Shown: piece after piece, positions 1-42,803 of the stretch | Position numbering within the stretch: position 1 is the first letter of the stretch | Layout: each line of letters starts with the position of its first letter | Assembly (NCBI GenBank): GCA_944326515.1 | Contig: CALVEI010000013.1 | Location: forward strand, 1-42,803 | DNA from: Candidatus Gastranaerophilales bacterium | Lineage (GTDB): Bacteria; Cyanobacteriota; Vampirovibrionia; Gastranaerophilales; Gastranaerophilaceae | Length of the DNA: 42,803 nt | Direction of reading: 5' to 3' | Translations under genes and position numbers: made by a program | Notes under the pieces: generated by a model | The model's input: only the letters and a program-made list of their open reading frames with translations | Told to the model about the DNA's origin: nothing | The model's database searches: none

Positions 1-529
1 TACCTGGAGTTGGATAACCTATTGATGCTTCGACCTTATAACCTGTAATTTCAGAAAATTTTTGTGCAATTTCTTTAGCAGGACCATCATAATTTACAAC
101 GCTATATGGCTCGTGAAGAGTAACAATTAAATCAGGTTGATATTTTTCAATTACGTATATAACAAAACGAGTTTCATCTTCACTTGCAGGCTCTTTTCCG
201 CCGTAATAAATGTTTTCTGGCGTAAAATCTGTCTTTTCCCAGTTTTTAGTAGGAAAGTTTCGGTTTAAATCAACGCCGTTAGCATTAGTTCTAACATTAT
301 TAGATTTTCCGTCAGGATTTAAACAAGGAATAAACAAAAGCCTGTTTTTAGTCATTGAACGTTCAGCAAGATACTTGTTGATAAGATATTCCCCATCAGG
401 CTCATCGCCATGAAAACAGCCTATAACAAGCACTGTTTTATCATAATCTGTCGATGGTTCTCTTTTTAGCAATAGTATTTCATTACCATTTTTGGAGTTT
501 ATTTTTACTTCTAAATCAGCAAATATCAT
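1..529 (-). CDS. M14-family zinc carboxypeptidase/amidase, 3' end outside window
   Basis: The first 176 codons are visible; the gene runs off the left edge. Residues 40-43 read HGDE, the paired zinc ligands of M14 metallopeptidases. NPDG at 71-74 and NGVDLNRNFP at 84-93 hold the substrate-binding Asn-Arg pair, and H139 in LHEP is a good third zinc ligand. The catalytic Glu expected near the C-terminus is not in the window. The short N-terminus without a signal peptide resembles cytoplasmic MpaA-like enzymes that trim the gamma-D-Glu-diaminopimelate bond of recycled murein peptides; other M14 substrates remain possible. The ATG lies three bases after the stop of the upstream solute-binding gene (TAATAAATG), with a GGAA element nine bases before it, so the two are probably co-transcribed. 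The family call is firm, the substrate is inferred. Confidence 0.85.
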   Translation of the reverse strand, partial: MIFADLEVKINSKNGNEILLLKREPSTDYDKTVLVIGCFHGDEPDGEYLINKYLAERSMTKNRLLFIPCLNPDGKSNNVRTNANGVDLNRNFPTKNWEKTDFTPENIYYGGKEPASEDETRFVIYVIEKYQPDLIVTLHEPYSVVNYDGPAKEIAQKFSEITGYKVEASIGYPTPG

Positions 530-532
530 TTA

Positions 533-1768
533 TTATTCCAATCTTTTCCAGTTATCGGCTGCTGTTTCAAGTTTTTCTTTAATACTACCATTCTCAAGCA
601 ATATTTGTTGAACTGTCGTATTTAAAAGGGTCAAAATTTCCTTGTGATTATTTTTAAACTTAACCTGTTTTTGCAAGTTACCAAGTTGCTTAGAACTCAA
701 GACTCTTGCTTTTGAAATAACATCATTTTTATCAAATGTATTAAAATACTCATCTTTCAAAGCTTCGTTATTAACAGGCAATACAGTTGTTAACTTAGCA
801 AGCTCTATTTGGTTGTGCTTGTTGGTTAAAAACAAAGCAAATCTCAATGCGCCATCTTTATGTTTAGCACGCGCCGGTATGATTAAATTCATAATAGAAA
901 CATCATATTTGCCGTTGTCACCAACAAGTTGAGAAGATACATCAGTATATTTAAAGACCTGAGGAGCATTTTCTTTAACTATATTCAAGAAATTTGCACC
1001 TGATTGAATAAAAGCAAGCTGACCTGACATATACTTTTCAAGCGCTTCTTGGTGATTTTGAGTAACAGATTCTTTTGGGATCAAATCATTTTGATATAAC
1101 TGTCTGTATCCGTTAAAAATTTGTACAGATTTGTCCGTAACAAAAGTTTCAGGAGTATTTATATCTGACTTATTTAATATTTTTAAAAGAGTATCATTTT
1201 CAGTCAGTGTAGGCATTGTAACAAATGCGCCTGTTTTAGACTTTATCAAAGGTGCTATTTCATTTAGCTGATCATATGTAGCCGGGATTTTTTTAATCCC
1301 TGCTTTTTGAAGCAACTGTTTGTTATAAAAAGTCACAGACGAAGTAGCATAAAAAGGCACAGCGTAGCACTTATTATCAACCATTAAAGACTGAACAATC
1401 TGTTTATTATAGGAATTAAGTTTTTTGCAATCTATGTACTCAAGAGCCTGTTTTTGCGCTAAAACACTTGAAAAATCAGGTGTAAGATTAACAAGGTCAG
1501 GCGGGGTAGAACTCAAAATAGATGCGAGAGTTCTCTTTTCTCCCTCAGAGTATGGAACATCAATCCATTTTATTTTTATATCTGGGTTTTGTTTTTCAAA
1601 CTCTGCTATTAATGGCTTCATATAACCATCAAAAGTCCCCATTTGAAGTGACCAAAAAACAACTTCATTATTGTTTTTTTCTTGAGGTTTAGCCCATAAA
1701 TAAACTATACTTACTACAATAATGCAGATTAAAGATATTATAATCGTTAACTTAAAATTCTTATCCAT
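533..1768 (-). CDS. ABC-type extracellular solute-binding protein, membrane-anchored
   Basis: 411 residues from ATG 1768; an in-frame TTG at 1804 would add 12 residues but has no support. Residues 5-26 form one hydrophobic segment followed by a polar linker. There is no lipobox cysteine, so the protein appears tethered by an uncleaved signal anchor. The rest resembles bacterial family 1 solute-binding proteins (sugar or polyol type): the early stretch EFEKQNPDIKIKWIDVP is typical of the first alpha/beta lobe, followed by PPDLVNL and a YAVPFYA segment. No permease or ATPase gene lies next to it; the neighbours are an M14 peptidase downstream and gcvPB divergently upstream. The ligand cannot be read from sequence. 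There is no Shine-Dalgarno before 1768; a TATAAT ends only six bases upstream, so the message may be leaderless. Confidence 0.85.
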   Translation of the reverse strand: MDKNFKLTIIISLICIIVVSIVYLWAKPQEKNNNEVVFWSLQMGTFDGYMKPLIAEFEKQNPDIKIKWIDVPYSEGEKRTLASILSSTPPDLVNLTPDFSSVLAQKQALEYIDCKKLNSYNKQIVQSLMVDNKCYAVPFYATSSVTFYNKQLLQKAGIKKIPATYDQLNEIAPLIKSKTGAFVTMPTLTENDTLLKILNKSDINTPETFVTDKSVQIFNGYRQLYQNDLIPKESVTQNHQEALEKYMSGQLAFIQSGANFLNIVKENAPQVFKYTDVSSQLVGDNGKYDVSIMNLIIPARAKHKDGALRFALFLTNKHNQIELAKLTTVLPVNNEALKDEYFNTFDKNDVISKARVLSSKQLGNLQKQVKFKNNHKEILTLLNTTVQQILLENGSIKEKLETAADNWKRLE

Positions 1769-1774
1769 ACAATA

Positions 1775-1804
1775 ATTATATAATGATTGACACAAGAGGC
1801 GCAA
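1775..1804 (-). promoter_or_regulatory. Promoter of the solute-binding gene, probably leaderless
   Basis: On the minus strand TTGCGC (1804-1799) is followed by an 18-base spacer and TATAAT (1780-1775). Six bases separate the -10 from ATG 1768, which puts the expected transcription start on the A of the start codon. The -35 is weak; the -10 is perfect. Confidence 0.5.
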
Positions 1805-1839
1805 ATCCTTAACATGTATAAGGTGAGGAGTAATAATAA

Positions 1840-3288
1840 ATGACCAAATTAATATTTGAAAAATCTATAAAAGGAATGAATGGAATAACTCTTACAGACG
1901 AAGAATTAAACACAGACTTTCTTCCTCAAGAGTTTTTAAGAAAAGAATCCCCTGAGCTTCCTGAAGTCAGTGAACTTGAAGCAATGAGACACTTTAAAGA
2001 GCTTTCTGACAAAAACTTTTGTGTAGAGTCAGGGTTTTACCCTTTAGGTTCCTGTACAATGAAGTACAACCCGAAAGTAAACGAGTATTTAGCTTCTTTA
2101 GAAGGTTTTACAAGCCTTCATCCGTTGCAAAATGACGAAGATGCTCAAGGCGCACTTGAACTAATGTATAAATTGCAAGAAGCACTAAAAAAAGTTACAG
2201 GAATGGATGCAATAACGCTGCAAGGTTCAGCAGGTGCTCATGGAGAACTTTGTGGGATGATGATTGTAAAACACTATTTTAAAGTGAATAATCAACCACA
2301 AAGAACCAAAGTTATTATTCCAGATTCTGCACACGGAACAAACCCAGCTTCTGCAGGTATGTGCGGATTTGATATTGTAAAAGTGGACAGTAACAAAAAG
2401 GGACAAGTTGACGTTGACCATCTCAAAAAACTTTACGAAGAGCATAAAGACGAAATAGCAGCAATAATGATGACAAACCCGAACACTTTGGGATTGTTTG
2501 AAGAAAATATATCAGAAATCTCTAAAATCGCACACGCCAACGGATCTTTACTCTACTATGACGGAGCAAACTTTAACGCAATTATGGGGATAACAACCCC
2601 AAAACAAATGGGATTTGATATAGTTCACCTTAACTTGCACAAAACATTTTCAACCCCTCACGGAGGCGGAGGCCCAGGATCTGGCCCTGTTGGTGTTGTT
2701 GAAAGCCTGAAAGAATTTTTACCTGTACCAGTTATTGATTTTGATGGTGAAAAATACATAAGAAAATATAACCTTAAAAATACAATAGGGAAAATAAAAG
2801 AGTTTCAAGGCAATTTTGGAGTTTTAGTTAAGGCATACGCATACATTCTTATGAAAGGCGACAAACTAAAACAAGCATCACAAGATGCCGTTTTAAATGC
2901 AAACTATCTTAAAGAAAAACTTAAAGAATACTACGAATTGCCTTATGACTACACTTGTATGCACGAATTTGTTTTATCAGGTGACAAACAAAAGGCAAAT
3001 GGCGTTCACACTCTCGAAATAGCAAAAAGATTAATGGATTACAAATTCCATCCACCAACGGTTTATTTCCCTCTTATTGTATCTGAAGCAATGATGATTG
3101 AACCTACAGAAACAGAAAATAAAGCCCGTTTGGATGAATTCATTGACGTTATGAAAAACATAGCGGAAGAAGTAAAAAACACCCCGCAAAACGTACTTTC
3201 GGCACCTCATTGCACTCCTGTAAAAAGAGTTGATGAAACAAATGCCGCAAGACATTTGGATTTGAGATACAAAAAGGATTCAATGTAA
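1840..3288 (+). CDS. gcvPB: Glycine dehydrogenase (decarboxylating) subunit 2, P-protein beta-type
   Basis: 482 residues, the normal length for the PLP-binding subunit of the two-chain P-protein. With GcvPA it decarboxylates glycine and passes the aminomethyl group to lipoylated GcvH. Visible signatures are YPLGSCTMKYNPK (67-79), QGSAGAHGE near 128-136, and NLHKTFSTPHGGGGPGSGP, in which K268 is the PLP Schiff-base lysine. A good Shine-Dalgarno (AGGTGAGGAG) lies nine bases before the ATG. The gene begins a plus-strand run with the unknown protein at 3290, one base apart. The expected partner gcvPA is not upstream, where a divergent transporter gene sits, so gcvPA and gcvT/H must be elsewhere. 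The call is secure. Confidence 0.97.
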   Translation: MTKLIFEKSIKGMNGITLTDEELNTDFLPQEFLRKESPELPEVSELEAMRHFKELSDKNFCVESGFYPLGSCTMKYNPKVNEYLASLEGFTSLHPLQNDEDAQGALELMYKLQEALKKVTGMDAITLQGSAGAHGELCGMMIVKHYFKVNNQPQRTKVIIPDSAHGTNPASAGMCGFDIVKVDSNKKGQVDVDHLKKLYEEHKDEIAAIMMTNPNTLGLFEENISEISKIAHANGSLLYYDGANFNAIMGITTPKQMGFDIVHLNLHKTFSTPHGGGGPGSGPVGVVESLKEFLPVPVIDFDGEKYIRKYNLKNTIGKIKEFQGNFGVLVKAYAYILMKGDKLKQASQDAVLNANYLKEKLKEYYELPYDYTCMHEFVLSGDKQKANGVHTLEIAKRLMDYKFHPPTVYFPLIVSEAMMIEPTETENKARLDEFIDVMKNIAEEVKNTPQNVLSAPHCTPVKRVDETNAARHLDLRYKKDSM

Positions 3289-3289
3289 G

Positions 3290-3988
3290 ATGCACGAATA
3301 TTACTTTAAAATAAGAAAAGGCGATATTGAATTTGAATTTTCGACAAACGACAAATTCACATTTGAACAACAGCTTTCTGATTGGATTAATGGAGTTGTT
3401 AGAGGTGACTATGTTGCCCCGCCCATAAAAAAAGAAGAAGAAGAAATTAATGACAACCAAACACATGCAAATGTAGAAGATAAGCCTTTTCTTCCTGAAG
3501 AACAACCTCAACAACAAGAAAACGCACCTCAAAGAAGTGGTTTTCTAGAAGTGAAAGCTCTCACATCCATAAATGATATGACTGCCCCAACTTTTGATTT
3601 TAGCGACACAAAAGAAAATTTCCCAACCGAAGTAAATTTTGAGCAAACTTTAGCAGACTCAATAGAAAACCCTAAAACAGAAGTTGTTGAAAAAAAAGAA
3701 ATCACATCAGATTTTCAAGAATATTTAAACTCATATAATCCTCAAAATAACATAGATAAACTCATAGTTACAGGATTATACACTCTTAATGTTGAAAATA
3801 AAGAGCGCTTTACAATCAAACAACTAAATTCAAAACTTGTACCAACAATCGGCGTACCGATAGATCACGGAACAATAGATGAAGCAATCAAACAAAATCT
3901 TGTAAAAATAGTGCCTGATTTAACAGGAACAAATGAATTTACAGAATACACTCTTACAGAAAACGGCGAAAACTACTTTATTAATTAA
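3290..3988 (+). CDS. Unknown protein, acidic linker plus winged-helix-like C-terminus
   Basis: 232 residues, not recognised. The first 45 residues look like a small folded unit rich in beta strand (HEYYFKIRKGDIEFEF). Residues 45-150 are low-complexity, rich in Glu, Gln, Asn and Pro, and likely disordered. The last 75 residues look folded, with alternating helices and strands (LIVTGLYTLNVENKERFTIK, then GTIDEAIKQNLVKIVPD, then a beta-hairpin ending TENGENYF). This order is reminiscent of a winged helix, but no DNA-binding signature is clear. The ATG starts one base after the gcvPB stop, so translation is likely coupled. A bidirectional terminator follows at 4000-4039. The ORF is convincing; a role in glycine metabolism would be guesswork. 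Confidence 0.75.
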   Translation: MHEYYFKIRKGDIEFEFSTNDKFTFEQQLSDWINGVVRGDYVAPPIKKEEEEINDNQTHANVEDKPFLPEEQPQQQENAPQRSGFLEVKALTSINDMTAPTFDFSDTKENFPTEVNFEQTLADSIENPKTEVVEKKEITSDFQEYLNSYNPQNNIDKLIVTGLYTLNVENKERFTIKQLNSKLVPTIGVPIDHGTIDEAIKQNLVKIVPDLTGTNEFTEYTLTENGENYFIN

Positions 3989-3999
3989 GTGAAATACAC

Positions 4000-4039
4000 A
4001 AAAAAAAAGAGGCGACCTTTAACGGTTGCCTCTTTTTTT
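4000..4039. terminator. Bidirectional intrinsic terminator
   Basis: Nine-base-pair stem (4009-4017 with 4024-4032, one G-T wobble) and a six-base loop, with an A-run before and a T-run after. It sits between the convergent genes ending at 3988 and 4051 and can serve both strands. Confidence 0.88.
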
Positions 4040-4050
4040 ATAACTAAAAC

Positions 4051-4494
4051 TTACTTCAACGGGACTGACTTAGCGGCAGCCTTTGAGCCTTCTCCATCCA
4101 AAGTGAATGTATGATCAACAAACTGAGCTCTGTCTAAGTATTTTTGTTCAATCTTACCTGTATTATATGAACGGACAAGCAAGCTCAAACCAATCAACGC
4201 ACCAGCTGCAATTTTTACAGGTTTTGGTGCTGCACTAATATATTTTGCAATCTTTGTAAGAATACCCTTGCCCTCTAACTGCGCCGCTAACTCAGGTGCT
4301 TTTTTAACAGCAGAATTAAAAGCCGCCTTACCTGCTAAAGCTGTAGCACCGGCAACTACTCCAATTTGTACGTTAGAAGTCATACCATTTTTGAAATGTT
4401 GAAACGCACAATCGATCTTATTACCTGATGTACCTTTTCTTTTATCTACAAAAGAGTTTAAAGTAGGTGATACCAAAAATAAAACTTTAGACAT
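4051..4494 (-). CDS. Unknown small Ala-rich membrane-associated protein
   Basis: 147 residues, not recognised. The centre is Ala/Gly-rich with two candidate membrane helices: about 44-58 (IGVVAGATALAGKAA) and 94-110 (VKIAAGALIGLSLLVRS). The N-terminus and the C-terminal 35 residues are polar and basic. There is no signal peptide. Start ATG 4494 has AAGGA six bases upstream. It is transcribed towards the terminator at 4000-4039. The style, a short polar N-terminus followed by small-residue-rich helices, resembles the protein at 20723, though I cannot align them convincingly. Function unknown. Confidence 0.7.
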   Translation of the reverse strand: MSKVLFLVSPTLNSFVDKRKGTSGNKIDCAFQHFKNGMTSNVQIGVVAGATALAGKAAFNSAVKKAPELAAQLEGKGILTKIAKYISAAPKPVKIAAGALIGLSLLVRSYNTGKIEQKYLDRAQFVDHTFTLDGEGSKAAAKSVPLK

Positions 4495-4593
4495 AACACT
4501 TCCTTATCTTTCACACAATTCCTTATACATTAGAAAAAACAACGAAACGTAAATATTTGATAAATTAACATCCATTTTTTACAATTGTTAATA

Positions 4594-5043
4594 TTATATA
4601 GAATACTTAGAAATATCTTCAAAATATTTTTCTAAAGCAATATAACCGTTGTAAATTTCATTTGTAATAAGTGTATATCTGCAAGCTGCAAGATATTTAA
4701 GCTCCTTCAATCTTATATCTATTATATTATCCGCATCTGCCTTAAGTGCAGGATCCAAAGAAGATGACCATTTTTTTAACAATTCAAGCTCTTCATTGAT
4801 TTGTTTTACGGTAGTATATTCAAGTTGATTAAAATCGTATTTACCCAATAAAGCTTTATCTTTGTTTGTAATTCTACTTTTAACAACAGGTGTTCCATAG
4901 ATTTTTTTTACAAACATATAATTATCAGCCGCAACAATATGAGAAATAGGCACACCAGCCTTTGAAAGTAACGAAGAAGCACTAAGATTGCTTTTGTCAT
5001 TTATATCGGCAAAAGTATTAATTTGTGTCATAGGACTTGTCAT
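4594..5043 (-). CDS. Unknown soluble helical protein
   Basis: 149 residues from ATG 5043, chosen because AAAGGGGA lies just upstream. The frame stays open to ATG 5157 and TTG 5166, but that 41-residue extension is very polar (Ser, Asn, Lys) and has no obvious ribosome-binding site. The protein is mostly predicted helix, with a Leu/Glu/Lys-rich segment around 75-115 (INEELELLKKWSSSLD, then IIDIRLKELKYLAACRYT). No membrane segment or catalytic motif is seen. It is divergent from the gene at 5311. Function unknown; neighbours at 4051, 5311 and 5877 are equally unplaced. Confidence 0.65.
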   Translation of the reverse strand: MTSPMTQINTFADINDKSNLSASSLLSKAGVPISHIVAADNYMFVKKIYGTPVVKSRITNKDKALLGKYDFNQLEYTTVKQINEELELLKKWSSSLDPALKADADNIIDIRLKELKYLAACRYTLITNEIYNGYIALEKYFEDISKYSI

Positions 5044-5310
5044 ATTTTCCCCTTTACGATTCGGATTAGAATTTATTTTTGATTTAGAACAGGGGCTTTC
5101 CTTTTTCTCCGAACCCGAATTATCAGAAATCTTATCGTTAATAGCCCTGATCCTCATTAATCTCAACTATATATAAATATTATCGCACGCTTATAATTTT
5201 GTCATGCTACTTTGTAGAATTGTAAAGGACAAATTTCAAAACAGGCAATAATTTTAAAACAATTGACTTTTATATAATAAGGGAATGTTTTAACTAAGGA
5301 AAATATTTTT

Positions 5311-5781
5311 ATGGTTCGAGGATATTCAGAAAAAAACTTTTCTGGCGATGTATCACAAAACCCAATTGTGTTAAGTCTGCAAAAAAATCAAGAAAAAATA
5401 ATGTCAGAATTAAACAAAAGTTTTAAAGATATGCAAAAATATTCTATCTATAGAGCAAAGGTGCTAAAAACTGATAGAACAGAAACTGCACAAAAGCAAT
5501 TTAATGAAATAGCATACCTAAACCTCTGGCAAACAAACGATATAAATACAATAATCAACGGTCAAGATAAACTTAGAAAATTTATCCAATATACGACTTA
5601 CGGAAAATTTGACTACTCATTTGATGATCAACTCTTCGCTTGTCAAAAATTATTGAGAAAAAATGAAGAGAAACTGGAATTACTAAAAAAAGGAGAAAAG
5701 ACAAACAACAGCAAATCTTTTCAGATTTTTGACACAAACAGAGATAATAATACTGGTTCTATATATATAGAAAATGTTTAA
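5311..5781 (+). CDS. Unknown helical/coiled-coil protein
   Basis: 156 residues, not recognised. The protein is soluble, rich in Lys, Gln and Asn, and mostly helical: residues 19-60 look like an amphipathic helix (LQKNQEKIMSELNKSFKDMQ), and 105-130 (LLRKNEEKLELLKKGEK) form a second charged helix. It has no membrane segment, signal peptide or cysteine cluster. ATG 5311 follows TAAGGA at a long spacing of about eleven bases. A perfect 8-bp inverted repeat begins two bases after the stop codon. It lies in a run of proteins without recognisable family. The next gene (5877) encodes a similar short coiled-coil protein in the same direction, so the two may act together; this is inference. Confidence 0.7.
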   Translation: MVRGYSEKNFSGDVSQNPIVLSLQKNQEKIMSELNKSFKDMQKYSIYRAKVLKTDRTETAQKQFNEIAYLNLWQTNDINTIINGQDKLRKFIQYTTYGKFDYSFDDQLFACQKLLRKNEEKLELLKKGEKTNNSKSFQIFDTNRDNNTGSIYIENV

Positions 5782-5783
5782 GC

Positions 5784-5803
5784 TTGTAAATATTTATTTA
5801 CAA
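5784..5803. repeat. Perfect 8-bp inverted repeat, 4-base loop
   Basis: TTGTAAAT, loop ATTT, ATTTACAA, starting two bases after the stop codon at 5781 and about 75 bases before the next start. It has no G-C-rich stem and no T-run, so it is a poor terminator. It could be an operator or a weak RNA hairpin. Confidence 0.5.
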
Positions 5804-5876
5804 AGAATCAATTTTCAACCTAAAAAATACTTTATATATTTAGGGAAGATTATAACTAAATTTGGGGAATAGGATT

Positions 5877-6380
5877 ATGGGACTAAAAGCAATGTCTTCT
5901 GATCCGATACTGCAAAAGCAAATGCAGGCGTATTATACAACAACGCAGCTGTCACGCGGTATGACGGAGTCAATAGAAGATTACAACAAAAGAATACAAC
6001 AGTATAGAGAAGAATTAGCTGAAAAAATAAAAGAAGAAAACACAAAAATTCTTCAAAACAAATTGCTGGGTATAGACCCAACAATCAACGCTAATATGCA
6101 AAATTTAAAAAATGCTAATTCTCAAATAGACTCTTTAAAGTTCTGGCAGTTTGCACTTGACAGATATGATACATCTTTAGACGGACAAATAGCTAAACTC
6201 AAAAATCAACAGGCGTTAATTCAACAGAAAATAGCAGAACTCCAAAAAGGTCAAGGACAAGATGAAAAGCTCAACCTTTGGGAACAAAATGCATTCGATT
6301 TTCCTTCTGCAGAAAAGAAAGCAGCAGGAATGTTTGACAACGACACAATGGCAACAGGCAAAAGAAACATTTTAAGCTAA
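5877..6380 (+). CDS. Unknown coiled-coil protein
   Basis: 167 residues from ATG 5877, preceded by GGGGAATAGGATT, a clear ribosome-binding region; a TTG at 5862 in the same frame lies inside that region and is unlikely. Residues 30-62 (EDYNKRIQQYREELAEKIKE) and 72-124 form two long heptad-like helices joined by a short LGIDPT turn, as in a helical hairpin. The C-terminal 40 residues are probably disordered. No enzymatic motif, membrane segment or signal is present. Its stop codon directly abuts the rimO stop on the other strand, with no bases between them. A structural or scaffolding part is the most natural reading, but the function is unknown. Confidence 0.75.
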   Translation: MGLKAMSSDPILQKQMQAYYTTTQLSRGMTESIEDYNKRIQQYREELAEKIKEENTKILQNKLLGIDPTINANMQNLKNANSQIDSLKFWQFALDRYDTSLDGQIAKLKNQQALIQQKIAELQKGQGQDEKLNLWEQNAFDFPSAEKKAAGMFDNDTMATGKRNILS

Positions 6381-7697
6381 CTATAAATTGCCATACAAAT
6401 CGTATTCATCGCAACCAGTGATTTTAACAGATTCTATATCACCCGGGACTGGGATATCGTCTGTTTCTATATAGACAAGCCCGTCCACCTCGGGTGCATC
6501 TCTGTATGAACGTGCAATAACTGCACCATCACTGCCTACTGACTCTATAATACAAGGAATTTCTCTTCCCAAAAAGCTCTTGTTCACCTCTAAAGAAATC
6601 TTTTGTTGAAGTTTCATAAGCTTATTCTTTCGCTGTTTTTTTATTCTTGCTGGAACCTGTTCAGGTAGAGAATAAGCGTATGTACCTTTTTCTTTCGAAA
6701 ATTCAAAAGCGCCCATTTTGTCAAATTTAGCCCATTTAGTAAACTCGTACAAATGTTCAAACATTTCTTGAGTTTCTCCAGGATAACCAACAATAAAAGT
6801 TGTTCTTATTGCAACGCCTTTGATTTTATCTCTCAATTTGGAAATGAAATCTTTATAATCCATCACCGGACGACGCATAGCTTTTAGCATTTCAGGATGA
6901 GAATGTTGAAGAGGAATATCAACATATTTTACAACTTTATCGCAATTTGCATAAGCTTCTATTAATTCATCATCAAACATTGACGGATACGTATACATTA
7001 CACGTATCCAGTTTATTTCTTCAACCTTATTCAATTCTTTTAACAGCTTGGCTAAAGACGGTTTCTTATACAAATCAACACCATATGCTGTTGTATCTTG
7101 TGCAATTAAAACAATTTCCGAAACACCTTTTTTGCCAAGTTCTTTTGCTTCCTCAACAATATTTTCAATCGTTCTTGAACGATATGGCCCTCTTAATTTT
7201 GGAATAATACAGTAACCGCACTGATAATTACATCCTTCCGCTATTTTCAAGTAAGAACTAGAACCAACAGTAATTTGCTGTCTTTGAACATTTTCCGGAT
7301 ATTCGTAAATCGGTTTTTCTGAAATTTTACAAAAATAATCATCTTGCTGAGCAACCGACTTAACAGCATCCACAATAGCAGAAATATCAGAGGTTCCAAG
7401 CATTGCAAGAGCCTCAGGAACTGCTTTTTTTAATTCTTTTTTATGTTTTTGAGGCAAACATCCTGTAATAATAATTTTCTTACCTTTGTTCACCATTTCG
7501 ATTATTGATTGAACTGATTCCTGCTCCGCATCGTGGATAAAAGAACAAGTATTAATAATAACTATATCAGCTTCATCATCATTCAGCGTAATGCTAAAAC
7601 CTTCTTGAGACAACATACCAAGCATAAGCTCAGAATCAACAAGATTTTTCGCACAGCCGTGATTTATTAACGCAATTTTATTTTTCAATTTAGCCAT
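6381..7697 (-). CDS. rimO: Ribosomal protein S12 methylthiotransferase RimO
   Basis: 438 residues, full length. It is a radical-SAM enzyme that methylthiolates an Asp of ribosomal protein S12. The N-terminal UPF0004 domain carries the first iron-sulfur cluster at C15 (HGCAKN), C51 (NTCSFI) and C80 (TGCLPQ). The radical-SAM cluster is C156-x3-C160-x2-C163, followed by PKLRGPYRSR. A TRAM domain occupies roughly the last 65 residues. NTCSFI and the SAM-motif context favour RimO over the tRNA enzyme MiaB. No Shine-Dalgarno is visible; a TAGAAT lies six bases before ATG 7697, so the transcript may be leaderless. Confidence 0.96.
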   Translation of the reverse strand: MAKLKNKIALINHGCAKNLVDSELMLGMLSQEGFSITLNDDEADIVIINTCSFIHDAEQESVQSIIEMVNKGKKIIITGCLPQKHKKELKKAVPEALAMLGTSDISAIVDAVKSVAQQDDYFCKISEKPIYEYPENVQRQQITVGSSSYLKIAEGCNYQCGYCIIPKLRGPYRSRTIENIVEEAKELGKKGVSEIVLIAQDTTAYGVDLYKKPSLAKLLKELNKVEEINWIRVMYTYPSMFDDELIEAYANCDKVVKYVDIPLQHSHPEMLKAMRRPVMDYKDFISKLRDKIKGVAIRTTFIVGYPGETQEMFEHLYEFTKWAKFDKMGAFEFSKEKGTYAYSLPEQVPARIKKQRKNKLMKLQQKISLEVNKSFLGREIPCIIESVGSDGAVIARSYRDAPEVDGLVYIETDDIPVPGDIESVKITGCDEYDLYGNL

Positions 7698-7703
7698 ATT
7701 TTT

Positions 7704-7709
7704 ATTCTA
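7704..7709 (-). promoter_or_regulatory. Candidate -10 element of rimO, leaderless geometry
   Basis: TAGAAT on the minus strand, six bases before the rimO ATG. No consensus -35 is seen, and a weak GGA upstream is too distant to act as a ribosome-binding site. Moderate support, resting mainly on the repeated geometry at 1775, 9854, 24225 and 26307. Confidence 0.35.
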
Positions 7710-7738
7710 TCCAAAAAATAAAATTTAGTTATAAGAAA

Positions 7739-9289
7739 TCAACTTTTAGACTTATTACTTTTGCCATATAAAAGAAGCAGGGGCAAACACACCAAAGTAA
7801 TAAGCCCCCAAACCCTAAAGGTTTCTATATAAGCTGAGAGTGTTGATTGTTGTATAAGCTGGTTATAGAGCATCCCCTGTGCTTTAGCCTGAGCAACAGA
7901 AAATACATCATACTGACACAAATAAGATGTTAAAGCAGAGAGTCTTTCCATATAAACATTATTTTGAGTATTTAAATATTCAACAAGATTGTGCTGAAAA
8001 GCTTGTGAATACCTTGAAACCATTGTTGCAACAAGCGATGTTCCTATAGCTGCACCGAGGTTTTTTATCAAGTTTTGCACACCGCTTGCATTCGTCATTT
8101 GAGCATTACTTATTGTATCCATTGATACTGTTGTTAAAACAGTTATGGTCAAACCAACAGAAAAGCCAAAAATCACATTTGGAACAATAATATTTATCAT
8201 TGAAAACTCAAGGTTCAAAAAACCGAACATTAAACTCGACACAGCCAAGCAAACTATGCCGACCAAAGCAAATATTCGAAAATCAAACATTTTATTGGTA
8301 AGGCTGTATAAAGTAATAGCAGCTACAGACCCAAACCCTCTAGGCATAAGAGAATAACCACTCCAAAAAGCATTGTATCCCATCAAATTTTGTAAAAACA
8401 AAGGCATTATAGTAGTCGAAGCATACAACACCATATTTGCAATAACCAAAATTATTGTCCCCAAAACAAAGTTTTTGTCTTTAAAAACAGACAAATCAAT
8501 AATAGAATCTTTTTGAACTATCTGAGAATAAATGAACAAAACCATTGCAATCATTGATATTGCAAAGGTCCAACATATCCACTCAGACCCAAACCAATCT
8601 GCATTATTTCCCTTATCTAAAAACACTTGAAAAGTAACAAGCCAAACAATCAAAAACAAAAAACCTATGTAATCAATCTTTGCATCGGCTTGTTTTTGAG
8701 CATAAGGAGGGTCAAAAATCCACAATTTAGAAGTTATTGCCGCTAGAATACCAAACGGAATGTTTATAAAAAATATCCAATTCCAAGACCAATTATCAGT
8801 AAGCCAACCGCCCAAAATAGGCCCTATTACAGGAGCAACAACTACGCCAAATCCAAAAATAGACATAGCTAGTGCTCTTTTTTCAAGAGGAAATGCCTCT
8901 AACAAAATAGCTTGAGAAACAGGTAACAAAGCGCCACCACCAAGCCCCTGCAGAATTCTTGAAAAAATCATCATATCTAATGATGTGGACATACCGCATA
9001 GTAAAGAAGCAAAAGTAAATAACAATATGCAAGCAATAAAAAACTGTTTTCTTCCAAAAAATTTAGAAAACCAATCAACAGATGGTACAACAATACCACT
9101 TGCAATCAAATAACTTGTTAAAATCCAAGTTGCTTCATCATTACTGGAAGAAAAACTCCCAGCCATCTGCGGTAAAGCTACGTTTGCTATTGTGCCGTCA
9201 AGTACAAATATAAACGTTGCTGTCATAACAGCAATAGTTGTTAGCCAAGGATTTATTGTTTTTACAGTATTATTATCAGTCATTTTCAT
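7739..9289 (-). CDS. DHA2-family MFS drug exporter (EmrB/QacA type)
   Basis: 516 residues with about 14 membrane helices, the size and layout of proton-driven DHA2 multidrug exporters. Helix 1 holds the family signature FVLDGTIANVALP, followed by SFSSSNDEATWILTSYLI, the GRKQFF loop, and motif C-like GFGVVVAPVIGPILGGWL in helix 5. It closely resembles the EmrB at 12089-13687 in the same window, including the C-terminal YNQLIQQSTLSAY segment, so the two are paralogs. Unlike that copy it has no adaptor (EmrA) gene beside it. It is the second gene behind the MarR regulator at 9292-9756, with two bases between them, and is therefore probably induced when that repressor binds its ligand. Substrate unknown. 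Confidence 0.93.
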   Translation of the reverse strand: MKMTDNNTVKTINPWLTTIAVMTATFIFVLDGTIANVALPQMAGSFSSSNDEATWILTSYLIASGIVVPSVDWFSKFFGRKQFFIACILLFTFASLLCGMSTSLDMMIFSRILQGLGGGALLPVSQAILLEAFPLEKRALAMSIFGFGVVVAPVIGPILGGWLTDNWSWNWIFFINIPFGILAAITSKLWIFDPPYAQKQADAKIDYIGFLFLIVWLVTFQVFLDKGNNADWFGSEWICWTFAISMIAMVLFIYSQIVQKDSIIDLSVFKDKNFVLGTIILVIANMVLYASTTIMPLFLQNLMGYNAFWSGYSLMPRGFGSVAAITLYSLTNKMFDFRIFALVGIVCLAVSSLMFGFLNLEFSMINIIVPNVIFGFSVGLTITVLTTVSMDTISNAQMTNASGVQNLIKNLGAAIGTSLVATMVSRYSQAFQHNLVEYLNTQNNVYMERLSALTSYLCQYDVFSVAQAKAQGMLYNQLIQQSTLSAYIETFRVWGLITLVCLPLLLLYGKSNKSKS

Positions 9290-9291
9290 TT

Positions 9292-9756
9292 TTAAATCTG
9301 TATATTTTCTTTTTCACTAATTTTAGAAATTATTTTGTTTAATGTATTCACAAATTGTTCCAAGTCATTAGCACTAAAAGATGACGTAAAGTCTTTCAAA
9401 TCCCCTTTCAAAACAGGAGAAAGTTCATCTACAACTTTTTGTCCTTTTTCCGTAATTTTAATCATTTTTACAGGACGCTTTGATTTAGTAGTTGATATTC
9501 TTTTTATGAGTGATTTTTTTTCAAGAATAGAAACTATTCTTGTAACATTAGATCTGTCTTTCAATAGTATTTTGGCTAAATCTCGCTGACAAATATCACT
9601 ACTTAAAGCAATAGCATCAAGAGCTATAAACTGATCAATTGTCAAATCAGCCCCCAAGCGATGTAACACAGAAGAACCGTGTAACCTAAAGTACACAGAA
9701 GCTTTATCCACAAGATACGGCAAACACTCCGCATAACGTTCCGAAAAACCATCCAT
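9292..9756 (-). CDS. MarR-family transcriptional regulator
   Basis: 154 residues, usual for MarR dimers. The winged helix spans about 45-115: a recognition helix with ICQRDLAKILLKDRSNVTRI, a wing around STTKSKRPVKMIKITEKGQ, and flanking dimerisation helices. It is the first gene of an operon with the DHA2 exporter. The start ATG 9756 lies three bases after a tandem repeat of a 14-bp dyad that overlaps the expected transcription start and includes the GGAG Shine-Dalgarno. Autorepression relieved by a pump substrate is the standard behaviour of this arrangement and is inferred here. Confidence 0.93.
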   Translation of the reverse strand: MDGFSERYAECLPYLVDKASVYFRLHGSSVLHRLGADLTIDQFIALDAIALSSDICQRDLAKILLKDRSNVTRIVSILEKKSLIKRISTTKSKRPVKMIKITEKGQKVVDELSPVLKGDLKDFTSSFSANDLEQFVNTLNKIISKISEKENIQI

Positions 9757-9759
9757 TGT

Positions 9760-9789
9760 GTTGTAACTCCAACATGTTGTAATTCCAAC
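9760..9789. promoter_or_regulatory. Tandem MarR operator, two 14-bp dyads
   Basis: Two copies of GTTG-N6-CAAC, at 9760-9773 and 9776-9789, differ at one position and repeat with a 16-base period. They lie between the -10 and the start codon of the MarR gene. Read on the minus strand, the proximal copy contains GGAG ten bases before the ATG, so one site would cover both operator and ribosome-binding site. Confidence 0.75.
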
Positions 9790-9792
9790 ACA

Positions 9793-9821
9793 ATTGTATT
9801 AATTTTATTTCAATTAGTCAA
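9793..9821 (-). promoter_or_regulatory. Promoter of the MarR-exporter operon
   Basis: Minus strand TTGACT (9821-9816), a 17-base spacer, TACAAT (9798-9793). This is the best sigma-70-type promoter in the window. The predicted start falls within the distal operator dyad, which fits repression by a downstream-bound regulator. Confidence 0.75.
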
Positions 9822-9853
9822 CAAATTAACATGTAATAATTCTATAATTACGC

Positions 9854-9859
9854 TATAAT
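9854..9859 (+). promoter_or_regulatory. -10 element for the zinc-finger/lptF operon, leaderless geometry
   Basis: TATAAT with seven bases to ATG 9867; the preferred purine start is the A of the start codon or one base before it. There is no Shine-Dalgarno. A second TATAAT occurs at 9843-9848 and would give only a short leader. No convincing -35 at 17 bases. Confidence 0.45.
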
Positions 9860-9866
9860 AATTCTT

Positions 9867-10187
9867 ATGGATAAAGAAAAAGAATTACAAATTATAGAAG
9901 ATATGCAAGCAGTTGTTGCTCAAATGAAAGCAGACGACATTGAAGAAAACCCTGACTGCGAATTTGAAGGCTTTGACTGCCAATGCTGCGGAGAAGAAAA
10001 ATCTTTGGCAGGCTCTGTCGTTTACGACGGCATAAGAATTTGCAATGATTGCGTTTTACTTGCAGAAATCGGTTTTGCACTGGGCAAAATAAACAACATT
10101 CAAGATCTAATTAAAAATATGGAAGACAAAAAATTAGAAGCCCAATGCAACTTCCTAAAACAAGAAGAACTGGGACAAAATAACTAA
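9867..10187 (+). CDS. Small protein with ClpX-type C4 zinc finger
   Basis: 106 residues. The centre holds CQCCG and then, after 17 residues, CNDCV. This is C-x2-C-G-x16-C-x2-C, the same spacing class and flanking residues (Gly after the second Cys, Ile before the third, Val after the fourth) as the zinc-binding domain at the N-terminus of ClpX. The AAA+ ATPase part of ClpX is absent. The N-terminal 25 residues are acidic helix and the C-terminal 35 another charged helix. It is followed three bases later by an LptF/LptG-type permease with no ribosome-binding site of its own, so the two are probably translationally coupled. ClpX zinc domains dimerise and bind adaptors or substrates; a stand-alone version might be an adaptor. 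That is inference. Confidence 0.75.
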   Translation: MDKEKELQIIEDMQAVVAQMKADDIEENPDCEFEGFDCQCCGEEKSLAGSVVYDGIRICNDCVLLAEIGFALGKINNIQDLIKNMEDKKLEAQCNFLKQEELGQNN

Positions 10188-10190
10188 AAA

Positions 10191-11324
10191 ATGCATAACA
10201 AAATATTAGATAAATTAACAATATTAGACAGATATATCCTCTTACAAGTCTTGGAAATATTCATAATGGGGATTGTAATATTTACGTCTATTATTTTTGC
10301 GTCAGATACATTCATTACTCTTATTAAACAGATTACGTTATATGGTATCCCGTTTAATATTGCAATGATGATAGTTTTGTTAAACCTGCCTCAAGTATTT
10401 GTAATGGCAATACCTATGAGTGTTTTGTTTTCAACTGTAATGACGTTGAACAGATTGAGTCTTTCTTCAGAAATTACAGTTATGAGAGCTTGCGGTATCG
10501 GTTTAAACCGTATTGCAAAACCAATATTTATTTTTGCTGCAGCAATGACGCTTTTAACTTTTATAATTAACGAAACAATTGTTCCGATAACAAATTCTCA
10601 ATCAAAAACTCTTGCAGTTTGGGCATTAGGTCAAAAAAATATTCCAAACGGAAAACAAAATTTTACCTTTAAAGAAATTAAAACTGATGAAAACGGATAT
10701 AAATCAATGAAACGACTTTTCTTTGTCCAAAGATGTGAAGATAACACACTAAAGAACGTTTCTGTTGTTGATTTTTCAAATCCTAAAACAATACAAGTTA
10801 TTCAATCACAAACAGGTAAAACAAGCCCTGAAGGCTGGCAGTTTAATAGAGGTGCAGCCTACACAATGGATAAAGATCAAAAAGTGTTAAACACAACTTG
10901 GTTTGATCAGTCTGTTGTGGATTTTGGTATGGATGTTAAAGACGCACTAACAGAAGATGAAGCAACACAATATAACGTAATTGCTTTGTGGAAATATGTT
11001 GAACACAACGCAAAAAAACATGACGAAAAAATGCAATCTTTGTTTAAGATAGAACTTCACAACAAATTTGCATTCCCTTTTACTACAATTGTTCTTGTTT
11101 TACTTGGTGTTCCTTTGGCAATTACCCCACCACGTGTTAGATACAACAGAGGTTTCTTGTTCAGTATCTTGATTATATTCTTATACTACCTTTTAAGAGC
11201 ATTATCTCTGTCTTTTGGTGAAAATATGGCAGTGTCACCATTCTTGGCCGCTTGGATTCCAAACTTTGTATTGATAATACTCGGATCTATTCTTTATTAC
11301 AGAAAAGTTTATACAATCACTTAA
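10191..11324 (+). CDS. LptF/LptG-family permease (YjgP/YjgQ)
   Basis: 377 residues, standard length. It is the inner-membrane part of the LptB2FG transporter that extracts lipopolysaccharide and hands it to the LptC/A bridge. There are three N-terminal membrane helices (about 17-38, 50-85, 103-128), a periplasmic beta-rich domain (about 135-265) and three C-terminal helices (about 285-375). The conserved early segment LDRYILLQVLEIFIMGI and the cytoplasmic coupling loop MTLNRLSLSSEITVMRACGIG are clear. It cannot be assigned to F or G alone; many non-proteobacteria have one gene here. Its stop overlaps the stop of the convergent thioesterase gene by four bases (TTAA). Confidence 0.9.
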   Translation: MHNKILDKLTILDRYILLQVLEIFIMGIVIFTSIIFASDTFITLIKQITLYGIPFNIAMMIVLLNLPQVFVMAIPMSVLFSTVMTLNRLSLSSEITVMRACGIGLNRIAKPIFIFAAAMTLLTFIINETIVPITNSQSKTLAVWALGQKNIPNGKQNFTFKEIKTDENGYKSMKRLFFVQRCEDNTLKNVSVVDFSNPKTIQVIQSQTGKTSPEGWQFNRGAAYTMDKDQKVLNTTWFDQSVVDFGMDVKDALTEDEATQYNVIALWKYVEHNAKKHDEKMQSLFKIELHNKFAFPFTTIVLVLLGVPLAITPPRVRYNRGFLFSILIIFLYYLLRALSLSFGENMAVSPFLAAWIPNFVLIILGSILYYRKVYTIT

Positions 11325-12073
11325 ACCTTATTCCACTGTATTTTTAAAGACGCAAGCTCTTCACCGCTAATATTGTCATTTATACAGTGCAAAGTATAAA
11401 CACTGCCATTTTCTGTAATCTTTTGAACGACAGAAACAACTTTCGCATCAAATGATATTTCTTTTTTGTATTTAATATCAATAACTTTGGGCAAGTATGA
11501 CATTCTAAAATCAACAGGCAAAACTTCTAACGCCCAAGTAATGTATTTGCTATTATTTACGTGTTTATTTACATCAATATCATCAAAACTTACATCAAAT
11601 TCCTTTTGATAATTAACTTCACTTAAAGATTCAATTTTACCATATTCTAAATCACCTAAACGTGGCTCAAAATTTTTAATAAACCCCAAAGTTTTTTGCA
11701 TTGGCAAAATCTTTCTTGTAATTATATCAATCAATGCCCAAGCAGAAATGACTTTTCCCAACAACTCATTTTGAGACGAATAAAGTTCAAAATCGCGAAA
11801 AGCATACAACTTAGTTGTTCCTCGAGATTCTGTCTTTATAATTAGCTTATTCAAATTTTTCAAATCTTTATACAATTCAATGTGGTACTTTAAAACAACC
11901 CAAGCATAATTTTTCGGAAAAATATAACTTGGTCCAAAGCCCAAAGATTCTGCACTGATTGTTGCTATATCTTGCAACAAATTTAATAAGCTGGACTCTT
12001 TTAATTGAGAATTAAGATTTTGCTCGTAATATTTAATTTCATATTCTTTAACAAGAACATTATCAAGAACCAT
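11321..12073 (-). CDS. Acyl-ACP thioesterase (FatA/FatB family)
   Basis: 250 residues in two hotdog domains, the usual bacterial length. It hydrolyses acyl-ACP to release free fatty acid. The second domain carries DIDVNKHVNN, with D167, N169 and H171 matching the Asp-x-Asn-x-His catalytic set of plant FatB enzymes. The first domain has LLNLLQDIATISAESLG and VLKYHIELYKD as in PF01643. It is the last gene of the MarR-EmrA-EmrB operon: 15 bases after emrB, with AAGGA nine bases before its ATG. This placement, not its sequence, suggests that the released fatty acid is what the pump exports or that the enzyme feeds the inducer. Chain-length preference cannot be read by eye. Confidence 0.93.
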   Translation of the reverse strand: MVLDNVLVKEYEIKYYEQNLNSQLKESSLLNLLQDIATISAESLGFGPSYIFPKNYAWVVLKYHIELYKDLKNLNKLIIKTESRGTTKLYAFRDFELYSSQNELLGKVISAWALIDIITRKILPMQKTLGFIKNFEPRLGDLEYGKIESLSEVNYQKEFDVSFDDIDVNKHVNNSKYITWALEVLPVDFRMSYLPKVIDIKYKKEISFDAKVVSVVQKITENGSVYTLHCINDNISGEELASLKIQWNKV

Positions 12074-12088
12074 AGGACAAATTCCTTT

Positions 12089-13687
12089 TTATTTTGCAGG
12101 CAGAGGAGCTTCTACTTTTGCGCTTTTCTGCTTTTTATATTTTACCTTTTGGAACAAGAAGATTAAAGGAGTAAGCACAATCAGCATAATTGCAAAAATT
12201 TTAAAACAATCCATATATGCTAACAATGTAGATTGTTGAATCAACTGTTTATATGCCATAGTATTAGCTTTAATATCAGATAAAGCCTGACCTGACATCA
12301 TTGCAATACCAGCCTGCATAGCATTGACCTTTTCCACAAAACCTGAATGAGAATATGTAAGATTTCTTATAAGATGTGTTTGGTGAACCTGACTCATACG
12401 AGAAACCATTGTACTTACGGCAGAAGTACCTATTGCACCCCCAACACTTTTGGCGAGGTTAAAAACACCTGTTGCATTTGTCATTTGATTATTTTTAAGA
12501 GTAACAAAAGCAATAGTCATAAGAGGTATCATTACCAACGAAAAAGCAGCACCGCAAACAATATTAGGGATAATAATATTCGACATGGAAATTTGCAAAT
12601 TCAATGTACCAAACATTATATTAGAAAGTGCTAAAACCAACATTCCAACGGTAATAACCCACCTTTGATCTACCCTATTTGCAAGAATTGCACAAATAAC
12701 AAGCCCTGTTAGAGACCCAAAACCGCGAGGGCTGATTGCCAAACCGCTTAAAGTTGCGGTATATCCCATTAACTGTTGCAAAAACAAAGGCAAAATAGCC
12801 AACGTAGAATACAAAACAGCACCAATAACAAAGTGCAGAACCGTACCTATTGCAAAGTTTTTATCTTTAAATACTTTTAAATCAACTATAGGTTCTTTTA
12901 TGACAAGTTCTCTGACAACAAAGGCTATAAAAGTCACAGCAACAACCGCTGCAGACCATCTTACCCAGCTGGAGCCAAACCAATCTGATTTTTGACCGTT
13001 ATCAAGTATTATTTGCAAAACAAACAGCCATATTATTAAAAATATAAATCCCCAATAATCGACTGATTTAACCTTACCTTTTCTTGCGTATGGTGGATCT
13101 TCAATAAACTTTTTGATAAGCCATAAAGATACAAAACCTATTGGCACATTGATAAGAAATATCCAATGCCAAGAATAAGTATCTGTAATCCAACCACCTA
13201 AAGTAGGGCCGATAATCGGAGCAAATATTACCCCAAAGCCAAAAACAGACATTGCAACGCCACGTTCTTCAGGAGGAAACTCTTCCATCATAACAGCCTG
13301 AGAAATTGGCATAATAGCACCGCCACCGACACCTTGAATAACACGTGCAATAATAAGCATTGTCATACTCGTTGCCATACCACAAAGAGCAGATGCTATT
13401 GTAAATAAAAAAGTTGATAATAACAAAAAGTTTTTACGACCCATCAAAGTTGAAAACCAAGCAGTTGACGGGATAATAACACCGTTAGCAACAAGGTAAC
13501 TTGTTAAAACCCAAGTTGATTCGTCCCTTGTTGCAGAAAAAGATCCGGCAATATGAGGCAAAGCTACGTTAGCAATAGAAGAATCCAACACAACCATGAA
13601 GATTGTAAGCATTACTGCGCCGGCACTAAGCCAAGGATTTTTACCTGATCTTTCTTCTTCAGTTGTTATTATTGCTTCGTTACTCAT
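12089..13687 (-). CDS. emrB: EmrB-type DHA2 multidrug exporter
   Basis: 532 residues with about 14 membrane helices. Residues 28-45 give MVVLDSSIANVALPHIAG, the DHA2 motif D1 region; RVIQGVGGGAIMPISQA and GFGVIFAPIIGPTLGGW follow. The start ATG overlaps the last base of the emrA stop (TAATG), giving coupled synthesis of pump and adaptor. With EmrA upstream and a divergent TolC-like gene, it forms a complete tripartite efflux set spanning the envelope. The same family includes FarB, a fatty-acid exporter, which is relevant because a thioesterase follows. Close paralog of the exporter at 7739-9289. Confidence 0.94.
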   Translation of the reverse strand: MSNEAIITTEEERSGKNPWLSAGAVMLTIFMVVLDSSIANVALPHIAGSFSATRDESTWVLTSYLVANGVIIPSTAWFSTLMGRKNFLLLSTFLFTIASALCGMATSMTMLIIARVIQGVGGGAIMPISQAVMMEEFPPEERGVAMSVFGFGVIFAPIIGPTLGGWITDTYSWHWIFLINVPIGFVSLWLIKKFIEDPPYARKGKVKSVDYWGFIFLIIWLFVLQIILDNGQKSDWFGSSWVRWSAAVVAVTFIAFVVRELVIKEPIVDLKVFKDKNFAIGTVLHFVIGAVLYSTLAILPLFLQQLMGYTATLSGLAISPRGFGSLTGLVICAILANRVDQRWVITVGMLVLALSNIMFGTLNLQISMSNIIIPNIVCGAAFSLVMIPLMTIAFVTLKNNQMTNATGVFNLAKSVGGAIGTSAVSTMVSRMSQVHQTHLIRNLTYSHSGFVEKVNAMQAGIAMMSGQALSDIKANTMAYKQLIQQSTLLAYMDCFKIFAIMLIVLTPLIFLFQKVKYKKQKSAKVEAPLPAK

Positions 13688-14712
13688 TATTTAACCAATA
13701 CTTTTGGAACAACACTCATGCCAGGTTCAATACTGTATTGAGGATCTAACGGCTGAGTAAATATAATTTTTACAGGAACTCTTTGTACTACTTTTACGTA
13801 GCTACCAACAGCATTTTCCGGAGGAAACATACTTGTTTTAGCTCCTGTACTTGATTGTATTGAGTCAACCTTACCTACAAGTTTCAGATGAGGATATGCA
13901 TCAACTTTGATTTTTACTTTTTGACCTACTCTGATTTTATTCAACTGAGTTTCTTTAAAGTTAGCAACTACCCATCTTTTGTCTGGAACAATAGAGAATA
14001 AAGGAGCTCCTGCATTAATAAAAGCACCTTCTTCAGCAGAACGATTTGTTATTTTTCCATCATCTGAAGCATATATTTTTGTATAAGACAACTCAAGCTG
14101 AGCTTGTTTCATTGCTGCTTCGAGTCTTCTTAACTCCGCGTCAGCAACTTTGTTTTTTTCTTTAGAAAAAACAGCTTGTTGAGCAGCCGCATAATTAGCT
14201 TTTGCTAAATCAAATTTTGATTTTGCTTTGTCATATTCCTGTTGAGAAACAGCACCTTTTTCAAAAAGATTTTTATATCTGTCATAATCTTGTTGAGCAA
14301 CTTTTAAATCAGTTTCTGCTGCATTTTTATCAACAACTGCAGATTTTTGTTTATACAAAGCCATTTCGTAAGCAGCTTTAGCTTGATCATAACGAACTTT
14401 GTAGTCTCTATCATCAATTTGCAAAAGCAAATCACCTTTTTTAACATGTTGGTTATCATCTATATATAGTTTTTCTATGATACCTGTGACTTTAGGACTT
14501 ATTCTAACAATATGACCTTCTACAAAAGCGTCATCAGTAGTTTCAAATGTTGAAAAATATAACCAACCCAACAAACACAAAACTACAATTATTATAGAAG
14601 GAATCAAAAATCTCTTTTTCACAACCTTTTTTGTTTTTTTCTTTCTGGATGGTTTCTCTGTTGAGTCAGAAGCTGACGCCATAACTTCATCTTTATTATT
14701 GTTCTCTTCCAT
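13687..14712 (-). CDS. emrA: EmrA/HlyD-type periplasmic adaptor
   Basis: 341 residues. Layout: basic cytoplasmic tail 1-34, one membrane helix 35-54, then TTDDAFVEGHIVRISPKVTG, the EmrA signature opening the barrel-sandwich (lipoyl-like) domain. Next come a long coiled-coil hairpin of about 100-200 rich in Ala, Lys and Gln, the second lipoyl half (SYTKIYASDDGKI) and a beta-barrel domain with VGQKVKIKVDAYP. It links the inner-membrane EmrB to an outer-membrane TolC-like channel. It lies between the MarR gene and emrB with an 11-base gap on the MarR side. A Shine-Dalgarno-like AAGGCGG precedes ATG 14712. Confidence 0.94.
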   Translation of the reverse strand: MEENNNKDEVMASASDSTEKPSRKKKTKKVVKKRFLIPSIIIVVLCLLGWLYFSTFETTDDAFVEGHIVRISPKVTGIIEKLYIDDNQHVKKGDLLLQIDDRDYKVRYDQAKAAYEMALYKQKSAVVDKNAAETDLKVAQQDYDRYKNLFEKGAVSQQEYDKAKSKFDLAKANYAAAQQAVFSKEKNKVADAELRRLEAAMKQAQLELSYTKIYASDDGKITNRSAEEGAFINAGAPLFSIVPDKRWVVANFKETQLNKIRVGQKVKIKVDAYPHLKLVGKVDSIQSSTGAKTSMFPPENAVGSYVKVVQRVPVKIIFTQPLDPQYSIEPGMSVVPKVLVK

Positions 14713-14723
14713 TTTTTACCGCC

Positions 14724-15185
14724 TTATTCATTTATTTTATATTCTTCTTCAATATTTTTTCTTACTTTTCTCAAAAGAGTTACAAGAGTAAGAATTTCTT
14801 CATCTGTCATCCCTTTATATTGAGCAGCATTCATCCTATCTTTTAAAGGTTTCGCTATTTTGACTTTTTCTAGTCCTTTTTCGGTTAAATATACTTTTAA
14901 TATTCTTCTGTTATTCTCGTCTTTTTCTCTTCTGATAAATTGGTTAGTTTCTAATATATCAATCATTCTCGTTATATTAGGACGGTCCTTTCCTAATATA
15001 TTGGCTATTTGGGTTTGATACAATCCATCCGTTAGCGACAAAAGGAGTAATATACCAAACTGCTCTCTAGTGATATCATCCACTCCATGAAGTTTTAACG
15101 TTTTTTGACTTGCAGCTCTATAAACAGAAGATGTTAAAGCCATCTCCAACCCTAAATCTATATCTACATTGTTTATTCTTTTCAA
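14724..15185 (-). CDS. MarR-family regulator of the Emr operon
   Basis: 153 residues starting at TTG 15185, behind AGGG/GAGA purine-rich sequence; a later ATG at 15143 would remove 14 residues and has less upstream support. The winged helix includes REQFGILLLLSLTDGLYQTQ, the recognition helix region LGKDRPNITRMIDILE, and a wing with RREKDENNRRILKVYLTEKG. Clearly related to but distinct from the MarR protein at 9292-9756. It heads the emrA-emrB-thioesterase operon and is divergent from the TolC-like gene. Two TTA-N6-TAA dyads lie in the shared intergenic region, so one protein could control both directions. The control is inferred. Confidence 0.9.
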   Translation of the reverse strand: MKRINNVDIDLGLEMALTSSVYRAASQKTLKLHGVDDITREQFGILLLLSLTDGLYQTQIANILGKDRPNITRMIDILETNQFIRREKDENNRRILKVYLTEKGLEKVKIAKPLKDRMNAAQYKGMTDEEILTLVTLLRKVRKNIEEEYKINE

Positions 15186-15203
15186 ATCTCTACCCTATCC
15201 AAA

Positions 15204-15234
15204 TGTTAGTATGATAACAATTACTATGCTAACA
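15204..15234. promoter_or_regulatory. Paired MarR-type operators between emr operon and TolC-like gene
   Basis: TGTTA-N6-TAACA at 15204-15219 is a perfect dyad. A second, less perfect copy (ATTA-N6-TAACA) lies at 15220-15234, centred 15 bases further on. They lie 19 bases from the MarR start codon and 45 from the TolC-like start, within the only non-coding stretch of the locus. Confidence 0.65.
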
Positions 15235-15278
15235 TGCGCAACTAAAAAAAACAACAAAAAAAAACGAAAGAGGCGTAT

Positions 15279-16640
15279 ATGTACGCTAAAAATTTTATAA
15301 GTGCAATATTTATTTTTATATTTTTATCTTCCCCAATACTAGCACAAACTATTGATTCAAAAGTAGTTTATAGAGCGTGTAATATCAATATAGAGTGGTG
15401 GGATAATTTTTCCGATCCTTATTTAAAAAAATATATTTATTTAACAATGGAAAAAAACCACGAGCTAAAAAAAATTTCTTACATCACAGAACAATACAGA
15501 CAAACTATAAAAACAACAATGTCTAAAGAATTCCCAAGCCTAATGTTTGCGCCAACATTCGCTAGAGTAAAAACAGCTCAAAATCAAATTTTTGACATAG
15601 ACACAGCAACAATAAGAACCAATAACTACGCATTACCACTAATTGCAAAATATGAAGCAGACATATTTTTAAAAAATCATGACAAAACAAAATCATCAAA
15701 AAAAGAATTTGATTCTTACAAATACAAAGAAAAAGCGGCAGATATTTCACTCGCTTCTGACGTTGCAACTATATATATAAATATACTCAAGCTCGATAAA
15801 GTTATAAAAACACAAGAAAAAGTAAATAACATAAGAGAAAAAATACTTGAACTAACAAAAGAAAGATATAAAGAAGGGCTTGCATCGCTTTACGACGTAA
15901 CATACACAGATAAAATGCATACACAATCACAAATAGAAATCAACGACCTAAAAAGACAAAGAAGCTTGCTATTACATCAACTTGCTGTTTATATTGATGA
16001 TTGCCCGTCAAACTCAGAAAATTTAGAGAGAGGAAGCTTTGAAAATCTTGAATTCAAAGGACAAATTCCTCAACAAATAACCTCAAATATAGTTTTTACT
16101 CGTCCTGACATAATGAAAGCAGAATCTGACCTTGAAAAAGCAAAGATAGATATTAAAATTGCACGTAAAGAATTTTTGCCAACAATCCCCATTCTTGGTA
16201 TAGCAGGATACAACGCATTACTATTAAAAGACCTGTTCAACTGGGAGAATATCTTTGGTTTGGTTGGAGTATCAACTATGCAAAAAATCTTCACAGGAGG
16301 AATGTTAAGTGCCAATCTCAAGACAAAAAAACTAAAATACCAAGAGTTATTTGAAGCTTATAAGCAAGCAGATTTAACAGCTATTCAAGAAATTAATGAC
16401 GCCCTGTGTTTAATTAAATACGATTCACAAAAAGACAGAGCAAATTTAAAAAAGCTTAATCTTGAAACTGCAAACTACAAACTCATTCAAGAACGTTATA
16501 AATCAGGAATCGAATCTTTTTTAAGCCTTATTCAATATGAAGAAAACCTTTTAAGTATTCAAAAAGAAAAAGATAATTCTAAAGCTCAAAGACTCATAGA
16601 CTACATAACCCTGTATAAATCAACAGGAGCAAAACTATAA
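15279..16640 (+). CDS. TolC/OprM-type outer-membrane efflux channel
   Basis: 453 residues, typical for outer-membrane efflux proteins. Residues 1-22 form a Sec signal peptide (hydrophobic FISAIFIFIFLSSPILAQ, cleavage after Ala-Gln region). The mature part shows the repeated helical and strand pattern: WWDNFSDPYLKKYI near the N-terminus as in NodT-type channels, long helices, then FTRPDIMKAESDLEKAKIDI and a repeat of the helix LIQERYKSGIESFLSLIQ late in the protein, mirroring LTKERYKEGLASLYDV earlier. No lipid-anchor cysteine is seen. Shine-Dalgarno AAAGAGG lies five bases from the ATG. Divergent from the MarR-EmrA-EmrB operon across a shared operator, it is the natural outer channel of that pump. 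Confidence 0.92.
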   Translation: MYAKNFISAIFIFIFLSSPILAQTIDSKVVYRACNINIEWWDNFSDPYLKKYIYLTMEKNHELKKISYITEQYRQTIKTTMSKEFPSLMFAPTFARVKTAQNQIFDIDTATIRTNNYALPLIAKYEADIFLKNHDKTKSSKKEFDSYKYKEKAADISLASDVATIYINILKLDKVIKTQEKVNNIREKILELTKERYKEGLASLYDVTYTDKMHTQSQIEINDLKRQRSLLLHQLAVYIDDCPSNSENLERGSFENLEFKGQIPQQITSNIVFTRPDIMKAESDLEKAKIDIKIARKEFLPTIPILGIAGYNALLLKDLFNWENIFGLVGVSTMQKIFTGGMLSANLKTKKLKYQELFEAYKQADLTAIQEINDALCLIKYDSQKDRANLKKLNLETANYKLIQERYKSGIESFLSLIQYEENLLSIQKEKDNSKAQRLIDYITLYKSTGAKL

Positions 16641-16668
16641 GAGTATTTCCGTAAAACAATTTGAATAG

Positions 16669-16674
16669 TATAAT
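16669..16674 (+). promoter_or_regulatory. Candidate -10 for the HD hydrolase gene
   Basis: TATAAT, with a weak TTTCCG at 16646-16651 (17-base spacer). It gives a leader of about 25 bases that includes the Shine-Dalgarno AAGGTGAG before ATG 16706. Confidence 0.45.
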
Positions 16675-16705
16675 ATAAATATCAGCCAATGAAGGTGAGC
16701 AAATT

Positions 16706-17512
16706 ATGAAATCAGTAAAAGAAGTTGTTACAGAATCTAAGATTATTGAACGACTCAAAAATAATAATCAATGTCTTAAACTTGTAAAATATCTGTTTGA
16801 AGACGAAGAATTGCAAGAACTGCAAGAATACGCAAATAACGTTTCAATAAAAAGATTAGGATATAACGACCACGGCCCTGTTCACATGCGACAAGTTGTC
16901 GGCAATGCAATAAAAATGCTCAATATTTTAAGAGACTCAGGTATTAAAACATCTCTTGAAAAAGAAGAAATAGGAACATTTGAAGACAGTATGTCAGCTG
17001 TTATTCTTGCAGGGATGATGCACGATTTAGGTATGGCAATAGGCAGACAAGGTCACGAAGAAATGTCTGTTATACTTGCTCAACCAATAATAGACAGAAC
17101 ATTATTACATCTGTTTCCAAACAACTTGCACAAAAGAGTTGTTATAAAATCAGTTGCAACAGAAGCTATTATCGGGCATATGTCTTCTCGAAAAATCCAT
17201 TCTACAGAAGCGGGCATTCTTCTAATTGCAGACGGATGTGATATGACAAAGGGCAGAGCAAGAATTCCTCTTGCAATAAACAACACACCTAAAGTCGGTG
17301 ATATTCACAAGTATTCGGCAAATGCAATAAACAGAATAGGTATCCACCACGGAGAAAAGAAACCAATAAAAATTGACATAGAAATGTCAGGAGACGTAGG
17401 TTTCTTCCAAATCGAAGAAGTTTTGCTAACTAAAATTGACTCAAGCCCCGCAAAAGAGTACGTTGAGTTATACGCAGGTGTTGCAGGACAAGAAAGAAAA
17501 TGTTACCTATAA
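16706..17512 (+). CDS. HD-domain metal-dependent phosphohydrolase
   Basis: 268 residues. The HD metal site is visible: H56 and H60 in NDHGPVHMRQ, the doublet H106-D107 in MMHDLGMA, H117 in GHEEM, H158 in IGHMSS, and D176/D179 in LIADGCDMTKGRARIP. These are good metal and phosphate ligands for a nucleotidase or phosphodiesterase. The C-terminal 75 residues form a separate mixed domain. It lacks a GYP motif, so it is not a c-di-GMP phosphodiesterase of the HD-GYP class. It stands as a single transcription unit with its own promoter and a Shine-Dalgarno, facing dprA with six bases between the stops. The substrate is not predictable. Confidence 0.88.
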   Translation: MKSVKEVVTESKIIERLKNNNQCLKLVKYLFEDEELQELQEYANNVSIKRLGYNDHGPVHMRQVVGNAIKMLNILRDSGIKTSLEKEEIGTFEDSMSAVILAGMMHDLGMAIGRQGHEEMSVILAQPIIDRTLLHLFPNNLHKRVVIKSVATEAIIGHMSSRKIHSTEAGILLIADGCDMTKGRARIPLAINNTPKVGDIHKYSANAINRIGIHHGEKKPIKIDIEMSGDVGFFQIEEVLLTKIDSSPAKEYVELYAGVAGQERKCYL

Positions 17513-17518
17513 CAAAAG

Positions 17519-18640
17519 TTATCCAAGATTGACGGTTGACAGGTATCTGTCACCGTCAGTTTGTTTTATATATCCCTTTATTTCAAGATTAGTTAACAAT
17601 AAAAACAAATCCCCAAATTCAAATTCAGTTTTATTACAAAGTGCATCAACATTATCTGTACCGGTAGAAATCAACTCCAAGACTTTTTTTTCATCCACAG
17701 TTAAATCCAAAGAGTCTAATTTACCTTGTTCTTTTTTATCTTCTGTTACGCACTCTATTTGCCAACCTAACGTATCTAAAATATCTTGAGCTCTCGTAAC
17801 AACTGCCGCACCATTTTTAATTAATTTATAAATACCTTCGGTGTTTGGATTTGTTAAAAGCCCGGGCATACACATAAGTTCTCTGTTTTGTTCCAAACAA
17901 AGATTTGCACTGATTAAAGCTCCACTTTTTATTGCAGCTTCTGCAACCAAAGTACCCTTAGAAAGTCCTGTAACTATTCTGTTTCTATGAGGAAATCTCC
18001 AAGGCAAAGGTTGAAAAGTGGGCCAATACTCGCTAAAAATCACACCTGAGTTATCTTCAATCTTTTTATACAAATCTTTATTCTGCCTTGGATAAACAAA
18101 ATCAAATCCGCTTGCAATAACACCTATTGTTGACAAGTTATTTTCAACAGCCGACTTATGAGCTGTAGCATCAATTCCTGCAGCTAGCCCTGATACAATA
18201 CAAACATCAGTGTTTGAAAACTCACCAATGATTTTTGACAAAACGATTTTGGCCGATTCACTAGCCTTACGAGACCCCACTACAGATATTGTCCTATCAA
18301 AGTTACAACGTGATAAATCACCTTTATAAAAAAGTGTCATAGGCGGGTTAGATATTTGCTTTAACAGATAAGGATAAGCCTCGTCAGTAAAGGTTATAAA
18401 TCGCAAATTCTTTTTTTGAATAAACTCAAAACATTTTTCAGGTTCTATATCTTTTCTTGCTGCGACAAAATCATTTATTTGGCTTTTGGTTATATTTTCA
18501 ACCTTATAAAGTTCATCTACACCTGCACACCAAGCAGACTTTATTGACCCAAAGTGTTCAAAAAGATTTTTAATAAACACGCTACCGATTTTTTCTATCG
18601 AAGCAAATGCCAGCCAATACTGAGAATCGCCTTTTTCCAT
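17519..18640 (-). CDS. dprA: DNA-processing protein DprA
   Basis: 373 residues, full length. It binds single-stranded DNA and loads RecA during natural transformation. Domains: N-terminal SAM-like helices (about 8-65); a Rossmann core with the SRKAS motif, SGLAAGIDATAHK and SGFDFVYPRQN, then FPHRNRIVTGLS and EAAIKSGALISA, all DprA signatures; and a C-terminal winged helix (about 305-370, DLTVDEKKVLELISTGTDNVD). It follows the membrane glycosyltransferase with one base between stop and ATG, so the two are co-transcribed although unrelated in role. No other competence genes are close, except a pseudopilin far away at 38569. Confidence 0.95.
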   Translation of the reverse strand: MEKGDSQYWLAFASIEKIGSVFIKNLFEHFGSIKSAWCAGVDELYKVENITKSQINDFVAARKDIEPEKCFEFIQKKNLRFITFTDEAYPYLLKQISNPPMTLFYKGDLSRCNFDRTISVVGSRKASESAKIVLSKIIGEFSNTDVCIVSGLAAGIDATAHKSAVENNLSTIGVIASGFDFVYPRQNKDLYKKIEDNSGVIFSEYWPTFQPLPWRFPHRNRIVTGLSKGTLVAEAAIKSGALISANLCLEQNRELMCMPGLLTNPNTEGIYKLIKNGAAVVTRAQDILDTLGWQIECVTEDKKEQGKLDSLDLTVDEKKVLELISTGTDNVDALCNKTEFEFGDLFLLLTNLEIKGYIKQTDGDRYLSTVNLG

Positions 18641-18641
18641 A

Positions 18642-20249
18642 CTATAAATTTTCCCTAAAAGAATTTAAATCAATAATTTTATTAACTTCTTGAGGAACAA
18701 AATAAGGACAAGAGTTCCACAAAATAGTATCCATCGGAACATCAGTCTCTTTTTGAACTACCAATCTATTGCAATAGCCTTTTACCATATTGGTAGAACC
18801 ATCCATTTTGAGGTTAAAATATCCGCAAGATTGGCAAATTTTTATTCTAAAGCCGTGTTCATTTAATTTATTAGAGACTTCCTGTATTGCATCTAACATA
18901 CGAATCTGAGAAGAAGATGAATACTTTTTCTTTTTAAATCTAAATACAGCCTTAACTAGTCCGCTTTCAGATATCAAATCAAGCTTGCATTTTAAATTGT
19001 TTTTGCCATCCGTAACAATAACATCGACTGTTGAAAGCTCTTTGTCTTCGTCAATCTTTTTAGCAGCAAGTTTATTCACAAGAGCACTTACAAAAGGAAT
19101 ATGCATAAATATTTTTAATAATGAATAAACAGGATAAGCAAACAAATAACATACATTTTGTCTGCCGATTTTTGAGGTAAATAAAGAAACAACAAAAGCA
19201 ACAAACAAAACAAAAGCAAAAGCAAAAAACAGGTTAAAATTAATCAATCCTGCAAACATTGCAGAAAGACTCACTGTTTTTTCTTCTATATTAATTGCAT
19301 AAGAACTTGTAAAACTTAAAAGCCCCCAATAAATAAGAACAAGCATCCAAAAATTAGGAGCAAGTATATTCATCAAGAATTCACCAAGCTTCGGCGTAGA
19401 TTTTATAATCAAAGGAAGACAATTCCATACTAAAGAAATTTTAAATGATACAGATTGTTTTCTATCTTTAAAATTATCAATAGAAGTATAAGTCTTAATA
19501 AGAGGACAAAATTTAGGAATAAAATTATTTCTTACGAGCAAAGTTGTATATTTAAGCTCACTGTTAATATCTTTAAAATCAACACACTGAATTTTTTCCA
19601 AAACATCTTTTCTAACAACAAAAACATCGGTATCAACAATACTAGCCAACCCCATTAAAGATCTGCCACAGTTAAAGATTCTATCAACATAAGAATGATA
19701 AGTCGTTCTGATGCCATTCACCAAGTTTTTATGTCTTGTTATATAATCAGTTGTCCCAATGACAATGTCTTCTCCACAAAGATTTGCATTAACAGAAGAC
19801 AAAAAGTTTTCATCAATATATCTGTCTGCACTTAAAAACAAAAAGGCATCTACATTTTGGTATGATAAAAGCCCTTCTAATAACCAAGAAACAGACTCAT
19901 CTTTTCCAACAGGTGCAATTTCCCCAACTCTCCAAATCTTTGCACCTCCAATAAACTCTAGAATATTAGAAGAATTATCAGTACAATGGTCAAGAATTAT
20001 ATGAATTTGATAATTTTCTTTTGGATAATTTTGTTTATTCAATGCTTCCAAAAGAGGAACTATTGTTGATTCGTTATTTCTTGCATAGATGATAACAATC
20101 ATATTATTAGGTTCTGCTGCCGCATGATATTTTTGTTTGTTTAAAAACTTTTTTGCTTTAGTACTGTTAAACACGCATACAGCGTAGTAAACAGAATAAA
20201 CAGCAACGTAAATAAATAATGCAGCAAGTAAAAATATCAATATAGTCAT
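18642..20249 (-). CDS. Membrane glycosyltransferase family 2 with extra Cys4 C-terminal domain
   Basis: 535 residues. An N-terminal membrane helix (1-25) precedes a GT-A domain: NNMIVIIYARNNESTIVPLL, then ILDHCTDNSS, and LSADRYIDENF near 139-149 as the metal/nucleotide-binding region. Hydrophobic segments at roughly 285-395 make about three more helices, as in processive or polyprenyl-linked family 2 enzymes. Unusually, the last 125 residues are soluble and carry C472-x2-C475-x17-C493-x20-C514, possibly a metal site. The Shine-Dalgarno GAGGA precedes ATG 20249, and a stem with internal direct repeats lies just upstream (20264-20304). dprA follows. Acceptor and sugar are unknown; envelope glycan synthesis is likely. 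Confidence 0.85.
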   Translation of the reverse strand: MTILIFLLAALFIYVAVYSVYYAVCVFNSTKAKKFLNKQKYHAAAEPNNMIVIIYARNNESTIVPLLEALNKQNYPKENYQIHIILDHCTDNSSNILEFIGGAKIWRVGEIAPVGKDESVSWLLEGLLSYQNVDAFLFLSADRYIDENFLSSVNANLCGEDIVIGTTDYITRHKNLVNGIRTTYHSYVDRIFNCGRSLMGLASIVDTDVFVVRKDVLEKIQCVDFKDINSELKYTTLLVRNNFIPKFCPLIKTYTSIDNFKDRKQSVSFKISLVWNCLPLIIKSTPKLGEFLMNILAPNFWMLVLIYWGLLSFTSSYAINIEEKTVSLSAMFAGLINFNLFFAFAFVLFVAFVVSLFTSKIGRQNVCYLFAYPVYSLLKIFMHIPFVSALVNKLAAKKIDEDKELSTVDVIVTDGKNNLKCKLDLISESGLVKAVFRFKKKKYSSSSQIRMLDAIQEVSNKLNEHGFRIKICQSCGYFNLKMDGSTNMVKGYCNRLVVQKETDVPMDTILWNSCPYFVPQEVNKIIDLNSFRENL

Positions 20250-20263
20250 ATCTGTCCTCTTTG

Positions 20264-20304
20264 TTAGAGCTATGGGGTAATTATTAGGTAATGGGGTGCT
20301 CTAA
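20264..20304. repeat. Inverted repeat enclosing two direct repeats, upstream of glycosyltransferase
   Basis: Perfect 7-bp arms TTAGAGC (20264-20270) and GCTCTAA (20298-20304) flank two copies of ATGGGGT (20272-20278 and 20291-20297, 19-base period). The element ends five bases before the Shine-Dalgarno of the gene at 20249. A CATAAT on the minus strand (20309-20304) touches one arm and could be its -10, in which case the repeats are DNA sites around the transcription start rather than an RNA hairpin. Confidence 0.55.
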
Positions 20305-20379
20305 TTATGTGCATATTTTATAAAAAAAACGTTTAAAAATCCAGCTCCGAGCTAAAAACTCGTACAAGAAGATGAAAAA

Positions 20380-20595
20380 TCAAGGCAATGGATCGTATCC
20401 ACCAGGATGTAACGGGTGACATTTTGATATTCGTTTTATACCAAGCCACAAGCCTTTTAAAACGCCATATTTTAAGATTGCTTGTTTTGTATATTCGGAG
20501 CATGTCGGATAAAACCTACAAACAGGAGGTTTAAGACTCGATATTTTTTGATAAATATTTATTAATTTAATTAAAAAAGCTTTTATCTCAAACAT
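20380..20595 (-). CDS. yidD: Membrane protein insertion efficiency factor YidD
   Basis: 71 residues, standard length. It assists YidC-dependent insertion of membrane proteins at the inner membrane. The family signatures are complete: [15 protein letters not shown] in the middle and [13 protein letters not shown] at the C-terminus, with an amphipathic N-terminal helix that binds the membrane surface. It is usually next to rnpA, rpmH and yidC; none of these is adjacent here, so the gene has moved away from the classical cluster. Separated from the downstream glycosyltransferase by about 130 bases. Confidence 0.96.
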
Positions 20596-20722
20596 TCAAA
20601 ACGCCTTATATACAACGGTTTTAATAATTATATTACAAATGTAAAGAAAAATAAATTGCACGCAATTTTTCAGCTTAAAAATTTTTTATATATATGGAAG
20701 TGATTAGTGAACAGGTGTAAAC

Positions 20723-21379
20723 ATGTACGACGTTCTTGTTAGGTCAACATTATTTGGTATTAGAAATGCAGATAAAATAGTCAACACAAACGACAAAGGT
20801 AGAATCTTTGCTGACGTTGGGCAATTTACCAAAGCTGCAAGAACTGCAGCTCAACTTGATAACGTGTTGGGTAAAGGAACATCTGCTGCGTTAGATGCAA
20901 TGAACTGTGCTGCAAACGGTTATAAAGTTTTGCAAAAAGCAGGTAAAGCAGCAACTTGGGCATCTAACCATGTTAACCCTCTTTTAATAGGCGCTGCAGG
21001 TTACAGAGTTGCTATAGCTGATGACAAACCTCAAGCTCTAAAAAGAGAGACTTTGGGAATGACAACAATGTTTATGACAGAAGCTGCAATGACTCATTTC
21101 TTCAAATCTAATTATATGAAAACTGTCAAATCATTAATGAAAAATAAATATGCAATAGTTGCTCTTTCAATATTAGAAGGTGTAACATTTGTATTAGGTT
21201 CTATTGCAGGCAGCACAATAGGCTATAAAATAGGAGATATGCTATTTCCACAAAGAAAGAAAAAAGCAGAAACTAAAGCTATCATAGACAAAACTTTAAA
21301 AGAAATACAAAATACAAACCAAGCAATTAAACAAAACGAAACCAACAAAACAAATACAGATAAAAATCTTTTAGCATAA
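20723..21379 (+). CDS. Unknown membrane protein, Ala-rich with glycine-zipper-like helix
   Basis: 218 residues, not recognised. Residues 1-75 are polar and Ala-rich. Hydrophobic segments follow at about 85-98 (VNPLLIGAAGYRVAI), 112-130 (TTMFMTEAAMTHFF) and 147-178, where GSIAGSTIGYKIGDMLF has the small-residue spacing of a glycine-zipper helix. A basic segment (PQRKKKAE) and a Gln/Asn/Lys tail follow. No signal peptide. AGGTG precedes the ATG by six bases. A terminator follows at 21403-21436. Its style matches the small protein at 4051-4494. Function unknown. Confidence 0.75.
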   Translation: MYDVLVRSTLFGIRNADKIVNTNDKGRIFADVGQFTKAARTAAQLDNVLGKGTSAALDAMNCAANGYKVLQKAGKAATWASNHVNPLLIGAAGYRVAIADDKPQALKRETLGMTTMFMTEAAMTHFFKSNYMKTVKSLMKNKYAIVALSILEGVTFVLGSIAGSTIGYKIGDMLFPQRKKKAETKAIIDKTLKEIQNTNQAIKQNETNKTNTDKNLLA

Positions 21380-21402
21380 TTAAAATATACTTTATGAGTC
21401 AC

Positions 21403-21436
21403 ATACGGACTGCAACATCAATGCAGCCGTATTTTT
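21403..21436 (+). terminator. Intrinsic terminator after the gene ending at 21379
   Basis: Stem ATACGG-(A)-CTGCA (21403-21414) with TGCAG-CCGTAT (21422-21432), one bulged base, seven-base loop and a run of five T. It ends at the stop codon of the convergent gene at 21437. Confidence 0.78.
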
Positions 21437-21631
21437 CTATGAATTGAAATACAAGTTACTGAAATTATCAGCAATATCATCCATCAAAATACTTTTTCCG
21501 TCGATTTCAAACAACAAATCATCATTTTTAGTCATTTTAATAGCAGGTAGTCCCTTTTTTATTTTAGGGAACTTTAACGGATCTAAACTTGGTAAATCTG
21601 GATCTTGATTTGAGAAGAAATTTGTTTGCAT
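21437..21631 (-). CDS. Unknown 64-residue protein
   Basis: 64 residues, not recognised. It has AAAGGGA eight bases before the ATG, a strong ribosome-binding site, which is the main reason to believe it. The N-terminal half is Pro- and Asp-rich (DPDLPSLDPLKFPKIKKG); the second half may fold as a short beta-hairpin (LLFEIDGKSILMDDI). No cysteines, no membrane segment. Its end lies at a terminator that could serve both strands poorly. Confidence 0.6.
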   Translation of the reverse strand: MQTNFFSNQDPDLPSLDPLKFPKIKKGLPAIKMTKNDDLLFEIDGKSILMDDIADNFSNLYFNS

Positions 21632-21730
21632 TTTGTCATCCCTTTATTAGTTTCCCACAGTAGTATTATCGGAAAACTTTCTATTAAACTTTAATGATTA
21701 CATTGAATATTTCAATAAATTTAACATGTT

Positions 21731-22837
21731 TTAACAAATGAAATCAGCAAGTATTATATTAGATAACAAAAAGCCTTGAGGACTAAACTTATAGCCTTTT
21801 TCTGTTTTTATAATATGTCCGCTATCCAAATATTTTTTGATAATTAAAGCAAATTTATTATCAAAATCTATAGAAAATTTTTTGTTAATTTCTTCTAAAT
21901 CTATACCATTAGATCTTCTAAACCCTAAAAAAATAGATTCTTCTAGCCTCATTTGTTCTGTTAATATAACTTTTTCAGCTTTCTTATGATAATTATCTTT
22001 GTATTCGTTTAATAATGAATAATTTGCATACCTTATATATTCACCATTATCGACACAATATCCGTGAGAACCTGCACCAAAGCCGTAATAAGTCTCGTCA
22101 TTCCAATAGTTTAAATTATGTTTTGACTCATAGCCTTGTTGACAAAAATTACTAATCTCATAATGGAAAAAGCCTAAATTCTCTAACAAATTTATGGCTG
22201 CAAGGTACATATCAGCCTGCAAATCATCATCAGCTATATTCTTGGGCGGGTTATTATAAAAATAGCACCCCTCTTCTATCTTCAAACCGTACAAAGATAT
22301 GTGATTAACCCCAAGTTTTACTGCTTTTTTTAAATCATCACAAAAAGAATTTAATGACTGATTAGGCAAACCATATATAAAATCAACACTTATATTATTA
22401 AAACCCGCATTTTGAGCCATTTCGACAGCTTTAACAGCTTTTTCTGAAGTATGAATACGACCTATACTTTTTAAAATAAAATCATCAAAACTCTGAACAC
22501 CAATAGAAACTCTATTAAAGCCGACCTTTTTTAGATTAACAAATTTTTCTAAATCAACAGTTTCCGGATTAACTTCAATAGTAACTTCAGTCTCAGAATC
22601 AAATTTAAACTTATTTAAAATCAGAGATAATTTATCAACAGAAAGTAAAGAAGGCGTCCCCCCTCCAAAATACAACGTTTTTAGCTGTTCATTTTTATAA
22701 AACTCATCAATTTCCTTTAGAAGAGTATCAACATAATCACTTTGCTCTGATTCTTTGCATCCTGAATAAGATACAAACGAACAATATTTGCATTTACTTT
22801 TACAAAAAGGAATATGAACGTAAGCACTTAACGGCAT
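21731..22837 (-). CDS. hemW: HemW-like radical-SAM haem chaperone
   Basis: 368 residues, usual HemW length. The radical-SAM motif is C12-x3-C16-x2-C19 in IPFCKSKCKYCSF; the residue two after the last Cys is Phe instead of the fourth Cys of HemN, which argues for HemW (haem binding and transfer) over true coproporphyrinogen III dehydrogenase. GGGTPSLL, EVNPETV and GVQSFDD follow in the usual order. The start ATG overlaps the last base of the proA stop (TAATG), so the two are co-transcribed. Databases often mislabel this family as an oxygen-independent coproporphyrinogen oxidase. Confidence 0.92.
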   Translation of the reverse strand: MPLSAYVHIPFCKSKCKYCSFVSYSGCKESEQSDYVDTLLKEIDEFYKNEQLKTLYFGGGTPSLLSVDKLSLILNKFKFDSETEVTIEVNPETVDLEKFVNLKKVGFNRVSIGVQSFDDFILKSIGRIHTSEKAVKAVEMAQNAGFNNISVDFIYGLPNQSLNSFCDDLKKAVKLGVNHISLYGLKIEEGCYFYNNPPKNIADDDLQADMYLAAINLLENLGFFHYEISNFCQQGYESKHNLNYWNDETYYGFGAGSHGYCVDNGEYIRYANYSLLNEYKDNYHKKAEKVILTEQMRLEESIFLGFRRSNGIDLEEINKKFSIDFDNKFALIIKKYLDSGHIIKTEKGYKFSPQGFLLSNIILADFIC

Positions 22838-24141
22838 TATATTATTCTCTGGTGTATGAAAGTTTTCTTTCCGTCAGCATAAGGAGCAACTGTCTGACCT
22901 GAGCCAAACAATTTATACTTGTATATAACAAGCCCCTCTAAGCCGACAGGACCTCTTGCATGGGTTTTGGATGTAGATATTCCAACCTCAGCCCCCAAAC
23001 CATATCTGTATCCATCTGCAAAACGAGTAGAAGCGTTAGCAAAAACCCCTGCAGAATCAACAAGATTCATAAACGTTTCAATAGCTTGTTTATCTTCAGA
23101 AATTATACAATCAGTATGTCCTGAACCATAAATATTTATATGTGCTATAGCATCAAAAATATCTTTTACTGCTTTTATAGAAACAATTTTATCACCATAT
23201 TCTGTTGCCCAATCTTCTTTTGTTGCAAGTTCAAGGTGTGGAACATATTTTTTACAAGCCTCACAACCTTTCACCCTAACTTGAGCTTTTTCTAACTCTA
23301 TAACAAGTTGAGGAAGATAATTTTCCAACAAGCTTTCATGAACAAGTATTGTTTCTACAGTATTACAAGCGCTAGGATACTGTGTTTTTGCATCGACACA
23401 AATATCTGTAGCCTTTTTCACGTCTGCTTCTTCATCTATATAAATATGACAAATACCGTCAGCGTGTCCCATTACAGGAATCTTAGTATTATTTTTAATA
23501 TATTGAACAAGAGCATTTCCGCCTCTTGGTATAATCAAATCAATATATTTATCCATAGAAAGCATTTTTGATACGTCTTCTCTAGAATACAACAAGTTAA
23601 TTGTATCTAAAGGGAATCCAGGGACTTCACTTAATGCCTCTTTTATAAGTTTTACCAAAATTTCGTTAGTATGATGAGCTTCCTTTCCTCCTTTTAAAAG
23701 TACAGCATTGGCACTTTTTATTGCAAGAGCAGATATTTGAGGAATAACATCTGGTCTGGCCTCAAAAATAACACCGATTACCCCGATAGGGCAACTAACT
23801 CGATACAAGTCCAATCCTGTATCCATACCCATTGCCCAAAGCTTTTTGTTTACAGGATCTTCCAACTTTTTAACATCTCGGATACCTTTAACCATATCCC
23901 TCATCTTGTTATCATCAAGCTTAAGACGATTAAAAGTACTTTGATTAATTTCACCTGATTCAACAAGTTTTTTAGCTTCTTCCAGATCTTTAGCATTTTC
24001 TTCAAGGATAAGTAATTTACTGTCTTCCAATTTTTTTGCAATAGCAAGAAGCGCCTGATTTTTTGTTAAAGTTGACAAAGATGCCAATGTATAAGATGCA
24101 AGTTTAGCATTTTGTGCAATTTGTTCTAAATTTATGACCAT
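22837..24141 (-). CDS. proA: Glutamate-5-semialdehyde dehydrogenase (gamma-glutamyl phosphate reductase)
   Basis: 434 residues, full length. NADPH-dependent second step of proline synthesis. C259 in YPSACNTVET is the catalytic thiol; CPIGVIGVIFEARPDV (117-132) and LLKGGKEA are cofactor-binding landmarks; the C-terminus has GLGAEVGISTSKTHARGPVG. AGGGTGG lies five bases before ATG 24141. The partner proB is about 1 kb upstream on the same strand, but a gene on the opposite strand lies between them, so they cannot share a simple proBA message unless it reads through antisense. hemW follows with a one-base overlap. Confidence 0.96.
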   Translation of the reverse strand: MVINLEQIAQNAKLASYTLASLSTLTKNQALLAIAKKLEDSKLLILEENAKDLEEAKKLVESGEINQSTFNRLKLDDNKMRDMVKGIRDVKKLEDPVNKKLWAMGMDTGLDLYRVSCPIGVIGVIFEARPDVIPQISALAIKSANAVLLKGGKEAHHTNEILVKLIKEALSEVPGFPLDTINLLYSREDVSKMLSMDKYIDLIIPRGGNALVQYIKNNTKIPVMGHADGICHIYIDEEADVKKATDICVDAKTQYPSACNTVETILVHESLLENYLPQLVIELEKAQVRVKGCEACKKYVPHLELATKEDWATEYGDKIVSIKAVKDIFDAIAHINIYGSGHTDCIISEDKQAIETFMNLVDSAGVFANASTRFADGYRYGLGAEVGISTSKTHARGPVGLEGLVIYKYKLFGSGQTVAPYADGKKTFIHQRII

Positions 24142-24224
24142 TATTCCACCCTATTTTTATAATAGAAACTATGCGAAGTATCTCACAATTTAAGCATTTA
24201 ATCAATGGTTGCATATATTTGTTG

Positions 24225-24230
24225 TATAAT
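24225..24230 (+). promoter_or_regulatory. -10 element of the DUF1796-like gene
   Basis: TATAAT, seven bases before ATG 24238. That ATG opens a five-codon reading frame (MEKHK) whose TGA overlaps the true start at 24252 (ATGA). The same bases supply GGAG as ribosome-binding site for 24252. The geometry equals that at 9854. Confidence 0.45.
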
Positions 24231-24251
24231 TAAACAAATGGAGAAACACAA

Positions 24252-25133
24252 ATGATTTTCAAAAAACATAATTTTTCTCATAAAATTACATATCAAATTT
24301 GTGGAGTAAAAATAACTTTTTCAAAAAGACTAACTGCAAAAGCCAAAATTGTGAGAAAAAAAAGGAATATAGAATATAAACTTAGAAAAATTTTACAACA
24401 TAATTTCAAAGTAAAAAAATACAAATATATTATCCCATTTGGTATGAATTGCGATTTTTCAATAAAATTCTTGGAGTACTTCGGTTTTAATGATTCAACA
24501 TTTTGGAACTGGGTTTGGGCAACTGACGTTAATCAACAAATAAGATTATTTAAAAATCCAAAATTACTTTTTTCAAATGGAAAAACATTTATCCCAAACG
24601 GTGGTGGAATGTGGTGTTGTCATGAAACAAATCTAAACTTTCACAGTAAGCATTTTTACAACGAAATGTTGAATGAAAACGGAACATTAAATAGCAAAAA
24701 ACTAGAAGAAGATTACAAAGAAATCATTTCAAGGATGAATTATCTATACCAAAAGACAATAAAATACATGCAAGCACCCGAAAAAAAGTTATACGAATAC
24801 ACATTGATGTGCAATGATTATAAAAATATTGACCAATATATAGAAAGAATAAAATTATTATACGAATACATACAAGAACAATCTAATAATTTCGATTTTT
24901 TAATTATTGTTGCAAAACAGAACTATAAAAAAGTACAAGCAGCATTCCCCTCTAACTTGCAGAATGTTTATGTAAGAGCAGTGAAATCGACATTGGTTGA
25001 TCACAGACAAGGTCTTGTCAATGATAATATCGGTTGGCTAAATATTTTTAAAGAATTTCAGCCACAAAAAATCCAAAAAAGCAAAATCAAAACAATAAAA
25101 TACCATCAACTTGAAATCAACAAGCTAAACTAA
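24252..25133 (+). CDS. DUF1796-like putative papain-like cysteine peptidase
   Basis: 293 residues. IPFGMNCDFSIKFLEYFG (61-78, C67) matches the opening of DUF1796, where a Cys lies in a G-x-N-C context, and FWNWVWATD (84-92) stands for the usual PFDW. MWCCHETNLNFHSKHF (120-135) and NFDFLIIVAKQN further on fit the later blocks. The first 40 residues (ITYQICGVKITFSKR) resemble short N-terminal pieces found on surface-polysaccharide enzymes. DUF1796 genes often lie in such clusters, but none is here. The gene lies between proB and proA on the opposite strand, is richer in A and T than both, and its stop overlaps the proB stop: a likely insertion. GGAG precedes the ATG by eight bases. Confidence 0.65.
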   Translation: MIFKKHNFSHKITYQICGVKITFSKRLTAKAKIVRKKRNIEYKLRKILQHNFKVKKYKYIIPFGMNCDFSIKFLEYFGFNDSTFWNWVWATDVNQQIRLFKNPKLLFSNGKTFIPNGGGMWCCHETNLNFHSKHFYNEMLNENGTLNSKKLEEDYKEIISRMNYLYQKTIKYMQAPEKKLYEYTLMCNDYKNIDQYIERIKLLYEYIQEQSNNFDFLIIVAKQNYKKVQAAFPSNLQNVYVRAVKSTLVDHRQGLVNDNIGWLNIFKEFQPQKIQKSKIKTIKYHQLEINKLN

Positions 25134-26299
25134 AGCAATGCGATATTATCACGAGTAATAACTGCATCATAATTCTTGTACCCTAAAATGCCAAGAATCT
25201 CGTCAGAATGATGCCCCATAATTCGCTTACAATCAGAGCAGTTATAGTTCACCATACCTCTGGCAAACTCATTGCCTTGAGCATCAACAATGCTTACAAT
25301 ATCACCTTTTTGACAATCGCCTTCTATATCAATTATCCCTATAGGCAAAAGACTTTTAAACTCTTTACTAAGAGCTTTTTTAGCTCCATCATTAACAACC
25401 AATCTTGCTTGAATATTTGTAGCATAAGCAATCCAACGTTTCTTATTTGCAAGATTTTCGGTAGGAAGAAAAATTGTACCGAGTTTTTCTGTTTCGTCTT
25501 TATCAAAAAGTCTTCTTATAATATGCGGTGTTTTTCCGTTAGCTATAACAGCCATACCACCCGAACGAGTAACAACCTTCATTGCCGACAATTTAGTTTT
25601 CATTCCTCCACGTCCGCCACTAACAGGACTAAGAGCATTACGAGTGAAATCTTCAAAATCATCCGTTACTTTTTCAACAACATCAATCTTTTGAGCATCA
25701 GGGTTGATTTTCGGATTATCGTTATACAGCCCCTCTATATCAGAAAGAACGACTAACAAATCAGCATCTAATTCACTTGCTACAAGTGCAGACAATTTAT
25801 CGTTATCTGAAAAACAAACTTCAAATGCGTCCTGATAAAAATCGAGTTCTTCTGTAGACACCGTATCATTTTGATTAATTACAGGAATAGTCCCAAGACC
25901 AATCAAAGTATTTAAAGTATCATGCAGGCTCAAATATTTTCTTCTGTGGGTAAAGTCTTCTTCTGTCAAAAGAATTTGCGCAGTAATAATACCATACTTA
26001 TCAAACCCATCTTCGTATATCGACATCAACCTTGACTGACCGACTGCAGCGCAAGCCTGCTTTACGGACATACTTTCAGAAGAGTCAACATTTAATCTTT
26101 TGGCACCTAAGCCCACAGCACCAGAGGTAACAATAATAGGTTCTTTTCCTTCTTTTTTCAAAAGAGCAATATCTTCAATAAACGTATAAATTCTGGACAA
26201 AGAAATTTCTTTAAAGTCATTTCTTAAAACATTTGTACCAAATTTAAATACTATACGTTTAGATTCTTTAAGTTTATTGCGTATTTCTTCGTAACTCAT
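25130..26299 (-). CDS. proB: Glutamate 5-kinase
   Basis: 389 residues from ATG 26299; an in-frame TTG at 26317 would add six residues and lies inside the likely promoter. First step of proline synthesis. The amino-acid-kinase domain (about 10-260) shows RIVFKFGTNVLR, IIVTSGAVGLG, the IPVINQNDTVS segment and SPVSGGRGGMKTKLSAM; a PUA domain occupies the last 110 residues. The full two-domain form is present. No Shine-Dalgarno is visible; TATAAT ends seven bases before the ATG. Divergent from the LCP gene. proA lies beyond an oppositely oriented gene. Confidence 0.95.
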   Translation of the reverse strand: MSYEEIRNKLKESKRIVFKFGTNVLRNDFKEISLSRIYTFIEDIALLKKEGKEPIIVTSGAVGLGAKRLNVDSSESMSVKQACAAVGQSRLMSIYEDGFDKYGIITAQILLTEEDFTHRRKYLSLHDTLNTLIGLGTIPVINQNDTVSTEELDFYQDAFEVCFSDNDKLSALVASELDADLLVVLSDIEGLYNDNPKINPDAQKIDVVEKVTDDFEDFTRNALSPVSGGRGGMKTKLSAMKVVTRSGGMAVIANGKTPHIIRRLFDKDETEKLGTIFLPTENLANKKRWIAYATNIQARLVVNDGAKKALSKEFKSLLPIGIIDIEGDCQKGDIVSIVDAQGNEFARGMVNYNCSDCKRIMGHHSDEILGILGYKNYDAVITRDNIALL

Positions 26300-26306
26300 A
26301 CCACAT

Positions 26307-26312
26307 ATTATA
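26307..26312 (-). promoter_or_regulatory. -10 element of proB, leaderless geometry
   Basis: TATAAT on the minus strand, seven bases before ATG 26299. The leader would be zero to one base. No good -35 is visible in the A/T-rich stretch upstream. Confidence 0.45.
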
Positions 26313-26364
26313 AGCAAAAAAACATAAAAAATCTTTATTTTTTTTTATTTTACGGTATATAAAA

Positions 26365-26393
26365 TTGTTTTTTTGAAGTAATATATTTATTAA
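26365..26393 (+). promoter_or_regulatory. Candidate promoter of the LCP-mazG operon
   Basis: TTGTTT (26365-26370), a 17-base spacer, TATTAA (26388-26393). Predicted start near 26400, giving a 40-base leader with AAGGAT before ATG 26440. The region is very A/T-rich, so chance similarity is possible. Confidence 0.4.
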
Positions 26394-26439
26394 GTTGAAT
26401 GGTTAGTTTTTTTTAATTTGTTACAAGGATAGAGTCGAA

Positions 26440-27744
26440 ATGAAAGAATTAAAAGATAAAAACGAGCAATACAATCAATATTTGTATAGACACAGCAGAA
26501 AAAATTCAAAAGCAAAAAACAGTTTTGGGAAAATGATAGTCGGATTGTTACTAACAATAATGGTTGTAATAGCAGCAGCATTTGCGTTTATCGGATATGC
26601 CGGTGTTGATAACAAATACTCAAAAATGTTGTTGAGTTTTGTTGAAGATATTAACCCTAAAGAGCAAAAAGGATTTTCTTTGCCGATACTTCAACAAAAA
26701 CAAAATATCCTTATTGTTGGTGTTGATTCAAACGGAGATAACGCCGATAAGTTCAAAGGTACTCGTTCTGACACGATGATTCTTGTTAATTTAGACCCCG
26801 CAAGCCATTCAATTAACGCTATCTCAATTCCAAGAGACAGTAAAGTTTATCTTGCCGGTGATCACGGTGTACAAAAAATTAACGCAGCTCACGCATTAGG
26901 TGGTATTGATTTAACAATCAAAACTGTTGAAGATACTCTTGGAATAAAAATAAATAAATATGTAGTTGTTAACAATGACGGTGTAAAAAAGCTAGTTGAT
27001 GCATTAGGCGGTGTGCCTGTATATATTGAAAAGGATATGTATTATAACGACAACGCAGGCAAATTACACATAAACTTGTCAAAAGGTTTGCACGTATTAA
27101 ACGGTGAACAAGTTGAAGGATACTTAAGATTCAGAAAAGACGGACTTGGTGATATAGGAAGAACATCAAGACAACAATGGTTTGTAAAAGCCGTACTTGA
27201 AAAACTTCAATCACCATCTGTAATACCAAAGATTCCAGAAGTTTTGAACATTGCTTCAGCTTATGTAAAAACAAACCTTTCTTTATACGAAATGTCTCAC
27301 ATTGCAGCAGCATTGAGAAACATAGATATGAGTGACGTAGAGTTTGCAACACTTCCAGGTGCTCCATCTAAAAAAGGTTACATAAGCTACTGGATATTAG
27401 ATCCTGAAAAAACACAAGAAGTTATCGATAGAATGGTGTACAGAACAAAACCATCTCCATCGGATAAAAAACTTGTTGCTGGTATTATGTACGCATTCGA
27501 CAAAGAAGACGAAGCAATGAAAATAAAAGACCAGCTTGAAAGTTCAGGATACGAAGTTAACTGCATAGGCAGAGCTCAACTTCCGCACTCTCAAATAATT
27601 GGTCACAACGCAGCTGTAACAAGTGACTTTGTCGGCTGGTTAAAAAAACAAGTTCCGGAAGTAAAATCATCTCAATTTGTATATGATCCGGTCAGAATGT
27701 ACTGTGTACACAGTGACTTTACAATTATCGTATCAGGCAGCTAA
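26440..27744 (+). CDS. LytR-CpsA-Psr (LCP) family glycopolymer transferase
   Basis: 434 residues. Cytoplasmic basic N-terminus, one membrane helix (about 32-55), then the extracytoplasmic LCP domain (about 85-290): NILIVGVDSN, GTRSDTMILVNLDP with the conserved Arg-Ser-Asp, ISIPRDSKVY, KINAAHALGG and YLRFRKDGLGDIGRTSRQQ, all family hallmarks for binding a polyprenyl pyrophosphate. The last 90 residues match the LytR_C-type domain. LCP proteins attach glycopolymers from lipid carriers to peptidoglycan or other acceptors; they also occur in cyanobacteria, consistent with the presumed lineage. AAGGAT precedes the ATG. mazG follows two bases later. Confidence 0.92.
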   Translation: MKELKDKNEQYNQYLYRHSRKNSKAKNSFGKMIVGLLLTIMVVIAAAFAFIGYAGVDNKYSKMLLSFVEDINPKEQKGFSLPILQQKQNILIVGVDSNGDNADKFKGTRSDTMILVNLDPASHSINAISIPRDSKVYLAGDHGVQKINAAHALGGIDLTIKTVEDTLGIKINKYVVVNNDGVKKLVDALGGVPVYIEKDMYYNDNAGKLHINLSKGLHVLNGEQVEGYLRFRKDGLGDIGRTSRQQWFVKAVLEKLQSPSVIPKIPEVLNIASAYVKTNLSLYEMSHIAAALRNIDMSDVEFATLPGAPSKKGYISYWILDPEKTQEVIDRMVYRTKPSPSDKKLVAGIMYAFDKEDEAMKIKDQLESSGYEVNCIGRAQLPHSQIIGHNAAVTSDFVGWLKKQVPEVKSSQFVYDPVRMYCVHSDFTIIVSGS

Positions 27745-27746
27745 CA

Positions 27747-28553
27747 ATGGAAAAACAAGGACAACCCAAATATCCTAATCTTGAAAGACTCATAGGGATT
27801 CTTGAAACCCTTAGAGGAGAAAACGGATGCGCTTGGGACAAAGAACAAACCCACTACTCTTTGAAAAAGAATATGATAGAAGAAGCCTACGAGGCTGTCG
27901 ATGCAATAGAAGACAACGATATGGTTCACCTTAAAGAAGAACTGGGAGATGTCCTTCTGCAGGTTGTATTGCATTCTCAAATTGCAAAAGAAGAAAAAGC
28001 CTTTGATATTGATGATGTAGCAAAAGGAATATCAGACAAGCTTGTCCACAGACACCCTCACGTGTTTGGCTCTACTAAAGTAAGCAGTACAGCTGATATC
28101 CTTGATAACTGGGAAAAACTAAAAGCAGAAGAAAAGAAACACCGCAAATCTGCAATGGATGGAATATCAAAAGCTCAATCAGCCCTTATGAGCGCTCAAA
28201 AAATCAGTAAAAACGCGGTTAAAAAAGGGTTTGAATGGCCTAACGAAGACTCTTTATGGGAATGTTTCAATTCCGAAGCGCAAGAGTTTAAAGACGCAAT
28301 TGCAAAAGGCGACAAAGAAAACGCAGAAGAAGAACTTGGCGATATACTCTTTGCAGCGGTTAACCTAGCAAGATGGAACAATATCGATGCAGAACAAGCC
28401 TTGTTAAAAGCCAACAGAAAGTTTATGGCACGTTTTAGAAAAATGGAAGAAATTGCTGCCAAAACTCCTGAAAAACCAATGGAAAACTATTCTTTTGAAG
28501 AATACGACAACCTTTGGAAACAAGCTAAAAAAGCTGTAAAAGAAAATTTATAA
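27747..28553 (+). CDS. mazG: Nucleoside triphosphate pyrophosphohydrolase MazG
   Basis: 268 residues, the usual tandem-domain length. It hydrolyses (d)NTPs to monophosphate and pyrophosphate. Two MazG modules are visible: residues 10-110 with CAWDKEQTHYSLKKNMIEEA and EELGDVLLQVV, and residues 150-265 with KGFEWPN and AEEELGDILFAAVNLAR. Both carry the E-x2-E and E-x2-D metal motifs. The ATG is two bases after the LCP stop and lacks a clear ribosome-binding site, so coupling to the LCP gene is likely. Its 3' end overlaps the ribD stop on the other strand by six bases. Confidence 0.95.
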   Translation: MEKQGQPKYPNLERLIGILETLRGENGCAWDKEQTHYSLKKNMIEEAYEAVDAIEDNDMVHLKEELGDVLLQVVLHSQIAKEEKAFDIDDVAKGISDKLVHRHPHVFGSTKVSSTADILDNWEKLKAEEKKHRKSAMDGISKAQSALMSAQKISKNAVKKGFEWPNEDSLWECFNSEAQEFKDAIAKGDKENAEEELGDILFAAVNLARWNNIDAEQALLKANRKFMARFRKMEEIAAKTPEKPMENYSFEEYDNLWKQAKKAVKENL

Positions 28554-29663
28554 AGCCTTACTTATAACCAAAATATCAGGTTCATAAGATTTAACTGATT
28601 CTATTTCAAACTTGAAACCTTCATCAATCTTTTCAATACACAAACCATCGACAAAACTTTTAGCATTGTTGTCACACAAGACTTTTGGAGCAATAAATTG
28701 ATAAACTTTATCAACTAGCCCTGATGAAAGAAAAGCTGCATTCAAAAGTCCGCCCGCTTCAACAAGAATACTTCTTATACCAAAATCAAACAATCTATCA
28801 GCAAGAAAATTTATATCAATTTTCCCTGACTTTTTACAAATGGGACATTTTAATATTTCAACATTTGCGGGGTATTTTTTAATTAATGAATCATCAATAT
28901 CTTCTTTAACGGCAATAAAAACTCTTGTCCCGTCATTTTTATACACATTAGAATCAGCACCGGTAACAGCACAAGAATCAATTATAACCCGAACAGGACT
29001 ACGACCGTTTTTCAATCTGCAAGTTAAAGAAGGATTATCAGCCAAAACGGTGCCTGATCCGGTTAAGATAGCATCGTACTTGTTTCTTAATTTTTGAACT
29101 TCTGCACGAGCTTTTTCAGAAGTAATCCATTTGGAACTGCCTGTTCTTGTCGCAATTTTACCGTCCATTGTTGTTGCTGTTTTTATTGCAACAAATACTT
29201 TTTTTTCTGTCTGATTTTTTATAAAAATTTCGTTTAATTTTTTACACTCATCTTCTATCACACCAGAAATAACATTAATTCCGGCATTTCTAAGTTTTTC
29301 AAGTCCTTTACCTGCAACTTTTGGGTTTGGATCGACAAACCCAGCAACAACAGTCTTTAAACCTTTTTCAATTATTAAATCGGCACAGGGCGGAGTCTTG
29401 CCATAATGCGAACAAGGTTCCAAACTAACAAAAATTGTACCACCCTTAATATCCACACCATTTTTTTCGGCCATTTTAACAGCGTTAACTTCCGCGTGAG
29501 CTTCTCCATATTTTTTATGCCAGCCATAGCCTGCAACAACACCGTTTTTATCGAGAATAACAGCCCCAACAAGAGGGTTTGGCGACACAAAGCCTTCGCC
29601 TTTTTTTGCTAAGGCCAGACACCTTTTCATATATTTTTCATAAAATTTATTTTGATTTGTCAT
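28548..29663 (-). CDS. ribD: Bifunctional riboflavin biosynthesis deaminase/reductase RibD
   Basis: 371 residues, full length. The N-terminal zinc deaminase domain (about 5-145) shows VSPNPLVGAVI, the zinc His in GEAHAEVNA, and SLEPCSHYGKTPPC with both zinc cysteines. The C-terminal reductase domain (about 150-370) has KTATTMDGKIATRTGSSKWI, AILTGSGTVLADNPSLTCR and LVEAGGLLNAAFL. It catalyses two consecutive steps from the GTP cyclohydrolase II product. The start ATG overlaps the end of the upstream anchored protein by 17 bases, making it the last gene of a four-gene operon with the phosphoesterase and purB. Other rib genes are not in the window. Confidence 0.96.
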   Translation of the reverse strand: MTNQNKFYEKYMKRCLALAKKGEGFVSPNPLVGAVILDKNGVVAGYGWHKKYGEAHAEVNAVKMAEKNGVDIKGGTIFVSLEPCSHYGKTPPCADLIIEKGLKTVVAGFVDPNPKVAGKGLEKLRNAGINVISGVIEDECKKLNEIFIKNQTEKKVFVAIKTATTMDGKIATRTGSSKWITSEKARAEVQKLRNKYDAILTGSGTVLADNPSLTCRLKNGRSPVRVIIDSCAVTGADSNVYKNDGTRVFIAVKEDIDDSLIKKYPANVEILKCPICKKSGKIDINFLADRLFDFGIRSILVEAGGLLNAAFLSSGLVDKVYQFIAPKVLCDNNAKSFVDGLCIEKIDEGFKFEIESVKSYEPDILVISKAL

Positions 29664-30306
29664 TTTTAGGTGCTTCTTTTTTATTTTGCTTTTGTTCAGG
29701 CTTGGTTAATTTAACCTTTTTAAAAAATTGCTCCGCAATTATTTGAGAATACTTGCCATTTTCATTTGCAGATACAAGAATCTTGCTCTTGCCATCTTTA
29801 TCCTCTGCAACAGCAATTACCCCTTTTAATGTTTTAACAGGAAGATTGGTTACATCAGCTTGAAACTGAGCATAAGGAACAGATTGTCCCATTGATTTCA
29901 TAGTACCTTGTTTTAAGATTTTAAAATTTTCAACATGGATATACTGATAGCTCAGTTTTTCGTTTATACCATCGATTTTTTTTTTGAGAGAGCCGTCTTT
30001 AAAATCTTGTTTAGAAAGCTTTATTCCTTTATTTTCATTAACAACTGCAAATTTTTGACCTGTAGCAGAATGTTCTGCAATAACGGCTCTGTAACCAAGA
30101 ATATTAGCAGACTTGGCAAGCTCATATTCATCTGGAATAGACCCAAAATCAGCAACATCTTTACTTTTTTCAATCATTGATTCTTGTGACGGTTTTTCAT
30201 CAAGATGAAAAGTTTTTACACACCAATCCCAACCGCCTACAGACTTAAAACCTATAACGGCAAACACAAGAATAACTATTTTAATTAGTAGTTTTAAGCA
30301 ACCCAT
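29647..30306 (-). CDS. Unknown membrane-anchored protein
   Basis: 219 residues, not recognised. Residues 3-22 (CLKLLIKIVILVFAVIGF) form a signal anchor; the remainder is likely extracytoplasmic and shows alternating strands, for instance YRAVIAEHSATGQKFAVVNEN and ILVSANENGKYSQIIAEQFF. The last 25 residues are Lys/Gln/Asn-rich and probably disordered. A Cys at position 3 is not in a lipobox context. GAGG precedes ATG 30306 by eight bases. It lies between purB (12-base gap) and ribD (17-base overlap), so it is expressed with two metabolic genes, which does not explain its role. Confidence 0.75.
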   Translation of the reverse strand: MGCLKLLIKIVILVFAVIGFKSVGGWDWCVKTFHLDEKPSQESMIEKSKDVADFGSIPDEYELAKSANILGYRAVIAEHSATGQKFAVVNENKGIKLSKQDFKDGSLKKKIDGINEKLSYQYIHVENFKILKQGTMKSMGQSVPYAQFQADVTNLPVKTLKGVIAVAEDKDGKSKILVSANENGKYSQIIAEQFFKKVKLTKPEQKQNKKEAPKNDKSK

Positions 30307-30318
30307 TAATTACCTCTT

Positions 30319-31614
30319 TTATATAGAAAATCTTTCATATATTTTATGAACATTTCTCAAATAATATGACGAATCAAAACAATTTTCAATTTCACTTTCG
30401 CTTAACACGGCAGTAACTTCACTGTCTTGAAGCAAGTTCTTTTTAAAATCACCGTCTTGATTATTAAAAGCAGCTAAAGCATTCTTTTGAACAAGAGAAT
30501 ATGCCTGTTCTCTGGACAAGCCTTTGTTTGTTAACTCCAGTAAAACTCTTTGAGAATAAACGATTCCCCCAAATAATGAAGAATTTTTCAACATATTATC
30601 TTTATGAATGACAAGTCCTTCAACCAATCTGTTAAAACGATTCAACATATAATCAATGAGTATTGTTGAATCAGGGAAAATAATTCTTTCTACAGAGCTG
30701 TGCGAAATATCTCTCTCATGCCAAAGAGCAATATTATCCAAGGCAGCAGCAGCGTTGCTTTTTACAACTCTAGCAAGACCTGAAAGATTTTCTGAAGAAA
30801 TAGGATTCTTTTTATGCGGCATAGCAGAAGAGCCTTTTTGCCCCTTTTTAAAAGCCTCTTCAACCTCTAAAACTTCCGTACGCTGAAGATGTCTTACCTC
30901 AATGGCACATTGCTCTATAGAAGCAGCAATCAAAGCTAAAGCCTGCATATAATGAGCGTGCCTGTCTCGAGCTATTACCTGAGTAGAAATTTTTGCAGGT
31001 TTTAGCCCCAATTTTTCACACGTAATAGATTCTATTTCCGGAGAAATATTGCTATACGTACCTACAGGGCCTGAAATTTGTCCTACTGAAATATCCTCAA
31101 GAGCTGTTTCAAATCTTTTTTTAGCTCTTTCAAACAAATCCAACCAACTGCACAACTTAACCCCAAAAGTCATAGGTTCTGCGTGTATTCCATGAGAACG
31201 ACCAATACAAACAGTATCTTTATGTTCTTTGGCTTTGTTTTTGATAGTTTCGATAACAGAATTTAAATCTTTTAAAATGATTTCTGAAGCTTTTTTTATT
31301 TGCAAAGCAAAAGCCGTATCAATGACGTCAGAGCTTGTCATTCCCATATGTATAAAACGAGATGGCTCTCCAACGTTTTCATTTACGTTAGTTAAAAAAG
31401 CGATAACATCATGCCCAACCTCTTTTTCTATCTCATCAATACGTTCAACAGAAAAAGAAGCTTTTTCTTTTATTGTTTTTAAGTCTGCATCACTTATTTT
31501 GCCAAGAGAGTTATAAGCTTCACAAACAGCTAGCTCTACCTGCAAATAGAAACCGAACTTAGAATCAAGTTCCCATAAGTCTTTCATTTCTTTCAAACTG
31601 TAACGTTCTATCAT
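30319..31614 (-). CDS. purB: Adenylosuccinate lyase
   Basis: 431 residues from ATG 31614, with AGAGG ten bases upstream; a TTG two codons earlier is less likely. It makes fumarate eliminations in IMP and AMP synthesis. Signatures: HDVIAFLTNVNE, GMTSSDVIDTA, the catalytic-His segment GRSHGIHAEPMTFG, and GSSAMPHKKNPISSE, the fumarase/aspartase superfamily loop. The short 430-residue form is that of Bacillus-type enzymes. Second gene of an operon after the phosphoesterase, 14 bases apart. Confidence 0.96.
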   Translation of the reverse strand: MIERYSLKEMKDLWELDSKFGFYLQVELAVCEAYNSLGKISDADLKTIKEKASFSVERIDEIEKEVGHDVIAFLTNVNENVGEPSRFIHMGMTSSDVIDTAFALQIKKASEIILKDLNSVIETIKNKAKEHKDTVCIGRSHGIHAEPMTFGVKLCSWLDLFERAKKRFETALEDISVGQISGPVGTYSNISPEIESITCEKLGLKPAKISTQVIARDRHAHYMQALALIAASIEQCAIEVRHLQRTEVLEVEEAFKKGQKGSSAMPHKKNPISSENLSGLARVVKSNAAAALDNIALWHERDISHSSVERIIFPDSTILIDYMLNRFNRLVEGLVIHKDNMLKNSSLFGGIVYSQRVLLELTNKGLSREQAYSLVQKNALAAFNNQDGDFKKNLLQDSEVTAVLSESEIENCFDSSYYLRNVHKIYERFSI

Positions 31615-31628
31615 AATCAAAAAACCTC

Positions 31629-32378
31629 TTATTGCGGATATCTGGAAGTAGCGTGAAGAAGCATTTTAGCCAACTTTTCACAGCCGTCATATCCTCTTTC
31701 CAATAACTTTTTAGATGCAGTGTTTACATCATATTCAATATGTTTGTGACGAACAGAAATACACCCCATACCAATATCAAGTATCGCATAACAAGCCTTA
31801 GGCTCTTCACTAAAAGGTCTGCCGACACTACCGTCGTTCACGATAGTTTTTCTGCTTTCTGTCTGATACCCGCAAGGCACATGAGTATGACCGCACAAAA
31901 TAATATCTGCATCGGTATCTTTAACCATCTCTTCAATTTCAGAAATAGGCATTTCAGGAAAAATATTTTCATCATTCCTTCTTGGAGAACCATGCACCAT
32001 CAGTATTTTGTTCTTCAAATACTCTACTTTTTCATTAACAGGCAAATTTTTCAAAAATTCTTTTTGAGAATCAGACAAAATTTTAACATCAGCTTCTAAA
32101 GCGTTGGCCATAACTTCATTTTTTTCACGCAATGAGTAAAGAATGTCTTCGTTGTAATCTGCAATCATTTTATCTGTATTACCTTGAATACAAATAACTT
32201 TTTCAGCTTCTACCAAAGATTTTATTTTATCTATAGCCGCCCCTGGTTCAGGCCCTGCCATTGCAAGATCGCCTAAGCACAAAATTTTATCAGCCATCTC
32301 TACTTCTTCAATATCAGTTAAAACAGCATTCAACGCTTCCATATTTCCGTGAATATCTGAGATTACAGCATATTTCAT
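31629..32378 (-). CDS. Calcineurin-like metallophosphoesterase
   Basis: 249 residues. All five metal motifs of the YfcE/MJ0936-like subgroup are present: SDIHGN (8-13), CLGDLAMAGPEP, QGNTDK, MVHGSP and CGHTHVP, followed by IVNDGSVGRPF. Phosphodiesterase on a nucleotide or small metabolite is likely; the natural substrate of this subgroup is usually unknown. GAGG lies seven bases before ATG 32378. First gene of the run to purB, the anchored protein and ribD. Confidence 0.92.
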   Translation of the reverse strand: MKYAVISDIHGNMEALNAVLTDIEEVEMADKILCLGDLAMAGPEPGAAIDKIKSLVEAEKVICIQGNTDKMIADYNEDILYSLREKNEVMANALEADVKILSDSQKEFLKNLPVNEKVEYLKNKILMVHGSPRRNDENIFPEMPISEIEEMVKDTDADIILCGHTHVPCGYQTESRKTIVNDGSVGRPFSEEPKACYAILDIGMGCISVRHKHIEYDVNTASKKLLERGYDGCEKLAKMLLHATSRYPQ

Positions 32379-32481
32379 AAAAAATCCTCAATATTTTAAA
32401 CCCAATAAAATGATTTTATCATGTATATGTTTTTTTGATATAAAATACAGGAGAGAAAATACAAAATTACGCGAGGCGGTT

Positions 32482-33612
32482 GTGAAATTTAACAGAAAAT
32501 CTTTTCTCAACACTCACAGAGATGCTTGGGTAGAAGTAAATTTAGACTGTATTGAACATAATATTTTGGAATTTAAAAAATATTTAAAAAAAAATGCAAA
32601 ACTTTTTGCTGTAGTAAAAGCTGATGCTTACGGGCACGGAGCTGTTATGATTGCACCAATATTGCTTGCCTCAGGAGTAGATTTTTTAGGAGTATCATCA
32701 ATAGATGAAGGTCTGCAACTCAGAGAGGCTGAAATAACAGCACCAATACTCGTCTTAGGAGCCGTTCCGGTATGGTCTTTTGACAGAGCAGCCAAAAACA
32801 ATATTTCAATCTCCGTTTTCTCAGACGAACACATTGAAGCCTGCAAACAAACTTACAACAAGCTTGGTATTAAACCAAAAGTGCACGTAAAAATTGACAC
32901 CGGTATGAATAGAATAGGGGTAAGACCTGAAGATGCAACTGAGTTCATCAAAAAAATCCAAGATTGTAACTTCATCAAGCTTGAAGGCATATTTACCCAC
33001 TTTGCAACAGCAGAAACAGAATCTTATGCTTTAGAACAATATAAAAAATTCAGAAATGTTGTAGATTCTGTTGACACAAAAGGCTTGCTCATCCATTGCT
33101 GCAATACATCAGCGACGGTGTGTTACCAAGATTTTGATTACAATATGGCAAGAGTGGGTATCGGTATCTATGGACTACAGCCGGACCTTACAGAAGGAAC
33201 AAATCAACCAAACTTAAAACCGGCAATGTCTCTTAAAGGAAGAATAACTAATATACATACAGCTTATAAAGATGAAGGCGTAAGTTATTGCCACACCTTT
33301 GAAACAGCAAAAGAAACAAAAATAGCAACTATACCTATAGGATACGCTGATGGTGTATTTAGAGGTTTATCAAACCAAATTTACGGAATAATAAACGGTA
33401 AAAAAGTAAAACAAATAGGTAACATAACAATGGACCAAATGATGTTTGATATAACAGACTGTGAAGCTCAAGAAGGTGACATCATAACATTAATAGGTCA
33501 AGACGGTAACGAATTTATAAAAATAGATGAGTGGGCCAAAACGCTTAATACAATCCACTACGAGCTAACTTGTGCTCTTCGGGTAAGATTGCCGAGAGTT
33601 TACACAAGATAA
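32482..33612 (+). CDS. alr: Alanine racemase
   Basis: 376 residues from GTG 32482, chosen because GAGG lies five bases upstream and because the family normally begins about 15 residues before WVEVNLDCIEHN. An in-frame ATG at 32410 would add 24 residues unlike the family. It makes D-alanine for peptidoglycan. K46 in AVVKADAYGHG is the PLP lysine. HVKIDTGMNRIGVR and GEGVSY-type region (GVSYCHTF, carrying the expected tyrosine) and GYADGVFRGL follow. Single gene, divergent from the phosphoesterase operon. Confidence 0.95.
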   Translation: MKFNRKSFLNTHRDAWVEVNLDCIEHNILEFKKYLKKNAKLFAVVKADAYGHGAVMIAPILLASGVDFLGVSSIDEGLQLREAEITAPILVLGAVPVWSFDRAAKNNISISVFSDEHIEACKQTYNKLGIKPKVHVKIDTGMNRIGVRPEDATEFIKKIQDCNFIKLEGIFTHFATAETESYALEQYKKFRNVVDSVDTKGLLIHCCNTSATVCYQDFDYNMARVGIGIYGLQPDLTEGTNQPNLKPAMSLKGRITNIHTAYKDEGVSYCHTFETAKETKIATIPIGYADGVFRGLSNQIYGIINGKKVKQIGNITMDQMMFDITDCEAQEGDIITLIGQDGNEFIKIDEWAKTLNTIHYELTCALRVRLPRVYTR

Positions 33613-33632
33613 AACTAACGCACCAAAAACTT

Positions 33633-33893
33633 TTAACCTTTTACATCGAAGTCGATACCGTTTACCTTATCTCTTCTCAATGCAGCACCAATGTTGTATT
33701 GCATAAGATTGTATTTTTCAATTTCATTTGCAACATTGCCATTAAAAACTTGTTGGTTTGAATCAATAAAATTGAACAAGGGTTCAAAAATGCCACCGAC
33801 AGTATTTTCAGCAGTTTTTTCAACCTGTTTAATTGTTTTAACCGGAACTTTTATGTTCATTCCAAAAGGTTGTTTAAAAAAATTTTCTGTCAT
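33633..33893 (-). CDS. Unknown small protein
   Basis: 86 residues from ATG 33893, preceded by AGGGG at eight bases; an ATG two codons earlier sits too close to that site. Not recognised. Mostly polar and amphipathic; residues 15-40 (VPVKTIKQVEKTAENTVGGI) look like one helix. No cysteines, membrane segment or signal. Convergent with alr, 20 bases between stops. The clear ribosome-binding site supports expression. Confidence 0.55.
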   Translation of the reverse strand: MTENFFKQPFGMNIKVPVKTIKQVEKTAENTVGGIFEPLFNFIDSNQQVFNGNVANEIEKYNLMQYNIGAALRRDKVNGIDFDVKG

Positions 33894-33899
33894 TTGCAT

Positions 33900-34269
33900 T
33901 ACCCCTGTTATTGCTTACAGGTTTTATATCGACCTACACGTTTATAAACTTTAATGATTTTATGTAGTTTGTAAACAAAATTTTACAAACGATTATGTTA
34001 ACTTTTGTAAATATGGATTTATTGCAAATTTGAATGCTTTAAAAAACAAAATAAAGGTAAAATAAACACTTAATTATTAAATATTTATATTATTAAATAA
34101 AAAATCATATTTTTAAAAAGAGGTTTAAAAATTTTTACAAACTGAAATAGCAAATTTTTTTTTGACGGGATTTGTATTTATATCAAGTCTTTCATATCAT
34201 ATAAGAACAGAAATCACCTTTCTTGTTTAAAATTATTAGATAAAAAGACACTAGTTAGACTAAACAGCT
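33900..34269. other. 370-base intergenic region, very A/T-rich
   Basis: No ORF of note. It holds a perfect 9-bp inverted repeat at 33967-33990 and further TTTGTAAA/TTTACAAA matches around 34010 and 34130. TTGACG occurs at 34162-34167 but no -10 lies at the right distance. It must contain the start of the 34270-37704 transcription unit; I cannot place it. Confidence 0.6.
33967..33990. repeat. Perfect 9-bp inverted repeat, 6-base loop
   Basis: GTTTGTAAA, CAAAAT, TTTACAAAC. No T-run follows and both flanking genes point away, so it is more likely an operator or structural element than a terminator. Confidence 0.55.
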
Positions 34270-35919
34270 ATGATTAACGACATTAGAAATTCAGAAGTTT
34301 ATAGAAATACATATACAAATATCCGTGCAGCGAAAAGAGATAATAATAGCAACAACTCACAACCTGCGTTTAAGGGAATCCCACCGGAAATTATCAACGT
34401 TTCCGTTATTGACTTGGCAACAGCTATTTTGCCAAGAACATACGTAGATGCAAAAACAAACGGATTTGCTGCAGCCGAAACTTTTAGAAGAGAATCTTCA
34501 GGGCTTATTGTAAACTGCCTTATTCCTGGTTTTATTGTCTATGGTGTAGCAAAAGTTCTTGAAATGTTGAACCCTAAAAACAAGGGTATGGCATCAAAAT
34601 GGGCTAATCAAGATGCAATCACTACTTTAAACAAACATTTTGTTGAAGCAAAAGGTGGTTCAAGAAGTTTTACAAACAAACTGCTTGACGACATAAGCGT
34701 ATTAAACGGCCACAACTGGGTAAGCTTAAAAGGACTAAACCTTGAAAATGAACGTATGGAATTTGCCAAGACAATGGCAAATAAGCTTGCTACTAAAAAA
34801 GAAAAAGCAGCAGCCGTCAAAAACTTAGAGAAAAAAGTTCTCGAAATGACAGGCGGAACAAAACATATACAAATTGAAGGCAAAGCTTATCACGCAGACT
34901 TAAGTACATTACTCAGAGATGCAATGGATGTTGGTCAAGACTTCCTTGAACATAAACGCACTGCAATCAGAGCCGTAAAACAAGAATTTGCGGCAGGAAA
35001 AATCCAAGGTTCACGTTCTAAAGCAGTAGCAGATGCTGTTGTTAAAGAATTAAATACATACTTTAAAGAATCAAAAAGCTTCATAAACAAAAAAAGCTTT
35101 ATTGGTTTGGCAATTGTAATCCCTCTTGCAGCATCTATGCAATCTATCAACAGATGGATTACGAGAAAAACATCAGGTCAAGAAGGTGCACCTATATACA
35201 AAGACTTTGGTACTCATAAAAAGAAAAAAGAAATGAGTGCAAAAGAAAAATCATCTTTCTTCTTGCATAAACTTGGCGCAGCTGCATTGATGGTAGGTGT
35301 TGCTTATGCATCATTAAAGGACAAATCAAGCCTGTCAAATATCCTTAAAGGTTTGCAATTTACAAAAAATATGCCATCAATGGATCAATGCAGATGGATT
35401 GCAACATCAACATTTGCAAGCAGAATGTTAGCTTCAGAAGACAAAAATGAACTCCACGAAGTAACTTGGAGAGACATAGCTACATTCTCTAGTTTATACT
35501 TCCTTGGCGATTATGTTGCGAAAGGTGTAGGTCTTTTACTACAAAAAGCAACAAAAGTTCCGCTTTTGAACTATACTAAAGAAGTACCTCAAAAATCCCA
35601 AAATGCTATCATCGATTTTGGAAAGAAAATTGCACATTGGGCGTCAGGAACAGAGCTAAAAACTTTCTCGGAAGCGGCTAAGGTTTCCAACAAAGCAAGA
35701 AACCTCAGATATATTTGTGAAGGAAGTTCATTAGGATTTTCAATGTTAATCTTAGGTATGTTAGTTCCTTGGTACGTAAGAAAACAAACAGAAAGAAAAG
35801 TTCAAAAAGAATTGGAAGAAAAATTCAGAAGCTTCCACACATATCCTTCATTAAATTTAAATAGCAACAAAAAAACTTTTCAGGCGTTTGGTATGATGAT
35901 GGAAAAAGCAAAACAATAA
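34270..35919 (+). CDS. Unknown large protein, copy 1 of a tandem paralogous pair
   Basis: 549 residues, no named family recognised. It shares in the same order with the next gene: a short N-terminal motif (PAFKGIP), LPRT-x-VD near residue 57 followed by RESSG at 77-81, hydrophobic stretches, SMQSINRWITRKTSGQEG (compare SAQPLNRYLTKKRTGSDG), SRMLASEDKNE (compare SRIFAARDKNE), a C-terminal hydrophobic helix and a KTF-x-AF-x3-M ending. About four to five hydrophobic segments (for instance 85-107, 275-290, 335-352, 493-512) suggest an inner-membrane location. No enzymatic motif seen. No ribosome-binding site precedes ATG 34270. It is co-directional with 35935 at 15 bases. Confidence 0.8.
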   Translation: MINDIRNSEVYRNTYTNIRAAKRDNNSNNSQPAFKGIPPEIINVSVIDLATAILPRTYVDAKTNGFAAAETFRRESSGLIVNCLIPGFIVYGVAKVLEMLNPKNKGMASKWANQDAITTLNKHFVEAKGGSRSFTNKLLDDISVLNGHNWVSLKGLNLENERMEFAKTMANKLATKKEKAAAVKNLEKKVLEMTGGTKHIQIEGKAYHADLSTLLRDAMDVGQDFLEHKRTAIRAVKQEFAAGKIQGSRSKAVADAVVKELNTYFKESKSFINKKSFIGLAIVIPLAASMQSINRWITRKTSGQEGAPIYKDFGTHKKKKEMSAKEKSSFFLHKLGAAALMVGVAYASLKDKSSLSNILKGLQFTKNMPSMDQCRWIATSTFASRMLASEDKNELHEVTWRDIATFSSLYFLGDYVAKGVGLLLQKATKVPLLNYTKEVPQKSQNAIIDFGKKIAHWASGTELKTFSEAAKVSNKARNLRYICEGSSLGFSMLILGMLVPWYVRKQTERKVQKELEEKFRSFHTYPSLNLNSNKKTFQAFGMMMEKAKQ

Positions 35920-35934
35920 AAAACAGGAAAATAT

Positions 35935-37704
35935 ATGCTATCACAAATTACACAAGTACAACCGAAATCATTAACTTATAAAAAACAACTAAACAACAAA
36001 GATAATAATAACCCAAGTTTTAAAAGTCTTGGTGCAATAAGTACAGGTGTTCTTAATTCATTAAACACAAGCCCGGCCATTGGTGCTTGTTTTGTAGACT
36101 TCTTTTCTATGGTTTTACCAAGGACACTTGTTGATTTTGGACGTTCTAAAGACGCCGGTATGGAAACTGGTTTTAGAGAATCATCAGGAACACTCAACCA
36201 CGCTCTTGCAGGTATAGTTGGTCTTGGTGCCGGCTACGCTGTATCATCTGCTTTTAACAAATCTAACGGCGTAAAAGCACATTTGATGTTTATGGACGGT
36301 AACACAATCGACACATTTAAGGATTTTGTTAACGTAAGCGCCGAAGCTAACGGCTACAACAAAGAAAAATATTGGAACACATTCTTCAGAAGCATTGAAG
36401 GTTTCAACACAACAAATGGAGAAAAAGTTTGGAAAAACCTCTCTGATGAAACAGTAAACAAAGCTACAAAGATAATGTTGGACGCAGGAACAAAGAAATA
36501 CAAAGTTGCTGATTCAACAATGGCGCAAATTTCAGAGCTTATAACAGGTGAAACAGGTGCAGGTTCAACATTCAGAGTAGTATTAGATAAATTAGAAAAC
36601 AATCAACCCCAAAAAGTAATAACTGATGTAGAAGGTTCTATACAAGATCTTACAAGCAATGCAAACTCAATGCTCAAAGCTGTTATAGATAAAGCAAAAA
36701 ATGACAAAACAGCAGTTGTTAATGATTTAGAAAAATTCTTAAAAGGAATCAAAAATAAAAAAGTTGCAACAGTTGCAGCAGGTCTTGCAATACCTATTGC
36801 TGTTGGTATGTCTGCCCAACCTCTTAACAGATACCTTACTAAAAAGCGTACAGGTTCTGACGGATTTGTAGGTGTAGAAGGCCGTCAACCTGATCATTCA
36901 AATGGATTTAAACTTGCCAAACTTATCCTTGGTGTTGGTATGGGCAGTGCAATGATTGCTACCATATTGAAAAAGCCGACAGAATTATATACAAAATTCC
37001 CTAAAGCTGCAAAAGAACTTATTTCTAACTTGCAATATAAAGGAATGGTTCCTACTATCAACCAATTTAAATTTATATACGGTATGACAATCATGAGCCG
37101 TATATTTGCAGCGCGTGACAAAAACGAAATGAGAGAATCTGCAATAAAAGATTCATTAGGCTTTGTTAACTGGCTTATTTTGGGTGGTTTTGTTTCTAAA
37201 TTGGCGGCAAAAGCATTCAACAAAGATATAGTAAACTATGATGCAAAAACTCACGGAAACGGTATTTGGAAATATATCCAAAAATCTGTTGAAAAAACTC
37301 ACGAAGAAATATTAATGCCATCATTGCAAAAACTTGGCATTAGTACAATCGGAGAAAACGGAAAAGCATTACCGTTTAGAAAACTTATTACAGCATTAAA
37401 ACAAGAAGCAATAAAAGAAGGCGCAACACCTGAAACTAAAAAACTGGTTAAAGAAACTCTTAGCAGATTAAAATACAAAAACATTGCTCAAATGCTTGGC
37501 TACATATATTCAGGCGTGGTTCTCGGATATGGTATACCTAAGTTAAACATTGCAATAACTAAGTATTACGAAAATAAAAAATCAGCTAAAAATACAACAC
37601 CAGTTGATATAAACAACCAACCTGACAAAATGAAACTCTCAAATGAGTTTATTCAAAAAAGCACAGAATCAAAAACTTTCGGTGCATTCTACGATGCAAT
37701 GTAA
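35935..37704 (+). CDS. Unknown large protein, copy 2 of a tandem paralogous pair
   Basis: 589 residues. N-terminal NNPSFKSLG, then MVLPRTLVDFG and FRESSGTLNHALAG line up with copy 1; the centre (about 85-255) is polar and diverges. Homology returns at about 280-325 (KVATVAAGLAIPIAVGMSAQPLNRY), at 365-420 (LQYKGMVPTINQFKF, SRIFAARDKNE, then GFVNWLILGG) and near the end (KNIAQMLGYIYSGVVLGYGIP), finishing KTFGAFYDAM. Hydrophobic segments are at about 60-80, 280-300, 325-345, 400-415 and 520-540. AGGA lies six bases before the ATG. The pair looks like an old duplication with maintained size and topology; function unknown. Confidence 0.8.
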   Translation: MLSQITQVQPKSLTYKKQLNNKDNNNPSFKSLGAISTGVLNSLNTSPAIGACFVDFFSMVLPRTLVDFGRSKDAGMETGFRESSGTLNHALAGIVGLGAGYAVSSAFNKSNGVKAHLMFMDGNTIDTFKDFVNVSAEANGYNKEKYWNTFFRSIEGFNTTNGEKVWKNLSDETVNKATKIMLDAGTKKYKVADSTMAQISELITGETGAGSTFRVVLDKLENNQPQKVITDVEGSIQDLTSNANSMLKAVIDKAKNDKTAVVNDLEKFLKGIKNKKVATVAAGLAIPIAVGMSAQPLNRYLTKKRTGSDGFVGVEGRQPDHSNGFKLAKLILGVGMGSAMIATILKKPTELYTKFPKAAKELISNLQYKGMVPTINQFKFIYGMTIMSRIFAARDKNEMRESAIKDSLGFVNWLILGGFVSKLAAKAFNKDIVNYDAKTHGNGIWKYIQKSVEKTHEEILMPSLQKLGISTIGENGKALPFRKLITALKQEAIKEGATPETKKLVKETLSRLKYKNIAQMLGYIYSGVVLGYGIPKLNIAITKYYENKKSAKNTTPVDINNQPDKMKLSNEFIQKSTESKTFGAFYDAM

Positions 37705-37740
37705 ATAACTAAATAAAACTTTAATAAATTGTAAAGGTTT

Positions 37741-37769
37741 TTGTAATAATTTTATATTTTATATATAAT
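37741..37769 (+). promoter_or_regulatory. Promoter of the gene at 37805
   Basis: TTGTAA (37741-37746), a 17-base spacer, TATAAT (37764-37769). Start expected near 37776, giving a 29-base leader with AAAAGG nine bases before ATG 37805. Confidence 0.62.
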
Positions 37770-37804
37770 TTAGAATAAATAAATTAATAGAAAAGGTTAC
37801 AAAA

Positions 37805-38503
37805 ATGGCAGAAAATAAACTTCCTTCAGGTGTAGGCAAAAAAATTGTTCAAGCGCTTAAAAAGCAAGCAGAAATTGAAATACAACCTATATCTGAAAAC
37901 AATGAAAAAATTGTGTCTTTAGAAGATGAAGCAGTTATTCAACCGGAAATTTATGAAAATGTAGCAAGCGACAATATCAGTTTGGATAATGAATTTACTG
38001 ATTTTTCGATGAATGATAATACAGATTTAAATTTGTCATTAGATGAACATTCACAAGCTGATTTTGAAGAAACATTTAACACATCCGATTTAGATTTTGG
38101 AGAAGCAGACTCTACTATGTTTGAAGAAAAAGAGACATTTAGCAAATTACCAAATATGCCAAAAATGAGTGAACAACCGCAACAGAATAATTATACAATG
38201 CCGGCAAATGTTGCTGTTTTAAAAAGACTTATAATGCAGCTTCCTCAAGGAGTTTCTAAGCAGACTGGTGCACAAATAATTAGACAAACTATGGAAGCTC
38301 TTGGAATCTCAATGAACAGTGTTTTAAAAGAAGCGCAGCAAGGTCAAGACAGCATAACAGCTAATGCAAAAGCTTGTATGACAACTATTGCAGAGTATCG
38401 CAACAACATTAAAAATCTTGAAAAACAGGTCCAAGATTATAAAAGACAAGCTGTTGCTTTAAATGACCTTATCAGTCTTTTTGTAATGACAGACAAGCAT
38501 TAA
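37805..38503 (+). CDS. Unknown acidic protein with C-terminal coiled coil
   Basis: 232 residues, not recognised. A basic N-terminal helix (LPSGVGKKIVQALKKQAE) leads into about 100 acidic, probably disordered residues rich in Asp, Glu, Ser and Asn. Residues 137-232 look folded: VAVLKRLIMQLPQGVSKQTG, IRQTMEALGISMNSVLKEA, and a final coiled coil (EYRNNIKNLEKQVQDYKRQ). The architecture recalls adaptor proteins of division or motility systems, but I see no diagnostic motif. It has its own promoter and is followed by a terminator. Confidence 0.75.
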   Translation: MAENKLPSGVGKKIVQALKKQAEIEIQPISENNEKIVSLEDEAVIQPEIYENVASDNISLDNEFTDFSMNDNTDLNLSLDEHSQADFEETFNTSDLDFGEADSTMFEEKETFSKLPNMPKMSEQPQQNNYTMPANVAVLKRLIMQLPQGVSKQTGAQIIRQTMEALGISMNSVLKEAQQGQDSITANAKACMTTIAEYRNNIKNLEKQVQDYKRQAVALNDLISLFVMTDKH

Positions 38504-38521
38504 AATTAAATTTCACACACA

Positions 38522-38557
38522 CAAAAAAAACGGCTCTTAATCGAGCCGTTTTTAGTT
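38522..38557. terminator. Bidirectional intrinsic terminator
   Basis: Stem 38527-38536 with 38543-38552, ten base pairs including CGGCTC/GAGCCG, six-base loop, A-run before and T-run after. It separates the gene ending at 38503 from the convergent pseudopilin gene. Confidence 0.9.
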
Positions 38558-38568
38558 ATCTATCCTAA

Positions 38569-39195
38569 TTAATAATATGCTGCACAATTTGCACCTTTTC
38601 CGATTTCTCTTAACCAAGGCATCTTATCATTTTTTATAATATAGAATGTACACCATCCTTCATCAGTTGCATGATCTGGTGTGCCTTTTGGATAAACGCC
38701 AAAATCATTACCATTATCAGAACGACCAACCAAAAACTGAACCTGATCAATACCTGTAATATTGGGGTCTTTTTCACCGTTAGTATCAACTGTAACCCAA
38801 CACTTACCTTTTGTTCCGCCTATCTGCCAAGCCATACCATCTAATGTATAGAAATCAGGTGTAACAGTAGGATTTCCCGAAATTGCAGTTCCATCCAATT
38901 GTAAATGATCCCAAGAAGCAGCACCAGAATTTGGGCCAGCATTTAAAACTTCAGAAAACCATTTTTTTGTTTTTTCACCGCAATCCCAAAAAGCCATATC
39001 TGTATGACGTGCCTCAATTGCAGTAGCAGCAGAATTAACGGACGCATAAGCTTTTTTAGCTGCAGTAACGTATTTCACCTCATCAGAATGTTCCTTTAAA
39101 GCCGGAACGGTCATTACAGCAATAACACCTATAATCATCAGAGTAATAAGTGTTTCCGCAAGAGTAAATGCTTTAATTTTTCTAGTTTTTTTCAT
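38569..39195 (-). CDS. Type IV pilin-like/pseudopilin protein
   Basis: 208 residues. Prepilin leader: basic MKKTRKIKA, then FTLAETLITLMIIGVIAVMT with Glu at mature position 5. The residue before the expected cut is Ala9 rather than the common Gly. The C-terminal half has an Asp/Asn/Gly-rich stretch, DTNGEKDPNITGIDQVQF, which resembles a metal-binding loop seen in many pseudopilins of this kind. Two Cys near the C-terminus (WCTF and GANCAAYY) may pair. GGA lies eight bases before the ATG. It is last in a run with the HDOD, ftsX, ftsE and WecG-like genes. Whether it serves a type II secretion, pilus or uptake machine cannot be told. Confidence 0.85.
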   Translation of the reverse strand: MKKTRKIKAFTLAETLITLMIIGVIAVMTVPALKEHSDEVKYVTAAKKAYASVNSAATAIEARHTDMAFWDCGEKTKKWFSEVLNAGPNSGAASWDHLQLDGTAISGNPTVTPDFYTLDGMAWQIGGTKGKCWVTVDTNGEKDPNITGIDQVQFLVGRSDNGNDFGVYPKGTPDHATDEGWCTFYIIKNDKMPWLREIGKGANCAAYY

Positions 39196-39216
39196 ATTCT
39201 ATCCAATCTTAAATAA

Positions 39217-40017
39217 TTAACCTGCATTCAATGTTGAAAATAGAGAGTTCGCTCTTTCTAAAATTTCCTCCCTATATGCCATTATCTCATTCTTATCAAG
39301 ACCTAACTGTTCTTTTACCATTTTTTCATCAAATGGCGCTACTTCATCATGTGCCAACGCATTTGCTAAATAGACCAATGTAGTAATCTCAGGCATAGAA
39401 GAAGCCAAAGGATCATGATGATATTTTATACAATTAGCCAACAAAACAGATAGCTTCCATTTTTTAGCCAACAAAAAGCCAATATCTGCATGGTTAGTCA
39501 TAAAAACAGAATTTTCTGCATCAATAACATCTTCTCCGTTTTTTACCATTTCCTTAACTCTATGGTAAGCAGACACATTACAGATATTTAACAAGATTTT
39601 ACCTATGTCGTGTAAAAAACCTATAGTAAAGGCATCGCTCGTATCAGCAACGACAACCTTATCGGCAAGATATTCACAAGCAACTGCACATCTAAGAGAA
39701 TGTTTCCACATTTCTCTACCACCAGTCGATGTAAGCATAGGCTTCATAGCAACAGTGATAATAATATTACGGGTCTGAGACATCCCAAGCAACGCCAAAG
39801 CCTTTGACACAGAAGTGATTTCTTGAGCAAATCCATAATACGCTGAATTTACTAATTTCAAAACTTGGGAAGTTAACGCCTGATCATACGCCATAATTTC
39901 ACCAAGCTCTTTTGTTCCAGATTGTCCGTCCTTTATAATACCTAAAGCTTTTACTATAACATTAGGCATTGCTGGTATATCTTTTATTTTATCTATTAAA
40001 TCTTCAGCATTTGTCAT
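39217..40017 (-). CDS. HDOD-domain protein
   Basis: 266 residues, almost entirely an HDOD domain (about 10-205). LPMP-type opening DIPAMPNVIVKALGIIKDG, then ELGEIMAYDQALTSQVLKLV, NSAYYGF and FLHDIGKILLN are characteristic. HDOD proteins are degenerate HD proteins that act in signalling rather than catalysis, although HD at FLHDIGK is kept here. The C-terminal 40 residues add a short helical tail. AGGA precedes ATG 40017. It lies ten bases after ftsX and 21 before the pseudopilin gene, which suggests a role in regulating an envelope process. Confidence 0.9.
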   Translation of the reverse strand: MTNAEDLIDKIKDIPAMPNVIVKALGIIKDGQSGTKELGEIMAYDQALTSQVLKLVNSAYYGFAQEITSVSKALALLGMSQTRNIIITVAMKPMLTSTGGREMWKHSLRCAVACEYLADKVVVADTSDAFTIGFLHDIGKILLNICNVSAYHRVKEMVKNGEDVIDAENSVFMTNHADIGFLLAKKWKLSVLLANCIKYHHDPLASSMPEITTLVYLANALAHDEVAPFDEKMVKEQLGLDKNEIMAYREEILERANSLFSTLNAG

Positions 40018-40027
40018 AAAAAATATC

Positions 40028-40942
40028 CTAAACTTGTAAGTGTTTCTTAATTGATATCATGCTACCACCGGCACCGAAGCCTACAGCTATTATAAACAAT
40101 ACTAAAATAACAGTGTTGTTTGCCAGTATAGGCGATGCAACAACAAAAAACTCGTGAACTTTTAACAAACCATTATTAACAGCATTCAATGGGATTAGAG
40201 AAATCAAAGCGCCAATAAAACCGTATATTGCCCCCTGTAAAATCAAAGGAATTTTAATATACCAGTTGCTAACACCCATCAGACGCATAATTTCAATCTC
40301 TTCCTTCCTGGATTGAATAACCAACTGTATTGTATTATTTATTATCGTGATTGTCAAAATAGCGACAAGCACAACTACTATGAGAGTGATTGAATGAACA
40401 ACATTGTTAAAAGTTTGCATCTTTTTAGCAATATCTTGTGCATAATTTAAGTCTTCTACACCTGAGAAATTTTTTATCTTATTAAATACATCGTTAATAT
40501 TCTCCGGTTTATCCACTTTTACGTGTAAAGTATCCGGCAAAGGATTTTCCATATCGGGAACATCAATTTCTCTTTGTATATCAGCCCAAGATTTTTCTTT
40601 AGGAATAATTTTAACTCTCTCTACATGGTCAAGCCCTCTAATTTCTTTAGCAATAGAATCAGTAGGAGCTGATTCTTTCAAATAAACAGAAATTTCAAGA
40701 ACATTCCCCAATTCTTGAACAAAAGAAGTCAAAGAAAGAGTTGTTCTAAACAAAGAACCAAAAATTGTTAAAATAGCCGCCATTGTTGTAATTATAGCGA
40801 TATTTATCCAACCTGTTCTTTTTATACCATATATAGTTTCCAAAGCTATTCTATACACTATCCTAAGTTCTTTTAACCAATCCTTAGGGATATGTGCTTT
40901 TACTTTCTTTTTAATTATTGCTTTAGTAGATTCGTCACTCAT
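40028..40942 (-). CDS. ftsX: Cell-division ABC transporter permease FtsX
   Basis: 304 residues, standard. First membrane helix about 43-70, an extracytoplasmic domain (about 75-175) with VSVYLKES-type strand (LEISVYLKESAPTDSIAKEI) and the PLPDTLHV segment, then three helices (about 185-210, 230-255, 275-297). The RKEEIEIMRLMGVSNWYIKIP segment is the FtsX coupling region that contacts FtsE. FtsEX uses ATP to activate peptidoglycan hydrolases through the extracytoplasmic loop. GAG-rich sequence precedes the ATG. It follows ftsE by 33 bases. Confidence 0.94.
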   Translation of the reverse strand: MSDESTKAIIKKKVKAHIPKDWLKELRIVYRIALETIYGIKRTGWINIAIITTMAAILTIFGSLFRTTLSLTSFVQELGNVLEISVYLKESAPTDSIAKEIRGLDHVERVKIIPKEKSWADIQREIDVPDMENPLPDTLHVKVDKPENINDVFNKIKNFSGVEDLNYAQDIAKKMQTFNNVVHSITLIVVVLVAILTITIINNTIQLVIQSRKEEIEIMRLMGVSNWYIKIPLILQGAIYGFIGALISLIPLNAVNNGLLKVHEFFVVASPILANNTVILVLFIIAVGFGAGGSMISIKKHLQV

Positions 40943-40975
40943 TATTTTGCTCTCAAATATTTCGTATAAAAAAGT

Positions 40976-41650
40976 CTATTCGTATGTACCTGCTTGTACA
41001 TCCCTAACTATTTGACCATTTTCAAGAGTTAGCACTCTTTTTCTAAAATAATCAACCATAGCGTGATCATGGGTAGAAACCAAAACAGTAATCCCTTTTT
41101 GGTTAATCTGCTCCAAAATTTGCATAATTTCCATAGAGTTTTTGGGATCCAAGTTTCCTGTTGGCTCGTCAGCAATCAATAACGGAGGGCCATTAACGAT
41201 AGCTCTGGCAATAGAAACTCTTTGTTGTTCTCCTCCTGATAACTCTGAAGCTTTTGCTTTCATTTTATCAACAAGTCCAACAACTTTAAGCGCACCTGTA
41301 ACTCTGGCTTCAATTTCTTTAGAACTCATACCTAAAGTTCTGATAACATAAGCACAATTATCATAAACACTTTGGTTCATCAAAAGTTTATAATCCTGAA
41401 AAACAATTCCCATACATCTTCTCAGATTAGGAACTTTTTCCGAAGGAAGATTAGCAATATTAATACCACCAATCATTACACTACCCGCTGTAGGTGTTTC
41501 TTCCTTATAAAGAAGTTTCATTAAAGTAGATTTGCCTGCACCTGATGAACCCGTAATAAAAACAAACTCTCCTGACATAATATCAAGATTAACATTCTTA
41601 AGTGCATAATTATTCTTATATTTTTTTGTTACACCACGTAACTGAATCAT
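40976..41650 (-). CDS. ftsE: Cell-division ABC transporter ATPase FtsE
   Basis: 224 residues from ATG 41650, whose ATGA overlaps the upstream stop; a TTG five codons earlier lies within the upstream gene. Complete nucleotide-binding domain: Walker A GSSGAGKST, Q-loop VFQDYKLL, signature LSGGEQQRVSIARA, Walker B LLIADEPTGNLDP, switch His in STHDHAM. The length and LRRCMGIVFQDYKLL context are typical of FtsE rather than LolD. Works with FtsX to couple the divisome to wall hydrolysis. Confidence 0.95.
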   Translation of the reverse strand: MIQLRGVTKKYKNNYALKNVNLDIMSGEFVFITGSSGAGKSTLMKLLYKEETPTAGSVMIGGINIANLPSEKVPNLRRCMGIVFQDYKLLMNQSVYDNCAYVIRTLGMSSKEIEARVTGALKVVGLVDKMKAKASELSGGEQQRVSIARAIVNGPPLLIADEPTGNLDPKNSMEIMQILEQINQKGITVLVSTHDHAMVDYFRKRVLTLENGQIVRDVQAGTYE

Positions 41651-42408
41651 CTTAACTTTACCCAACTTTCGTGTACAGTTTCTATTATAACCTGAATGAG
41701 GAACAATGGCAAAGCAGGGAAAATACGTTTAAATCTTGATGGTTCTTTTATAGTACGATACAACCATTCGAGGCCCATTTTTTGATATATCTCAGGAGCT
41801 CGTTTTACAGCACCAGACCACACATCAAAACTTCCGCCAACACCTATAAATATTGTATTTGGCATATCTTTCTTTAATTTAGAGATTAACATCTCTTGCT
41901 TTGGAGCACCCAATGCAACAAAAAGAACTCTTGGAGCTATGTTTATTACTTCACTACATATTATCTCTTCTTGCGCTGCATCAAAATAACCGTTACGAAT
42001 ATACGTAATATTTAAATTATCAAACTCTTTTCGCAAATTATCTGCAGCAGCATTAACGACTTCTTCTTTTGCTCCTAAAAGGCCAATAGTATAGCCTTCT
42101 AAAGCACACATACCAATAAGTTTTTTAGAAAACTCTATTCCAGGAATATTTTCCTGCTGCACACCTTTTATTTTAAGAGCAATTTTGACTCCAACTCCAT
42201 CAGGAATTGACATATCTGCTTCATTTAAAACACGTCCAAAATCATCATTTTTGTTACCCAAAGCAATCATTTCAGGATTAATAGTAACTATATGAAGCCC
42301 CTTATTTTCCTTTAAATGCAAATGCGCATATGCAAGTGCTTCATCAAAATTAAATAAATCAACCTCGAACCCCAAAATCGGTTCTGTCTTTCTTTGCATA
42401 CATTCCAT
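41647..42408 (-). CDS. WecG/TagA/CpsF-family glycosyltransferase
   Basis: 253 residues from ATG 42408; ATG 42399 is an equally short step downstream and TTG 42447 a longer one. Neither has a clear ribosome-binding site. The GT26 family transfers UDP-ManNAc or a related sugar to a lipid-linked precursor. Signatures: SIPDGVGVKIALK, GLLGAKEEVV, FVALGAPKQEMLI and the C-terminal FIGVGGSFDVWSGAVKRAPE. TATAAT on the minus strand lies ten bases before ATG 42408. It starts the ftsE-ftsX run with an ATGA overlap. With the LCP protein at 26440 it suggests that the cell decorates its envelope with a carrier-linked glycan. Confidence 0.92.
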   Translation of the reverse strand: MECMQRKTEPILGFEVDLFNFDEALAYAHLHLKENKGLHIVTINPEMIALGNKNDDFGRVLNEADMSIPDGVGVKIALKIKGVQQENIPGIEFSKKLIGMCALEGYTIGLLGAKEEVVNAAADNLRKEFDNLNITYIRNGYFDAAQEEIICSEVINIAPRVLFVALGAPKQEMLISKLKKDMPNTIFIGVGGSFDVWSGAVKRAPEIYQKMGLEWLYRTIKEPSRFKRIFPALPLFLIQVIIETVHESWVKLR

Positions 42409-42518
42409 AATGTATTTAATTATATAAGGCGATAACACTTTTATCAAGCATAAGTTATAACTTAACTACCATAAATGTGTTATTTGCAATAACAAAACTT
42501 TTTTATCAAATTGTTAGC

Positions 42519-42803
42519 TTACTTACCGACAGCCCAACGAAGTCCGGCGGTTAAGGCTATACCGTTACGTCCTCCGTTGTGTATCATTGCTTGACCGAAT
42601 GCAAGGAACTTGTCGTTTATTCTCTTTTGTATACCTGCTCCATATTGGATATATGGGTCAATACTCATCTCAGGTAATCTTACATCATTCGCTGTTACCT
42701 TACTGTCATCTAGTAAGTTCCATATCATTGCTACACTTAAATATGGTTGCCATCCGTTTTTTGTGTTTCCGATAAGTTTTAATCCCGGTGCAAGTTGGAT
42801 TGC
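42519..42803 (-). CDS. Autotransporter-type beta-barrel, C-terminal fragment
   Basis: The last 94 residues of a protein whose start is beyond the right edge. Alternating strands (LAPGLKLIGNTKNGWQPYLS, GWQPYLSVAMIWNLL, YIQYGAGIQKRI, FLAFGQAMIHNG) with aromatic girdles match the end of an autotransporter translocator barrel, including the typical PYIQYGAGIQ strand and a final NGIALTAGLRW. Most barrels end on Phe or Trp; here GLRW is followed by AVGK, so the terminal signal is extended by four residues. Passenger and substrate are outside the window. Confidence 0.75.
   Translation of the reverse strand, partial: AIQLAPGLKLIGNTKNGWQPYLSVAMIWNLLDDSKVTANDVRLPEMSIDPYIQYGAGIQKRINDKFLAFGQAMIHNGGRNGIALTAGLRWAVGK

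Follow-up and report, generated by a model that had tools for sequence, protein, structure and literature searches.

The DNA analysed here (the window, 42,803 nucleotides in full) is contig C13 of a 2.2 Mb assembly in 119 contigs, and close relatives of the source genome are metagenome-assembled Candidatus Gastranaerophilales. The group consists of gut-dwelling, non-photosynthetic cyanobacterial relatives. The genus of the source genome is represented in our collection by 23 species, 20 of which possess a thioesterase of the kind discussed below. The features of the locus are as follows:

10191–11324, plus strand: LptF/LptG permease (PF03739), convergent with the thioesterase gene, 4-bp overlap
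11321–12073, minus strand: acyl-ACP thioesterase (TE), 250 aa, final gene of the predicted operon (PF01643 and PF20791)
12074–12088, minus strand: EmrB–TE gap, 15 nt, terminator-free
12089–13687, minus strand: EmrB-like DHA2-family MFS pump, 532 aa (TIGR00711)
13687–14712, minus strand: EmrA-like periplasmic adaptor, 341 aa (HlyD domains)
14724–15185, minus strand: MarR-family regulator, 153 aa, TTG start as listed (PF01047)
15203–15235, no strand assigned: tandem palindromic putative operator, ATGTTAGTATGATAACAATTACTATGCTAACAT, 33 bp, conserved between species
15279–16640, plus strand: outer-membrane efflux channel of the NodT/TolC type, 453 aa, divergent (PF02321, TIGR01845)

The MarR, EmrA, EmrB and TE genes run head-to-tail in that order, all on the minus strand. 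The initial annotation described them as tightly packed, and the open reading frame coordinates confirm this: 11 nt separate MarR from EmrA, EmrA and EmrB overlap by 1 nt, and 15 nt lie between EmrB and TE, with an AAGGAG just 5' of the TE ATG. The LptF/LptG permease is the boundary and lies outside the unit; among the genus loci it adjoins the TE only in the window genome and its close relative G006. Only these two genomes, among the genus loci read, carry a second EmrB-like MFS gene (7739–9289) with its own MarR (9292–9756) next to the main unit (window 7739–9756), with a palindrome, TGTTGTAATTCCAACA, at 9775–9790. On the opposite side, a 268-aa protein encoded next to the channel (window 16706–17512) matched nothing in Pfam or NCBIfam at E 0.001.

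Profile matches identify EmrB, the channel, the MarR domain and the two-domain TE securely. EmrA is less certain, because its best subfamily model scores below its cut-off (TIGR00998, the best NCBIfam match, 217.5 against 390.8; the HlyD Pfam domains are above cut-off). EmrB scores 434.7 bits with TIGR00711 (cut-off 230.2), which places it among the DHA2/EmrB-family permeases, and its nearest solved structures are those of EmrB (8zal/8zar). For the regulator, PF01047 (55.0 bits, cut-off 24.6) conveys general MarR membership only; no NCBIfam model for a MarR subfamily reaches its cut-off, and the EmrR/MprA equivalog NF008122 scores 40.2 against 157. The channel was rightly called TolC-like and divergent at the outset: it matches PF02321 and TIGR01845/NodT (215.6, cut-off 210.05), both above cut-off, and gives the pump an outer-membrane partner.

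In the TE, both hot-dog domains are present, the N-terminal and the C-terminal (PF01643, 92.5 bits, cut-off 23.7; PF20791, 85.8, cut-off 21), together with the D-x-N-x-H-x-N-N motif and a downstream glutamate. D167, N169 and H171 are invariant in 44 of 44 aligned sequences and E205 is found in 41 of the 44; on the model of FatB, we take these residues to be catalytic. Its relatives among PDB structures (2own, 4gak and 2ess) are bacterial acyl-ACP thioesterases, and the coding sequence is under purifying selection (pairwise dN/dS roughly 0.04–0.15). The enzyme is predicted to release free fatty acids; several characterised bacterial members of the same family release C4–C14 fatty acids in Escherichia coli (PMC3176148).

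Between the MarR and channel genes, TGTTAGTATGATAACA (15204–15219) and AATTACTATGCTAACA (15219–15234) together form a 33-bp tandem palindrome, so the two putative operators first proposed are real. The full form is matched in 22 of the 23 species, and the remaining one keeps at least one site. Because the palindrome is kept while the intergenic sequence around it varies between species, it is well supported as a regulator site that would serve both divergent promoters. Elsewhere in the window genome (locus L164, G000:C44, 5955–7398), three operator-like palindromes, 19 bp apart, lie 5' of an orphan gene for an outer-membrane efflux channel with 39% identity to that of the window; this channel is possibly under the window's MarR or a related one.

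Throughout the genus, MarR-EmrA-EmrB is found in every species (23/23), and the channel adjoins it in 22. The TE is less constant. It lies directly 3' of EmrB in 15 species (G000, G001, G002, G003, G004, G006, G007, G009, G011, G012, G014, G015, G016, G018 and G022) and elsewhere in five (G008, G010, G013, G017 and G019); the three species that lack it (G005, G020 and G021) retain the pump. The EmrB–TE gap measures about 9–29 nt in all 15 linked species, none of which has a hairpin-plus-T terminator signal in it. Nor is there a distinctive promoter between EmrB and TE: promoter-like matches in this region number 51 against 51.0 in shuffled sequence, and since this equals expectation we give them no weight. 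As an internal control, all genes up to six places downstream and eight places upstream of EmrB were clustered; any other flanking gene is common to at most 7 of the 23 species. The linkage of the TE is far above this local gene-shuffling background, yet below that of the pump core. It is preferred, not obligatory, as the pump stands without a TE next to it in eight of the 23 species.

Here, we must consider whether the pairing has any functional meaning. A housekeeping TE could have come to lie 3' of a general multidrug pump in the ancestor of the genus and persisted there through vertical descent, with pump substrate and TE product unrelated. The far greater shuffling of the other flanking genes speaks against this, whereas the broken linkages speak for it, as do the relocated TEs, which are likewise under purifying selection with the operator absent. 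A MarR operator was searched for at all five relocated loci and no site was found (0/5), which led us to reject the idea that the TE moved together with its own operator as part of a shared regulon; MarR control of the TE is dispensable in those species. The genes flanking the relocated TEs are of other types (TPR, CxxCxxCC, glycosyltransferase, SPOR, DUF366, phosphoesterase, AAA/FtsH-like and MutS2) and include no fatty-acid genes, so a placement amid fatty-acid-synthesis genes was also rejected.

Some further neighbours of the TE may be recorded. In three linked species (L081, L089 and L097) a gene for a protein of the 800-aa class follows it, and in L081 (6886–9300) an outer-membrane efflux domain lies at residues 346–531. 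A CxxCxxCC-type (PF03692) or CxxC-rich gene occurs near the TE, on either side in different species of the genus and also in another genus (L079, 12929–13336; L094, 10105–10512; L181–L183, L190 and L192).

Beyond the genus, a TE homologue is present in 201 of 383 genomes of the family. The flanks read at TE loci there were mostly 5–10 kb, shorter at contig ends, and at none of the 91 loci does the TE adjoin EmrAB-MarR. Linkage in other genera is therefore rejected, and the synteny check proposed with the initial annotation comes out divided, with the placement after EmrB recurring within the genus and failing outside it. The same pump core is found in other genera with no TE beside it; the nearest of these pumps, in G054 and G040 (~70% identity), also lack a TE next to them, and neither genome gave a TE match anywhere. 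As far as sampled, the TE-EmrAB-MarR arrangement is limited to one genus. The frequency of TEs away from pumps, and of the pump core without a TE, again favours an accidental pairing. In a single case from another genus (L202, G388, 1497–6817), a TE is divergent, across 108 bp, from an RND adaptor-pump-channel operon.

Phylogenies of EmrA+EmrB and of the TE recover matching main groups, and the TEs of the genus form one clade with 100/100 support, in which linked and relocated copies are vertical orthologues. With congruent trees and a single TE clade, the link is one that was inherited, not repeatedly acquired. All deep lineages of the genus show the linked state, and relocated TEs are confined to one subclade that also contains linked species. 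The simplest history is probably that TE and pump were joined once, in the ancestor of the genus, and separated several times afterwards, since agreement of the pump and TE trees points to a single origin with later erosion; the root of the genus is poorly resolved.

A second gene type recurs at these loci. In 7 of the 23 species (G003, G005, G012, G014, G018, G021 and G022), an AMP-forming acyl-CoA/ACP-synthetase-like gene (~570 aa) is found at most a few kb from the pump; in G005 and G021, both TE-less, it immediately follows EmrB. Relatives of this synthetase are found near the TE at 14 of 87 loci in other genera. At seven loci from five genera (L136, L214, L219, L220, L223, L229 and L231) the two are immediate neighbours at a distance of at most about 200 nt, with same-strand, convergent and divergent orientations. 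Such proximity is very unlikely by chance on a rough binomial estimate, with the caveat that related genomes are not independent. Each sampled synthetase gene has promoter-like sequence in the gap 5' of it, so we call it a neighbour and not an operon member; the best NCBIfam match of the candidate is below cut-off. This recurrence near pump and TE is new here and supports a link to fatty acids. It also weighs against an accidental pairing, as a second fatty-acid-type gene near the pump and, elsewhere, near the TE. Exclusive export of fatty acids is not supported.

The window genome itself encodes a candidate acyl synthetase, the orthologue being on a different contig (C22, 26768–28480). Within its incomplete assembly, thiolase-family matches are weak only and DegV/FakB gave no match. 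From this gene content, oxidation of free fatty acid in the organism looks unlikely, and any surplus would be recycled or exported. A 1170–1200-aa frame with a synthetase domain, 48–50% identical to the smaller synthetase, occurs as well in about 10 members of the genus (e.g., G002:C12, G013:C3, G011:C1 and G019:C15); it was not found in the window genome. Separately, L171 (G000:C34:13000-23323) holds a cluster resembling an aryl-polyene-type pathway, with a ketosynthase and an ApeP-like dehydratase, an acyltransferase, an AMP-ligase fused to an ApeI-like dehydratase, a YbgC-type thioesterase, a LolA-like protein, an HAE3/HpnN-like transporter and a methyltransferase-type domain.

The reading that we favour, and to which we give an even chance, is that the unit works as a MarR-controlled release-and-export valve, for overflow and detoxification of surplus acyl chains and not for dedicated secretion of one product. 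In the ancestor of this Gastranaerophilales genus, a MarR-repressed, EmrAB-type tripartite operon would have gained a cytoplasmic TE as its last gene. A MarR dimer on the tandem palindrome would repress both divergent promoters until an amphipathic inducer (fatty acids, bile salts or other gut lipophiles) frees MarR from the DNA. Pump, channel and TE would then be produced together, the TE would release free fatty acid by hydrolysing surplus acyl-ACP, and EmrA-EmrB and the outer-membrane channel would expel fatty acids along with other lipophiles. Fatty acid that is retained may be re-activated by the acyl synthetase, encoded nearby or elsewhere. What the sequences show is the identity and order of the genes, the conservation of operator, active site and linkage within the genus, the congruent inheritance and the recurring synthetase near both pump and TE; co-transcription, MarR binding, the inducer, the chain length of the substrate and export are the steps that we infer.

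Against this, the accidental pairing described above still deserves to be taken seriously, and we consider it doubtful rather than improbable because of the operator-free relocated TEs, the three TE losses and a FarR precedent that is weaker than first thought. Less credible is dedicated production and export, in which derepression would lead the TE to produce one specific fatty acid, medium-chain or modified, for secretion by EmrAB and its channel as a signal, antimicrobial or nutrient. It draws on the same evidence as the valve, namely a MarR-controlled enzyme with a tripartite pump in 15 of 23 species, and is opposed by the dissociation of TE and pump in the other eight, by the lack of any additional biosynthetic gene common to the loci and by the general-purpose character of the EmrAB-type family; we think it improbable. 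An equally low standing goes to a ligand-switched dedicated unit, in which one MarR would control the TE and a complete pump, and free fatty acid would be made and secreted into the gut on cue. Least likely by our estimate, and hard to credit, is that the TE adjusts the acyl-ACP pool feeding membrane or lipid A upon induction by lipophilic stress, its product not being exported: co-directional packing would place it under control of the pump operon, a glycosyltransferase is directly 3' of it in two relatives from one subclade and LptF/LptG is its convergent neighbour in the window, but these adjoining envelope genes are not conserved.

It was suggested at the outset that a thioesterase beside EmrAB means production plus export, or detoxification, of the same molecule. 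The linkage in 15 species, the tight terminator-free packing and the synthetase near the pump uphold the general association. The stronger version, a dedicated unit, is undercut by restriction to one genus, by pumps without an adjacent TE (8/23), by relocated TEs without an operator and by the absence of the arrangement from all 91 outside loci. If the favoured reading is true, fatty-acid synthesis would be tied directly to an efflux pump under a single switch. The physiological substrates of EmrAB-type pumps are poorly known, and the unit offers a natural substrate clue. It also gives a testable handle on the lipid physiology of gut Gastranaerophilales, with linked, relocated and lost-TE species as ready-made comparisons.

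Coupling of a thioesterase to a pump is otherwise an engineered feature of biofuel strains. The initial annotation knew of no described system with this exact gene set, and our survey of the open-licence literature agrees, as no paper on a thioesterase in a MarR-EmrAB operon was found. The closest relative in layout is EmrRAB-TolC of E. coli and Salmonella, likewise a MarR-family regulator, an adaptor and a DHA2 MFS pump in one operon. EmrAB gives resistance to fatty-acid salts in both hosts, and dodecanoate is an inducer of the Salmonella emrAB promoter (PMC9989013, PMC9045224). The unit here differs in adding an acyl-ACP thioesterase as its last gene, in having a dedicated channel that diverges across the same operator, and in that its EmrA and MarR score under the EmrA/MprA model cut-offs.

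FarAB/FarR of Neisseria, which the initial annotation offered as precedent, is by description also an EmrAB-type pump with a MarR-family repressor, with no thioesterase described there (PMC3568044, PMC2791445); no Far-specific model came up among the profile matches of the present genes. Fatty-acid resistance through gonococcal FarAB stands (PMC3568044). The precedent is nonetheless weaker than stated, because the meningococcal FarR homologue NadR showed no response to long-chain fatty acids (PMC2791445) and is reported as not involved in fatty-acid resistance (PMC3568044).

The TE itself shares its PF01643 + PF20791 two-domain build and its D-x-N-x-H-x-N-N motif with the bacterial thioesterases of ThYme family TE14 (2own, 4gak and 2ess); it differs in sitting within an efflux operon, a placement for which we found no report. 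In physiology, the nearest comparison comes from the same phylum. Synechocystis recycles as well as exports its free fatty acids (PMC6329066, PMC9509626), combining reactivation by the aas acyl-ACP synthetase with export through the Sll0180/Slr2131 pump (PMC6329066), a pairing that is likewise predicted here. The pump there is of the RND (AcrAB) type, whereas that of the present unit is of the MFS type with a co-directional TE.
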